A stretch of 64,000 nt of DNA from Membranipora membranacea (Eukaryota > Bryozoa > Gymnolaemata > Cheilostomatida > Membraniporidae). This document shows, in pieces, positions 1-64,000 of this stretch; position 1 is the stretch's first letter; each line of letters starts with the position of its first letter. Both the position numbers and the translations under genes were made by a program. The notes under the pieces are model-generated. The model searched no databases. It was not told the DNA's origin and saw only the letters and a program-made list of their open reading frames with translations. The stretch lies in the NCBI GenBank assembly GCA_914767715.1, contig OU612073.1, forward strand, positions 2,046,001-2,110,000, read 5' to 3'.

Positions 1-231
1 AGTCTGTGAACTTAATTGCAGTAAGACTGCTGCAAAGTCTGAAAATTGGGATTATAGTGGATCATAGTGACTTATTGTCTCCATCTGTCCACTATGATCC
101 TCGCTAATATATTTTTTAAAAAGGCTATTTTTTGACAATTTAAACATTTTTATTATTTTTATTTGCCCTATGAAGACACAATAGTTGACTTACTGGGGTA
201 ATATATCAATTTTTCTGACAGGACTGACCCT
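1..231. mobile_element. MITE-like TTAA element, right part
   Basis: The right portion of the short element seen complete at 46,489-46,785; the left part lies outside the window. It ends in a GGACTGACCCT terminus followed by TTAA at 232-235. It lies in the same intron as its partner in copy B, so the insertion predates the segmental duplication. Confidence 0.75.
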
Positions 232-2226
232 TTAATATATTAAGTCTCTGACTTAAACTGTCATTAATCTGACTACCATCTATAGCTATACTCTCAGCTA
301 TGCTGGGACATGTAACTCCAAATACACATAAATATGTGCAGAGACTATTTGATAAGTTTTTACTGGTCTAAATAACACTCTCTGCTTTTACATTGGGGAA
401 CCTTGCATGTCTCAAAGAGATGGGTAAACACATTTACATCCAATGTAGTATCCGTGTGCCTACGGAAGATAGAAAAAAAATCACAAAGACAAAACCGACC
501 ATTGCTTTGGATATAGTATGTAAATGATCTAGATATTGCAACATACCATTTGTTGTTACCCTTGACCTGATTTCAGAGAGAAAACAGCTGCTAACTCTAC
601 TGGTCCTTGATTTAATCCTAAATTATTATCTTCTTAGCTAATCCAATTTTGGGATTTGATGTGAGATGGTGCCAAAGACTTTTCAAATTGAGGACAATTT
701 ATTTACTTTCAATTCCTTGTAGTAGCGATTTTTACATTGTAAGCAGAAGTATTTTTCAACAGGCAGCGTTGTGTTGAAAGCCATATATGTGTTCTCATTT
801 CAGCTACTGGCTGAGAAAGAAAGGTTGCTACACGCTGAAGAAATGAAAACTGAAGAACTTAGGAAAAAATATCAAGATTGTCGAAAACAGGTACCAAGGA
901 TTTTTTGCCCATTGACTGGTTGACACAAATATTCAGGTTCCAGAAATCCACATAGCAGTGCCTACTGAGGGCCATAAATCAGCTTTGATAACTGTTATAT
1001 TATAGCTGTATGGAAAGTTATTGTTGTATAGAGTTGTGTTATCTTTTCTCTTGTGGAGACAACTCCCAAGTCCAAGGCACATGTATTGTCAGCCATCTCG
1101 TTTGGTCTATCGATGAGTACAAGAATATACAGAACATTCAGAACACAATATGCAGACTTGTAGGAATATAGTGGAGCGTGCCCTGCACCAGACTAGTGTT
1201 GGTAGTGTAGAAGGTGTTGGGAACCTTGCTACGTAGGTTGAGAAAAACACACGACCCCTTTCTGGAGGCTTTGGACATCACATCCTGGTTGTTTATGCAG
1301 TGTATAACACTCTTATCCAGCTTTCTGGATATCCTTGAGCACCTGTTGTTAGTGGTTAGTGGAAATTTCCTGAGTCAACCCCGTCATAATTAATCTCAAC
1401 TTGAATCAAACGGGAATACTTTAATGTAATTAACTAGTATCAGGTCAGTTGGGGTAATTTACTAGCGGACAGGATTGTTACTGTCTTGTACCTGACTACA
1501 ATCTAATACTTACCATGTTATACATTTTGTAGATCGCCACACAGCAAGCCATGCAAAAAGCAACAGAGACAAGGCTTATGGAGGGAAATAATGACACTCT
1601 TATTGTAAGTCGCAGTGATCTATACCAGTTCTACTTATGCATCATACTGTAGAGGAGTACATATAGCTGACGCTTAGGGCTGCTTCTTTTGGAAATCTAT
1701 TTGTAAGTTAGCACTAAATATTACTAGCTGAGGTTCGAATCTATGATAAATAATGAATTGAAGTGAGTGACTACATGTAAGCGTACCTTAAACTTAGCTT
1801 AACTAAGCACATAGGGTAAGTTATAATATGTGTGCTGAAGGTAACTAAGCATATGGTTATAACAATTAAATCATGCGATGATCTTTTATATCTCGTGACT
1901 TGTTACTGGCAGGCCACAGAAACACTAGAAGATACCAATCGTTATTTAAGGATAGATTTTCTGCTCTCACCACGGAGTTAAGCTCAGCTAAGAGGCAGCA
2001 TCTCGATCTGGAGTGGAAAAATCTAGATAAAAATCAACAGCTGACTCTGGAGAGAAAGAAGATGGACAATACAACGGCTAAAGCTAGAAATATTATCAGG
2101 GTAAGTGAGAGCTGTAAGTTATATGACTTACAATGAGAATCTTCACAGGTTACTGTGTAAGTTCTAATACAAAGATCCTCTGCATATTCTTATAACTCTG
2201 AGCTCCCTTTGAAGGGCTAATCACAG

Positions 2227-2242
2227 CCCCCCCCCCCCCCCC
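2227..2242. repeat. Poly-C tract
   Basis: A run of C in an intron of the coiled-coil locus. Copy B has a longer, T-interrupted version at 48,799-48,822, so the tract length is unstable. Confidence 0.9.
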
Positions 2243-2649
2243 GAGGTGCAAAGTTAGCCTTTCCACACATTCCATTTTATGTCAGCTAGCCCAGCCTCGT
2301 GCTTGCTATAAAAAAAAGTCACCTGAAGCTAAACTCAGGTAGCGTTTACTTCTCTAGGATAGTCAATGATTTCCCCAGTAATAATTGTGAGGTATGACGT
2401 GTGCCTTTGTTAAATTCAGCCATTCTGCTTGTATGATAATCGGAGTCGCTTGATTAATATGGGATCAATTAGTTGATTAGGATAATCTTTGATTTAAATA
2501 TATTTACAGCTAAGCTAATTCAAACTTTGATGGAAGTACACTGCTGTATTCTTTCAGATGACAACTGATTGGTCAATTCTGAGCTGGCCAAGTAGCGTTA
2601 CCATATATATAGTATATTATTTCACTATGGCTTGCCCATAGCCTTCCTG

Positions 2650-2703
2650 CCTATATATAATATAAATATATATATACATATTTATACATATATATATATA
2701 TAG
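2650..2703. repeat. AT dinucleotide-rich microsatellite
   Basis: TA-rich low-complexity stretch in an intron; the copy B equivalent (about 49,226-49,302) is longer. Similar TA runs lie at 7,262-7,298 and 59,200-59,265. Confidence 0.8.
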
Positions 2704-3949
2704 ATAATGGGACAGTGGCAGAAGCTCAGGCCTATCATTACAAACTAAGACTTTTATTTACTCTGTTTACAGGCTAGTCGACACCAGCTGACTAATATAG
2801 CTGATAAGACAGAGTTTGATGCCTCACTTAGAGAAAGATCCAAAGAGAGGCTCAGACTGAGTTTCTTACCAATCAGGTATGTTCTAACATTCCTAGTCAT
2901 CTTGTTACTACCAAATAGCAATGATCAGTATTAAGACATACCTCAATAGACAAGTTTAATCTTTATATGAAATTTTGTATTGTGGACTTACCTGAGTAGA
3001 TTAGCTCAATATTTATATGAAACGCTATTGCTGACACAATGTGTGCCTGTCATGTCTCATTTATCTATACTTGTTTGCTGACTGCTGTCCACTTTAGCTA
3101 TAACAGCAGGCCACCGTGCAGCGAAAACTTAAGCTTATCTTGACAGGCCTTTTTATGGAACAGGAGTAAGCAACTGTAAGAACATGGTTGCAATTTTCTG
3201 TCTTGACAAGATTGGTTAGTGGGCGGCGGGTGGGCTGGTGGGGCGTGGTTGCCTCACCGCCAACAAAACTTGTCAAGGCAGGTTAAGTTACAATTACCTG
3301 TCTTGTATTCTCCTGTGAAATAAGTGTAACTTCTCTAATAGAACCATCCATAGTTGTCCTCTCTCTGATGTTAAGTAGATAACTCCAGATTGTCTTGCTT
3401 GATTGGTCAAATATTCAACAAAGTTATTAGCCATTTTTTTATTACATAGGTCTCCTAGACAGCAAGCTATCCATGATATAACATTAGATGATATACTGAG
3501 TGTATCCCAGCAAACCACAAACTCCGTCCACTTCATACAAACACAACCAAAGAAGAGCTTATAAAATAGACTCTGATCATCTTATATCAGCGTCACCGGT
3601 ATGTAACATGAACATCAAATAAGTTATTTACTTTAAAAAAAACCACCATTCAAAGTTTAGTCATAATGTGTTTTCTGTTTGTAGCGCTATGTCATGAATA
3701 ATGCAAGTCAGCCATAATAATAGTTTTATGTCCTTTTGTAGTAACAGGTCCTTTTGTGAGTGACAGGAAAGTTTATCTCAAGAGGGAGATCATCTACTGT
3801 TCACACTATAGTAGTCAAAACATGATGATGTCCCTTGCTAGTATAAACAAATTAATGATGATTTAATGTTGTTATTGTAGTTTACATCCAGCAGTCAGAA
3901 ATTAGATGCTATAATTAATGAAATGGAGAAAAGACGGCTGATTTCCTGA

Positions 3950-5688
3950 AAATTGACGAGACGGTGTCTCCATTTTAGTCACAGCTCTGAGATTTCTGCC
4001 TGCCACATACCAACTGGCAATGATAAATTATGTTTATTGTGTCTTGTGTTATTTCTGTGGAGTTTTTGTTTGGTTATTAGTGACTGATTCACTTGTAGGC
4101 TTGTGATATTCTAGTGTTTTAGTTGGTCAATTTTTTATGACTTATAACCTAGCCGTCATTTTGGTCAGATAATTTATGGCAGTTTTTGCTACTACTCAGC
4201 AGAAATATCGGCTTACAATAATGTTTTAGATTTTAATGATGACTATAAATTATTGTGGGGTGTACCCTCGATCTTCATTGAGTTTGCTATTTGCCTGCCG
4301 CAATGATAACATCATATGTTTTGTGGCACAGCAGCATTGAATGATTTTCTTTATCAAATTGTATGAGGCAAATTGTGACTGTCTCGAAAGGTCATTGATG
4401 TATCAACGGGCTCCAATAACCCCTCAGAATTATTGGTAATATGTACTATGTATTACATATCATTATTTTTTATTTATTTTGTATCATGTCACATGAAATA
4501 AAATCAATTAATAGGTTTGCACCCCTGGTCTTTACAATCTTGGACAGTTTTTTCCTTGGATATACATACAAGCTCTCATCTTGAAGTAGTATTTCTGCTA
4601 ACTAATACCTACTTTCTCACTTTCCCCTACTGTGAGACACCTCTCAGTCTTTTGCACTCTATGACTATCCAAACAGTGGGAGAACACCAAGCATGATTAT
4701 ATTTCACATTCTTTGGTATAGCGTTCAACACTTTAGCATCAGAATTGAGTGACCTCATCGTACACATGGACAGTTAATCACATCATCATAATAGTGTTGT
4801 AAGAACATGATCATAGTTGAACAATGTGATAAGCAAAAACATCATGTTTTATATCATTAAAACCAAGCTGGTAACTGCTGCTTTGATTATGGCAAGTGAG
4901 TTTGTTGGTATTTTTTACATTTTTCTGTAAAAACAAAGTGACCTGTTAAGTTGCAGTTATTTTTGGACACTGATTAGTAGTCAAACGATGTAGATTACTT
5001 CAACTTATCTGAGCAGATAAATAAGACTGATGTAACTTTTATTTACAAGTCATTAGAAGTTATCTTTTCATCATTCATGAGAAGACAAGTACTACTTTCT
5101 ATAACAAATCGTCAATGTATCTGTAAATGCGTATTGTCAACCTTGGTTATAACTATAACTGTGAAGCGATGAATAATAAAGAAAAAGAATTGACTCTATA
5201 CATGTGCTGTAGAGTTATACTGTTAAATAACCGAGAGCCGGTCTCCCATTATCCGCTTATATGATATCAGACTATACAAAAATGTTTGCTATAAGCCAAC
5301 TGAGATAGACTCTTGAGGTTGCACTGTCTCCTTAATTCTAGGGATAAGGTGACCCTGTGTCATAGGACAGGCTAGCGTAGATCTGAACTTTACCGCAGTC
5401 ATCCAAAAAGTGACAATAGTGTTTTTAGTAAAATCGTATAATAAAATATGTCAGCTGTTATAATAATACTGAAAAATAAAAACAACTGCTAAGAATGTAA
5501 ACACTTTGTTAGAGAGAACAGCATCATATAACTTCTGGCTACAAAACTGATGTGTCATATTCTCTGTGAAACTAAAATAATAATACAGAAATGCTGAGTT
5601 ATGTGGCCTCAGAGAGCACCACATCATAAATGTCCTTTTGTACTCTAGGACATAATGTATCCTAAGATGTGACATCAGCTTCAGGTCT
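3950..5688. other. Convergent intergenic / 3' UTR region, copy A
   Basis: Lies between the tail-to-tail 3' ends of the coiled-coil locus (stop at 3,949) and the caspase gene (stop at 5,689). No coding sequence is supported. The 4,270-4,655 segment is absent from copy B, where the flanks are joined by a short GTAC/GCAC-like junction. It contains an AATAAA hexamer at 4,497-4,502 that could serve as a poly(A) signal for the plus-strand gene, but only in this copy. Confidence 0.6.
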
Positions 5689-8247
5689 TCACTTTGCCAC
5701 TTTCCACTTCAAAAACAACCGAGAGCTTTCCTTTTCTCCTTCAGTGATCTCTTCTAGTTCGCCTGGATAAACAAATAAAGTACATATGTTGAGGAAAGAA
5801 GATCAAACAACCACTGGGTTTTGAAAAGTCATGATTGAAATTAACATTTGGTTTACTTCTTCTTGTGGGTCAGAAGGAAAAGAAAAATTCCAAAACTGCT
5901 GGCAGATTTCAATCAAATAAATTAAGCACAATCAGGACCACGGGCTAAGAATCTTGGAATCCTGAAGGGCCAGTGCATCAGAGTAAGGGGGCAGACCCCT
6001 GAGGAACGCCAGCCGAACAAAAACTCAAAACTTGATCAAGGTTAAATCTCAAGATTGATTTGAGACCAGCGTTAGCATTCTACCCTAGAGTTCCTCTCCT
6101 GGGATCTGGAGCTATAATTGGCACAGCAAGGTTCAAGTAAATGGCTAGTTCCAGAATGCACTGCACATTGGGAGAACAGTGAAAAACCTTCTAATGAGAT
6201 AATCACGTTAAACTCAGACATACCAGGAAGCCAGGAGAGATAAGTCAGTCTTGGATTTCTGAGATCAGTAGTGAGACTATCTGGATGTTCTCCTTGTTTT
6301 CTCATATCTATTCCAGGCTGTAAGAAGAGCATCCTGGTTCCCATATTACAAGTTACCCTCGGCATCTGAGCTACGTATGCCTCTTCTTTCCTCTCAGGAG
6401 GGAGAGATGTCTTTAGCTGGATAGTAGCCTTAACAGTGAACTTATTCACTGCTTCCTGTATCTGTTAAACAACATGTCCGAATGCCTTATCAAACTATCT
6501 AGTTGAAAGTTTGAAAGTGTGATCTACGTTTCAGAGTTTCAATGATGTTAAACGCAACAGTTTTAACTTACACATACCATTCATTTGTCTCAATTTTCAA
6601 ATAAGTATCAAAATTTGGCAATGACATTGAAAAATGAAATTCATATGGAATCTGTCAAGATGGTTTAGTTCTAAAGGTAGAAACTTATGCACAAAAATAT
6701 TACTTTAAACAATGTCATGTACTTACTATGTTTCCCAGCATCTGAAGGTGATATCGATGAGCATACTTGTAGAAAGTGATAATCAAACCTCTTATGAAGG
6801 GCGATCCATTCTGATCTCGAGGAGCAACAAAACCTGAAACACATCAATCAATATAAAAATATGAATAGTTTATCGCTGCTTTTCAAGCTGGTAGTGAACA
6901 GGGGATTTTATTTGTTTTAATCAGATAGTCTCTGTAGGGTTATTTATGTGAAGCTACTTTTACTCACCGTCAAAGCTAGACTGTATGATGAAGAGATCAG
7001 CTACTAAGCCATCTTCTGGTTTGTTATCCATATAGTATGTCCTTATACGTGAGTTGTCTCCTGATGCTTGACCTAATTCTGTACTGACTTCTGTGTGCAC
7101 TGCTGGGTCTGGTGCTATCACATCATCGAGCATTATATCCCTGTTACCTATAAATATGACAACAGTAACATTTTAGTTCACTTCAACTGATAACTGAAGG
7201 AGTACCTCTAGGTTTGATCCAGAGACATATTTTGCTATCAGAGTAAAATACAGTTCATATATAAATCCATATATCCATATATATATATATATATATAAAA
7301 CCAATGACCTATCAGGCTATCTAACATACAGTTATTGCATCAATGAGAGGGAGTTCATTGATTGCATCAGGTAAGGTAAACATGATTTCAATCGCAAAAA
7401 AATAATTATGGTTTTTGCTAATGAATGGATGTCCCAATAGAAATATACATACATTACAGTCGTCCTTACTTTGTGAATTAGATCAAGTATGATCCAATTT
7501 GCCTGGTTCCATGCCGCCAGCAGTTGAATGGAAACAGCCACAATGTGGTCAAATAGGATCAAGCCTGATCTATTTGGGCATGGTAAGACTTAGACTTTGA
7601 TATGAATGTGCTGTGCTCTGATGGCAGTGGTCATTTGTATTTAGTAGTAAAATTTACTAACCTCCAGCACAGGCTTGTATAATGATGAGTTTTGGTTTTC
7701 CTTTCATAGCCGGGAAATTTCTGGCTGAGATTAACTGATAGATTTCAGTCAGCCTGATGTGTTCGTTATCTGACCCTTGGACACTCCCTTCAGCACCATG
7801 ACTAGTTATAACCAGTACAAACATTCCTAGATCTTTGTATACTGAGCAGCCTGTCTGGTCTACCAGCTGAGTTTCTCTGTGAATATCTGTCACTATATCC
7901 TTTAGAAAATCAAATGTTCATTGTCACTGGGCAGCGATGGAGACCGGCCTCACTGACAGAACGCTGTCAGGGACATTAATATAAACTAACTCACTGATGA
8001 TTGAATAAATCACAAAAGGAGGCTGCTGCCTAGGCTAAATAGACAATGGAAAATTGTTTACCTTTGACCTGTAGTTTTTATACTCTCCATTCACAACAAA
8101 CCCAAAGTTCTCCAACATATTCTTCATATTCTCATGATCTTTGTCAGCACCCTTTCTCCGGTCTAACTCTCCCTCTAGGTTTGTGTACTCAAACTTATTA
8201 GACAGTATGAGAGCTCTACCTCTTGTCTTAGTCATCTTATATAACAT
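5689..8247 (-). CDS. Caspase (C14) p20-p10 exons of copy A
   Basis: Six exons encode a canonical caspase. The p20 part opens with TKTRGRALILSN, whose Arg matches the S1-pocket Arg of animal caspases, and continues with a D...ML..FGF pattern. The next exon (7662-7899) carries both catalytic motifs, SHGAEG and QACAG. The p20-p10 linker has candidate Asp cleavage points (APDP and KPEDG). The p10 part has DLFIIQSS and FVAPRDQNGSPFIRG; its Arg corresponds to the second S1 Arg of the usual SWR motif. It ends with the MLFLQPG strand and a short tail of about 45 residues. The Arg residues, SHG and QACxG separate it from metacaspases and paracaspases. It lies at the C-terminus, so the whole upstream chain acts as a very long prodomain. 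Confidence 0.9.
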
Positions 8248-11200
8248 CTAACATAGGATGATGTAATATGTTATGTTCACATCATGGATGATCGCGAAAA
8301 ATGAATACTGTCATCTCAAAGAAAATATTTGTACTACAAAACTTGAAGGTTTGTGTGGCAGCAGGGAGGGTGGGAGGCGACAGGTGACGTAAACGTTACA
8401 CTGTGTCTTAAAATAAACAATAAATAAATCAATATGCTCTCCCCTATTAAGGAAAATTACCAGTACGTACACATTCATAGTGCTCAGAGCATCATTTGAA
8501 TCAGTTGTTTGCATCACATTGTGAATCAAATAATGAATAGTCAACGATGGGAGTTGTCCACTCTTTGAACAAGTATACACTACTCCTAAATATGGATGCT
8601 TGTCGTTACCTCGACCAGTTATGTGTAGGAGTAATATTTCATGCATCTCTAATAGATCTGAGCAAATATGACCAAGAGGGTAGATGAAAAATATGTTCAT
8701 ATAGAGCCACTCAAAATTAGGTATATTGGACTAACTTACCATTTCCTGTGAGATAGTTGACTGTAAGTCCCTGATGACCAGCGGTAGGTCGATTATTGGA
8801 GGTTGTGATTTCATCAACTCTATGATCTCATCCACAGCTTCCTCATTATTCTGTGTATCATTTCTGACATTCTCTCCACCAGCTGCTACTGCTCTGTGTG
8901 TCTCTTCTGGTTGTACAGCTGTGGGGCATTCAAAAGGAAATGTGAGAAAAATTAACAAAATTAACAATGATATATAACTTAGGATAATAATGATATTATA
9001 CTCTTGTTACAGAAGGTAAATTTAGATTCCCTGTACAGACCCAGACCAGCTGATGTATCTGGTGGCTGGAGAGTGGAGATATAGGTGCTGACTTTATCTT
9101 TTTCTGCTTCTGTCAGCGACAAACCTGCCGAAAAAAAGAAATGATAATGTTATATACCCAAACAAATGAGTGATTCACATTCTACAACCGAGAATATTTC
9201 TATAAAAACAGATGAAAACTTTCTACTTGCATGGCTGAAAATAGAAGTAAAAGCAAAAACATGTACAAGATTCAAGATTTATGCTTGGTCTCCTCACACT
9301 TACATGGAAATCTTAGAGGCCTCGGTACTTGGAGTTGTCCACCGTTAGTTTGGTCGTTACAGCAAGGCACAGGGTCAGCGTTAGAGAGGAGTGTGCTCAG
9401 CTGATGAGAGAGAGGTACATCTTTGTTAGTGTGTCTCAGAGGAGAATACCAATCTGGATCTACTTCTGTCTCAGGCCCACACTCTTGTAGATACAGACAG
9501 TGAGCACAGTAGAACTCACAGATAGGTCGAGCTGCAACCCAGATAGACAGCAGGTGGTTGATAAGTGAGTCTGTGATGCTGATCAGCTGCTCCCATGAGG
9601 AATCTAACTTCTCCACAGGTGTATCCACCTGAACAGTGACTCTGCGATCAGCACTGCTGTGTCTTACACTGCTAATAGTGTTGCCATGATATACCATAGC
9701 TCCACTCCGAGCTGTTCTGATACGATTTCCGGAGTCAGTGAAGGGGGACAGATATACACAGGTTAGTAGGTAGTATGCATATGAGGGAAGGGATAGACCA
9801 AGAAACTTGATATCTACTCTAAGTTGTAGAAGTTTGTTGTCTGTAGAAATGAGGTCCAGTGAGTCAGTGGAGAAGTAAGGGATGATGAATGTATTTCTTG
9901 GTGTTTTGTGAATCGGACCACATAAGAGATGGAATGCCTTGAGTAATGGCAACGCCACCTCATATGGAAAGTTATGTTGTGAATACAAACTCGATAGAAC
10001 AGCCTCATCAACAACACCACTTTGCAACAGCTGACCAACAAGCTTCTCATACTTCACTTTAGGAATCATCTCATTTCCTACAGCTATGAAGTTTGGTTGG
10101 GCTGCCAGTCTAGACTCCCATCGATCTCTCAATCTGTGATGAAACAAAAGGGCGATGGCATCAGTGACGGCAGTAAGTCTGTGAAAAACATATCCCCTCA
10201 GACTATCCTCATGTTCAAACCACAGAATTCTACCGACATTGTGCATGTAGCGGAGCACCGTCAGATTTGCGTCACCTGGGAATTTCTTTGTGACTTCAGT
10301 GAGAAGAATGAAGGGCACATCACTGTTCTGATCAAAGAAGAGAAGCAGTAACTCCCAAAGTTTTGGGATTATTGTGAAGAATGGTTCAGCTCTGATCTGA
10401 AGGGTCTGCAATATCTGAAGAATAATCTCCTTACTGTTATCACTGCTATCTAACTCAAATATATTCTGTGGAGGAAAGATTTCTGATGATGACGAGAAGA
10501 GGGCAATACTACAGAACTCAGAGGGACCTTTAGTAAATCCCTTCTCCTCCTCTATCATATCCCTGATTAGAGAAGTCAGAGTACCTAGCAGCTCAATCTT
10601 TCTGGTGTCAAAAACAGAAACATCAGAGAATTTGTCTTTATGGGTGAGGACAAGAAGAGGAGGGCCTAGACGAGGACATGACACATATAAATGTGACATG
10701 TAGTCCAGGACCAGTATCCTCACTGCTTCTTTCGGGCCACCTGATGACAACAACTCCTCAAACTGCTCCATATTGACAACAATGACTGGAATATAATTAC
10801 TTCGTATTACCATGTGATAGGAAATATGGTAAATACGGTCACCTCCAAAATCAAATACTTTCAACTGTGACTCTCCAACTGTGATCTCATCCATTTTGAA
10901 AACCTCAGTAGTGTCATCCTCAATTCCTTCTCTGTTACGATATGTGAGACTTCTTTCCTTTGTTTTCAAACTATTAATGAGACTAGTTTTACCTGCCATT
11001 CTGTTCCCGATCACTGCTGCAGACACTATAGGAAGCTTTACACCACCGTGCTGTTTGAGATCTGTGTAGTATTTTCTTATAGCCTGCAGGCCCTGATTAC
11101 AGACTGCAAAGGGAGGAGATGTCAGAGCTGTACACATCCAACAGTCCAGCTCCTCTAGAGCAGGTAGAAGAAGAAGACGAGAGTCTAATGATTGGAGGGA

Positions 11201-14200
11201 TCTGTTGGTTCGGAGTATCAGTGCCTTGAGCTTCTTCAGTTGTAAAATAACTGGTGGGAGAGATGTGAAGTTATTAGCTCCTATACGTAATTCCTCCAGG
11301 TTTGAGAGATTTGAAAGCCTGAAATAATAATTGTAAGAGCTACAAGGATTTAGATAAAATACATGCGTCTATTCTCAATAACAGTCTACAGCTCTTTTAG
11401 CACCGTTGCCTGAAATATTGGCTAAGCAACAAGGGGCAGATGATAGTGTGCCTCAGGTACCACAAATATAGACTCGAAATGAATTTCATTCTTACAGCAT
11501 CATTGCGGGATTAAATCTGGTAGAGTGTAACTTTTGCCCTGTCTCCCAAATATCAGACCTCTACAATCCCCACAACTCCTCGTTGATTTATATTTTTTTT
11601 TTGCACTAGGTCTTAGGTCTAGGTCTTTTTTGCACTAGGTTATATAGTTAACTTAACATCCTAATAATGTGTTGATTCGGACTTTTTTGTTCGATCCCAA
11701 AACAAACAATCATGGCTAATATTTATTATTATTATTCTTATCTAACCAACATAAAGAGTTTCCAGTACATCGCCTTGTTATAAGACTTCCCAAGTATAGC
11801 CGATATGATCAAATGAATTTGATGAAAAACAAGGGGATCATAAACAATGAACACAAACACATAAAACAAGACATTCAAACTGTGCCCGGGTAAGAGTGGC
11901 GTTTGAACATTAGCCAGGATACTAAACAGCAGAGTTTCACGTTCCACTTTGCTTATAAGGTGGAAAAAGGTATTTCACCTAAATTTGATAATGGTGTTTA
12001 AAAAACCTGTTGGAAATATATATATAATATAGATATAATGATACATATATACTTCTATCAGTCATATACAGAATACACCAACATACCTGGTACTTATCTC
12101 AGTGAGACCACAGTTATGCAGATGCAGCTCAGTCAGCTGAGTCAGCTCACACAGACCATCAGGTACAGAGCTGAGTGCAGTGTTATCACTGAGGTTCAGG
12201 GTCTGTAACTTAGTCAGCTGTGATATTCTGTATATATATAATTTGAGTCAGAAATAATAACTTGTGCTGGAGGATTTATGTTATCATACATTTTTAAATG
12301 ATAAATCAAATTTACTTCATTCCGCATGAAAATTATCAACCTATATCATAATATCTCATATTGAATCCGAATATCTATATAATTAATAAATAGAGAATTA
12401 TTTTCCTGCTACATGAGAACAAAGATGAATTTACGCTACTGATATCAGTCACATATAAAACACACACGTACCTGGCACTGATATCAGTCAGACCACATGT
12501 ATACAGACGCAGCTCAGTCAGCTCAGTCAGCCTATACAGACCATCAGGTACAGAGCTGAGTGCCTCGTTTTTACTGATGTCCAGGTACTGTAACTTAGTC
12601 AGCTGTGATATCCTGTATTATATAAATAATATGAGTCAGAAACAGTATCTTGTGCTAGAGGATTGATATTAACCAGCAACATATTATTTTAAAGTGACAG
12701 TCCTACTAGGCCATGTTTGGTATAGTTTTAAATATCACAGGCTGAAAAGTCATTGAGGCATATGAATTGACACAGCCTGTGAACCTAGCCGCAGTAAAAC
12801 TGCTGCAAAGTCTGAAAATTTAGATCATAGTGGATCATAGTGATTCATTGCCTCCCCCTGACCACTATGATCCACTATGATTCTTGCTAAAATATTTAAA
12901 ACTAACAACTAAAAACTAAAATGCTATTTTCAACAATTTTAATTTTTTTAAAACTTTTATTTGCCCTATGAACTCACAATATTCAAGTTACTTTTTTAAT
13001 AGGACTGTCACTTTGAGTAAGGCGCAATATTTCTTATTTCATACCATCATAATCACAACGAATTCAAAATTTTTTGTGAAAGGATCAGAGTTTTTATCCA
13101 CTGCTGTGAGAGTGTACAGCACATGTTGTGTAAAATTTTATATATTAGTACATGTAGAACATGGCCAAGTTCAATACACAAGTTTAAATACTTAAATTGA
13201 TTAATTACTAAATTCCTTGATGGTATGCAGTAAAAGGTTTTTTGTTAAGTTTAAGATTAAATGTAATCATATATTTTCATTTTGCCTCTGTATGTCAGTT
13301 GTGGTGTATACTGGCCACCAATAATAAATAAGGGCGATGCAAGAGTAGCCGGTGTCACATAGAAGGCTGCGGATAGATTGTTTCATGTAAAGTTTTCTCA
13401 TTTTTAATTCCAATCAAAAGAATGAAACAAAACGACATCAACTAAGACTTATTCAAGCTTGCTGTTGGATAAGAATGTTCTGCTAATGCTTTTTAAGTGA
13501 GAGTAAGCGGGCTGTGAGACAAGGATAGAGATAATAGGAGCCTCGCCCGGGTCATATCACTGACAAATAACTCAGAAATATAGCATAATAGTATCATGTG
13601 TACTCAACTTACATCTGCCATTCAAATGTGCCCTGCCTGAGAGAGTCTTCATCAATAGCCCCCAGTGTGAGCTGTAGGAGATGAGGAGCTATAACTGGTA
13701 ACCAGGAGGGAAATTTCTTCAGACCAGAGATACTGAGATGAGTGATAGAGTTATCTCCCTTATCTAACTCTATCTCCCTTACAGTCATCCTTCTGAAGTC
13801 TGTGTACGGTATGTAACGTATCCCCTCTATCTCCTCCTCTCCTGAGTGTCTGTACCAGACAGTGTACGTATCTATAATGTGATTATATAATAGACAAATA
13901 TAACAAGGTATTAAAGATCATAAATATTATAATTATACTGATCTTTGTGTACTCATAATACTTATATGGGAATGATAGATAACAGTTTGATAAATTGTTG
14001 TCAATCATACCATAGAATTTATAATGAAATAAAAATTGGTTCAAGTTTAGGATCAGCTGTAAGTGATAACATTCAGGGTGAAAGTATAAATGTTTATACT
14101 TTCTCCCAGCTTAACATGAGCCAGACCACCCTGAAACTGAAGGTTACTATTACTTGATGAATCTGGCAGGTACAGGTTGGTCGGTGTGGTTTGAGTTGTC

Positions 14201-15560
14201 TGACCTAAGGTGCAGAATATGGTACATTTGAGGAGCAGTCGAGTTGATAAAACACACCAAACAACCTGTGAGAAGAGGAATACAACAACGTTATTAATTG
14301 TCTGACCTTATATGCCAATGTCTTTTGCTTATAAAACCTTCAGCAGGGAGAATTATCCTTACTTTTAGCTATTGCAACAATTTCTGTTTCCTAACATCAG
14401 GAAAAGGTCCCATCATTTAAGAGATTGAAATATTGTCATAAAATTGGAACAGTTCTGAGCTATTTGCAGCTACTGAAGAGGTTCACTGCTATAACAGTAA
14501 ACAGGATTAATGATGCCCTTTGCTTACAACAATGAGTAAGATAATTTCCCTCTGTAAACAGGAAAGACAGTCATACCATCATTATCAGAGTTATCCCCTC
14601 CATCATCAGCAGAGTTATCCCCTCTCTCATCATCAGAGTTATCCCCACTCTCACCAAAATTTGATTCGGAGTTATCTACAATCTCAGCTAGTATGATGAC
14701 CTCTTCCTGGTATATCTCTTCAGTGATGTCATTTCCACTACAAGTTACACAGTCTCCCTGATCTATTAGAAATACATCTGTGTTAGCTGCTGAATTTATG
14801 CATCACAAATCATGAGTGTAATATTACAGTTTTTTTTTTAGTTTGACAAGGTTAATCAACTCCGCCTCCACCGGGGGATTCATCATAGACAATGATAGTG
14901 AAGAAATTTGACGATTGATATGAGTTTCAGCAAGTTTTGTGCTGAAAAATATGTCCTGTAAATAGTGATCAACCACGCATCTCTGTATAAAGACAAACTG
15001 CTAATGGAAATACCCATCCGGGGCCAACTGGCCACCTTTTCACCTTGTATCAATTTCAAGATGTCACCATAGAAAAGCCATCTGGTTGCAAATATTGTAG
15101 CCGGATGGTCTAGCAGCAATTTGTATTACAAACCCATCCGCATGGCAACTGCTGGTTGCCCAATACCAACTAGAAAGGGCATTCATTCGCCTACTGATGC
15201 CGTATACCCATCCGTATCTGTTTTTATCCCAGTAAACTATTCTGGATGGTTTCCCCTTATAAAAACCCATCTGGCAACTGCTGGTTGCCAAGTTGTCATC
15301 ATGCAGCTGACAAATAGCCTGGTTGGTACTTTGGAAACCACTTGAGTTCCAATATAGCTAAACAAACTTTCACTCAGCAAATTCCGAGGCTAATTGGTGC
15401 AAAATAACCCTACTGAAATGGCATAACATAAATTAGATTGTCAAACAATTTCATTCTTACCGTCAGAAACTGTCTGTCCACCACCTTTAGCTGAGGGAGG
15501 AGGATCATTTCTATTTGAAGAAGACTCAGCTTTTCTGATACATGATAGGTAACTTCCCAT
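5689..15560 (-). CDS. LRR-Roc-COR-caspase fusion protein, copy A (14 coding exons)
   Basis: Exons from 5' to 3' on the minus strand: 15461-15560, 14577-14762, 13613-13871, 12472-12612, 12087-12227, 9304-11318, 9011-9124, 8740-8918, 8062-8247, 7662-7899, 6968-7147, 6727-6833, 6224-6461 and 5689-5762. All junctions are GT-AG, phases match at every join, and the total is 4158 bases: 1385 residues plus stop, with no internal stop. Order: MGxxxSC N-terminus; acidic D/N/S repeat (about 75-95); LRRs (about 150-340); Roc (P-loop GNRMAGKTS at about 380, switch II DFGG at about 432, THKD at about 501); COR (about 588-880); linker; caspase p20 with His about 1141 (SHG) and Cys about 1184 (QACAG); then p10. 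Inferred role: a GTP-switch-regulated, possibly membrane-anchored Asp-specific protease in death or immune signalling. Domain calls are by motif; the exon model needs transcript support. Confidence 0.88.
8740..9124 (-). CDS. Linker exons between COR and caspase, copy A
   Basis: Two exons, 9011-9124 and 8740-8918, encode about 98 residues with no recognised fold. The second part is acidic and Asn-rich followed by a possible helix (EEAVDEIIELMKSQ), ending just before the caspase exons. In caspases this position normally holds a prodomain; no CARD or death-effector signature is visible. The donor of the first exon is GTAACA here, but is mutated to AT in copy B. Confidence 0.75.
9304..11318 (-). 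CDS. Last LRR + Roc GTPase + COR exon, copy A
   Basis: A single 2015-base exon. It starts with the last LRR repeats (LSNLEELRIGANNFTSLP, then LPALEELDC), followed by Roc: P-loop GNRMAGKTSL, switch II VFDFGGDRIYH and a G4-like LTHKDKF. The COR domain includes the typical VGRILWFE segment. Roc and COR always occur together in ROCO proteins (LRRK, MFHAS1, DAPK1), where COR mediates dimerisation and Roc binds guanine nucleotide. No kinase domain follows; the caspase exons take that place. The copy B exon has exactly the same length and is nearly identical in Roc and COR, which suggests constraint or recent origin. Confidence 0.93.
12087..12612 (-). CDS. Two leucine-rich-repeat exons, copy A
   Basis: Exons 12472-12612 and 12087-12227 are both 141 bases, both begin and end in phase 2, and encode near-duplicates of ISQLTKLQxLxIS...LSSVPDGL..LTELTELRL. 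Each exon is therefore an LRR cassette of about 47 residues (roughly two repeats). Symmetric phases let such exons be added or lost without breaking the frame; copy B has three of them. Confidence 0.9.
12693..13012. mobile_element. MITE-like TTAA element, complete, copy A only
   Basis: Terminal inverted repeats AGTGACAGTCCTA... / ...TAGGACTGTCACT flanked by TTAA (12,689-12,692) and TTGA (13,013-13,016, a one-base change). It has an internal hairpin around repeated ATCATAGTGGATCATAG and no coding capacity. The equivalent intron site in copy B (about 60,250) is empty, reading TTTTAAGTAAGG straight through, which confirms the boundaries and shows insertion after the duplication. The TTAA target points to a piggyBac-type transposase acting in trans (inference). 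Confidence 0.85.
13613..13871 (-). CDS. LRR N-terminal cap exon, copy A
   Basis: A 259-base exon linking the acidic exon to the LRR cassettes. The peptide includes VWYRHSGEEEIE, then ITHLSISGLKKFPSWLP and LLQLTLGAI, which look like a capping region and first degenerate LRRs. The copy B partner (60848-61109) is three bases longer and noticeably more divergent in the middle (PYTDFRRM versus FDQPDYRDM). Confidence 0.8.
14577..14762 (-). CDS. Acidic-repeat exon, copy A
   Basis: A 186-base exon, phase 1 to phase 1. It ends with about three imperfect units of an 8-residue acidic repeat (DNSDDERG and variants). It is preceded by an acidic helix-like segment (EEIYQEEVIILAEIVD). Likely a flexible charged linker between the N-terminal anchor and the LRRs. 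The copy B exon is 144 bases longer, exactly six more 24-bp units. Confidence 0.85.
15461..15560 (-). CDS. First coding exon, MGxxxSC N-terminus, copy A
   Basis: Encodes MGSYLSCIRKAESSS followed by a Pro/Gly-rich stretch, ending in phase 1. Gly2, Ser6 and a nearby basic residue fit the N-myristoylation consensus, and Cys7 could be palmitoylated. Copy B conserves the first 12 residues exactly. The ATG follows a TATAG that can serve as a splice acceptor, so a 5' noncoding exon probably joins here. Without splicing, that TAG would be an in-frame stop upstream of the ATG. Either way this is the most likely start codon. Confidence 0.75.
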
Positions 15561-15761
15561 ACCTGTATCCTATAATAGATTAAGTGAAAACAACTAGATC
15601 TGAATGTTATCAAACAGCTTATGAGACAGGATGCAAACCATTCGTTCTACTATCTAAGGGTACTAATTTTTTTTTTTTTTTACATGTTATATTATCCATC
15701 ATCTGAGTTTTAAAACTGAAATCTCAGTGTCTGGAGTGAAGGAAACGGAGCTCAGTCTTAC

Positions 15762-15960
15762 CCGTTGATGTAATGGCTGAGAGTTTTGTTGCCAAGATTT
15801 TAAGAGGCTGGAATTTAGTTGGCAGTGCAAAAAATGTTTATTGAGTATAAGTAACAATCTGTTTACCCTCTCGATTAATAAACTGAATATAGTTACCAGG
15901 ACTTTGTTTTTTATCAATGTAAACAGCCAAAGCTGCCAGTTTTTTGAGCAAGACGCAATA
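15762..15960 (-). promoter_or_regulatory. Candidate 5' noncoding exon and promoter-proximal region, copy A
   Basis: On the minus strand this block ends with a good donor (CAACGG then GTAAGAC) at 15,761/15,762, and the acceptor just before the ATG exon would receive it. Copy B keeps a donor at the same place (GTGAGAC at 63,231), but the sequence carries an in-frame TGA, so the exon is probably untranslated. Similarity between copies stops shortly upstream. Confidence 0.4.
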
Positions 15961-17435
15961 GCTGACACAAGTTATTCAGTTATGAATGTATCATGCATAC
16001 ATTGAATTGTACTATTCTTAGAATGGTATCTTCAACTCACTATTCTCCAATCAGGGAGCTGTATTTCCCAATAGATATTTTTACAATTTTCATTTGACAT
16101 GAGCTCAGTCCCTAGTAGCTTCTTGGAGTTTGCGCAAATGTTTGGTTATTAAAAATCAGTTTTCTGTGAGCAACAATTTATAAGAACTAGTGTCTTTTTC
16201 TTTTATTTGGATTTAATTTCGAACATAACAATTCTTATTTATGCTTGTTTGGATAATATAAAACAATAAAACACTATGAAATAAATCAATAAATCAATGA
16301 ATATTTTATTAGAGACCGCACTATATCCGGTTAAATGCATCTTGTTGTAACAGTTCACACTGATCATGTGATATACTATTGCATGTATATCTCTGATCTA
16401 TGGAAATCAGGAGCGACATGCTAAATGCCAAATGCTAAAGTTACAAAGATGCTAAATGCAAAATGCTAAATTGATCAGAGGGGACACAACTCCCTTGATT
16501 CAGATTGTAAATATGGTTATTTATCCTACAAAAATACAAGCACTTTTTGTCATTCATCTATTCACAAGCAGGCAACTATCATGGGTCGCTGAAAAAGATT
16601 TTCCCCTCATTGTTTTATACCCCTACCATAGTTGAAGCCTGAAAGTCGGAAATAAATCTTTAATGTATTTGATAAGCTGTTAAAATGGCCACAATGGACT
16701 TGCTACTCCCAAGACGTTCACATGTAATATGTATGTAATGATGACAGTACAGCACGTTAATGAAAGTTTGCACTGTCTTCATACTTCTTTTGACCTGCAT
16801 AATTCATTCATTGAATCGAACCAGTCAAACAAGTAACAGGGGTACTTGTTGCTTGAAATACCTGCAGAAGGCATGTGAATGAGCGTGCGCTACCCAGTTA
16901 CTGTGGTTGTGGTAGCGTATTGCTTGCTGCACAATGAAGCCATATTTTGATCAGTGAAGCATAAGCATCAGTTTTTCCTTTCTAGGGAGTATAATTAGTC
17001 TATGGGTCTGATATGAACTGGACAATGCTAATAGGATTCATGTCTGTGGTCCGGCTTGATGTTTCCCGAGACTTGCTAAATCCTATCCAGGGTTATTCGA
17101 GGCTGATACGTGTTCATGTTGTCTTTTGTATCATCCCACTATTGTTTCTTTCAGCTGGTTTTGCCTCTAGTTATTCAACTGGCCATCTTCATTCTAGCTA
17201 ACCAACAATAACACCAGTTTGCAACTGTTTACGTTTCTAAGGTGTATACAATGATGATCAGTGGTATTGAATAGGGTCTTCGATGTAGGATTGGTACTGC
17301 AGTAAATTTGTACCATCGAAACCCAGGGCTCTCAACCTGGGAGGATTCGAAACCTGAGTTTTGATATTAGCGTGTAACATAGTGGTATTTTAAAGGTGTA
17401 AAACGCCCTGAGCATAAACAGCTGAGGGTACGCCT
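15961..17435. other. Intergenic, no gene seen
   Basis: AT-rich single-copy-looking DNA upstream of the copy A caspase gene. The only structure noted is a short imperfect direct repeat of AGATGCTAAATGCAAAATGC at about 16,418-16,470. Confidence 0.6.
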
Positions 17436-17740
17436 GAGATGGCACCGAAATATTGTCAGGTGAAACCCCTGAGATTTGAAGATTATGTGCAAAGAATAGC
17501 TGGCAAAGCAAGTCAAAGAATGTATGTTGTTAAAAAAATGTTGCATCTAAGTTCAAAGCCATTAGCTTTCATGATGTTCAAAAGTTTTGTAGTTTCCCTC
17601 TTGATGTACTGTCTGCCTGTTTTGCACACAGGCATATGTACCATAGACAAAAAATTACTAAGGGAAGTTTTTAATGTTGCCAAGAATTTAAGGCTTGAAG
17701 TAGGCGACCTCGATATTATTGTGCTGTTTTGCTGATGAGC
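17436..17740 (+). mobile_element. LINE reverse-transcriptase C-terminal remnant
   Basis: A 98-codon open stretch (17439-17735) reads ASQRMYVVKKMLHLS...MFKSFVVSLLMYCLPV, followed by a conserved-looking IDKKLLREVFNVAK. This pattern is typical of the region after the polymerase core in non-LTR (CR1/Jockey-like) reverse transcriptases. The catalytic RT motifs and endonuclease are absent, and out-of-frame similarity appears to trail on to about 17,870. A dead fragment; clade uncertain. Confidence 0.6.
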
Positions 17741-17870
17741 ATCACATCATACACAATTTTCTAGAGCGATGCCCTCAAATGCAAGTTCCATACTCTAGCA
17801 ACAAGCTCCTTTATTGACAAAATATATGCATCCTTTTCTCGCAACATTTCATGTTTGTGATAGCAAGTAA

Positions 17871-18840
17871 ATCAATAAAAACCTAGATCATTTCTTGTAA
17901 ACATAAAATCGTAAACAACTTTAGATTTGATCCAGATGAACCAATTCATATGGACTAACCAAGGCCGTCGCCACAGGCGAAAATGTATGTTAAAATATGA
18001 TATTTGTAGAAATATTGATTTAAAGGCTGACGAATCGAGGCGCCAGGGTAGGAAGGCATAATTAATGTAATGTGATGCTATTGAAATCATTGCCTGGATT
18101 TATCCAGTTCACCTGCAAAATCACTCCTTTAACATGTCTAAAATTCCAACTTCTATTAAGACATAATAATCTATTTCGCAAATCACTGGGATTGGCAGTT
18201 CAATAAGAGCATAGCTTATCACAGATGAAGTAAAATACCCACACAAATACCACACATTATTCTCATGCAAAAGTTATCTTTATTATTCATCTCAGTTGGG
18301 TTGTGAGTGTAATGTGTCGATATTCTATAACGCTTAGAAATCATTGTTTTTAAACAATTTTATTAAACGTTTCATAAATAAAATTTATTATTTTTAGCGT
18401 ATTCAAATTAGAGACTAGATTCATTCAATCATGTCAAGTTCGTTACAAGCTAAATTTTAAAAGCATTCTCAAATGCAAATTGGAATTTAGCCATATCAAT
18501 TTCACATAAATGACTTGAATAGGCAGTGCAGTGAGATTATTTGTAATTTTTGGTATTATTAGTTTAGGCAGTGCAGTATTATTTACATAGCTTATCACAA
18601 CTAGAATCTAATACCTGATCATTCATTAACAATATGGCATAAATTATTGTAAGGCAACATTTAGCATTGTTTATATATTATTCATCTCTAAAACTGGTCC
18701 CTTGAGTTCACTCTCTGCTCTCCACCCCCCCCCCTTGCCCAACTCAGTTTACATAAACAAAGCCAGCCTCACAGGTAAATGACAATATTTCCATGCCCTC
18801 TCTGTTTGACATATTAAGTGTGAAGACTTTGCACATCAAC
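17871..18840. other. Intergenic, no gene seen
   Basis: AT-rich sequence without a supported coding region. It contains a C-run near 18,724-18,735 and the repeated phrase TAGGCAGTGCAGT at about 18,521 and 18,565. Confidence 0.6.
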
Positions 18841-18917
18841 CATACATACATACATACATACATACATACATACATACATACATACATACATACATACATA
18901 CATACATACATACATAC

Positions 18918-18948
<31 letters not shown>

Positions 18949-19073
18949 CATACATACATACATACATACATACATACATACATACATACATACATACATA
19001 CATACATACATACATACATACATACATACATACATACATACATACATACATACATACATACATACATACATAC
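18841..19073. repeat. (CATA)n tetranucleotide microsatellite
   Basis: About 58 units of CATA with a single substitution near 18,918 (TACTTACA). Every frame on both strands is open through it, which creates spurious ORFs of repeating Tyr-Ile-His-Thr or Met-Tyr-Val-Cys; none is a gene. Confidence 0.98.
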
Positions 19074-19111
19074 TTTTTTTTCTAATCTGCATTGAATGTA
19101 CATGGCCTGAT

Positions 19112-20289
19112 AGTTTAGGTCTATGTGATTATGATGATCAGAATGGTTAAGTGACTGATTTGTCTCGGCAACCTGAGCTACCATCTCAATAGAAGACACA
19201 GCATGGAGGATCCATATTGGTCAAATATTATTCATAAGAGAATTGGTATGTAACTACTTTATCAAGATACATATAAATTTGATGTCAGTTGCTAGAATGA
19301 CAATCTATTGACCCGGAATAAAGTGAAGATGTCAGACGTTCTATGGATGCATGTGAGCCAAGTCACGCATATACAGTCCAGCTAGTTAGTTTAGGCCTGT
19401 TAGCCTGAGCTGAGGGTTGCTTTTTAATTTGGTTCTAGTTTGAACAGTTGTATATAGAGCCAGCCATTAAAACATGACTTTTTATAAGGCAATTTTAATC
19501 ATTGGGGAACCAACAATAGTTTATTGGTAGGTTTATAGCTTCTTCACATTTTGTCAAGATAATGGCGGATTTTATCTCACCTGTTAGGCTATTGTGGGAG
19601 GTGTATAGAATATCATTTTATTAGATTACATGCTCCATGCAAGCAAAATAATTTTATATTACTATAATTTAAAAAAATTGGGAATGCTCAAAACAGAGAA
19701 CATATCCATACAGTGGTATGCGACATATTGTTGGTTATTTGTTAGGTCACATCTATGATTATATAACTTAATTTACCTCAAGCGTTTAAACCTTGATAGA
19801 TACCTGAAGGTCTGATGCACTAATCACCCTCCGCTGTATCAGCTGACTGATTGATATTCATTGCTACTCTGGTTCTGTTTTAAGCTTCCTCACATTTCCA
19901 ACTGAACTCTCCAATATATTGAATGCTGCCATAAAGATCGAAAGATTTGACTGGTTTGCCTCACATAAAATGCTGCTATAGCGCTGACAACATTCAGGTC
20001 AGCTATCGATTTTTTTACAGAAGTTGTGAGCTTGACTGAGTCTGCTTGATGCGGGCTGTGTCTCTCCTTTGTCAACAGTGAATGGAAATTTAATCTACAT
20101 GATGCATTACAACACAAAAACTCACTGCTTTACAAAAACTAACTTATACAAAACAAACAACAGATTAACAAACTGGAAAAGATGATAAAGCCAGTATTAT
20201 AGTAGTGCTTTGCTTACACAAAGGGAATATGATGCCTGTTCAAGTGTTTAACTATAGAGCTTTTAGCTCTTAGCTCTTACTCTGCTCAG
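19112..20289. repeat. 1.1-kb tandem duplication, unit 1
   Basis: Starts with AGTTTAGGTCTATGTGATT and ends with TTACTCTGCTCAG; the same start and end bound unit 2. It is about 90 bp longer near its left end than unit 2. A 75-codon minus-strand frame (19890-20117) is preserved in both units but has no recognised similarity. Confidence 0.93.
19890..20117 (-). other. Conserved small reading frame of unknown nature (unit 1)
   Basis: A 75-codon frame beginning MCCNASCRLN. Its twin at 20985-21212 keeps the frame with only three visible amino-acid changes. No domain, signal peptide or obvious splice context. Frame conservation may merely reflect a recent duplication. Confidence 0.2.
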
Positions 20290-21390
20290 AGTTTAGGTCT
20301 ATGTGATTATGATGATCAGAATGGTTAAGTGGTAAGAATTGGTATGTAACTACTTTATCAAGATACATATAAATTTGATGTCAGTTGCTAGAATGACAAT
20401 CTATTGACCCGGAATAAAGTGAAGATGTCAGACGTTCTATGGATGCATGTGAGCCAAGTCACGCATATACAGTCCAGCTAGTTAGTTTAGGCCTGTTAGC
20501 CTGAGCTGAGGGTTGCTTTTTAATTTGGTTCTAGTTTGAACAGTTGTATATTGAGCCAGCCATTAAAACATGACTTTTTATAAGGCAATTTTAATCATTG
20601 GGGAACCAACAATAGTTTATTGGTAGGTTTATAGCTTCTTCACATTTTGTCAAGATAATGGCGGATTTTTTCTCACCTGTTAGGCTATTGTGGGAGGTGT
20701 GTAGAATATCATTTTATTAGATTGCATGCTCCATGCAAGCAAAATAAGTTTATATTACTATAATTTAAAAAAAATTGGGAATGCTCAAAACAGAGAACAT
20801 ATCCATACAGTGGTATGCGACATATTGTTGGTTATTTGTTAGGTCACATCTATGATTATAACTTAATTTACCTCAAGCGTTTAAACCTTGATAGATACCT
20901 GAAGGTCTGATGCACTAATCACCCTCCGCTGTATCAGCTGACTGATTGATTTTCATTGCTACTCTGGTTCTGTTTTAAGCTTCCTCACATTTCCAACTGA
21001 ACTCTCCAATATATTGAATGCTGCCATAAAGATCGAAAGATTTGACTGGTTTGCCTCACATAAAATGCTGCTATAGCGCTGACAACATTCAGGTCAGCTA
21101 TCGATTTTTTTATAGAAGTTGTGAGCTTGACTGAGTCTGCTTGATGCGGGCTGTGTCTCTCCTTTGTCAGCAGAGAACGGTAATTTAATCTACATGATGC
21201 ATTACAGCACAAAAACTCACTGCTTTACTGAAACTAACTTATACAAGACAAACAATAGAGTAACAAACTAGAAAAGATGCATATAACGCCAGTATTATAG
21301 TAGTGCTTTGCTTACACAAAGGGAATATGATGCCTCGTTCAAGTGTTTAACTATAGAGCTTTCAGCTCTTAGCTCTTACTCTGCTCAGAG
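20290..21390. repeat. 1.1-kb tandem duplication, unit 2
   Basis: Direct repeat of unit 1, very close in sequence apart from small indels and substitutions. The matching 75-codon minus-strand frame lies at 20985-21212. Confidence 0.93.
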
Positions 21391-21757
21391 CCCTTCAATA
21401 CACCATATATACAGGACTACTTCCTTCATGATGACCTACTTTTGAGTTATTTTACCCTGGCAGACATGTTATCGCTATAGGTGTGCGTTGTTGAAGAAAA
21501 ATTAGATTTTGCTTGCATGACACGTCCGTTTATTTGATCGGAGGTGGAACAAATCATGAACAGGCAATCTAAAAGAAAATAAGAGGATACAGAATAATTA
21601 GAATCATGATAACCCGCTTGTTGAATATTTTTTACACAAAAAATAAATATTACAACAAAGAGGCCATAAAGGACGGACATCAGTACCAGTGAAAAGGCCT
21701 TGTATCAGACATCAAATATGATGTGAGCAGGTTGAGATATCAAACCTACTTTTATTG

Positions 21758-22950
21758 GTCAATCAAAGATACACAGACACAAGTGAGTACTGCCTAAATT
21801 TTGTGATCCAGTATGGCTTGTGCTGCAGGTAGGGTGGGAGCGATGTACCACCCACACTCTTTTGTTTTATCAAAATCACCTGCTGATAATAAATGCTAGG
21901 CTCTGCTTATTACTTTATGTTGGTTAAAAAATCAGTTCAGTCACTAATCACATTCCGTTGAAGAATAGGCGGTGAAATAGTGGGTGCCTTTAGGGCGAGG
22001 CGGTGATTTCTGCACAGATTTGCTTTCAGTTTGTAGGCAGGTCGGAGCACACCTGGGGTCCAAAAAGTTTCAGTAGTCGGTGGACTGCATGTGAAATTCA
22101 AGACTTCCATGCTGAAGACCGGCGCTTTAACAACTGTGCTAAATCTTCTTCCGCCTTCAGTTTACTGTAAAGTTAAAAAGACCGAAAAGATTAAAACTTG
22201 TATTGTTGCAGACACTTGGAGAGCCCACCTTTACTAGGGTTGACTCGGGTAGTTTAAAGAACTTGTGTCTCACTAAACGATACCGGTATTATACCCTACA
22301 TGTCAAATATTCAGTCAAATGTCGTTGCTTTTAACTATTTGTTATTTGTACACTTTTTAGAAGATTTCATCATATGCCGGGAGCCAGGTATTCTCAGTCA
22401 GGCCTGAGAACCAAGACACGTATTAAGCAATATTATCTACCTGTGTACAAGATGGATTATAGGGGAGGGTAACTCCAAATTGTAATCATTTAAGAAGTGA
22501 AGTGAGGAAGAGCAGCCTCATAACCCTGGCTAGTACTAGTAGTAGTAACTATGGGGAGTAACGCCTGGCTAGTGACAAATATTATCAGTGTGATGTAACG
22601 ATGAGTTAGAGACCGAAGGTGAAAGACAAGGATGCATACATAGAGGACTCTATCACCACAATCAAAATCCAGCATTCAGTCACTAGAGGGTTTGTCACTG
22701 AATTCTGAAGGGGATACTGAGTCATAAACAAATTTGTAAAACTGGCACTCAGAGAAATAAGCATCATTTTTTTTCACTCGCAAGTCAATGGTTTACACCA
22801 AATGCCACTACAAATGCACTTAAAAACTGTGCACTAATATGAAAACATCGATGAATAGACGCTTTAATAAAAATTGGAGCTTATCATTAGAGAAATACAG
22901 TTAGTTAGTTGTATTTTGTGCCAGCTTCCATCCGATTTAGGACTCAGACT
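21758..22950. repeat. Older diverged duplication, unit 1
   Basis: Shares segments in the same order with 23,804-24,510 and 29,945-30,240: GGTCAATCAAAGATACACAG, a CAGTTTACTGTAAAGTTAAAAA block, a GGGTAACTCCAAATTG block and an ACAAATTTGT block. Similarity is imperfect with many indels. No coding region supported. Confidence 0.8.
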
Positions 22951-23803
22951 GCAACGTTATCAAGCATTCAATTTGTTCCTTCCTGATTGATAGTGTAATG
23001 CCACAAATTTGCTTACTATTTGTCACTCACTTTGAATATTGTGTGAGAGCAGAGTCTGCTCGATGGATTCGATTTGATCACCTCATTGATATTGCTGGAT
23101 AAGAGGACTGCTATAATATTGAGTAAATTAGGAGCACATCGTAGAGGTTTTACAGTACAGCTCCTGTAATATAAAACACATCTAGGCATACACAAATAGC
23201 TGAGTGCTCCTTTATTAGAATATCATGACAAAGTTTGATGGACTATTTTGGTTAAACAAGATGGGTTATGGTGACACTTTCATATGAAAACTCAATTCCC
23301 TTGGAGCAGCCCTTGAGAAATACAACAGATTGATTATATAGATAATGAGCTATCACATATTCCACTTTTGATCGTAACATATATCTGAAGTGTTACGGTC
23401 AGCGCACAAGAAACTTTTGTGGCTATTTTAGGTCTGCATCATTTAAGGCAGGATAGCAAGAATTCTTGGAACTCAAATGGATTGCACTGCCTTTTGTCAA
23501 ATTCTAGCCAGCAGATTTTTTATAGACAAGGCACCAAAATAGAACGAGCACAGTTTCATCCCATATTGTCACCGGGGGAGCGGTAACTCAGAGGTTTGGT
23601 AAAGTAAAATTTGGAGTAATCAGCTCTCTGATCAGAGAGCTGATAACTCCTAAGTATAGTTGGTACTGAGACATTAAAATCTCATCTCTGTTACCAAAAT
23701 ATTTTGAGCAAGAAAGGGATAAGAAATCTGCTGTTAACTCAAACACTCTTTATACAAACCTCTAATCAGTGATGGTCTGCAGTAGTATATTATAGTATAG
23801 TCA
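22951..23803. other. Spacer between duplication units, no gene seen
   Basis: No coding region supported. It contains the near-perfect palindrome at 23,613-23,650. Confidence 0.6.
23613..23650. repeat. 38-bp near-perfect palindrome
   Basis: Centred on CTCTCTGATCAGAGAG, flanked by GGAGTAATCAG and CTGATAACTCC. Only one symmetric pair of positions breaks the symmetry. It has no loop, so it would form a cruciform rather than an RNA stem-loop with a usual loop. Confidence 0.85.
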
Positions 23804-24510
23804 TGGTCAATCAAAGATACACAGACACAAATCAGTACTGCCTGAGTCATGTAATCCAGTACTGCAGGTAGGATGGGGGGGGGGAGATGCACCACCCACA
23901 GTCTTAGCTTCTGTCCGAATCACTTGCTGATAAGAAATGTTAGGCTCTGCTTATTTCATGAATTGCTTCAGTTTACTGTAAAGTTAAAAAAAGACGGAAA
24001 ATATTTAGATTTGGATTGTCACAGAGACTTGGATTGTTCTACTAAGGTTTTGCTCGGGTTGACTAAAGAACTAGTGTGCCACTAAATGGCCATTAACCAT
24101 ATCAACAAACTATTGAACATAACATCAATTGGATTCTACTGCTACCCACCGATATTATACTCTGCATGGCCAATATTCGGTCAAATGTCGGTGCCATCCA
24201 AGCATATCATTTATTTAATCTACCGATAAAATAGAAAATCTGCATTGCGGATAACTATAGTAATTGTTGTATTAAATATTTCACTCATTTTCAGCAGATT
24301 CTACATGACCTGGAGAGACATGTACTCTGAGACTGGCCTGAGAACCAGGACACGTATTGAGCATCATAATCTACCCGGGTACAAGATGGATTACAGGGAA
24401 GGGTAACTCCAAATTGAGATAATTTAAGAAGTGAAGCGGTGAACCCGTAACCCTAGCTAGTAGTAGTAACTATGGGGAGTAAAGCCTGACTAGACTAACA
24501 TTATCAGGAT
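23804..24510. repeat. Older diverged duplication, unit 2 (left part)
   Basis: Aligns to 21,758-22,580. The remainder of unit 2 resumes at 29,945 on the far side of the Gypsy element; the extra 24,511-24,970 stretch has no match in unit 1. Confidence 0.75.
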
Positions 24511-24970
24511 ATATTGGAGGACAAACAGACCCATAAATCGGTTGAGTTCATATGTATTTATACATGTTGATAGCCCTGAAGATAACTAATGAGTTAAACT
24601 GATAGTCTGCCTCAGTATCTTTACATGATAATTATCATGAAGCTGATGAGAATTAGAAGATATAACCATTAATGGTAATGTTAACCTCTAACCTGAGTGT
24701 GTTTTACTGTGAGAAGATCGAGTTAAGGGAAGGTACAGTCTCTGTCTCGTCATATACAGAATTAGATAGACTTGGTTGCAGTTAATCATATATCTGTATA
24801 ATCTGATATCAATGGCTCCACCAGCTACACAGTCTACTGATATGGAGAGAGAGAGAATGTAAAATAGTAATTCTCTAGAAACATGATATTATAATGTCTC
24901 TGTTACTATCATTTTTGGTTGGTGTAAGTGAAGTGTAGTGAAATAGGCATATAATTATTAATTAAGACTG

Positions 24971-24975
24971 ATAGT
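24971..24975. repeat. Target-site duplication, left (ATAGT)
   Basis: ATAGT directly before the left LTR and again directly after the right LTR at 29,940-29,944. A 5-bp duplication is usual for Ty3/Gypsy integrases. Confidence 0.9.
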
Positions 24976-25195
24976 TGTAGTGACTACTACTTTGGAGTTG
25001 TTTACTCCCTAACTTATACATTACTACTTTGGAGTTGTCTACTCCCTATTGTGGCTTATTACAGCAGCCCAACTTGATACGAATTATTATTGTCAACCAT
25101 CTTGAAGATGTTTAGATTTCTTGGTTAGAGATCATCATTTATTATCAGAAGAATAAACAGACTATTCATTGCCATCACAATTAGCAGTTCTTACA
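24976..25195 (+). repeat. Left LTR
   Basis: 220 bp, begins TGTAGTGAC and ends CTTACA. It contains two near copies of ACTACTTTGGAGTTGT. No base difference from the right LTR was seen. Confidence 0.95.
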
Positions 25196-25196
25196 A

Positions 25197-25215
25197 TGGC
25201 GACGAGGATGGGATT
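25197..25215 (+). promoter_or_regulatory. Primer-binding site, tRNA-Ser(GCU)-like
   Basis: TGGCGACGAGGATGGGATT begins one base after the LTR. It is complementary to the 3' end (with CCA) of animal tRNA-Ser(GCU), as I recall that tRNA sequence. Confidence 0.8.
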
Positions 25216-25364
25216 ATGAGTTCAAAAAAATATCACAAATAGTGAATCTGACAAGATAAGCTGCTAAACTTTCTGTGTGAAGAAATAGCTGTGAGCTCTC
25301 TGGAATAGACAGAATAAGATAAGTATTGTTTACTATTTATTGCTGTATCAATCCAAACTGGCAA

Positions 25365-28300
25365 ATGGATACCAGAGGCCCAAGTCATTTCACACCAGAT
25401 GGGGATGCTAGCACAGTATCAGTCAATTGGGATGCTTGGCTTGAGGAATTTGAGGCTTTTGCTGATTCAAAAGGGCTGTTCAATTTGGCAGGGGAAGATA
25501 ATGCAAATATGAGAGCCCAGAGGAAAGCTTTATTACTATATCATGCAGGCCCAAGAGTAAGGGAAATTCATAGCACACTTGATCAAACACAGAGAGATCA
25601 ATATACTGAAATGGTAGCTGTTCTACAAGGCCATTTCCATATAGCTCCTAACATCACCTATCAGCGACACATGTTTAGGCAATGTATACAGAAGGAAACC
25701 GAAACTATATCCCAATACTGTGCTAGACTCAGAAAATTGGCCACCCATTGTGATTATGGCGATGCCCAAGCTGTGAATAACCAAATCCGTGATCAAATAG
25801 TAGAAGGTTGCACAGCCGATAAGTTGAGGGAAAAGCTATTGGAAGAGGGAAATGCACTCACATTGCAAATACTATTGACACGGTCAGCAACACATGAAGC
25901 TGTGGTCCAAAGGTCCCGGGAGATGAATAATGCCTCGGCAATAAACCGTGTGGCCTCTGGATCCACTGCCAGAAGACCTAGTTTCACACAAGAGACTGAG
26001 GGTGCTAATGTATGTCCCCGTTGTAATCTCACACACAAACCTCGTGAGTGCCCGGCATATGGAAAACAGTGCCGTAAGTGTGATGGAATGAATCACTATG
26101 CTCGGTGCTGTCAAAACAAGGCCAAACAGAATGGCCAAGGTGCGAATGCAGGATATTACAGATCTAGAAGGGCCAACAATGTAAATGTGGGGGATCACCA
26201 GCAAGCCAGCCCTGAAACAGTGAACAATAATTCTGAGAGCCCAGAATTTGTATTCAATTCTTACCATGTACCTTTAGTGTGTAATAGTAACTCTCTAGAC
26301 AGAGTTAATGTCTATGTCGGTGGTGTATCAGCGAGGTTTATAATAGACTCAGGGTCAGAGTGCAATGTGATGTCACGGGATACCTATGAACGTTTGAGAG
26401 CAAGTAAGTTTATTATCAAACGGTTCATCAGTGGAGGACCAAAGATTCTCCCGTACACAGCCAAAGAGCCTATTCAGCCAGTAGGTAGGGTATGGTGTGA
26501 TTTACAGCTGCATAACAACACTGCTGTTTTAGAAGATGTCGCATTTACTGTTATTCCTAATAAAGGTGAATCTTTGTTAGGAAATGAAACAGGTAAACAA
26601 CTAGGTGTAATCAGGATTATAAATAGAGTAGGCTTAGATGATTATGAAGCTAGATATCCAAGGCTGTTCTCAGAGGTATTGGGTAAGTCTAAGAATGAGA
26701 TAAAGCTGACAATTAGAGATGATATAGCGCCTGTTGCTCAGCCATTCCGAAGAGTGCCACTGTTGTTGAGAGATAAACTAGCCGCTCACTTAGATGAGCT
26801 TATCGCACATGATATAATAGAGAAAGTCGAAGGTCATTCAGGGTCATCATGGGTAAGTCCAGCAGTGATCATTCCAAAGAAGGAATCCGGTAAGATTAGG
26901 TTATGCATTGATATGAGGAGAGCCAATGAGGCTATAGTTAGGCACCAACACCCAGTCCCCACCGTAGACGAGATGCTATATGACATGAATGGAGCTCAGT
27001 ACTTTTCGAAGCTGGACATGCGCATGGGGTTCCACCAATTTGTTCTTCACCCTGAGTCCAGGGATATCACAACTTTCAGTACTCATTTAGGCCTATATAG
27101 ATATAAGAGACTCATGTTTGGGATAAATGCGGCTCCAGAAATATACCAGAAGGAGGTCGCCAAAATTATCCAAGGCCTGCCGGGTGTAGCAAATCTTGCC
27201 GATGATATCATTGTCCATGCCAAAACAAGGGAAGAGCACGATCGTAGGCTGGGTGAGGTGTTCAGTCGTCTAGAGCAGGCTAACATGACTCTGAATAAAA
27301 AGAAGTGTGAGATTGGGGTTCAGCAGTTAGAGTTTCTCGGACATCTCCTTAGTTACAAGGGTATTGATCCCCATGGTTGCAAAGTCAAGGCAGTCAAAGA
27401 TGCTGCTGTTCCTAAGACAGTTGGTGAGTTGAAGAGTTTCCTCGGTTTGACTAGTTATATGTCTAAGTTTATTCCACATTACTCTCACACAACTGATGTG
27501 TTGAGGAGGTTGTCAGCGGGTAAAAATTCCCGAGAGGCTATATGTTTGTCAGATAAGGAGATTGTGGCTTTCAATCAGCTAAAGGCTGATTTATGTAATC
27601 ATGATACTCTGACTCACTTCGATACTAGTTGTGAGACTCTGCTGTACACAGATGCCAGTCCTGTGGGGCTAGGCGCAATACTGGTACAGATTCAAAATGG
27701 CGAGCCCAAAGTGGTTAGCTATGGAAGTAGAGCATTGTCTGATGTCGAGAAAAGATACATGCAGACAGAAAAAGAAGCTCTAGGTATTGTCTGGGCATGT
27801 GAGAGGTTTCATCATTATCTCTTTGGTTGTCGGTTCAAAGTGGTTTCTGATTGTGAGCCTCTTGAGTCCATTTATGGAAACAAAACCAAGAGGACATCCC
27901 TTCGTATAGAGAGGTGGCAGCTTCGTTTACAGTCATATGATTTTGAGATAGTTCGCGTAAAAAGCTCAGATAATATTGCTGACCCCCTGTCAAGGCTTCT
28001 ATGTTCGAAAAAGGCGACTGAACACCTGGTAGAAAGGGAAAATGTTGAGCTATATGTACGTAGTGTTGTGGAGGACAATGTGCCATCGGCAATCACACCC
28101 CGCTATATTGAGGAAGTCTCTTATATGGATGAGGAGATTAAGGCCTTAAAACAAGCTATAAGAGCGAATTCATTCGACAATGTTGATATACCAGCTGTAT
28201 ATAGGGCCATTAAAAATGAGTTATGTGTCATAGGGGAGTTAGTTTTGAGGGGAGGTAGGATAGTAGTACCTCAAGAGCTCAGACAGAAGATGCTTGAGAT

Positions 28301-29540
28301 AGCTCACGAGGGTCATAGTGGGATGGGAGGCACCAAGAGATATCTACGAACAAGAGTCTGGTGGCCCGGAATCGACTCTGATGTAGACAAGTATGTTAAA
28401 CACTGTCACGATTGTCAGTTGACCAGTAAGCCACTAGATAGGCAGCCAGTAAGGGTGACAGAACTTCCCAATGGACCATGGGAAGATCTTGCCTTAGATT
28501 TTTTGGGTCCCCTGTCTAACGGTAAGTCAGTTCTAGTCTTAACAGACTATTATAGTAGGTGGAACGAAGTAAAGTTCATGACAGTCACAAAAGCTAGAGA
28601 TGTTATTTCTTGGCTGAAATCAGTATTTTTTACGCATGGGTATCCACTCAGCATGAAGAGTGACAACGGGCCACAGTTTATCTCTCATGAGTATGGTGAG
28701 TTTTGCTCCGGGTATGGTATCGAACAGTGTCTGACAACCCCTAGGTGGCCTGAGGCCAATGGTCAAGTGGAGAGACAAAACAGATCCATAATGAAGCGTA
28801 TTCAGATTGCACACAACAATAGGGTAGACTATGAGAGTGCCCTCATGACATGGCTGTTTACATATCGTAATACACCACATTCCATTACTGGCAAAAGCCC
28901 AGCAGAGATGTTATTTGGGCGTGTGCTTAGGACTAACTTGCCAAGTCTGCCTAATAGTTTTGATGACGTTGAAGCTAGAGATAGAGATAGTGAGATGAAA
29001 CATAAGATGATAGCCACCCGTAACGAGAAGTTGGAAACTGGTGGTGGCAATAATCACCAGCTAGAGATAGGCAGTTTTGTTTTGGTTAAGAGAGATAGTC
29101 CATCTAAATGTCAGACACTGTTCCACCCAGATCCATTTGTGGTAATGGACATAAAAGGCTCTCAGATCACTGTAAAATCCAGGGCAGGCCGGCTGTATAA
29201 GCGTAACATAAGCCATGTTAGACCGTATTACTGCTCTGAGAAACCTGTTGTAGATGCGGACGTGGATTCTGAAACGCAGGGAGCCTTAGTAGCCACCCGC
29301 CCATCACAGATGATACCGATAATACCAAGGTCAGAGAACGATACTGAGACGGTAACAGATAGACCAGTTCAAGTGACGCCGCCTACAGTACCACCGGCAC
29401 TTGTCGAGATCGAAGATATACCTCAGGCAGCCAATATGCCCAGCTCATCACAACCAAATGTGCCTACTCCTCGTAAATCTGTACGAGCTAAGAATCGGCC
29501 AGCTAAATATGATGGTTTCGTGACCGAGTACCACACCTAG
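25365..29540 (+). CDS. gag-pol: Gypsy Gag-Pol polyprotein
   Basis: A single 1391-codon frame. I prefer the ATG at 25,365 (MDTRGP) over an in-frame one 13 codons upstream, because the upstream extension is not gag-like. Landmarks from the preferred start: CCHC zinc knuckle CRKCDGMNHYARC at about 236, preceded by a variant knuckle; aspartic protease DSGSE at about 328; reverse transcriptase LADDIIVH with the Asp pair at about 613-614; RNase H TDAS at about 763; integrase HHCC zinc finger from about 981 and a D1045, D1100, E1136 triad with 35 residues between the last two. The C-terminal tail is Pro/Thr-rich. Gag and pol share one frame with no shift or stop between them. All catalytic residues I can recognise are present, so the protein looks functional. 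Confidence 0.95.
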   Translation: MDTRGPSHFTPDGDASTVSVNWDAWLEEFEAFADSKGLFNLAGEDNANMRAQRKALLLYHAGPRVREIHSTLDQTQRDQYTEMVAVLQGHFHIAPNITYQRHMFRQCIQKETETISQYCARLRKLATHCDYGDAQAVNNQIRDQIVEGCTADKLREKLLEEGNALTLQILLTRSATHEAVVQRSREMNNASAINRVASGSTARRPSFTQETEGANVCPRCNLTHKPRECPAYGKQCRKCDGMNHYARCCQNKAKQNGQGANAGYYRSRRANNVNVGDHQQASPETVNNNSESPEFVFNSYHVPLVCNSNSLDRVNVYVGGVSARFIIDSGSECNVMSRDTYERLRASKFIIKRFISGGPKILPYTAKEPIQPVGRVWCDLQLHNNTAVLEDVAFTVIPNKGESLLGNETGKQLGVIRIINRVGLDDYEARYPRLFSEVLGKSKNEIKLTIRDDIAPVAQPFRRVPLLLRDKLAAHLDELIAHDIIEKVEGHSGSSWVSPAVIIPKKESGKIRLCIDMRRANEAIVRHQHPVPTVDEMLYDMNGAQYFSKLDMRMGFHQFVLHPESRDITTFSTHLGLYRYKRLMFGINAAPEIYQKEVAKIIQGLPGVANLADDIIVHAKTREEHDRRLGEVFSRLEQANMTLNKKKCEIGVQQLEFLGHLLSYKGIDPHGCKVKAVKDAAVPKTVGELKSFLGLTSYMSKFIPHYSHTTDVLRRLSAGKNSREAICLSDKEIVAFNQLKADLCNHDTLTHFDTSCETLLYTDASPVGLGAILVQIQNGEPKVVSYGSRALSDVEKRYMQTEKEALGIVWACERFHHYLFGCRFKVVSDCEPLESIYGNKTKRTSLRIERWQLRLQSYDFEIVRVKSSDNIADPLSRLLCSKKATEHLVERENVELYVRSVVEDNVPSAITPRYIEEVSYMDEEIKALKQAIRANSFDNVDIPAVYRAIKNELCVIGELVLRGGRIVVPQELRQKMLEIAHEGHSGMGGTKRYLRTRVWWPGIDSDVDKYVKHCHDCQLTSKPLDRQPVRVTELPNGPWEDLALDFLGPLSNGKSVLVLTDYYSRWNEVKFMTVTKARDVISWLKSVFFTHGYPLSMKSDNGPQFISHEYGEFCSGYGIEQCLTTPRWPEANGQVERQNRSIMKRIQIAHNNRVDYESALMTWLFTYRNTPHSITGKSPAEMLFGRVLRTNLPSLPNSFDDVEARDRDSEMKHKMIATRNEKLETGGGNNHQLEIGSFVLVKRDSPSKCQTLFHPDPFVVMDIKGSQITVKSRAGRLYKRNISHVRPYYCSEKPVVDADVDSETQGALVATRPSQMIPIIPRSENDTETVTDRPVQVTPPTVPPALVEIEDIPQAANMPSSSQPNVPTPRKSVRAKNRPAKYDGFVTEYHT

Positions 29541-29719
29541 TGACTGGATGTTTCAAAAGAAGCATGAGAAACTGTGGAGTCAGTCACCATGAGAAATCAT
29601 GTTACACAGATATCTCCAGTATACAACAAGTATAATTACATACAGAGACACAAAACATTCTTAGTTGCCGCCACCATGAACCTGGTGCTCAACGTCAAAG
29701 TAATTGACATAAAAGCGGA

Positions 29720-29939
29720 TGTAGTGACTACTACTTTGGAGTTGTTTACTCCCTAACTTATACATTACTACTTTGGAGTTGTCTACTCCCTATTGTGGCT
29801 TATTACAGCAGCCCAACTTGATACGAATTATTATTGTCAACCATCTTGAAGATGTTTAGATTTCTTGGTTAGAGATCATCATTTATTATCAGAAGAATAA
29901 ACAGACTATTCATTGCCATCACAATTAGCAGTTCTTACA
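29720..29939 (+). repeat. Right LTR
   Basis: 220 bp, apparently identical to the left LTR, followed by the ATAGT target duplication at 29,940-29,944. Confidence 0.95.
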
Positions 29940-29944
29940 ATAGT

Positions 29945-30240
29945 AAAAGAGGAAGACAAGTCTGCATGCATAGAGGACACTCTCGTCACAATCAAACAGT
30001 AACTAGTGGGTGATTTTCTGGATTATGAAGGAGACACTGAGTTAAAAACAAATTTGTTAAATTGCCGGAGAAACATGAGTCAATGGTGACATACCAAATG
30101 ACACTGGAAATGCCCTTATAGTGATCGCTTAGTATGAAAACATGGATCAATAAACGCTTTAATACAAATTGTAGCTTATCATAAGAAGCACAATCAGTTA
30201 TACTTTGGGTCAGTTTTTATCTGATTTTAGATTTGGCGCT
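29945..30240. repeat. Older diverged duplication, unit 2 (right part)
   Basis: Aligns to about 22,625-22,950 of unit 1 (GCATACATAGAGGACTCT block, ACTGAGT block, AAACGCTTTAAT block). It lies directly against the Gypsy target site. Confidence 0.75.
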
Positions 30241-33060
30241 GGCTGACAGACCTAAAACTCAGGTAAGATATCATAGAAATATTAAAATTGGATGTCATAC
30301 ACTATAATCGAAATGATGAACAAAGTAAAAAGGACCACCAGGAATAAGTCTTAGCGCTCAGACGGCTGTATAAACATATTAATTAAACATGTTATCTTGT
30401 AGTCCTTCTCTATAGTTCATGTCAGAGCATCAGTCATGCTTGGATCTCATTTCATTCCCTCTCTCACAGTGTGTACTATCTGTACTATCTATGCTTCACC
30501 TTATTATGATTATGATTATTATTATGATCAGAGTTTACGACATACATGAGTGTACAGTGTACTGTAAACAGACAACACTAACACAAAGGTACAAGGATAG
30601 AAAGATATAGAGAGATCATTTATATCGGCATACTGATTGTTGATATATCGCTGATTCATTTATTGTCAGGGCTGAAGAGGGAAGATGATGTTTTAGGGAT
30701 GCCTGTATTCTTTTTTTTTGGTATTTCCTATATTTGGTACTAGCTGCTTTCAAACTATCTATCATATCTAAAAGTTCACTTACCAAACAGGCAAGATAGC
30801 AAGGCTAGGACGTCCTAGTGTCCGACTAAATCAGCTGAAGTTATGATAAGTCTGCGGTATCTCAGTCAATCTTTCATCTCAAGCTTGATGATGTCATCAG
30901 TCTCTGGTATAACTGTATCTGGTTTTCAGCACTCAGCACTCACCTGACTTTAATAAGTAGATAGAACTATAAAACAATCATCACCTACTTCATCTTAGAA
31001 GAAACAGAACAGAAGCGCTTGCCTGACTGACATAGTATCAAATATATTATGTGTCTAGTAAGCAGTCCTGTTCTACCGCATGACTATGGAGTCGACTGAA
31101 CTTAGGCTATCTTAGGTATTTGTCGATAATTAAAGAGCGGACAATTCATAAATAACAATTAATTATTGCCATAATCAGATTGACAACCATTTGAATCTCA
31201 CTTCAGTGATGGCATGTGATAATATTCCGCTGACTGTTGTTCTGACATACTATGAGCTTACCTGAGTGGATGGTTGGTTAGTAGACGGGCATCTGATGAA
31301 AACGTCTGATTAGTAGAATCGGCGTCTGGTGATATTATTCTTCTCGCCATCTCATAATTAGTAGTTAAACATCTCTTTATGTCTGCGTAACCAAGGAGTT
31401 TGTACCCCGTAACACCTGTGGGTATAAGCAGCAGTCTTCATTTGAGGGTTCTGTTCTGTTGAAATAAAACAAAGCAAGCCTTAACCACCATAAACAAGAG
31501 TACGAACCGTATGAATATAGACAAGACATTCTCATTTGTAGATAGGGATGAGGATATCGGGGACTGTATTTAGTGGAACAAAACAGCTCAGAGAAAAACA
31601 ACTACTGATATTTTCCCATCATCCACTGTTAAGGTACTTCATGGCTGCCACTGATGATGGGAGACATCATATGCTTTTCAAATGTTGATCAAAAGCTTCA
31701 GAGAGTGCGTAAGTTTAAAAGGATAATTACCATGTACCACTGAATATTGCATACTTACTAACTTGCTACTTGTAGATATATCACCATCTTCTTTGTACAA
31801 GCTATCGGTACTATGACAAAACCGTCTCTCCATTTAACATTCCAGTACGTCAACACTGGGTCATAGGTCAGTACCAGCCGCCATCTTAGCCAGCCACTGC
31901 GGGTCCTACCAGGTGGTAGGTTGTCCCTTAGCTTAGCTTAGCTGATGATGGAGCTATTTTGATAGAACTAAGTCCTGCAATGAGGAATCAAGAGATGCCC
32001 ATAGTTGGTCTGTGGGGAGTCAAGTAGTTGCTGATGTCAGTCGCGACTTCTCCATAGTGCATGGTTCGGAACATGCTGAGTCTGCGGAACTCACGCATTG
32101 TGGGTAGGTAATGTTTTCAACAATAATATCATGTATTCTCAGAAGATTGGCATAGTTTGAGATAGAATAACAGACACCCTCAAAATGTACATTGTCATAT
32201 GTAATGCCCAGATCAGGGTATGCCTACAATAAAAATACTTGCCTATACATAATATATGTGTAGCCTGTTAATGAGTTGCTCATTAGGGGATACCACCTTC
32301 TACACAAACAATAAAACTTGTCATTCAATGCAGGGAGATTGAAGAGGAGAATTGGGCTTTTTAGAACATATCTATTATATGAGTAGAATCACTTTGATGT
32401 ATTATGCACCAATAGTCCCTCTTCTGCATGTTTTTCATAATAAGGTACCAACTGCCCATACAGTTTTCAGTAAATGCATGAAGCCTACATCATTGATTGT
32501 CTCAAACAACACTCTCACTTCCCAGAGAATTTCATGGGATTGCATGAAAAACAATGACAGTTATGTAACAGCTGGCTGACCAATTAGTCATAATAGCTAT
32601 ATATTATGTTTGATTAATTTACTCATTGCTTGGGCTGGGACTGGAAATAAATTTATTCTGTGATCTTGGAATTTGCCAAAAACATCAAAAATCGATTAGT
32701 CTTTGGAATTGTGTATTGCAATGAGCTGTTGTTGGTTCCCACTTCCACCTACAATCAAGCTACTAAATCTCACCAAGGTAACCTCTTTAATTGTAGTTAT
32801 ACTAGCTTTTTTTTAAATTTATTACTTGCTTCTTGTGCAATAAATTATTCAAACAGGAAATAACATTAAATGAACATACTTGAACCACCCTTTTTCATTA
32901 GAAGAATCTCATTGGCCAATTCATTCATTTCAAGCACATGATTGGCTTTATACCGGTTTCCGGTTAGCCACTGTTGAGAATCCCAATTAACCAAAATATC
33001 TTGAAGCTGAATACAGTGATTGTGAATTTCTCAACAGAACTCATCATCCATCAGAAGTAG
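30241..33060. other. Intergenic, no gene seen
   Basis: About 2.8 kb of AT-rich DNA with only short chance frames (60-75 codons) lacking recognisable domains. No RNA gene recognised. Confidence 0.6.
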
Positions 33061-33344
33061 CATAGCCCTGTCGAAACAATATCATCCTTTTAAAGTGTTT
33101 AACTAAGGAATAAGATACTTTTTGTTAATTTTACTCTTTGGTGTAACTCATTGTCTTCACTCCTTGGTTAATTCAAGGAGTAAAACTCTTATACTCCTTT
33201 TTACCTTGAGTTTTACCAACCTTGGGCTTGAGTCTTCTTCGTCTCTAACGCCGACTTTGATATCAGGACTTAAGAAACATTTTGCCATTAATCGGTTTAT
33301 CGGTCCGGGTCAATATCAAGGTCAAGCAAATGAACAGCTAGTAC

Positions 33345-34620
33345 TTAGGTTGCACCCAATGGACGAAGCAACGGGCTGTCGATTGGTAGCGTGTTCCATT
33401 CTTTTGCAGTTCTTATGAAGAACGATTGCTGGTAGTGGAGCGTATTAGTGTGCGGAATGTAGTACTGATGTTGGTGCTTTTGTGCTGAGCTTGATGATGT
33501 AAGCTGCATATGGCCTGAGCCTTGCGGCACCCCGGAGGTAACAGCTGCTTCAGATGATTCCTCTCCGTCTACGACTATCTTCTGGACACGGTTAGTTAGA
33601 AAGTCGTCAATGCATGCTATTATTTGGAATGAGACTCCTAGGTTTGACAGTTTTGTGAGAAGTTTTTGGTGATTTACCTTATCGAAAGCTTTACTGAAAT
33701 CTAAGACGCATGCCTCAGTTTCATGGCCTTGATCCAGGTTATGTGATATGTCTGCGACCAGTTCTATCAGCTGCTTTTCACAGCTTCTGTTTTTACGGAA
33801 GCGGTGTTGGTGTTTGTAGAAGAGGTCTTGAGTTTCTGCGAAGTTCATGAGGCGGCTGGTTATGATGTGCTCCATCACCTTAATGAGAACACATGTGAGG
33901 CTGATTGGTCGGTAGTTCTGTGGTAGGTACCTTTCACCCTTCTTGAAAACAGGACACACAATAGCACTCTTTCAATCCGCAGGTACAGCTCCTTTGTTGA
34001 GAGAGTTCTGGAACAAGCTGGTTAATGGTCCAGTAGTGGGTTCTTGTTGGTTCTGTGATGTGCTGTGTTAGACCGAAGTCATCCAACAGGTCACTGAATT
34101 CGTGGTGGAGGAAGGTATGTTTAGTTCCGCCTTTCAGTGAGATATCAGACCAGTCAAAGCCAGGGAGGTTGAAGTCACCAGCAGTGATATAGGAGTTAGG
34201 GCGTTTCTTCTTAGATAACCGGGTTAGGGATTCTCTGAGGTTCTCAGTGAATGTTTTGTCTACTATGTTGGGTCTATAACAAGCCGCAATATAGATGTCA
34301 CGGTGGCGTAAACAATTGACACTTACCCAGAGTATCTCAGCCTTTGTCTTAATACTCACAGAGGTGCTAGTGATCGATGAATTGATGGCAACTAGTTCCC
34401 CTCCTCCACTCCCAGTTGTCCTATCCTTTCTGTGTATTGTGTATGAGTCGCTTTCCAGTTCTGAATCAGCTATGGTATTATTGAGCCAGGTCTCAGTGGC
34501 TATCACGATGTCAGGTTTTGTGGTCTCGAGTAGGTTGATCCAATTGAGTAGGTTGTGGTCTCGAGTAGGAGTTTAACGCTGTCCCAATTGAAACTCCCCG
34601 ATAACATTGTGGTCGTTATT
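33345..34620 (-). mobile_element. LINE (CR1/Jockey-like), internally deleted
   Basis: Read on the minus strand. The apurinic-type endonuclease comes first (about 34,530-34,020): PDIVIATETWL, SGGGELVAI, then ITAGDFNLPGFDW and GLTQHITEPTRT. A frame change follows, then the RT fingers (33,959-33,500): VFKKGE, NYRPISLTCVLIKVMEHI, LDFSKAFDKVNHQ and SGVPQGS. The YADD core is missing: the sequence jumps from GVPQGS to the C-terminal RTAKEWNTLP found at the end of such ORF2 proteins. A second deletion separates endonuclease from RT. Near 34,510-34,570 a TACTCGAGACCACAA stretch is duplicated. A dead copy. Confidence 0.88.
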
Positions 34621-34976
34621 GTATTTTATGTAGAATTGTGGGGTCCCTTAAAGTAGTTGGACAACTCCGAAAGACGATATCTCATTTTCAGCACGGAACC
34701 AAACTCTCTGACGGAACAAACTAGTATACAGCTTGTAAAATCACATGTAAATTGTGTACATGATTATTTGGCGCCAAATTTGTTTACATTGGATTTATTT
34801 CTCATTGGTTATACATGAATGTGATCAGCCAATTGGTCAATTTGTTTACATCACATGCCTGACATGGCGCATAAAACAAATAGCTTGGATTTTCAAATCC
34901 ATTCCCTTGGTTATTGGTGTCAAGAAAACCTAAAGTTACATCTACTGTGTAAAACTACTGGGTGGCAAAAAACATC
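34621..34976 (+). promoter_or_regulatory. Region upstream of coiled-coil locus
   Basis: A 350-bp gap between the LINE and the first ATG of the coiled-coil locus; it would hold the promoter. No clear TATA box or other motif could be assigned. Confidence 0.3.
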
Positions 34977-36882
34977 ATGGAGGGAAGGTTTCCCCGAGGA
35001 GTGGTGCCTGTATCAAAGAATGTGGTGCAAATAATGAAAACAAGACTTGAAGATGTTGAGGAATCTGCAAATCAACTCACCCGACCAAGCCCAAAGTAAT
35101 AACTTGAGGGTCTAAATTACAAAGAGTAGAGTTAGTAGTTGTTCTTGTAACCACAAGAATATATACTTCACTTAATTTCTAAGAGAGTGACAATCTAAAA
35201 GGTCTGAGTCAGTCACTTGCTTGCTGGTGGTGAGTTTAGCTTGATTATATTTAAGCAGACTTCATTGAATTGAATGGCTGGTGTGGCAGTTTCTATTTTA
35301 AGTTGACTTGGAAGTTGACTTGGAAGCAATGGACTATTTAGTATCATCAATGACCAGCTGTGACAATGGGTACATGTAGAACTATAAGACTTATGATATT
35401 CTCATGCAGAACATTTGGGTGATTCAATTAGAATATAGAAAAGTCGCAAATAACACATAAAGTTATTCGCTGCCTGTCCACCGTTTATCCAGCCCCAGAT
35501 TCCGTTTCAATCAAGGAGTAATTTAGGTTGAAGTCCGTTGTCCACTGTTTATCCAGACTACATAGCTTTTCCAGCCCCTACCCATGTTTCAATCACGGAG
35601 TAACAGGGATCTTGGATAGCTCAGTGTCAGAAGTGTCTGATTTGGGATCATGAGTAGTACAGTAGGGAATTATCCGGTACGAAACAAAATGCCCCTGCTT
35701 GTTGATTTAATTAACCCTGGATAACTTGCCGGCAAAGTAGCCTGATATTCTCTGTAGAGAAATGACATATTTTAGAAGAATATACATGTCTGTGATTCTT
35801 GATGTCTAGGCCTATTGAATGAACTTTTAAATTTAACCAAAATTCCACAATTCCCTAGCCTAGATATAATTTAAAATATGTGGAATAAAGTGTTGAGCTT
35901 TTTATGTTTGTATGCACCCTCAGCATAGTGGATAAGGTCTAGACAAAAAGTTATTTATTCTGTTTGTAGGAAATACTTACTGCCAAGCAGCAAGGAACAA
36001 CAGACAGGTTCTCTATTTTACTTTCAAAGGTAAGGTTGATAGTATAGAGACAGTGCAGTGCCCCATTCCACCCTCTAAAAGTTTACAATGTGCAATCAAC
36101 TTATGCATGTGCATTAATGAATACAGGTTTTCCTCTCACAATAGTGCTAGGATTAATTCCAATGCACTTTTTGTTTGCAAACAAAAAAACCGACCTCACC
36201 AGCCATTGGAAGAATAAGATTCTAGTAGAAAAATGTAACTATTCAATCCCACTTCAAACATGTTTCAGTATACAGTATGATTTCAATTGAAGCAGTAGCC
36301 TATCTTTGTTCAGATGTGTCATATATGTTTATTTGACACAGATACATGTTTATTGAGCGTAGAAGCAGTTTGTCAACACCTCAATAAATCCTAACAGCGC
36401 CGCCTTTGGACACTCTGATCTGATTGGTTTAGGTTTTCCACTCTTACCTTTTTTCAATTTCCCACTAATTCAATACAACACTGTGTTTTGATACACAAGT
36501 TGCTGTGTTTTGCTGCAGACACAGAGTATGGAGACTGTATTACAAAGTCTTAATTTACAGTTTGTTAACTTGTAGACACTAACACGGCAGCCTTCTGACC
36601 TGGAGCAGAAGCTTGTTGAGATGATTGATATATACACAGATGAAATCAAGAAACTTTCCTCAGGTAAAATCAAGCTGGTACTTTCAAATGATATTCAAGT
36701 TTATGCTCTCTCAGAGTGACTTTTAATCAACTTTATCAACAACTTAGTAAGATATGACAGCATGAAAGGTTGCTCTAAACTCTTGCTCTAACTGATTGAT
36801 ATAGAACTCATACGATCGACAAAATATTGGTGAGAACTACAATCTATTTGGTGTGTATACCCGAGAGGAGTCAATGTTAGCA

Positions 36883-36998
36883 AGAGTTAAGTTTAGCTAG
36901 GGGATGACTTAAGAGTTAAGTTTAGCTAGGGGATGACTTAAGAGTTAAGTTTAGCTAGGGGATGACTTAGGAGTTAAGTTTAGCTAGGGGATGACTTA
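36883..36998. repeat. 29-bp tandem minisatellite, 4 units
   Basis: Four near-identical head-to-tail units beginning AGAGTTAAGTTTAGCTAGGG, in an intron of the coiled-coil locus. No spacers, so not a CRISPR. The flanks resemble other intronic sequence near 1,690 and 42,430-42,590 (TTAGCTAGCAC...), so it arose inside a dispersed repeat. Confidence 0.92.
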
Positions 36999-38130
36999 AT
37001 TGTAAGCTAGCACTGAATGTTGGCTGCTGAGGTGGGAGCCTATATAAAGTAAAGATTGTGAGTTGACAATGTTTTGCCTAAAGTTAAGCTGTTACAAGTA
37101 TGTGCAAGATGGCAAAAGTTTCCTCCTACCAATAACTTTACTCCTATAATATATATTTATAAACCTTTTACGAGTTGTACCCTCATGAGGAAAAAGAAAG
37201 CAAGACAGTTAAATATAGTATATGATTTTGAAATATGTATATGAAAGGAAGTTTTTTTCTGATTTACAATGATCCTTGTCTAAAGAAATTTTACAAATGC
37301 GTTGTTAACACCTGGCAGAGGACATTTGTGTTGTGTGTCAGGACACACCTTGCGAAACATCGAATATTACTTGAATTTTAGCGTTTTTGGATCAAGCTTC
37401 AATCTGGATTTATGTGTTACAGAAAACTCACACTTGAAAGCTGATAAACAGGAGGTACATGAGAAGAGGCAGTTTCTGGAGATAGAGTTACAAAAAGCTA
37501 AACTGGCTCTTGAAGAATCTCATAAGAACCAAGTAAGAGAGAAAAAATAAAATTCTAGTGGGCTCAGGGAAGGTAAGCAATATGTTGTATGTTAATCCAG
37601 AACTTCATTACTTCATCACATTATTATTATTAGCTTTTCATGGCCTCAGATTTCCCGTTGCCACTGAATAATCCTTAGTGGTCACTGAGAGAGACAGATA
37701 ATTTGATGGGAAGGTGTCTCTTTTTTTCCTCGTCTTTGTTGTCACTAAAGTGGTCACTGTTATCAGACTCCCGTATCAGGTGATGATAGTGATAATATAC
37801 CTACATTATAAATGATCCTTGATTAGTTTATGCGCTAAGAGGATAAACGTCTAATAGTTCTAGTATATGTTTATGACCAGGATCAGGTCATTGTAGTTCT
37901 GTTTGTAAAGCTGGTTGAGAAAATTAAATTATTTCTTTCGTGTTTTTAGGGTGAGAAGCAAGAAATCATTTCAGCAGAAAAGAGTCGGGGAGACAACCTT
38001 CTGAAGAAAGTAGCTCACTTAGATCGCCAGCTGACAGAGGAAAGACAACTTAGGTGCACTTAATTGGTCTTAGTCTGCTGCTTGTTATGTCATAGTCACT
38101 GGATACAAATTTATCAGAAACCATTGCGTC

Positions 38131-38230
38131 CTCTCATCCTCTGCATGATGATGTCACAGTGAACAGGATGTGCAATACAAGAAACAAACACTTCCTGTTC
38201 ACTGTGACATCATAATGCAGATAATGAGAG
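38131..38230 (+). repeat. Long hairpin (38-bp arms, 24-base loop)
   Basis: Arms 38,131-38,168 and 38,193-38,230 pair at 35 of 38 positions; the inner 21 pairs (ATGATGTCACAGTGAACAGGA) are perfect. It lies in an intron of the coiled-coil locus. The shape is compatible with a small-RNA precursor or a palindromic element remnant; no evidence separates the two. Confidence 0.8.
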
Positions 38231-41200
38231 TTACCTTCCCTTATTGGAGGCACTCTTTCCAACATCAATAATTCATGCCAAGTAGAGCATTGAATTTTTC
38301 TGTCATGTAAATCTGACACAACTTTATCATAAGTAACTGCCGGACTATGCATTCATCTTTGGGTAGCCTTTAAGTATGTATGAATGCATATACTAACAAT
38401 AGATGTCTCTCTGTTCTAGATTTGCTTTGGATAGAGCTAATGGAGAACTTGGGCAGAGATTTGATGAGATGGAGACCTTACTCAAACAAGAACACTTAGA
38501 GGTAACCTTGGGGTCGCTTAGTCTGTTAGAGATATAGGAAGATGTCTATTTGCTCTAATAAACAACACACGTCTCACGTCTTGTTATAGTCTCGATACCC
38601 TGTGAGAAACCTTGATGTTGCTTGAGTTTTAGTTTCTGGTAGCAGTACGGTCTACGCACTGAATACTAATAGTAGATCTCTTATTATTCAAAGAGTTGGC
38701 AATTAATCCATATTTTATGCCCACTGCTTTATTATGGTGTGGATTTTTAGATCTCGTCTCAATAAGCGTCTTATGATTCATTTATTGGGGAAGGAGACCA
38801 TCAAATGATGGCCTACCTAATTGTTCACTCTTGATTTAATAATAAAAGTTGCAAACAAATAGTTTGCAAAAAATATGGTCTTTTTCAGAGACAAGGGTGC
38901 AGCATTTAAGCAATCCACTAGTCGGTTAATTTGGCAATGTCCATAAATGTCACAAAACTCTCCGATCTTGTGAATTTTATCTACGATCATCAATGATTAA
39001 AAATAATATTATCAGTTTTTATTCTTCAATTCAGACACAAAACTTCACCACAGACTTTGTAAGAATGAAGAAAGATTTGAGTAAGAAATGCGAGGAGGTG
39101 AAATGAGAGAAGGACAGACACCGATCTATCGAACAGGAAATGGTGACCGTCTGTCAGGAGCTCGGTGGGTTAAGCCTCATTTGATGTGTCATAGGCTTGG
39201 ACATTATCGGTGTGTGTATGATAGTTTGATATTATTGATTAACTACATGTCTCAGTCGGCCTAGTGTAAGGAAATCCTAACAAACGCAGACAAACTGTGT
39301 CAGCAAATTGATTGAGGGTAAAATAACTCTATAAAGGGGAGGTATGGAAAAATTTGATGCAAATTATCAATGTTGCGCGGATTGGCTGTGTGGCTGTCCA
39401 TGGAACAGGAGAAGGTGGCTGACCTGATCATCATAAAACCATCTGAACTCTATTTTGTATGTCTCATAAGTTAATTGATTCGAATCAAGCATCGGTCTAT
39501 GTAACAAATGCTCTTGTCCACATCTAAACTGAGTGTAAGAGGACTGAGGCATAGAAACCTCACAATAATTCAGGACATCTCTGAAAGCAGTAATAAGTTG
39601 TCCATATATATGCATACAAACATACTCTATTGTAACTTGTCTTTGACAAAGTTTACCAATCAAAGTTATCTTATCTTATATTACTTTTTCTACTAGTTAT
39701 GCTTATTCAAGTTACCCTATATTATCACAGAGACAAAGATTGGTGAGATGGAGAATATGAGACATGAGAAAGAGAAGATAACTGATGACATGTCTGTAGT
39801 ACACAATCAGTATAAACAGCTCAACACACAGCTAGAGGCTATGCAGAACTTGTTCAACGAGTATCAGGTTAGCTTCTAAAACAGTAAAGTTTGAGCTTAG
39901 GTTGCAAAATGTGGTACCCGTCAGGTCAGGTCCCAGGCAGTTTAATTTTGGGACTAGCCTCATTTTGGAATATCCTTTTCGTATCGGTAAACTCCTACCC
40001 TTCTCGAAGCAGGCGAAAGAGAAACGCCCCACAAACAATATGCTTCAAGTTTGGGGCGGTTCTGGTATGTCAGGTTTACTTGTAGCTTATTGTAAATTAT
40101 CTGCCTGCTGTTGCTTAAGTCTGGGAGGACTAGGCTATTAAGAAAGCGAAAAACGAAATTATTGTTAATCTCCCCCAAGTAATTAACCTACTTATACTGG
40201 TTCACAGAAAGAGAAGTCACTTATAGAGGATGAGTGTACTAAGCTAAACACTTGTATTGAGGAACTTACTGGTGAGAACTCCAAACTTTCTCAGGAGCTG
40301 ATCAGATCTAAGGCTAACGGTGAGTCTGCCAGACTAATGGATGCAAGACAAGAACTGAGACAGACCAGCAAACAGCGAGATCAGCTCCTCACTGACAAGT
40401 TAGTCACTCGTTACTCACTAATTTTGTCCTTCATCAAAGTTCACAGTAGTATACAGTTAGCCCAGTTACACTGCCCTCTTTTTCAACAAAAAACCTAACC
40501 AGTTGCGTTTGGTTCGTACAGATGCTCCCTGCAGGTGCTCGATTAAAGTATTATACGGTTGTATGCTATTTTAATTTCCCACTTTGTCCATGGTTCCACC
40601 ACTAGAAGGTATATCTCTGATCATACCAGTCAATTTAGACAATCACCTACCATGTGCCCAATACTCATCTTAGATCCTGACATCTCTTTTTGAATATTGA
40701 ATTGAGTTTATTTTGGTGTTAAAAACACATCACGATTTAGGTATGATCCGTATTTCTCAATTATTAAGAAGACGAATATCGAAAGGCACAAAGCTGGGCA
40801 GAATTCTTGAGGTTCTAGTTTTTGGCATGGTAAAATATCGACTATTAGTTATATAACAACTGCGTAAAATGCGACTAACATCAACGATAAAATGTTGAAC
40901 TAAATTAAAATACTCATGTCAACAAATCAGTCAACCTGATAAGTTATTGTGGCTCTGCGAGTAACACAGTAGAGATGATTAGGGAGTTCAAAAGAATTTC
41001 AGAGAGCTTAATGAAATCAAGCGATACAGGGTGCTGGCAGCTTAAGCCCAAACATTATCTAAGATTTGTGTCTCTTATCTTCTCAATCAAAGCTCCATCT
41101 CGTATCTCAAACATTAATAACAAAACATGTAGCCAAAAAGGAAATAGCAGGGCAGGTGAACGATGTCATGCACAGATATAAAAGTTATATTTTGTACACC

Positions 41201-41626
41201 TTACTACTACTACTATGAGCCTGTAATCCTCGCATTGAGAAGATTATGATCCAGGACACTTGTACTAAATGGACACAGTTTTCTTTTCCTAGAATGACAC
41301 AAGAAAAGTTGAAGTTGTATCTGGATTTCGGTCTCATTCAATAATGAAGAGTGTTTTTTTACCCTTACAGATAAATTGATAAAATTTCATAAGAACAACT
41401 TCCAGATCTGTTTTTAATATCTCATACAGGTGGACGGTGCCGTAGATGCTATGGACGGTGAGAGAACTGAACTCCAATCTCGATAGAATCATACAAAGCA
41501 CAGCTCTCTGCTGCCATGGAACTTATAGAGAAGGAGAAGATTATCACACAGGAGTTAGAACAGAAACTTCTGTCTCTCGGAGCTACAGTAAGAATATAAT
41601 TATTGATGTTACATCATATTTTACCT

Positions 41627-41694
41627 ATTTGAAGTTGCTACCCCTCTATCGAACAGTAGACTAGTAGAACAGTAGAGGGAGAGCAACTTCAAAT
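41627..41694 (+). repeat. Hairpin (22-bp arms, 24-base loop)
   Basis: Arms 41,627-41,648 and 41,673-41,694 pair at 20 of 22 positions, with a two-base internal mismatch. Located 40 bases downstream of an exon of the coiled-coil locus. The geometry resembles a pre-miRNA, but no seed or expression evidence is available. Confidence 0.75.
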
Positions 41695-44600
41695 TAGATC
41701 AAACCCAATCTTTGTTGAAGGATCACTTTAAATTGTGGTAAGGCATTATCCTGTCAACGACCAATGAGTCCATGAGTTTTGTCAGATTTATTGACGAAAT
41801 GTATTGCCCATCAAGGCTAGAGGATGACTGAGTTGTGAGTATATTGAGAAAGCCTGACAATGGTACAATAAGTGAGCAGAGCAACTTAATTTATCAAATA
41901 AACTTAAGTGTATATTTAGATTGATCAAAGATAGATAGGCCACGTTATAGTCAGGTCTGTATGAAGTCTTTCTCAATTTTTGTAGCCAGATTTTGCTCAC
42001 TTTGATCGCCGTCTGGCAGAGCTGACCGAGAAGAAAAATAACTTATCCTATGAGAACGGAAAACTGAACGCACAGGTGGATCAGCTTAGAGAACAGTTAG
42101 ACTCCCACAAACAAGAGCAGGACAAATATGACAAGACAAACAAGAGGCTTCTTCAGGCTGAGAATAAAGTCAAAATGGTACTCAGTCTCCATCATCAGCA
42201 TCATCATCTGTTGTGTTGTTCGTCATGTCTGTGAGGCCCATCAAGTGATTTTCTGTGGCTTGGTCTCAGGTGACTCTTTGTAAGACTCTCACATGAATAT
42301 GACATGCAGTCCTTACAGCATTATTTGGTCAGATCACAACCAAGAAAATGCATGAACTGAGATTGGTGTATTTTAACTGTGAATTATCCTCAGCCTAAAT
42401 CAAAGCTATTGATTACCCTAGAGCAGTAAATGTTACCGAGAATTGAGTTAGCCAGTTTGGAGTGACTCAAAGTTAGCTAGCACTATATTTTGGCTTACTG
42501 AACTCTATATGAAGAGGAGGTGGTGCATAAAAGTTAGCTAGCTATTTAAAGCAAGTGTAAAATGGCAAACCTTAATTCCTACAAATACCTAACTCCTTGA
42601 GGATAATTTGATTCCAGTTGAAGCATGAGTTGGATAATTGTAAGCACGCTTTAGCTCAGTCAGAGACGACCTCACAGCAGTTACAGACTACATCAGAGCA
42701 CAGAGAGACAGATTACAACTCAGCAGTGAGAGTCCGAGATGAGGCACTCAGAGACGCTAAAACACTCACTGCCAGGTCGACAGCCTAGAGGAGGTCATCA
42801 AACAGCAGGTAGGAGGAGGATGTGTTTGTTATCATTGTTGTGGGATTTCTTACTTGTGGTTTCGAGATTTGAACCTGTCCAAATTATATAAAACCAATCG
42901 TACTCAAAAGAAAGAGAAGTTCATAGTGATTACACCTCGCATGATAAGCTTGGTTGTGGTTTCTGGGCTATTTTATTGCCGGTTTTTTTATTACCATTCA
43001 TCACGAATGATCCTAGTCAACTCAAAAAATTTATGCATCTCTTTAATTTTTCGGCCAAGAGCATTTTTTTAAGATCCGCGCTACTCCCTCCCCCTGTGGG
43101 TAACCATGACTGTTCTGTCCTATTATATTTATACAGGAAGAAATGAAATCTGATATCGAAGAGAAATTAAGGGATGACAATTCTAAGGTAGCCGAGTCTC
43201 TAGAGAACATGATGGCTTTACACACAGAGCTCCAGTGTAAATACGAGTCACTACAGATAGAACTGGGCAAGAAAGATACACAACTCAGTCAACACAAGAA
43301 AGACAAGTACAGAAAATTGATAAGAATAATTATTGTTAACAGGAGGAGGGTAAAGTTATAGTGATAATATGATCCTTATTTGACAGCAAATGACACATGA
43401 ACGGCAAAATTAAGTTTTGATTTTCAAAGCAGTATATAATGTTCATTTGATGTGGATGAGCGTATCCTTTCCCTTCCCATCTAATCTGACAGAAATGTGA
43501 AAGCCTGCACCATCACAACTGCAACACAATTAATACAATGTCGATGGTGATTCATATAACATAATCCGTTCAGTGCGCTACTAGTCCAGTGGGGGGAACA
43601 AACTGGGCTGATGTAGGAGGGTTTCTCTCATTCTTTTGTGCAACAAACATTCTATACTTTTATAATCTGTTCCATTTAACAGGAAGGCTGCAGAGAGTAA
43701 AATAGAGAGAGCAGAGAGGCAGCTTGACTCCACATCTGAAAAATTATCGGATCTTCAATCTAAACAGACAAGTCAGGTTTGTACTATATTATTGCCATGT
43801 TGTTGAATTATTTGATGTTGTCTGGTGCCCGTTTTGGGATACACAACTCTTAATAATGAAAAGAAAATACATTGATCACATATTATTGAAAATAGGGTTG
43901 GGTGAATAGCATACCGTGGGTTTAAGATCTTATTGTCTGGGATCAGTTTTAGAGCAAAGTTCAGAGTGAGATCTCGTAGAACTCAAGCATGAAGTACTAC
44001 TAAATCATATTTGAAGCCATTTCAGCGAACAGTTGAGTGAAACTGCTTCTCAGGGACAGTTACAATTGTATTGCAGTACAAACATCTACACTCACGGCTG
44101 TTCCTCCAATATTTTATATTGTCAGATAAAATTTCAGATGTTTGAATAACATTGTACCCACTTGGTTAGTATTATACTTCCCATATATCGTCATGAAGGC
44201 TTAAAGATGCCCAGTCTCTAAATATAGTATCTACTGGACCACACCATCAAGGACTATTAATCACAAACCATTTTTCTTTGATCATTCAGACTGAGAACAT
44301 TGAACAAGAACTGAAGTCTGTTAAGAATGACAACTCCAAATTAGTAAAAACCCTACAAGAGACTCAGAGCTCAATGAGCAGCTAAGAGCTCAAGTATCAA
44401 TACTAGAAGAGACTGTGTGTAAACAGCAGACTGACTGTGATAAGGCTATTACTAAGAGGTGAGAATAATGAATAATAATAATGTGCTCGGTAAAAACCTA
44501 TATATAATCACTTATCTAAAAAATATCTATATACATTTTTCTTTTTTTTGTATGTCTTTTGTTTACGAGGTCAAAAATTTGTTATTTTAATTTGTTTATA

Positions 44601-46488
44601 ACATACTTATTAATATGAAAACCTCAATTAAAACACATAATAATAAATATTGATAACGAGATACATATCACATCCATCCCTCCCAAAGTAAGTTAAATAT
44701 TCCGGATAGATCTTGATTGTTTCATTGCCAACATGTTGACCTCATTTTGAACATTTCAGTCTTTCTCAAAGTCAGGACCTGAAAGTTGGCTGAGTTTTTA
44801 AGTGCAGGAGAGTGTGATTATCAAACCCGCATTCAACATAAATTATGGATGTGTTTCTGTTCTGTTGTATTAAAATAAAGAATAATATGGCAAACCCAAC
44901 TAAAAGGGAACATTTTCAGACAACCAATTTCCATTCTCTAATATTCCAGCAAAGATCTTGAGAATCGATCATCACAGCAGGAGTCGGCGTCCAGCTCAAG
45001 AATAGCAGAGTTAGAATCACAATTAAGTAGAGAGAGGGACAAAGCTTATCAGAAAATGGAGGATCGGCTTAAGACAGTGAGTGTCTGCCATCAGGAAAAA
45101 ACCTTATATTGAACTCTGCAAAAATCATAATCTGATAGTTTGTGTTGCTGAGATGACAGAGACTTGCTAGAGGTCTCAAACGCAATTGACTTACGTTCGA
45201 TGAAACTAAAATCTTCTGCCTGAAAAATTCGGACAAGAAAACAAATTTGCCTAGTTCATAATCAATAGTTTTCAGATCAAGTAATGCCGAGGATTTGGCT
45301 TAATGTCCTTGCACATTCTCATTGGGAGGACCACCCTTGGTCTTGCATCACCTAATAACCTACCTTTTCAGTTTAACCTCGTCTTTACAAGCTCTATATC
45401 ACCAGTAGCAATTATTTCTTTGAGATGTAATCGAGTCTGTTGTTGTTTCTTTACTTGTTTCTAATCTGATAACTGCAGCTGGTGTTCAATGAGAAGAAGC
45501 ATCTGATTTGAAGTAGTGTCCCTGCGGTCTTCTGACTTTACGTTGAAATGATCAGACATGGAAAAGCGCTCTCCTACTTATTTGAACAAACCGTTAAGGT
45601 CGAGAATTATCTTGATCAGCTTGATTTGGTGAGAAGTCCTTGTTTAACATGAATATAAAAACTGTTCACAATTATCACACTGCAGGTTCTAAAAGAGACA
45701 GAATATTTTGGAATGTAACAGTGACCTCTTACATCAGAACTCATCACTCAAATCAGAATTCTCGGAGCTCAATGCCTCAGTTGAGAATCTAAAGAACAAG
45801 TTATCCGATGCCAGGGATGAGATATCTGGTGTGAAGGATAATCTAAAACACAAGAGCAAGCAATCCTCGAAACTGAAGGTAGCCTCTTAATAATAACTCA
45901 TTCTCTTGCTGCTTTTTAGCGCCACTTTTCAGTGAAGTGTGATCAATTTTCCCTAGATTCAGAGTTTCTCCCCCTCTCCTTATCAGCAGAATTAGAGCTA
46001 TGTCGAATGAAGACAAAAATGATCACAGCCTGGTTAGTAAAAATGTCAATAAGTAGCAGTCACTTTATTTGTTGGTCACACTCTCATGTGAAATGCAATC
46101 ACAATATCTTGAGATTATACAGCCAGCTTCATATTTTTTTATATGATTAAGGTTGATTGAAATCCGATGTCTTATCACTCGCTCATCCCGAGGCATGGGC
46201 GGCGGCGGCGGATATTGTTACATGATTTTTGTTTTCGCTCATAATCATCATTTTACATTTTTTACATAAATTAATATCACTTTTACTGTATGTCACAGGA
46301 CATTGAGCATGATACGAGACGACTCCAAGATGAAAATGAGGAGTTGTTCTCTAAAACCAAATCACAGCACAAAACAATCAACAAATTTGTGTCACAGCTT
46401 AAGGAAGTTCAGCAGGAGATGAAACAGCTGGTAACTCTACACACAGAGCAAACTGAGGTGAGATTGTATACTTATACCATAGTCTTAA

Positions 46489-46785
46489 AAAGTGTCAGTC
46501 CTACTAGGCCATGGTTCTCAGGCTTCAAAGTCATTAGGGCGTATGAAATAAAACAGTCTGTGAACTTAATTGCAGTAAAACTGCTGCAAAGTCTGAAAAT
46601 TGGGATTATAGTGGATCATAGTGACTTATTGTCTCCATCTGTCCACTATGATCCTCGCTAATATATTTTTTAAAAAGGCTATTTTTTGACAATTTAAACA
46701 TTTTTATTATTTTTATTTGCCCTATGAAGTCACAATATTTGACTTACTGGGGTAATATATCCATTTTTCTAACAGGACTGACCCT
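46489..46785. mobile_element. MITE-like TTAA element, complete
   Basis: A 297-bp element with TTAA at 46,485-46,488 and 46,786-46,789 and terminal inverted repeats around GTCAGTCCT (left GTCAGTCCTACTAG, right complement GTCAGTCCTGTTAG). Same family as 12,693-13,012 and orthologous to 1-231. Internal inverted GGATCATAGTG / CACTATGATCC. No coding capacity. Confidence 0.82.
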
Positions 46786-48798
46786 TTAATATATTAAGTC
46801 TCTGACTTAAACTGTCATAGATCTGACTACCATCTATAGCTATACTCTCAGCTATGCTGGGACATGTAACTCCAAATACACGTAAATATGTGCAGAGACT
46901 GCTTGATAAGTTTTTACTGGTCTAAATAACACTCTCTGCTGTGATGAAAATCATTGCTTTTACATTGGGGAACCTTGCATGTCTCAAAGAGATGGATAAA
47001 CACATTTACATCCAATGCAGTATCCGTGTGCCTACGGAAGATAGAAAAAAAATCACGAAGACAAAACCGACCATTGCTTTGGATATAGTATGTAAATGAT
47101 CTAGATATTGCAACATACCATTTGTGGTTACCCTTGACCTGATTTCAGAGAGAAAACAGCTGCTAACTCTACTGGTCCTTGATTTAATCCTAAATTATTA
47201 TCTTCTTAGCTAATCCAATTTTGGGATTTGATGTGAGATGGTGCCAAAGACTTTTCAAATTGAGGACAATTTATTTACTTTCAATTCCTTGTAGTAGCGA
47301 TTTTTACATTGTAAGCAGAAGTATTTTTCAACAGGCAGCGTTGTGTTGAAAGCCATATATGTGTTCTCATTTCAGCTACTGGCTGAGAAAGAAAGGTTGC
47401 TACACGCTGAAGAAATGAAAACTGAAGAACTTAGGAAAAAATATCAAGATTGTCGAAAACAGGTACCTAGGATTTTTTGCCCATAGACTGGTTGACACAA
47501 ATATTCAGGTTCCAGAAATCCACATAGCAGTGCCTACTGAGGGCCATAAATCAGCTTTGATAACTGTTATATTATAGCTGTATGGAAAGTTATTGTTGTA
47601 TAGAGTTGTGTTATCTTTTCTCTTGTGGAGACAACTCCCAAGTCCAAAGCACATGTATTGTCAGCCATCTCGTTTGGTCTATCGATGAGTACAAGAATAT
47701 ACAGAACATTCAGAACACAATTTACAGACTTGTAGGAATATAGTGGAGCGTGCCCTGCACCAGACTAGTGTTGATAGTGTAGAAGGTGTTGGGAACCTTG
47801 CTACATAGGTTGAGAAAAACACACGACCCCCATCTGGAGGCTTTGGACATCACATCCTGGTTGTTTATGCAGTGTATAACACTCTTATCCAGCTTTCTGG
47901 ATATCCTTGAGCACCTGTTGTTAGTGGTTAGTGGAAATTTCCTGAGTCAACCCCGTCATAATTAATCTCAACTTGAATCAAACGGGAATACTTTAATGTA
48001 ATTAACTAGTATCAGGTCAGTTGGGGTAATTTACTAGCGGACAGGATTGTTACTGTCTTGTACCTGACTACAATCTAATACTTACCATGTTATACATTTT
48101 GTAGATCGCCACACAGCAAGCCATGCAAAAAGCAACAGAGACAAGGCTTATGGAGGGAAATAATGACACTCTTATTGTAAGTCGCAGTGATCTATACCAG
48201 TTCTACTTATGCATCATACTGTAGAGGAGTACATATAGCTGACGCTTAGGGCTGCTTCTTTTGGAAATCTATTTGTAAGTTAGCACTAAATATTACTAGC
48301 TGAGGTTCGAATCTATGATAAATAATGAATTGAAGTGAGTGACTACATGTAAGCGTACCTTAAACTTAGCTTAACTAAGCATATAGGGTAAGTTATAATA
48401 TGTGTGCTGTAGGTAACTAAGCATATGGTTATAACAATTAAATCATGCGATGATCTTTTATATCTCGTGACTTGTTACTGGCAGGCCACAGAAACACTAG
48501 AAGATACCAATCGTTATTTAAGGATAGATTTTCTGCTCTCACCTCGGAGTTAAGCTCAGCTAAGAGGCATCATCTCGATCTGGAGTGGAAAAATCTAGAT
48601 AAAAATCAACAGCTGACTCTGGAGAGAAAGAAGATGGACAATACAACGGCTAAAGCTAGAAATATTATCAGGGTAAGTGAGAGCTGTAAGTAATATGACT
48701 TACAATGAGAATCTTCACAGGTAACTGTGTAAGTTCTAATACAAAGATCCTCTGCATATTCTTATAACTCTGAGCTCCCTTTGAAGGGCTAATCACGG

Positions 48799-48822
48799 CC
48801 CCCCCCTCCCCCCCCCCCCCCC
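48799..48822. repeat. Poly-C tract, T-interrupted
   Basis: Counterpart of 2,227-2,242, longer and with one T. Confidence 0.9.
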
Positions 48823-50538
48823 GAGGTGCAAAGTTAGCCTTTCCACACATTACGTTTTATGTCAGCTAGCCCAGCCTAGTGCTTGCTATAAAAAATCACC
48901 TGAAGCTAAACTCAGGTAGCGTTTACTTCTCTAGGATAGTCAATGATTTCCCCAGTGATAATCGTGAGGTATGACGTGTGCCTTTGTTAAATTCAGCCAT
49001 TCAGCTTGTATGATAATCGGAGTCGCTTGATTAATATGGGATCAATTAGTTCATTAGGTCAATCTTTGATTTAAATATATTTACAGCTATGCTAATTTAA
49101 ACTTTGATGGAAGTACACTGCTGTATTCTTTCAGATGACAACTGATTGGTCAATTCTGAGCTGGCCATGACAGTAGCGCTACCATATATATAGTATATTA
49201 TTTCTCTATGGCTTGTCCATAGCCTTCCTGCCTATATATAATATAAATATATAAATATAAATATATATTTATACATATTTATACATATATATATATATAG
49301 ATAAAGGGACAGTGGCAGAAGCTCAGGCCTATCATTACAAACTAAGACTTTTATTTACTCTGTTTACAGGCTAGTCGACACCAGCTGACTAATATAGCTG
49401 ATAAGACAGAGTTTGATGCCTCACTTAGAGAAACATCCAAAGAGAGGCTCAGATTGAGCTCCTCACCTATCAGGTATGTTCTAACATTCCTTGTCATCTT
49501 GTTACTACCAAATAGCAATGATTGTATTAAGACTTACCTCAGTAGACAAGTTTAATCTTTATATGAAATTTTGTATTGTGGACTTACCTGAATAGATTAG
49601 CTCAATATTTATGAAACGCTATTGCTGACACAATGTGTGCCTGTCATGTCTCATGTATCTATATTTGTTTGCTGACTGCTGTCCACTTTAGCTATAACAG
49701 CAGGCCACCGTGCAGCGAAAACTTAAGCTTATCTTGACAGGCCTTTTTATGGAACAGGAGTAAGCAACTGTAAGAACATGGTTACAATTTTCTGTCTTGA
49801 CAAGATTGGTTAGTGGGCGGCGGGTGGGCTGGTGGGGCGTGGTTGCCTCACCGCCAACAAAACTTGTCAAGACAGGCTAAGTTACAATTATCTGTCTTGT
49901 ATTCTCCTGTGAAATGAGTGTAACTTCTCTAATAGAATGATCCGTAGTTGTCCTCTCTCTGATGTTAAGTAGGTAACTCCAGATTGTCTTGCTTGATTGG
50001 TCAAATATTCCACAAAGTTATAAGCCCATTTTTATATTACATAGGTCTCCGAGACAGCAAACTATCCATGATATAACATTAGATGATATACTGAGTGTAT
50101 CCCAACAACCACAAACTCCGTCCACTTCATACAAACACAACCAAAGAAGAGCTGATAAAATAGACTATGATCATCTTATATCAGCGTCACCGGTATGTAA
50201 CATGAACATCAAATAAGTATTTACTTAAAAAAAAACCACCATTCAAAGTTTAGTCATAATGTGTTTTCTGTTTGTAGCGCTATGTTATGAATAATGCAAG
50301 TCAGCCATAATAATGGTTTTGTGTCCTTTTGTAGTAACAGGTCTTTTTGTGAGTGACAGGAAAGTTTATCTCAAGAGGGAGATCATCTACTGTTCACACT
50401 ATAGTAGTCAAAACATGATGATGTCCCTTGTTAGTATAAAAAAATTAATGATGATTTAATGTTGTTATTGCAGTTTACATCCAGCAGAAATTAGATGCTA
50501 TAACTAACGAAATGGAGAAAAGACGGCTGATTTCCTGA

Positions 50539-51893
50539 AAATTGACGAGACGGTGTCTCCATTAAAGTCACAGCTCTGAGATTTCTGCCTGCCACATACC
50601 AACTGGCAATGAAAAATTATTTTTATTGTGTCTTGTGTTATTTCTGTGGAGTTTTTGTTTGGTTATGAGTGACTGATTCACTTGTAGGCTTGTGATATTC
50701 TAGTGTTTTTGTTGGTCAATTGTTTATGTCTTTATAACCTAGCTGTCATTTCGGTCAGATAATTTATGGCAGTTTTTGCTACTACTCAGCAGAAATATCG
50801 GCTTACAATAATGTTTTAGATTTTTATGATGACTATACAATTATTGTGGGGTGTACACTATGACTATCCAAACAGTGGGAGAACACCAAGCATGATCATA
50901 TTTCACATTCTTTGGTATAGCGTCCAACACTTTAGCATCAGAATTGAGTGACCTCATCGTACACATGGACAGTAAATTACATCATCATAATAGTGCTGTA
51001 AGAACATGATCATAGTTGAACAATGTGATAAGCAAAAATATCATGTTTTATATCATTAAAACCAAGCCGGTAACTGCTGCTTTGATTATGGCAAGTGATT
51101 TTGTTGGTATTTTTTACATTTTTCTGTAAAAACAAAGTGACCTGTTAAGTTGCAGTTATTTTTGGACACTGTTTAGTAGTCAAACAATGTAGAGTACTTC
51201 AACTTATCTGAGCAGATAAATAAGACTGATGTAACTTTTATTTACAAGTCATTAGAAGTTATCTTTTCATCATTCATGAGAAGACAAGTACTACTTTCTA
51301 TAACAAATCGTCAAAGTACCAGTAAATGCATATTGTCAACCTTGGTTATAACTCTAACTGCGTAGCGATGAATAATAAAGAAAAAGAATTGGCTCTATAC
51401 ATGTGCTGTAGAGTTATAATGTTAAATAACCGAGAGCTGGTCTCCCATTATCCGCTTATATGATATCAGACTATACAAAAATGTTTGCTATAAGCCAACT
51501 GACTTAGACTCTTGAGGTTGCACTGTCTCCTTAATTCTAGGGGTAAGGTGACCCTGTGTCATAGGACAGGCTAGCGTAGATCTGAACTTTACCGCAGTCA
51601 TCCAAAAAGTGACAATAGTGTGTTTAGTAAAATCGAGGCTGTATAAGAAAATATGTCAGCTGTTATAATAATACTGAAAAATAAAAACAACTGCTAAGAA
51701 TGTAAACATTTTGTTAGAGAGAACAGCATCATATAACTTCTGGCTACAAAACTGATGTGTCATATTCTCTGTGAAACTAAAATAATAATAAAGAAATGCT
51801 GAGTTATGTGGCCTCAGAGAGCACCACATCATAAATGTCCGTTAGTACTCTAGGATATAATGTATCCTAAGATGTGACATCAGCTTCAGGTCT
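50539..51893. other. Convergent intergenic / 3' UTR region, copy B
   Basis: Between the former stop of the coiled-coil locus (TGA at 50,536) and the caspase gene stop (51,894). Aligns to 3,950-5,688 except for the 0.39-kb block missing here. No gene seen. Confidence 0.6.
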
Positions 51894-54428
51894 TCACTTT
51901 GCCACTTTCCACTTCAAAAACAACCGAGAGCTTTCCTTTTCTCCTTCAGTGATCTCTTCTAGTTCGCCTGGATAAACAAATAAAGTACATATGTTGAGGA
52001 AAGAAGATCAAACAACCACTGGGTTTTGAAAAGTCATGATTGAAATTAACATTTGGTTTACTTCTTCTTGTGGGTCAGAAGGAAAAGAAAAATTCCAAAA
52101 CTGCTGGCAGATTTCAATCAAATAAATGAAGCACAATCAGGACCACGGGCTAAGAATCTTGGAATCCTGAAGAGCCAGTGCATCAGAGTAAGGGTGCAGA
52201 CCCCTGAGGAACGCCAGCCGAACAAAAACTCACAACTTGCTCAAGGTTAAATCTCAAGATTGATTTGAGACCAGCGTTAGCACTCTACCCTAGAGTTCCT
52301 CTCCTGGGATCTGGAGCTATAATTGGCACAGCAAGGTTCAAGTAAATGGCTAGTTCCAGAATGCACTGCACATTGGGACAACAGTGAAAAACCTTCTAAT
52401 GAGATAATCACGTTAAACTCAGACATACCAGGAAGCCAGGAGAGATAAGTCAGTCTTGGATTTCTGAGATCAGTAGTGAGACTATCTGGATGTTCTCCTT
52501 GTTTTCTCATATCTATTCCAGGCTGTAAGAAGAGCATCCTGGTTCCCATATTACAAGTTATCCTCGGCATCTGAGCTACGTATGCCTCTTCTTTTCTCTC
52601 AGGAGGGAGAGATGTCTTTAGCTGGATAGTAGCCTTAACAGTGAACTTATTCACTGCTTCCTGTATCTGTTAAACAACATGTCCAAATGCCTTATCAAAC
52701 TATCTAGTTGAAAGTTTGAAAGTGTGATCTACGTTTCAGAGTTTCAATGATGTTAAACGCAACAGTTTTAACTTACACATACCATTCATTTGTCTCACTT
52801 TTCAAATTAGTATCAAAATTTGGCAATGACATTGAAAAATGAAGTTCATATGGAATCTGTCAAGATGGTTTAGTTCTAAAGGTAGAAACTTATGCACAAA
52901 AGTATTACTTTAATCAATGTCATGTACTTACTATGTTTCCCAGCATCTGAAGGTGATATCGATGAGCATACTTGTAGAAAGTGATAATCAAACCTCTTAT
53001 GAAGGGCGATCCATTCTGATCTCGAGGAGCAACAAAACCTGAAACACACCAATCAATATAAAGACATGAATAGCTTATCGCTGCTTATCAAGCTGGTAGT
53101 GAACAGGGAATTCTTTTGGTTTTAATCAGATAGTCTCTGTAGGGTTATTTATGTGAAGCTACTTTTACTCACCGTCAAAGCTAGACTGTATGATGAAGAG
53201 ATCAGCTACTATGCCATCTTCTGGTTTGTTATCCATATAGTATGTCCTTATACGTGAGTTGTCTCCTGATGCTTGACCTAATTCTGTACTGACTTCTGTG
53301 TGCACCGCTGGGTCAGGTGCTACGACATCATCGAGCATTATATCCCTGTTACCTATAAATATGACAACAGTAACATTTTAGTTCACTTCAATTGATAACT
53401 GAAGGAGTACCTCTAAGTTTGATCCAGAGACATATTTTGCTATCAGAGTAAAATGCAGTTCATATATAAATCCATATATCCATTATATAACCAAACACCT
53501 ATCCTATCTATCATACAATTATTGCATCAATGAGAGGTAGTTCATTTATTGCATCAAGTAAGGTAAACATGATTTCGATCACAACAAAATAATTATGGTT
53601 TTTGCTGATGAATGGATGTCCCAATAGAAATATACATACATTACAGTCGTCCTTACTTTGTGAATTAGATCAAGTATGATCCAATTTGCCTGTTTTCGTG
53701 CCGCCAGCAGTTGAATGGAAACAGCCACAATGTGGTCAAATAGGATCAAACCTGATCTAATTGGGGATGGTAAGACTTAGATATGAATATGCTGTGCTCT
53801 GATGGTAGTGGTCATTTTTATTTAGTAGTAAAATTTACTAACCTCCAGCGCAGGCTTGTATAATGATGAGTTTTGGTTTTCCTTTCATAGCCGGGAAATT
53901 TCTGGCTGAGATTAACTGATAGATTTCAGTCAGCCTGATGTGTTCGTCATCTGACCCTTGGACACTCCCTTCAGCACCATGACTAGTTATAACCAGTACA
54001 AACATTCCTAGATCTTTGTATACTGAGCAGCCTGTCTGGTCTACCAGCTGAGTTTCTCTGTGAATATCTGTCACTATATCCTTTAGAAAATCAAATGTTC
54101 ATTGTCACTGGGCAGCGATGGAGACCGGCCTCACTAACAGAACGCTGTCAGGGACATTAATATAAACTAACTCACTGAGGATTGAATAAATCACAAAAGG
54201 AGGCTGCTGCCTAGGCTAAATAGACAATGGAAAAATGTTTACCTTTGCCCTGTAGTTTTTATACTCTCCATTCACAACAAACCCGAAGTTCTCCAGCATA
54301 TTCTTCATATTATCATGATCAATGTCAGCACCCTTTCTCCAGACTTGTTGACCTTGTTGATTAGTGTACTCATACTTATTAGATAGTATGAGGGCGCGAC
54401 CTCTTGTCTTAGTCATCTTATATCTCAT
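51894..54428 (-). CDS. Caspase (C14) p20-p10 exons of copy B
   Basis: Six exons with the same lengths as in copy A (186, 238, 180, 107, 238 and 74 bases). TKTRGRALILSN, SHGAEG, QACAG and APRDQNGSPF are all conserved. The first exon differs from copy A mainly in one patch (TNQQGQQVWRKGADID versus TNLEGELDRRKGADKD); the remaining exons are almost unchanged. Active-site residues are intact, so decay of this half has not begun. Confidence 0.88.
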
Positions 54429-57400
54429 CTAAAATAGGGTAGGGCGGGCATATTTTAGTCTCTACACTTCATCTGTCTTGAGATTAGTAGTAAACACAAA
54501 TCAAAACCGCTAGAACTCAATATTTCAACCCTATTTCAACTTATAGGAATTTTGATTGGTTCATTTATTCAGATTTGTAGTAAGAAAAGATATCATATTC
54601 AAAAGATATTCCTTGAGTCGTCTGCTTTTTCAGCGAGCAACCACAACTTCTAAGCATAACTCTTGTTTGTATTTATATCTTCTGTGTAAAGCTCTGAGTC
54701 GGATAAATATTTCTGAGCAGTTACTTTTTATTCGTTAGCAAGTAAAATGCAGATAAAGTCTCACTTAGGCTGTCATGTGTCTATAGTTGAATAAGGAGAA
54801 CTTACTGTTTCCCGTGAGATAGTTGACTGTGAGTCACTGAGGACCAGCGGTAGGTCGATTATTGGAGGTTGTGATGTCATCAGCTCTATGATCTCATCCA
54901 CAGCTTCCTCATTATTCTGTGTATCATTTCTGACATTCTCTCCACCAGCTGCTACTGCTCTGTATGTCTCTTCAGGTTGTATAGCTGTGAGGAGACAATT
55001 TAAATGAATTGTGAGTGAATCTGGCCAATTAAATAGAGAATAAAGAAGTCTGAGAAACAATTTATAGATATATAACTCAAGAAGTCAATAATGATATTTA
55101 GGATAATAATGATATTACAATCTTGTTATTGAAGGATAATTTAGATTGGCTGTACAGACCCAGACGAGCTGTTGAGTCCGGTGGCTGGAGAGTGGAGATA
55201 TAAGCGCTGACTTTATCTTTATCTGGTTCTGTCAGCGATAAACCTGTCGGAGAGGAGAATAAATAATGTTATGTCACTGACCGAATAAATAAATAGGATC
55301 AAGCTTAAATTGATGATCAAAGGAAGTTAGTTATGTTACATTAATACACACCCAAGAACCATGAAAAAAATGATCAAAATAATTTAATTGAATGGCTGAA
55401 AGTATTCGGAAATCAATTTACTGAAAGAAAGGAGATGTACAACAAATAAGATTTGTGTGGGATCTGCTCACACTTACACGGAAATCTTAGAGGCCTCGGT
55501 ACTTTGAGTTGTCCACCGTTAGTTTGGTCGTTACAGCAGGGCACAGGGACAGCGTTAGAGAGGAGTGTGCTCAGCTGATGAGAAAGAGGTAGATCTTTGT
55601 TAGTGTGTCTCAGAGGAGAATACCAATCTGGATCTTCTTCTGTCTCAGGCTCAGACTCGTGTAGATACAGACAGTGAGCACAGTAGAACTCACAGATAGG
55701 TCGAGCTGCAACCCAGATAGACAGCAGGTGCTTTATGAGCGAGTCTGTGATGCCAATCAGTTGCTTCCATGAGGAATCTAATTCCTCCACAGGTGTATAT
55801 ACCTGTACAGTGACTCTGCGATCAGCACTGCTGTGTACTACACGGCTTACAGTGTTACCATGGTGTACCATAGCACCGTTACGAGCTGTACTGATACAGA
55901 GACCGGGGTCAGTGAAGGGGGTCAGATATACACATGTTAGCAGGTAGTATGCGTACGAGGGGGGTGATAGGCCAAGAAAGTTTATATCCACTCTAAGTTG
56001 TAGAAGCTTATTGTCAGTAGGAATAAGGTCCAGGGCGTCAGTGGAGAAGTAGGGGATGATGAATGTATTCCTTGGTGATTTATGAACTGGACCACATAAG
56101 AGATGGAAAGCCGTAAGCAGTGGCAAAGCCACCTCATATGAAAGGTTTGGCTGACAGAACAAGTTCAATAGAACAGCCTCATCAACGACTCCACTCTTCA
56201 ACAGAAGATCAACAAGTTTTGTGTATCTCTTTTTTGAGATCATCTCATTTCCTATAGCTATAATCCTGGGTTGGGCTGCCAGTCTAGACTTCCACCGATC
56301 TCTAAATCTGTGATGAAACAGGAGAGCGATTGCGTCGGTGACGGCAGTAAGTCTATGGAAAACATATCCCCTCAGACTATCCTCATGTTCAAACCACAGA
56401 ACTCGACCAACATTGTGCATATAACGGAGCACAGTGAGATTTGCATCTCCTGGAAACTTTTTTGTGACTTCAGTGAGAAGAATGAAGGGCACATCACTCA
56501 TCTGATCAAAGAAGAGAAGAAGCAACTCCCAAAGTTTTGGGATTATTGTGAAGAATGGTTCAGCTCTGATCTGTAGGGTCTGCAGTATCTGGAGGATAAC
56601 CTCCTTACTGTTATCACTGCTATCTAACTCAAATATATTCTGCGGAGGAAAGATTTCTGATGATGATGAGAAGAGGGCAATACTACAGAACTCAGATTGA
56701 CCTTTAGTAAATCTCTTCTCTTCCTCTATCATATCCCTGATTAGAGAAGTCAGAGTACCTAGCAGCTCAATCTTTTTGGTGTCAAAAACAGAAACATCAG
56801 AGAATTTGTCTTTATGGGTGAGGACAAGAAGAGGATGGCCTAGACGAGGACATGACACATATAAATGTGACATGTAGTCCAGGACTAGTATCCTCACTGC
56901 TTCTCTTGGGCCACCTGATGGCAACAACTTCTCAAACTGCTCCATATTAACAACAATGACTGGAATATAATTACTCCGTATTACCATATGATAGGAAATA
57001 TGGTAAATACGGTCACCTCCAAAATCAAAAACTTTCAACTGTGACTCTCCAACTGTGATCTCAGCCATTTTGAAAACCTCAGTAGTGTCATCCTCAATCC
57101 CTTCTCTGTTACGATATGTGAGACTTCTTTCCTTTGTTTTCAAACTATTAATGAGACTAGTTTTACCTGCCATTCTGTTACCGATCACTGCTGCAGATAC
57201 TATAGGGAGCTTTACACCACCGTGTTGTTCGAGATCTGTGTAGTATTTTCTTATAGCCTGCAGGCCCTGCTCACAGACTGCATAGGGAGGAGATGTCAGA
57301 GCTCCACATTGACGACAGTCCAGGTTCTCTAGAGCAGGTAGAAGAAGAAGACGAGAGTCTAATGATTGGAGGTTACTGTTAAGGTAGAGGGTCAGTGTCT

Positions 57401-59199
57401 TGAGCTTCTTCAGTTGTATAATAACTGGTGGGAGAGATGTGAAGCTATTAGCTCCTATATTTATGGTCTCCAGGTTCGAGAGATTTGACAACCTGAAAAA
57501 ATAATTGTATGAGCTATAAGAATTTAGATAAAATACAGACGTCTATTGTCAATATCAGTCTACAGCTCTTTTGGCACCATTGCCTGAAATAATTGTAAAG
57601 CATCAAAGGGCACAAATATAGACATGACATAAATTTAATTCAACACTGTGTTAATTGCATCATGCATCATTGGGTGATTATATCTGGTAGGTCGTAACTT
57701 GTCTCCCTCCGCTCAATATCTCACCCCATCCCAACAACTCCTCACCAATGAGTGAATTTATGATTAATTTGTATTTATAATGGCTATGTGCGGCTTCAGT
57801 ACGTTTGTGTACAAATCCCAAAATAATCATTCATGGCCGACATCAATGATTTTTTTTTTGAAGTTGGTGTAATCGCGCATAGGCAACTTAAAGTAGACTG
57901 CCCTGTTTATATTTTATTATTTTATTATGTGTGATAGTTTGGCAACTTTTTGAATAGGCAAAAATTGACATCTTAGGTCAGATTCGCAGCCTCTTTGTGT
58001 TTTTGGGAAATTCTCACAATTCCTCGAAAGAGGTTTGTCTGAAGAGAATCATATTGTCTTTGAAAGGGTGAAAGAAAACCTCATGGCCAACATAGTCTCG
58101 CTTCTCAAGTTTTATATGGGCTCATTTAATGAGACAGCAAGATGGCGCTGATGGCTACTACCTCCACTACTATCGACACCCTCAACATGGAAGCTCTACA
58201 CCTAATTTTATCATCCTACCAAGAGCTTCATAGGCGTACCAGGGCAAAAGGTTCTTTTACAGATGCGATTTCCACCATGTTGAAAATGATCAGATGTTAA
58301 TCAGCTGTTCTCAGCTCATCTCTACATTTTAGGTATGCAGTTGACTCTGCAGGCATTTTCTATCTACTTTGCTTGTTGACAGTTGAGGGACTTCAAATGA
58401 AATTGAACCGAAACATTGTTTATTATGGGAACTCAACTCTTTAGGAAAAAAATCTGAATTAAATCTCATGTAAGAGCAAGATGGCTCTGAATGTCGCCAA
58501 CCAATGCTTTGAAAATATACAGCGAAGAGGCCATAAATTGGTTTCAGAAAAAAGACATCCACATTTTCAAAAAAAGCCAGATTTGATGACAACAATTAAA
58601 AACTATGGTAAACACGTCAAACATCACTACTGTATCATATGTATATTTTGGGTCTACAATATTTGAAAATACTACTTGTAGTATAGACAAATCGGAAAAT
58701 AATTTTTCACTTAATATTTGCTCCTGAAACGTACAAATATATTTAAAGACATTGAGAATTCGTCTTCATCGGTGAAATCCTAAAATTTTGGAAAACAGAA
58801 ATTTGCTTTACGTGTGTACTGTGTACTGAAGTGGAAAATTTTCTCGAAAAAGCGAATTTTTTAGAGGAAAAATAATTATTAGTTGTCTTCTTCTTGTACA
58901 GGAAAAAACCAATCTTTAAACTTACTTATATCATAATTATTCTTAATGGACAACTGTCGAATTCCTATTGGCTGAGGGATGGGAGCTTTCACCATTCCAG
59001 TCAGTTGCATGTTAATGCACTGATCATTCTGAATTTGGGTAACTTGAAATTTGAGGATGGCTTTTAAAGACTAACGGAAACATACATACTTATATCAGTC
59101 ATATAAAGAATACACACATATACCTGGTACTTATATCAGTATATCGAATATCTATATAATTAATAAATATGATGGTGGTGTTTAAAAAACCTGTTGGAA

Positions 59200-59231
<32 letters not shown>

Positions 59232-62200
59232 TAAAATGAGATATATATATATATATATTTCTATCAGTCATAATATACAGAACACACACACATACCTGGT
59301 ACTTATCTCAGTGAGCCCACAGCTGCTCAGACGCAGCTCAGTCAGCTGGTTATAACTGAGGTCCAGGATCTGTAACTTAGTCAGCTGTGATATCCTGTAT
59401 TATATATAATATGAGTCAGATATAATTACTTGTGCTGGAGGATTAATATTATACAGCAAGATATTTCTCAAACAATATATTAAATTTTCTTCATTTCGCA
59501 TGAATATGATCAAAGTATATCATAATATCTCATTTTAAATCTGAATATCTTTATAATTAATAAATATAGAATTATTCTCCTGCTACATGTGAACAAAGAT
59601 GAATATACGATACTGATATCAGTCACATACAGAATAGACACACATACCAGGTACTGATATCAGTGAGACAACAGTTAACCAGATACAGCCCAGTCAGCTC
59701 AGTCAGCTCACACAGACAATCAGGTACAGATCTGAGTGGGTTATTACTGAGGTCCAGGATCTGTAACTTAGTCAGCTGTGATATCCTGTATTATATATAA
59801 TATGAGTCAGATATAATTACTTGTGCTGGAGGATTAATATTATACAGCAAGATATTTCTCAAACAATATATTAAATTTTCTTCATTTCGCATGAATATGA
59901 TCAAAGTATATCATAATATCTCATATTAAATCTGAATATCTTTATAATTAATAAATATAGAATTATTCTCCTGCTACATGTGAACAAAGATGAATATACG
60001 CTACTGATATCAGTCACATACAGAACACACACACATACCTGGTACTTATCTCAGTGAGCCTACAGTTCCTCAGATACAGCTTAGTCAGCTTAGTCAGCTC
60101 ACACAGACCATCAGGTACAGATCTGAGTGCTTGGTTATTACTGAGGTACAGGATCTGTAGCTTAGTCAGCTGTGATATCCTGTATTATACATAATATGAG
60201 TCAGAAACAGGAACCTGTGCTGGAGGTTTGATATTAACCAGCAACATATTTTAAGTAAGGCGCAATATTTCTTATTTCATATCATCATAATCACAAAGAA
60301 TTCAAAATTTTTGTGTGAAAGGATCCGAGTTTTTATCCACTGCTGTGAGAATGTACAGCACATGTTGTTTAAAACTTTATATATTAGTACATGTGGAACA
60401 TGGCAAAGTTCAATACACAAGTTTAAATACTTAAATTGATTAATTACTAAATTCCTTGATGGCATGCAGTAAAGTTTTTTGTTAAGTTCCAAGATTAAAT
60501 CTAATCATATATTTTCAATTTGTCTATGTATGTTATTTGTGGTGTATACTGGCCACCAATAATAAAAATGGGCGATGCAAGTGTAGCCGGTGTCACATAG
60601 AAGGCTGCGGATAGATTGTTTCATGTAAGGTTTTCTCATTTTCAATTCCCATCAAAAGAATGGAACAAAACGACATCAAATAAGACTTAATTCAAGCTTG
60701 CTGTAGGATAAGAATATTTTGCTAATGCTCTAGTAAGTGTGAGTAACCGGGCTGTGAGACAAGGATAGAGATAATAGGAGCCTCGGTCATATCACTGCTA
60801 AATAACTCAGAAATATAGCATAATAGTATCATGTGTACTCTACTTACCTCTGCCATTCAAATGTGCCCTGCCTGAGAGAGTCTGTATTTATACTCTCCAG
60901 TTTAAGCTGTAGGAGATGAGGAGCTTTATCAGGTAACCAGGAGGGAATACTCTTCAGACCAGAGATACAGAGATGAGTGATAGAGTTATCTCCCTTATCT
61001 AACTCTATCTCATCCCATGTCATGTCTCTGTAGTCTGGTTGGTCAAAGTATGATGGTATCCTCTCTATCTCCTCCTCTCCTGAGTGTCTGTACCAGACTC
61101 TGTACTTCTCTATAATTTGATTATATTATAGATAAATATAATAAGGCATTAAAGATTCTAAATATTATAATTATATTGATCTTTGTGTACTCATAATACT
61201 TATATGGGAATGTAAGATAACAGTTAGATAAATTGTTGTCAACCACACTATAGAATTTAGAATGAAATACAGGTACAGGTTGGTCGGTGTGGTCTTAGTT
61301 GTCTGATCTTAGGTGCAGAATATGTTACATTTGAGGAGCAGTCGAGTTGATAAAACACACCAAACAACCTGTGAGAATAGGAATGCAACAACATTATGAG
61401 TTGTCTGACCTTACATGCCAATGTCTATTGCTCATAAAAACCGTCAGCAGGGAGAATTATCCTTGCTTTTAGCTATTGCAACCATTTCTGTTTCCTAACA
61501 TAAGGAAAAGGTCTCATCATTTAAATATTGTCATAAAAGCGGAACAGTTCTGAGCTATTTGCAGTTACTGGAGAGGATCACTGCTATAACAGTAAGCGGG
61601 GGCAATGACGCCCATTGCTTACACCAATGAGTAAGACAATCCCCACTGTAGCATGAAATACGTCCTTACCATCATCATCAGAATGATCCCCTCTCACATC
61701 ATCAGAGTTATCCCAACTCTCATCATCAGAGTTATCCTCTCTCTCATCATGAGAGTTATCCACTCTCTCATCATCAGAGTTATCCCAACCCTCATCATCA
61801 GAGTTATCCCCACTCTCATCATCAGAGTTATCCTCTCTCTCATCATCAGAGTTATCCAAACTCACATCAGCAGAGTTATCCTCTCTCTCACCAAAATTCG
61901 ATTCAGATTCATCTACAATTTCAGCTTGTGTGATGACCTCATCCTGGTATATCTCCTCAGTGATATCATTTCCACCACAAGTTACACGGTCTCCCTGATC
62001 TGATAGAAATACATTTGTGTTACCAGCTGAATTTATACATCACAATATTACAGCTTATCAGTTTATACTTCACGAATTATGTGTGTAATATTACAGATTA
62101 TCAGTCTGAGGAGGTTAATCAACTCCCCCCCCCCCTCTGGATTTCATTATAGACAATGATAGTGGACTTATCTGATGATTGATATGGGTTTCAGCAAGTT

Positions 62201-62834
62201 TTTGTGCTATAAAATGTGTCCGGTAAATAATGATCAACCACACACATCTGCATTAGGGCAAACTGCTTATGGAAATACCCATCCGGGGCCAACTGGCCAT
62301 CCTTTTCACCTTGTATCAATTTCAGCAGGTCTCTGTAATGAAGTCATCTGGTTGCAAATATTGTAGCCGCATGACCTAACAGCAATAGTTTGTATTATAA
62401 AACCGTCCGAATGGCTGTTTGGCAACCGTCTGTCGACAAATACCCACCTTTATCAGCAGACTGTTGCCGTTTACCCATCCGTATCTGTTTTTTATCACAG
62501 TAAACTATTCTGGATGTTTTTCCCCCTGTAAAAACCCAACTGGATGTCTCTCTGCTGGTTGGCAAATTGCCATCCTGCAACTGACAAAGAGACCGGTTGG
62601 TACTTTGGCAACCAATTGGGTTCCAATATAGCTAAAGAAACTTTCACTCAACAGTTTCCGAGGCTAATTGGTGCAAAATAACCCTATTGAAATGGCATAA
62701 GATAAATTAGATTGTCAAACAATTTCATCCTTACCGTCAGAAACTGACTGTCCATCACCTTTAGCTGAGGGAGGAGGATCATTCCCTTTTGAGGAAGGCT
62801 CGGCTTTTCTGATACATGAAAGATAACTTCCCAT
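51894..62834 (-). CDS. LRR-Roc-COR-caspase fusion protein, copy B (15 coding exons)
   Basis: Exons from 5' to 3' on the minus strand: 62735-62834, 61670-61999, 60848-61109, 60039-60179, 59648-59785, 59296-59394, 55478-57492, 55130-55243, 54806-54984, 54243-54428, 53843-54080, 53173-53352, 52932-53038, 52429-52666 and 51894-51967. Total 4401 bases: 1466 residues plus stop, all phases compatible and no internal stop. Same order as copy A: MGxxxSC start, acidic repeat (about nine units), three LRR cassettes, Roc P-loop about 461, COR, linker, caspase with His about 1222 and Cys about 1265. One defect: the donor after exon 55130-55243 reads AT instead of GT (C to T at 55,129 on the plus strand). 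If that blocks splicing, readthrough meets TAA about 30 bases later and removes the caspase; a cryptic donor could rescue it. So either a damaged paralogue or one making a Roc-COR-only form. Confidence 0.82.
54429..54805. other. Intron before the caspase exons, unrelated between copies
   Basis: No recognisable alignment to the matching intron in copy A (8,248-8,739), although both flanking exons align well. No coding function seen. Confidence 0.65.
55478..57492 (-). CDS. Last LRR + Roc GTPase + COR exon, copy B
   Basis: 2015 bases, identical in length to the copy A exon. P-loop GNRMAGKTSL, switch II DFGGDRIYH and LTHKDKF are unchanged. The LRR part differs more (LETINIGANSFTSLP, DCRQC versus DCWMC), and so does the COR region after the RLAAQP motif (ISKKRYTKLVDLLLKS versus IPKVKYEKLVGQLLQS). 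Confidence 0.92.
57600..59090. other. Enlarged intron, copy B-specific insertion
   Basis: The intron 57,493-59,295 is 1.8 kb, against 0.77 kb for its counterpart 11,319-12,086. The additional DNA shows no terminal repeats I could recognise. It holds two plus-strand frames starting from similar contexts (AGCAAGATGGC at 58,137 and 58,476). One is 52 codons (58,142-58,300, starting MALMATTSTT) and the other 61 codons (58,481-58,666). Neither resembles a known protein; coding status unproven. Confidence 0.45.
59296..60179 (-). CDS. Three LRR cassette exons, copy B
   Basis: Exons 60039-60179 (141 bases), 59648-59785 (138) and 59296-59394 (99). All are phase 2 to phase 2 and encode ISQLTKLQILxLSxN...LTELxL...CxLT.IST. 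The third lacks 42 bases in the middle (14 residues), leaving a shortened but in-frame repeat. The introns between them are close copies of each other (TATAATATGAGTCAGATATA), so the cassettes expanded by exon-plus-intron duplication. Confidence 0.88.
60848..61109 (-). CDS. LRR N-terminal cap exon, copy B
   Basis: 262 bases, phase 1 to phase 2. The peptide starts KYRVWYRHSGEEEIE, with ITHLCISGLKSIPSWLP further on, as in copy A. The centre is more divergent than the Roc-COR exon, consistent with faster change in the recognition half. Confidence 0.8.
61670..61999 (-). CDS. Acidic-repeat exon, copy B (expanded 24-bp repeat)
   Basis: 330 bases. The repeat part, roughly 61,670-61,885, has about nine imperfect 24-bp units coding DNSDDExx with variable last positions (RE, SG, GW, RV, SW). 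One unit has His for Asp and another starts DHS. The upstream part (EEIYQDEVITQAEIVDE) is shared with copy A. Confidence 0.88.
62100..62734. other. First intron, with a dispersed-repeat-like segment
   Basis: Part of intron 62,000-62,734. The segment around 62,270-62,640 matches 15,000-15,360 in copy A and contains repeated CCCATCCG and GGCAAC/GGTTGCC phrases; a related piece (GATGGGTTTGTATTACAA) recurs at 63,743-63,760. A short dispersed repeat family; no coding function. Confidence 0.5.
62735..62834 (-). CDS. First coding exon, MGxxxSC N-terminus, copy B
   Basis: 100 bases, phase 1 at the end. Encodes MGSYLSCIRKAEPSS and then a Pro/Gly-rich stretch. Residues 1-12 are identical to copy A. 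The ATG again follows a TATAG acceptor-like sequence. Confidence 0.75.
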
Positions 62835-63620
62835 ACCTGTTTCCTATAATTGAATAAGTGAAAACTTCTGCATCCAAACGTCATCAGACAGTTTACGTAT
62901 ATAATAGGGACCCAGATATGTTTTAATCAATCTGACAGAAAAGTCATTGAATTATATAACTCCACTGACCGTAAAAAGTAAAATGTTTTTATCATCTTGT
63001 TTTGCTTCCTGACCAATTTTGGTACATGGTTGAGTGTTCTTAATACAGTTTAAGAGTAACTGGGAGATGGAACAAAATATATATAACATTGTTTAAAGCC
63101 CTATGAGACAGGATGCAAACCATACGTTCTACTACGCACTAAATTGAGGTACATGATATATTATCAACCATCTGAGTTATAAGACTGCAACCTCAGTGTT
63201 CGGAGAGAAGGAAACATGAGCTCAGTCTCACTCATAGATGTAACGACCGAGAGTTTTGTTGCCAAGGATAGATTTTAAGAGGCGGGACTTTAGGTGGCAG
63301 TGCCAAAATAGTTTTATTGAGTATAAGTAACAGAGTGATGACATTTTGGAATTAACTAAGAAAATATGAAGTCAAGCCAGCTGTTAAATTATGTCATCAG
63401 CGTTTATAGTTCTGTTTGTCACTGGAATCTCTATAACCTCCTGCTTTACCTATCTCCTGATTCACTTAACTCAAATATGATGATAATATAATAGGAGAGT
63501 GATCAGCGAACCGAACGCCTTCACAGTAAAATTTATCTTGATCATCTGTTTACCCCCCTCGATAAATATACTGAAAAGCCATCAAGTTCCAAAGCTGTGC
63601 GAGTAGCAGAATTTTCCTCC

Positions 63621-64000
63621 AGAAATTTTTAACCCCTCTATGGAAGACCACTGCCAATTTCCTATAATGTTGCAGCGTTACTATGTGGCAAACCGTGTTG
63701 GTTGTCCGCATTGCAACCAGCGGCTACTTGTGCCGCATCAGGATGGGTTTGTATTACAACACCTCTATCCAACATGTTTACCAGACTTGTTAAAGAGTGC
63801 TCAGCAAAAAGAGGGTGAATAAATAAAGGTACTTACTGATTATTATAATAGAGTTGAGCAACCACTTCAAATCCAGGTTCAACCGATAATAGTAGGCTCG
63901 TGCAATGATACCGGGTCCCAGTTAGTGACCAACATCTTCCACAGTTCTTAGAGTCAAAAACCTCACACAGGAGTATCTACAAGTAGTGAGGTCTGGGCTC
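63621..64000. other. Downstream end of window, no gene supported
   Basis: Beyond the duplicated block. A 60-codon frame (63640-63822) overlaps the dispersed repeat noted above and has no other support. Confidence 0.5.

Follow-up and report, generated by a model that had tools for sequence, protein, structure and literature searches.

Two complete copies of a predicted LRR-Roc-COR-caspase gene in a 64-kb window of animal DNA

In animals, contact between a caspase and its sensor is usually made by CARD, DED or death domains. The locus described here raises the question of whether a leucine-rich repeat (LRR) sensor, a Roc-COR switch and a caspase can be carried by one animal chain, and whether such an order has been described before. 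A sequence-only reading of the window, i.e. the whole 64-kb stretch of DNA analysed, had placed LRR, Roc and caspase domains in one reading frame. The model presented below is in phase and agrees with this, and the same arrangement recurs in a second copy, with switch and protease under constraint.

The first gene, copy A (5689..15560, minus strand), is predicted by splice chaining, Pfam searches and comparison of the two copies. Its exons were joined manually from an open-reading-frame list and a scored splice-site list, with the previously proposed coordinates known beforehand. The result is 14 exons and 13 GT-AG introns, all in phase; the frame opens with the ATG at 15560 and closes with a stop codon whose last base is 5689. 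If exon 7 is spliced from the donor at 9011, a protein of 1385 residues results, which reproduces the 14-exon protein claimed earlier. That donor was dropped because copy B has AT where GT is required; we prefer the donor after 9041, which is conserved in both copies and leaves the frame unchanged in a product of 1375 aa, although its sequence (TGG/GTCTGT) is weak and uncertain.

Exon 1 of copy A (15461..15560) contains the start codon and the N terminus MGSYLSC, which presumably fits a myristoylation-type pattern. The same heptapeptide opens copy B, the first 12 residues are identical, and the dN/dS of exon 1 is 0.27. Exon 2 (14577..14762) encodes an acidic segment rich in Asn, Ser and Asp, and exon 3 (13613..13871) precedes the LRRs. 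Exons 4 (12472..12612) and 5 (12087..12227) each encode an LRR pair in 141 bp, with both ends in phase 2. The final LRRs, the Roc GTPase domain and the COR region lie together in exon 6 (9304..11318), and exons 7 (9041..9124 up to the common donor; alternative end 9011) and 8 (8740..8918) form a linker. The caspase follows: exon 9 (8062..8247) starts p20 and carries the first S1 Arg (RKGAD, codon 8157-8155), exon 10 (7662..7899) continues p20 with the catalytic His (7800-7798) and Cys (7671-7669), exon 11 (6968..7147) holds the p20/p10 linker and the start of p10, exon 12 (6727..6833) carries the second S1 Arg (VAPRD, codon 6819-6817), exon 13 (6224..6461) completes p10, and exon 14 (5689..5762) encodes the C-terminal tail and the stop codon.

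A Pfam search of the joined translation, which had been proposed as a check, returns Roc (4.2e-7, above cut-off) and Peptidase_C14 (6.7e-29), and leaves COR below its cut-off. Roc is also above cut-off on exon 6 of copy A alone (1.6e-7) and on the equivalent exon of copy B (1.8e-7). Exon 6 of copy A matches the C. tepidum Roco structure 3dpu with an E value of 1.3e-5, and a profile built from the two copies does so with 3.5e-6, the alignment covering Roc only. The P-loop, switch II and G4-like motif claimed for Roc are located in copy A as GNRMAGKT (from 11008), DFGG (from 10852) and THKD (from 10645), and all three are found in both copies. Both copies thus possess the Roc GTPase domain of ROCO proteins, and may bind and hydrolyse GTP.

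The claim of a COR domain with VGRILWFE stands in part. COR-A aligns over this segment, at the expected position, in both copies (GRILWFE begins at 10234 in copy A), but scores 12-14 bits, where the cut-off is 35.3. The E values of the two copies are 0.15 and 0.13 for the whole Roc-COR exon and become 0.056 and 0.049 when its C-terminal part is searched by itself, all below the Pfam cut-off; arithmetically, 0.056 would correspond to about 2e-6 if this one alone of the 24736 models were asked. The end of Roc together with the COR part, used as a query against the PDB, gave nothing meaningful. NCBIfam returned eight weak matches for exon 6, all below cut-off and mostly LRR and GTPase models, and an AlphaFold model of exon 6 from only two sequences was unusable (pLDDT 31). 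The COR domain is thus a putative one in both copies, weakly matched and confirmed only in part.

For the C-terminal part, Peptidase_C14 aligns over profile positions 1-232 of 233 in the whole copy A protein. Both S1 arginines (RKGAD and VAPRD), the SHG His and the QAC Cys named by the sequence-only reading could be placed in both copies; the RKGAD arginine is one that we take to line the S1 pocket. The p20 aligns to caspase-2 (PDB 3r5j, E 3.5e-15) and to an ancestral effector caspase, the YKM...RG start included. The p10 alone aligns to caspase-9 (PDB 1nw9) with its Arg in register, at an E value of 0.024 that is weak by itself. Both copies have a p20 with His and Cys and a p10 with an S1 Arg, and would be candidates for Asp-specific activity and self-processing. 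NCBIfam gave no match for the caspase part. Among the 12 Pfam families found at E <=1 in the whole copy A protein, three LRR families are above cut-off, and there is neither a death-fold prodomain (CARD, DED or death domain) nor the NACHT or NB-ARC ATPase of an NLR/STAND protein. The sole Pfam match of the linker in exons 7-8 is ArsC at 0.039, below cut-off.

A second complete LRR-Roc-COR-caspase gene, copy B (51894..62834, minus strand, read from 62834 to 51894), lies in the same window; it had been missed by the sequence-only reading, and was found here by a window-wide tblastn and an exon model. It comprises 15 exons and 14 introns, all GT-AG, and encodes 1456 aa without an internal stop, in the domain order of copy A. 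Because a second complete copy repeats it, the order goes beyond chance. Exon 1 (62735..62834) gives the MGSYLSC start, exon 2 (61670..61999) an acidic repeat expanded by 144 bp relative to copy A, and exon 3 (60848..61109) is followed by two LRR-pair exons, 4 (60039..60179) and 5 (59648..59785), and a shortened LRR exon 6 (59296..59394), making three LRR exons against two in copy A. From here each exon corresponds to the one numbered one lower in copy A. Exon 7 (55478..57492), with the final LRRs, Roc and the COR region, is 88% identical to its counterpart over 671 aa; exons 8 (55160..55243) and 9 (54806..54984) are the linker; exon 10 (54243..54428) starts p20 with the first S1 Arg (54338-54336); exon 11 (53843..54080) carries His and Cys; and exons 12 (53173..53352), 13 (52932..53038, second S1 Arg), 14 (52429..52666) and 15 (51894..51967, stop codon) complete the gene. 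A third caspase or ROCO copy within the 64-kb window was considered and rejected, tblastn giving only E values of 4.6-9.8 elsewhere.

A single transcript across the Roc-COR and caspase exons is likely, as judged from the exon structure. Exons 6, 7 and 8 of copy A meet in phase 1, and the phases of exons 6-9 fit in both copies. Exon 8 has no in-frame ATG ahead of the ELM(K/T)SQ methionine in either copy, and its conserved first part therefore needs an upstream exon. Between the copies, exons 7 and 8 align ungapped at 88.1% and 93.9% identity, against 64.2%, 75.5% and 51.7% for introns 6, 7 and 8. The dN/dS of exon 8, about 1, counts against the single chain. This contrast is limited to the surroundings of exons 6-9, since upstream the exons (81-90% for exons 1-4) are not better conserved than the introns (84-89% for introns 1-3).

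One gene might nevertheless yield two products, the full chain and a truncated LRR-Roc-COR protein, made by retaining intron 6 or by ending at exon 7, as a possible decoy or brake. In-frame stops follow readthrough of exon 6 and of exon 7 in both copies, exon 7 has a length divisible by three, and exon 6 would join exon 8 in phase without it. However, most introns are expected to contain stops, and we consider this outcome somewhat unlikely. It would be compatible with a single-polypeptide receptor.

It appears clearly unlikely that the locus consists of tandem genes, with exon 6 or 7 as the end of an LRR-Roc-COR gene and exon 8 or 9 as the start of a short prodomain-less caspase gene, the two having only their neighbourhood in common. 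Such a boundary would suit the ATG that opens exon 9 in both copies, the TAA found past exon 7 at an equal position in both, and the weak exon 7 donor. The compatible phases and the conservation of exon 8 ahead of any in-frame ATG argue against it, and the YKM...RG start is also present in other caspases. Moreover, the stretch from the exon 7 donor to the TAA looks non-coding, since 7 of its 20 residues differ between the copies with zero synonymous changes. Poly(A)-type hexamers between the halves of copy B (AATAAA twice in intron 8, ATTAAA once in intron 6) would fit two genes, although these three compare with 2.3 expected. Copy A has none, against 1.8 expected; given these expectations and the count in copy B, the absence was rejected as evidence for a single gene.

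We regard it as fairly probable that the product of the locus is one polypeptide acting as a self-contained immune-type receptor. The sequence itself shows that the domains follow one another in a single frame, that the catalytic residues are in place, that both copies are intact, and that the sensor half varies while switch and protease are constrained. In such a receptor, an acylated N terminus would place the protein at the membrane, the variable LRR region may bind a ligand, and the Roc-COR unit would respond by an altered nucleotide state and dimer geometry. Caspase domains brought together would then be activated by proximity, with the p20/p10 linker being cut, and the activated caspase could act on nearby substrates or be released, giving a cell-death or immune output. 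That the caspase is a releasing device, which cuts its own chain or a partner and frees a membrane-held LRR-Roc-COR part with no cell death, is very unlikely in our estimate: the presumed myristoylation-type N terminus of both copies and the lack of a death-fold domain by Pfam at E <=1 would agree with it, but the usual targets of caspases are other proteins. For the self-contained receptor, the direction of the switch is worth considering. According to the available part of PMC6337361, the Roco protein of C. tepidum is a monomer in the presence of GTP, so GTP might separate rather than join the caspases.

Divergence between the copies is uneven. With region borders set by hand, dN/dS is 0.18 for Roc, 0.08 for COR-A and 0.28 for the caspase, and LRR and Roc-COR differ in dN/dS with a Fisher p of 1e-9. 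The LRRs vary, and Roc, COR and caspase are constrained. The dS of exon 9, in the caspase, is 0.44 vs 0.39-0.40 in COR, with lower values elsewhere (Roc 0.10, LRRs 0.12, exon 8 0.06); because divergence is patchy along the copies, we take the match between COR and exon 9 as only suggestive. Within the repeat, identity is about 96% in the left part (1-8257 and 46555-54438) and only 78-90% in the right part. Copy B might be an assembly artefact, i.e. an alternative haplotype placed in tandem that would lend copy A weaker support, and about 96% identity is compatible with the heterozygosity of marine invertebrates, but this is highly improbable, 78-90% being much for two alleles and the copies differing in the number of LRR exons and by 144 bp of coding sequence.

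In a broader reading, toward which we are tentative and lean slightly to the negative, the copies would belong to a family of animal receptors that unite sensor, GTP switch and caspase in a single membrane-anchored chain, a 'one-protein inflammasome' free of adaptors. In this family the LRR half would diversify through gain or loss of exons and through point changes. Recombination within or close to the first caspase exon would homogenise the caspase half of neighbouring copies, allowing the sensors to change while the protease is kept.

Caspase-2 and caspase-9 carry a CARD prodomain, whereas here no death fold turned up by Pfam and Roc-COR occupies the prodomain's position. The p20/p10 layout, the S1 arginines, the SHG His and the QAC Cys are common to the copies and to caspase-2 (3r5j) and caspase-9 (1nw9).

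The domain order, which had been judged undescribed, is already in print for bacteria, where the C-terminal domain of LRR-AP-GTPase-COR proteins comes in at least 24 kinds, including a caspase (PMC8195603, section 15). These proteins occur in several copies per genome and have a predicted counter-invader role (PMC8195603). Their LRR-AP-GTPase(Roc)-COR-effector order is like that of copies A and B, in which COR is weak. In contrast to the bacterial genes, however, the copies have spliceosomal-type introns (13 in A, 14 in B) and a myristoylation-type start, and their caspase is nearest to caspase-2 and caspase-9 among PDB chains, the bacterial set being compared by description. A contig-collection scan with exon 6, covering close relatives only, yielded 14 pattern matches, none of which was confirmed as a relative, and a scan of a viral contig collection yielded no match. 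The type of caspase and the introns are the grounds on which the sequence itself is taken as animal.

The statement that ROCO output is a kinase, a death domain or none proved too narrow. As far as the accessible portions of the sources go, sea anemone NG1 is LRR-Roc-COR-TIR (PMC5094078) and Aplysia proteins combine Roc/COR with TIR (PMC9334734). Both resemble the copies in that a single animal chain links Roc-COR to an effector of immune type, NG1 having LRRs as well, but the effector is TIR there and a caspase here. MFHAS1, LRRK1/2 and DAPK1 have the Roc-COR tandem in common with the copies, and MFHAS1 and the LRRKs the LRRs as well; their output is none, a kinase, or a kinase with a death domain, and the available text of PMC6337361 names no caspase. 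Nor does a Roc-COR-caspase appear in the accessible parts of PMC6321704, PMC6208332 and PMC8242945. The order is known in bacteria, and in the literature searched no report of an animal LRR-Roc-COR-caspase was found among the matches listed. The chain would be an animal counterpart to the bacterial LRR-Roc-COR-caspase proteins, bearing on the assembly of animal cell-death modules. With its own LRR sensor and Roc-COR, it would allow a direct test of whether a ROCO dimer change activates the protease, with a read-out of the ROCO mechanism simpler than the LRRK2 kinase.

Brown algal ROCO genes, in the accessible part of PMC11378527, have phase 2 LRR exons in variable number and under diversifying selection. 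LRRs on phase 2 exons of varying number are common to both systems, but the algal genes place one 23-aa LRR on each 72-bp exon, and copies A and B two LRRs on each 141-bp exon. Between the copies, dN/dS of the LRRs is 1.52, with an uncertain pairing of the two LRR exons of copy A with the three of copy B; the excess over 1 is not significant (p 0.20) and was rejected as proof of positive selection. Across the four full-length LRR exons, 7 of 10 exposed strand positions are variable, vs 11 of 36 elsewhere (p 0.03).

The predicted LRR-Roc-COR-caspase gene designated copy A runs on the minus strand from an ATG at 15560 to a stop codon ending at 5689, and consists of 14 exons joined in phase by 13 GT-AG introns. 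Its exons were chained by hand from the ORF list and the scored splice-site list, with the coordinates of the earlier sequence-only reading known. That reading's 14 GT-AG exons in phase and 1385 residues are reproduced exactly when exon 7 ends at 9011, while an end at 9041 yields 1375 residues, and both ends keep one frame on both flanks. The frame and length are borne out, but the exon 7 donor is weak, and the donor at 9011 chosen in that reading is not conserved in copy B. The joins of exons 6, 7 and 8 are in phase 1 and the exon 8/9 join is in phase 0. A tblastn search of the window with the copy A protein revealed this second, complete gene, copy B, at 62834-51894 on the same strand, with 15 exons, 14 GT-AG introns and 1456 aa free of internal stops. 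It has three LRR exons (one shortened) versus two in copy A, and the acidic segment in exon 2 is 144 bp longer. The gene model is real and well supported, also through the second copy.

Pfam analysis of the whole copy A protein detects three LRR families above cut-off, Roc (4.2e-7, above cut-off) and a caspase domain (6.7e-29, profile positions 1-232 of 233). The P-loop, DFGG and THKD motifs proposed for Roc were located, as were the S1 Arg residues in RKGAD and VAPRD, the His and the Cys of the caspase in both copies, confirming these two assignments of the sequence-only reading. Its third assignment, a COR domain with VGRILWFE, holds as to the motif segment and its expected place, but COR-A stays below the Pfam cut-off. 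There is no COR call on the whole copy A protein; when exon 6, which encodes the last LRRs, Roc and the COR region, is queried by itself, COR-A has E values of 0.15 in A and 0.13 in B, and those for the C-terminal part of the exon are 0.056 and 0.049. These matches score 12-14 bits, where the cut-off is 35.3; they span the VGRILWFE segment and sit at the position required for COR. Among PDB structures, the COR-part query retrieved nothing meaningful; Chlorobium Roco (3dpu) is matched at 1.3e-5 in Roc and in the connector between the LRRs and Roc, and a further, insignificant alignment covers the COR motif. The caspase p20 part aligned with caspase-2 at 3.5e-15, and with an ancestral effector caspase from the YKM...RG start; p10 alone matches caspase-9 weakly (E 0.024), but the alignment crosses the VAPRD arginine. 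NACHT, NB-ARC, CARD, DED, death and kinase domains were absent among the 12 Pfam families found at E up to 1.

Whether the two halves form one chain can be evaluated from the copy pair. In the linker, exons 7 and 8 are 88.1% and 93.9% identical (ungapped), versus 64.2%, 75.5% and 51.7% (gapped) for introns 6, 7 and 8. In both copies the conservation of exon 8 extends 5' of its first in-frame ATG, which makes sense if a coding exon further 5' is spliced to it. Against a single chain speak the dN/dS of exon 8, about 1, and the loss of the exon-intron contrast further upstream (exons 1-4 81-90%, introns 1-3 84-89%). The dS of the first caspase exon, exon 9 (0.44), resembles that of COR (0.39-0.40), and beyond it dS falls to 0-0.08 in exons 10-14, with mismatches dropping from 25/186 in exon 9 to 3/162 in intron 9. 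These values suggest that an older divergence extends beyond the ROCO part and into the caspase, which would fit joint duplication as one unit, and that a later event homogenised the region 3' of exon 9. Since divergence is patchy (Roc 0.10, LRRs 0.12, exon 8 0.06), the match between COR and exon 9 is suggestive rather than proof. An arrangement as two genes is not decided by poly(A)-type hexamers (0 versus 1.8 expected in copy A, 3 versus 2.3 in copy B); that each copy has an ATG at the start of exon 9 counts against a single chain. Reading through the end of exon 6 meets a stop, and reading through that of exon 7 meets a TAA at the identical place in both copies, so LRR-Roc-COR forms cut short there may occur. 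The stretch from the exon 7 donor to this TAA does not look like coding sequence, as 7 of its 20 residues differ without any synonymous change (hand count). In our judgement, a full-length LRR-Roc-COR-caspase product probably exists, alone or beside shorter forms.

With domain borders placed by hand, dN/dS between the copies is 1.52 for the LRRs, 0.18 for Roc, 0.08 for COR-A, 0.22 for the following COR part and 0.28 for the caspase, indicating that the sensor half evolves fast and the remainder more slowly. The contrast between LRRs and Roc-COR is strong (p 1e-9), whereas the LRR excess over 1 is insignificant (p 0.20), and how the two LRR exons of copy A pair with the three of copy B is uncertain. 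In the four full-length LRR exons of both copies, the shortened fifth being excluded, 7 of 10 exposed sites of the LxxLxLxxN/C strand motif are variable versus 11 of 36 elsewhere (p 0.03), a pattern, as far as sequence comparison can tell, of a ligand-binding surface.

The N terminus, MGSYLSC, is identical in both copies and fits the N-myristoylation pattern with an adjacent Cys. The steps past domain order and conservation are those we infer: in the simplest reading, the receptor would be held at the membrane, and a change in dimer geometry would activate its own caspase. Proximity activates initiator caspases. The oligomer state of Roc-COR proteins shifts with the nucleotide, C. tepidum Roco being mainly monomeric with GTP according to PMC6337361. 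Should this apply to the present protein, its caspases would come together in a different nucleotide state.

The sequence-only reading knew of no described family with this domain order, but the order is known in bacteria: PMC8195603 gives bacterial LRR-AP-GTPase-COR proteins at least 24 C-terminal domain types, caspase included. The relevant passage of an earlier review describes the prokaryotic Roco proteins then known as LRR-Roc-COR only (PMC6337361). Excerpts of other papers describe LRR-Roc-COR-TIR in sea anemones (PMC5094078), Roc/COR with TIR in Aplysia (PMC9334734), shuffling of phase 2 LRR exons in brown algal ROCO genes (PMC11378527) and new architectures in many amphioxus caspases (PMC3196919), and an NLR figure legend in a sponge paper names caspase and COR (PMC12909245). 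The matches listed in the open-licence PMC literature include no report of an animal LRR-Roc-COR-caspase, which leaves absence unproven; as a variant, the combination of this order with an animal caspase and a variable LRR half looks new.

Both copies sit in a segmental duplication that, to the extent the window covers it, measures ~16 kb (1-15856 versus 46555-63332) and is ~96% identical in its left part and 78-90% in its right. The change in identity falls near caspase exon 9/intron 9, which suggests gene conversion or recombination at this point. An element of about 200-300 bp (12680-12992) within intron 3 of copy A is ~71% identical to 1-194 and 46478-46748, close to the left-hand edges of the duplicated blocks; 326 bp are missing from the matching intron of copy B. 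Coiled-coil-like open stretches lie on the plus strand at 1882-2133, within a duplicated block, and at 46275-46658, spanning a block's left edge, neither with a Pfam family above cut-off; a third, at 40187-40495 (plus), matches USHBP1 and p85 iSH2 below cut-off only. A tandem pair of ~1.05 kb (19239-20291 and 20335-21390, 97.4% identical) adjoins a long simple repeat at ~18.8-19.1 kb, which translates as HTYI repeats. A non-LTR retrotransposon remnant at 33348-34572 (minus) retains parts of a reverse transcriptase and an endonuclease, in two frames that overlap. The Gypsy-type LTR retrotransposon at 24976-29941, with two identical 222-bp repeats, a gag-pol ORF of 1405 aa (RT, RNase H, integrase), TG...CA ends and an ATAGT target duplication (by eye), is a recent insertion between the two copies.
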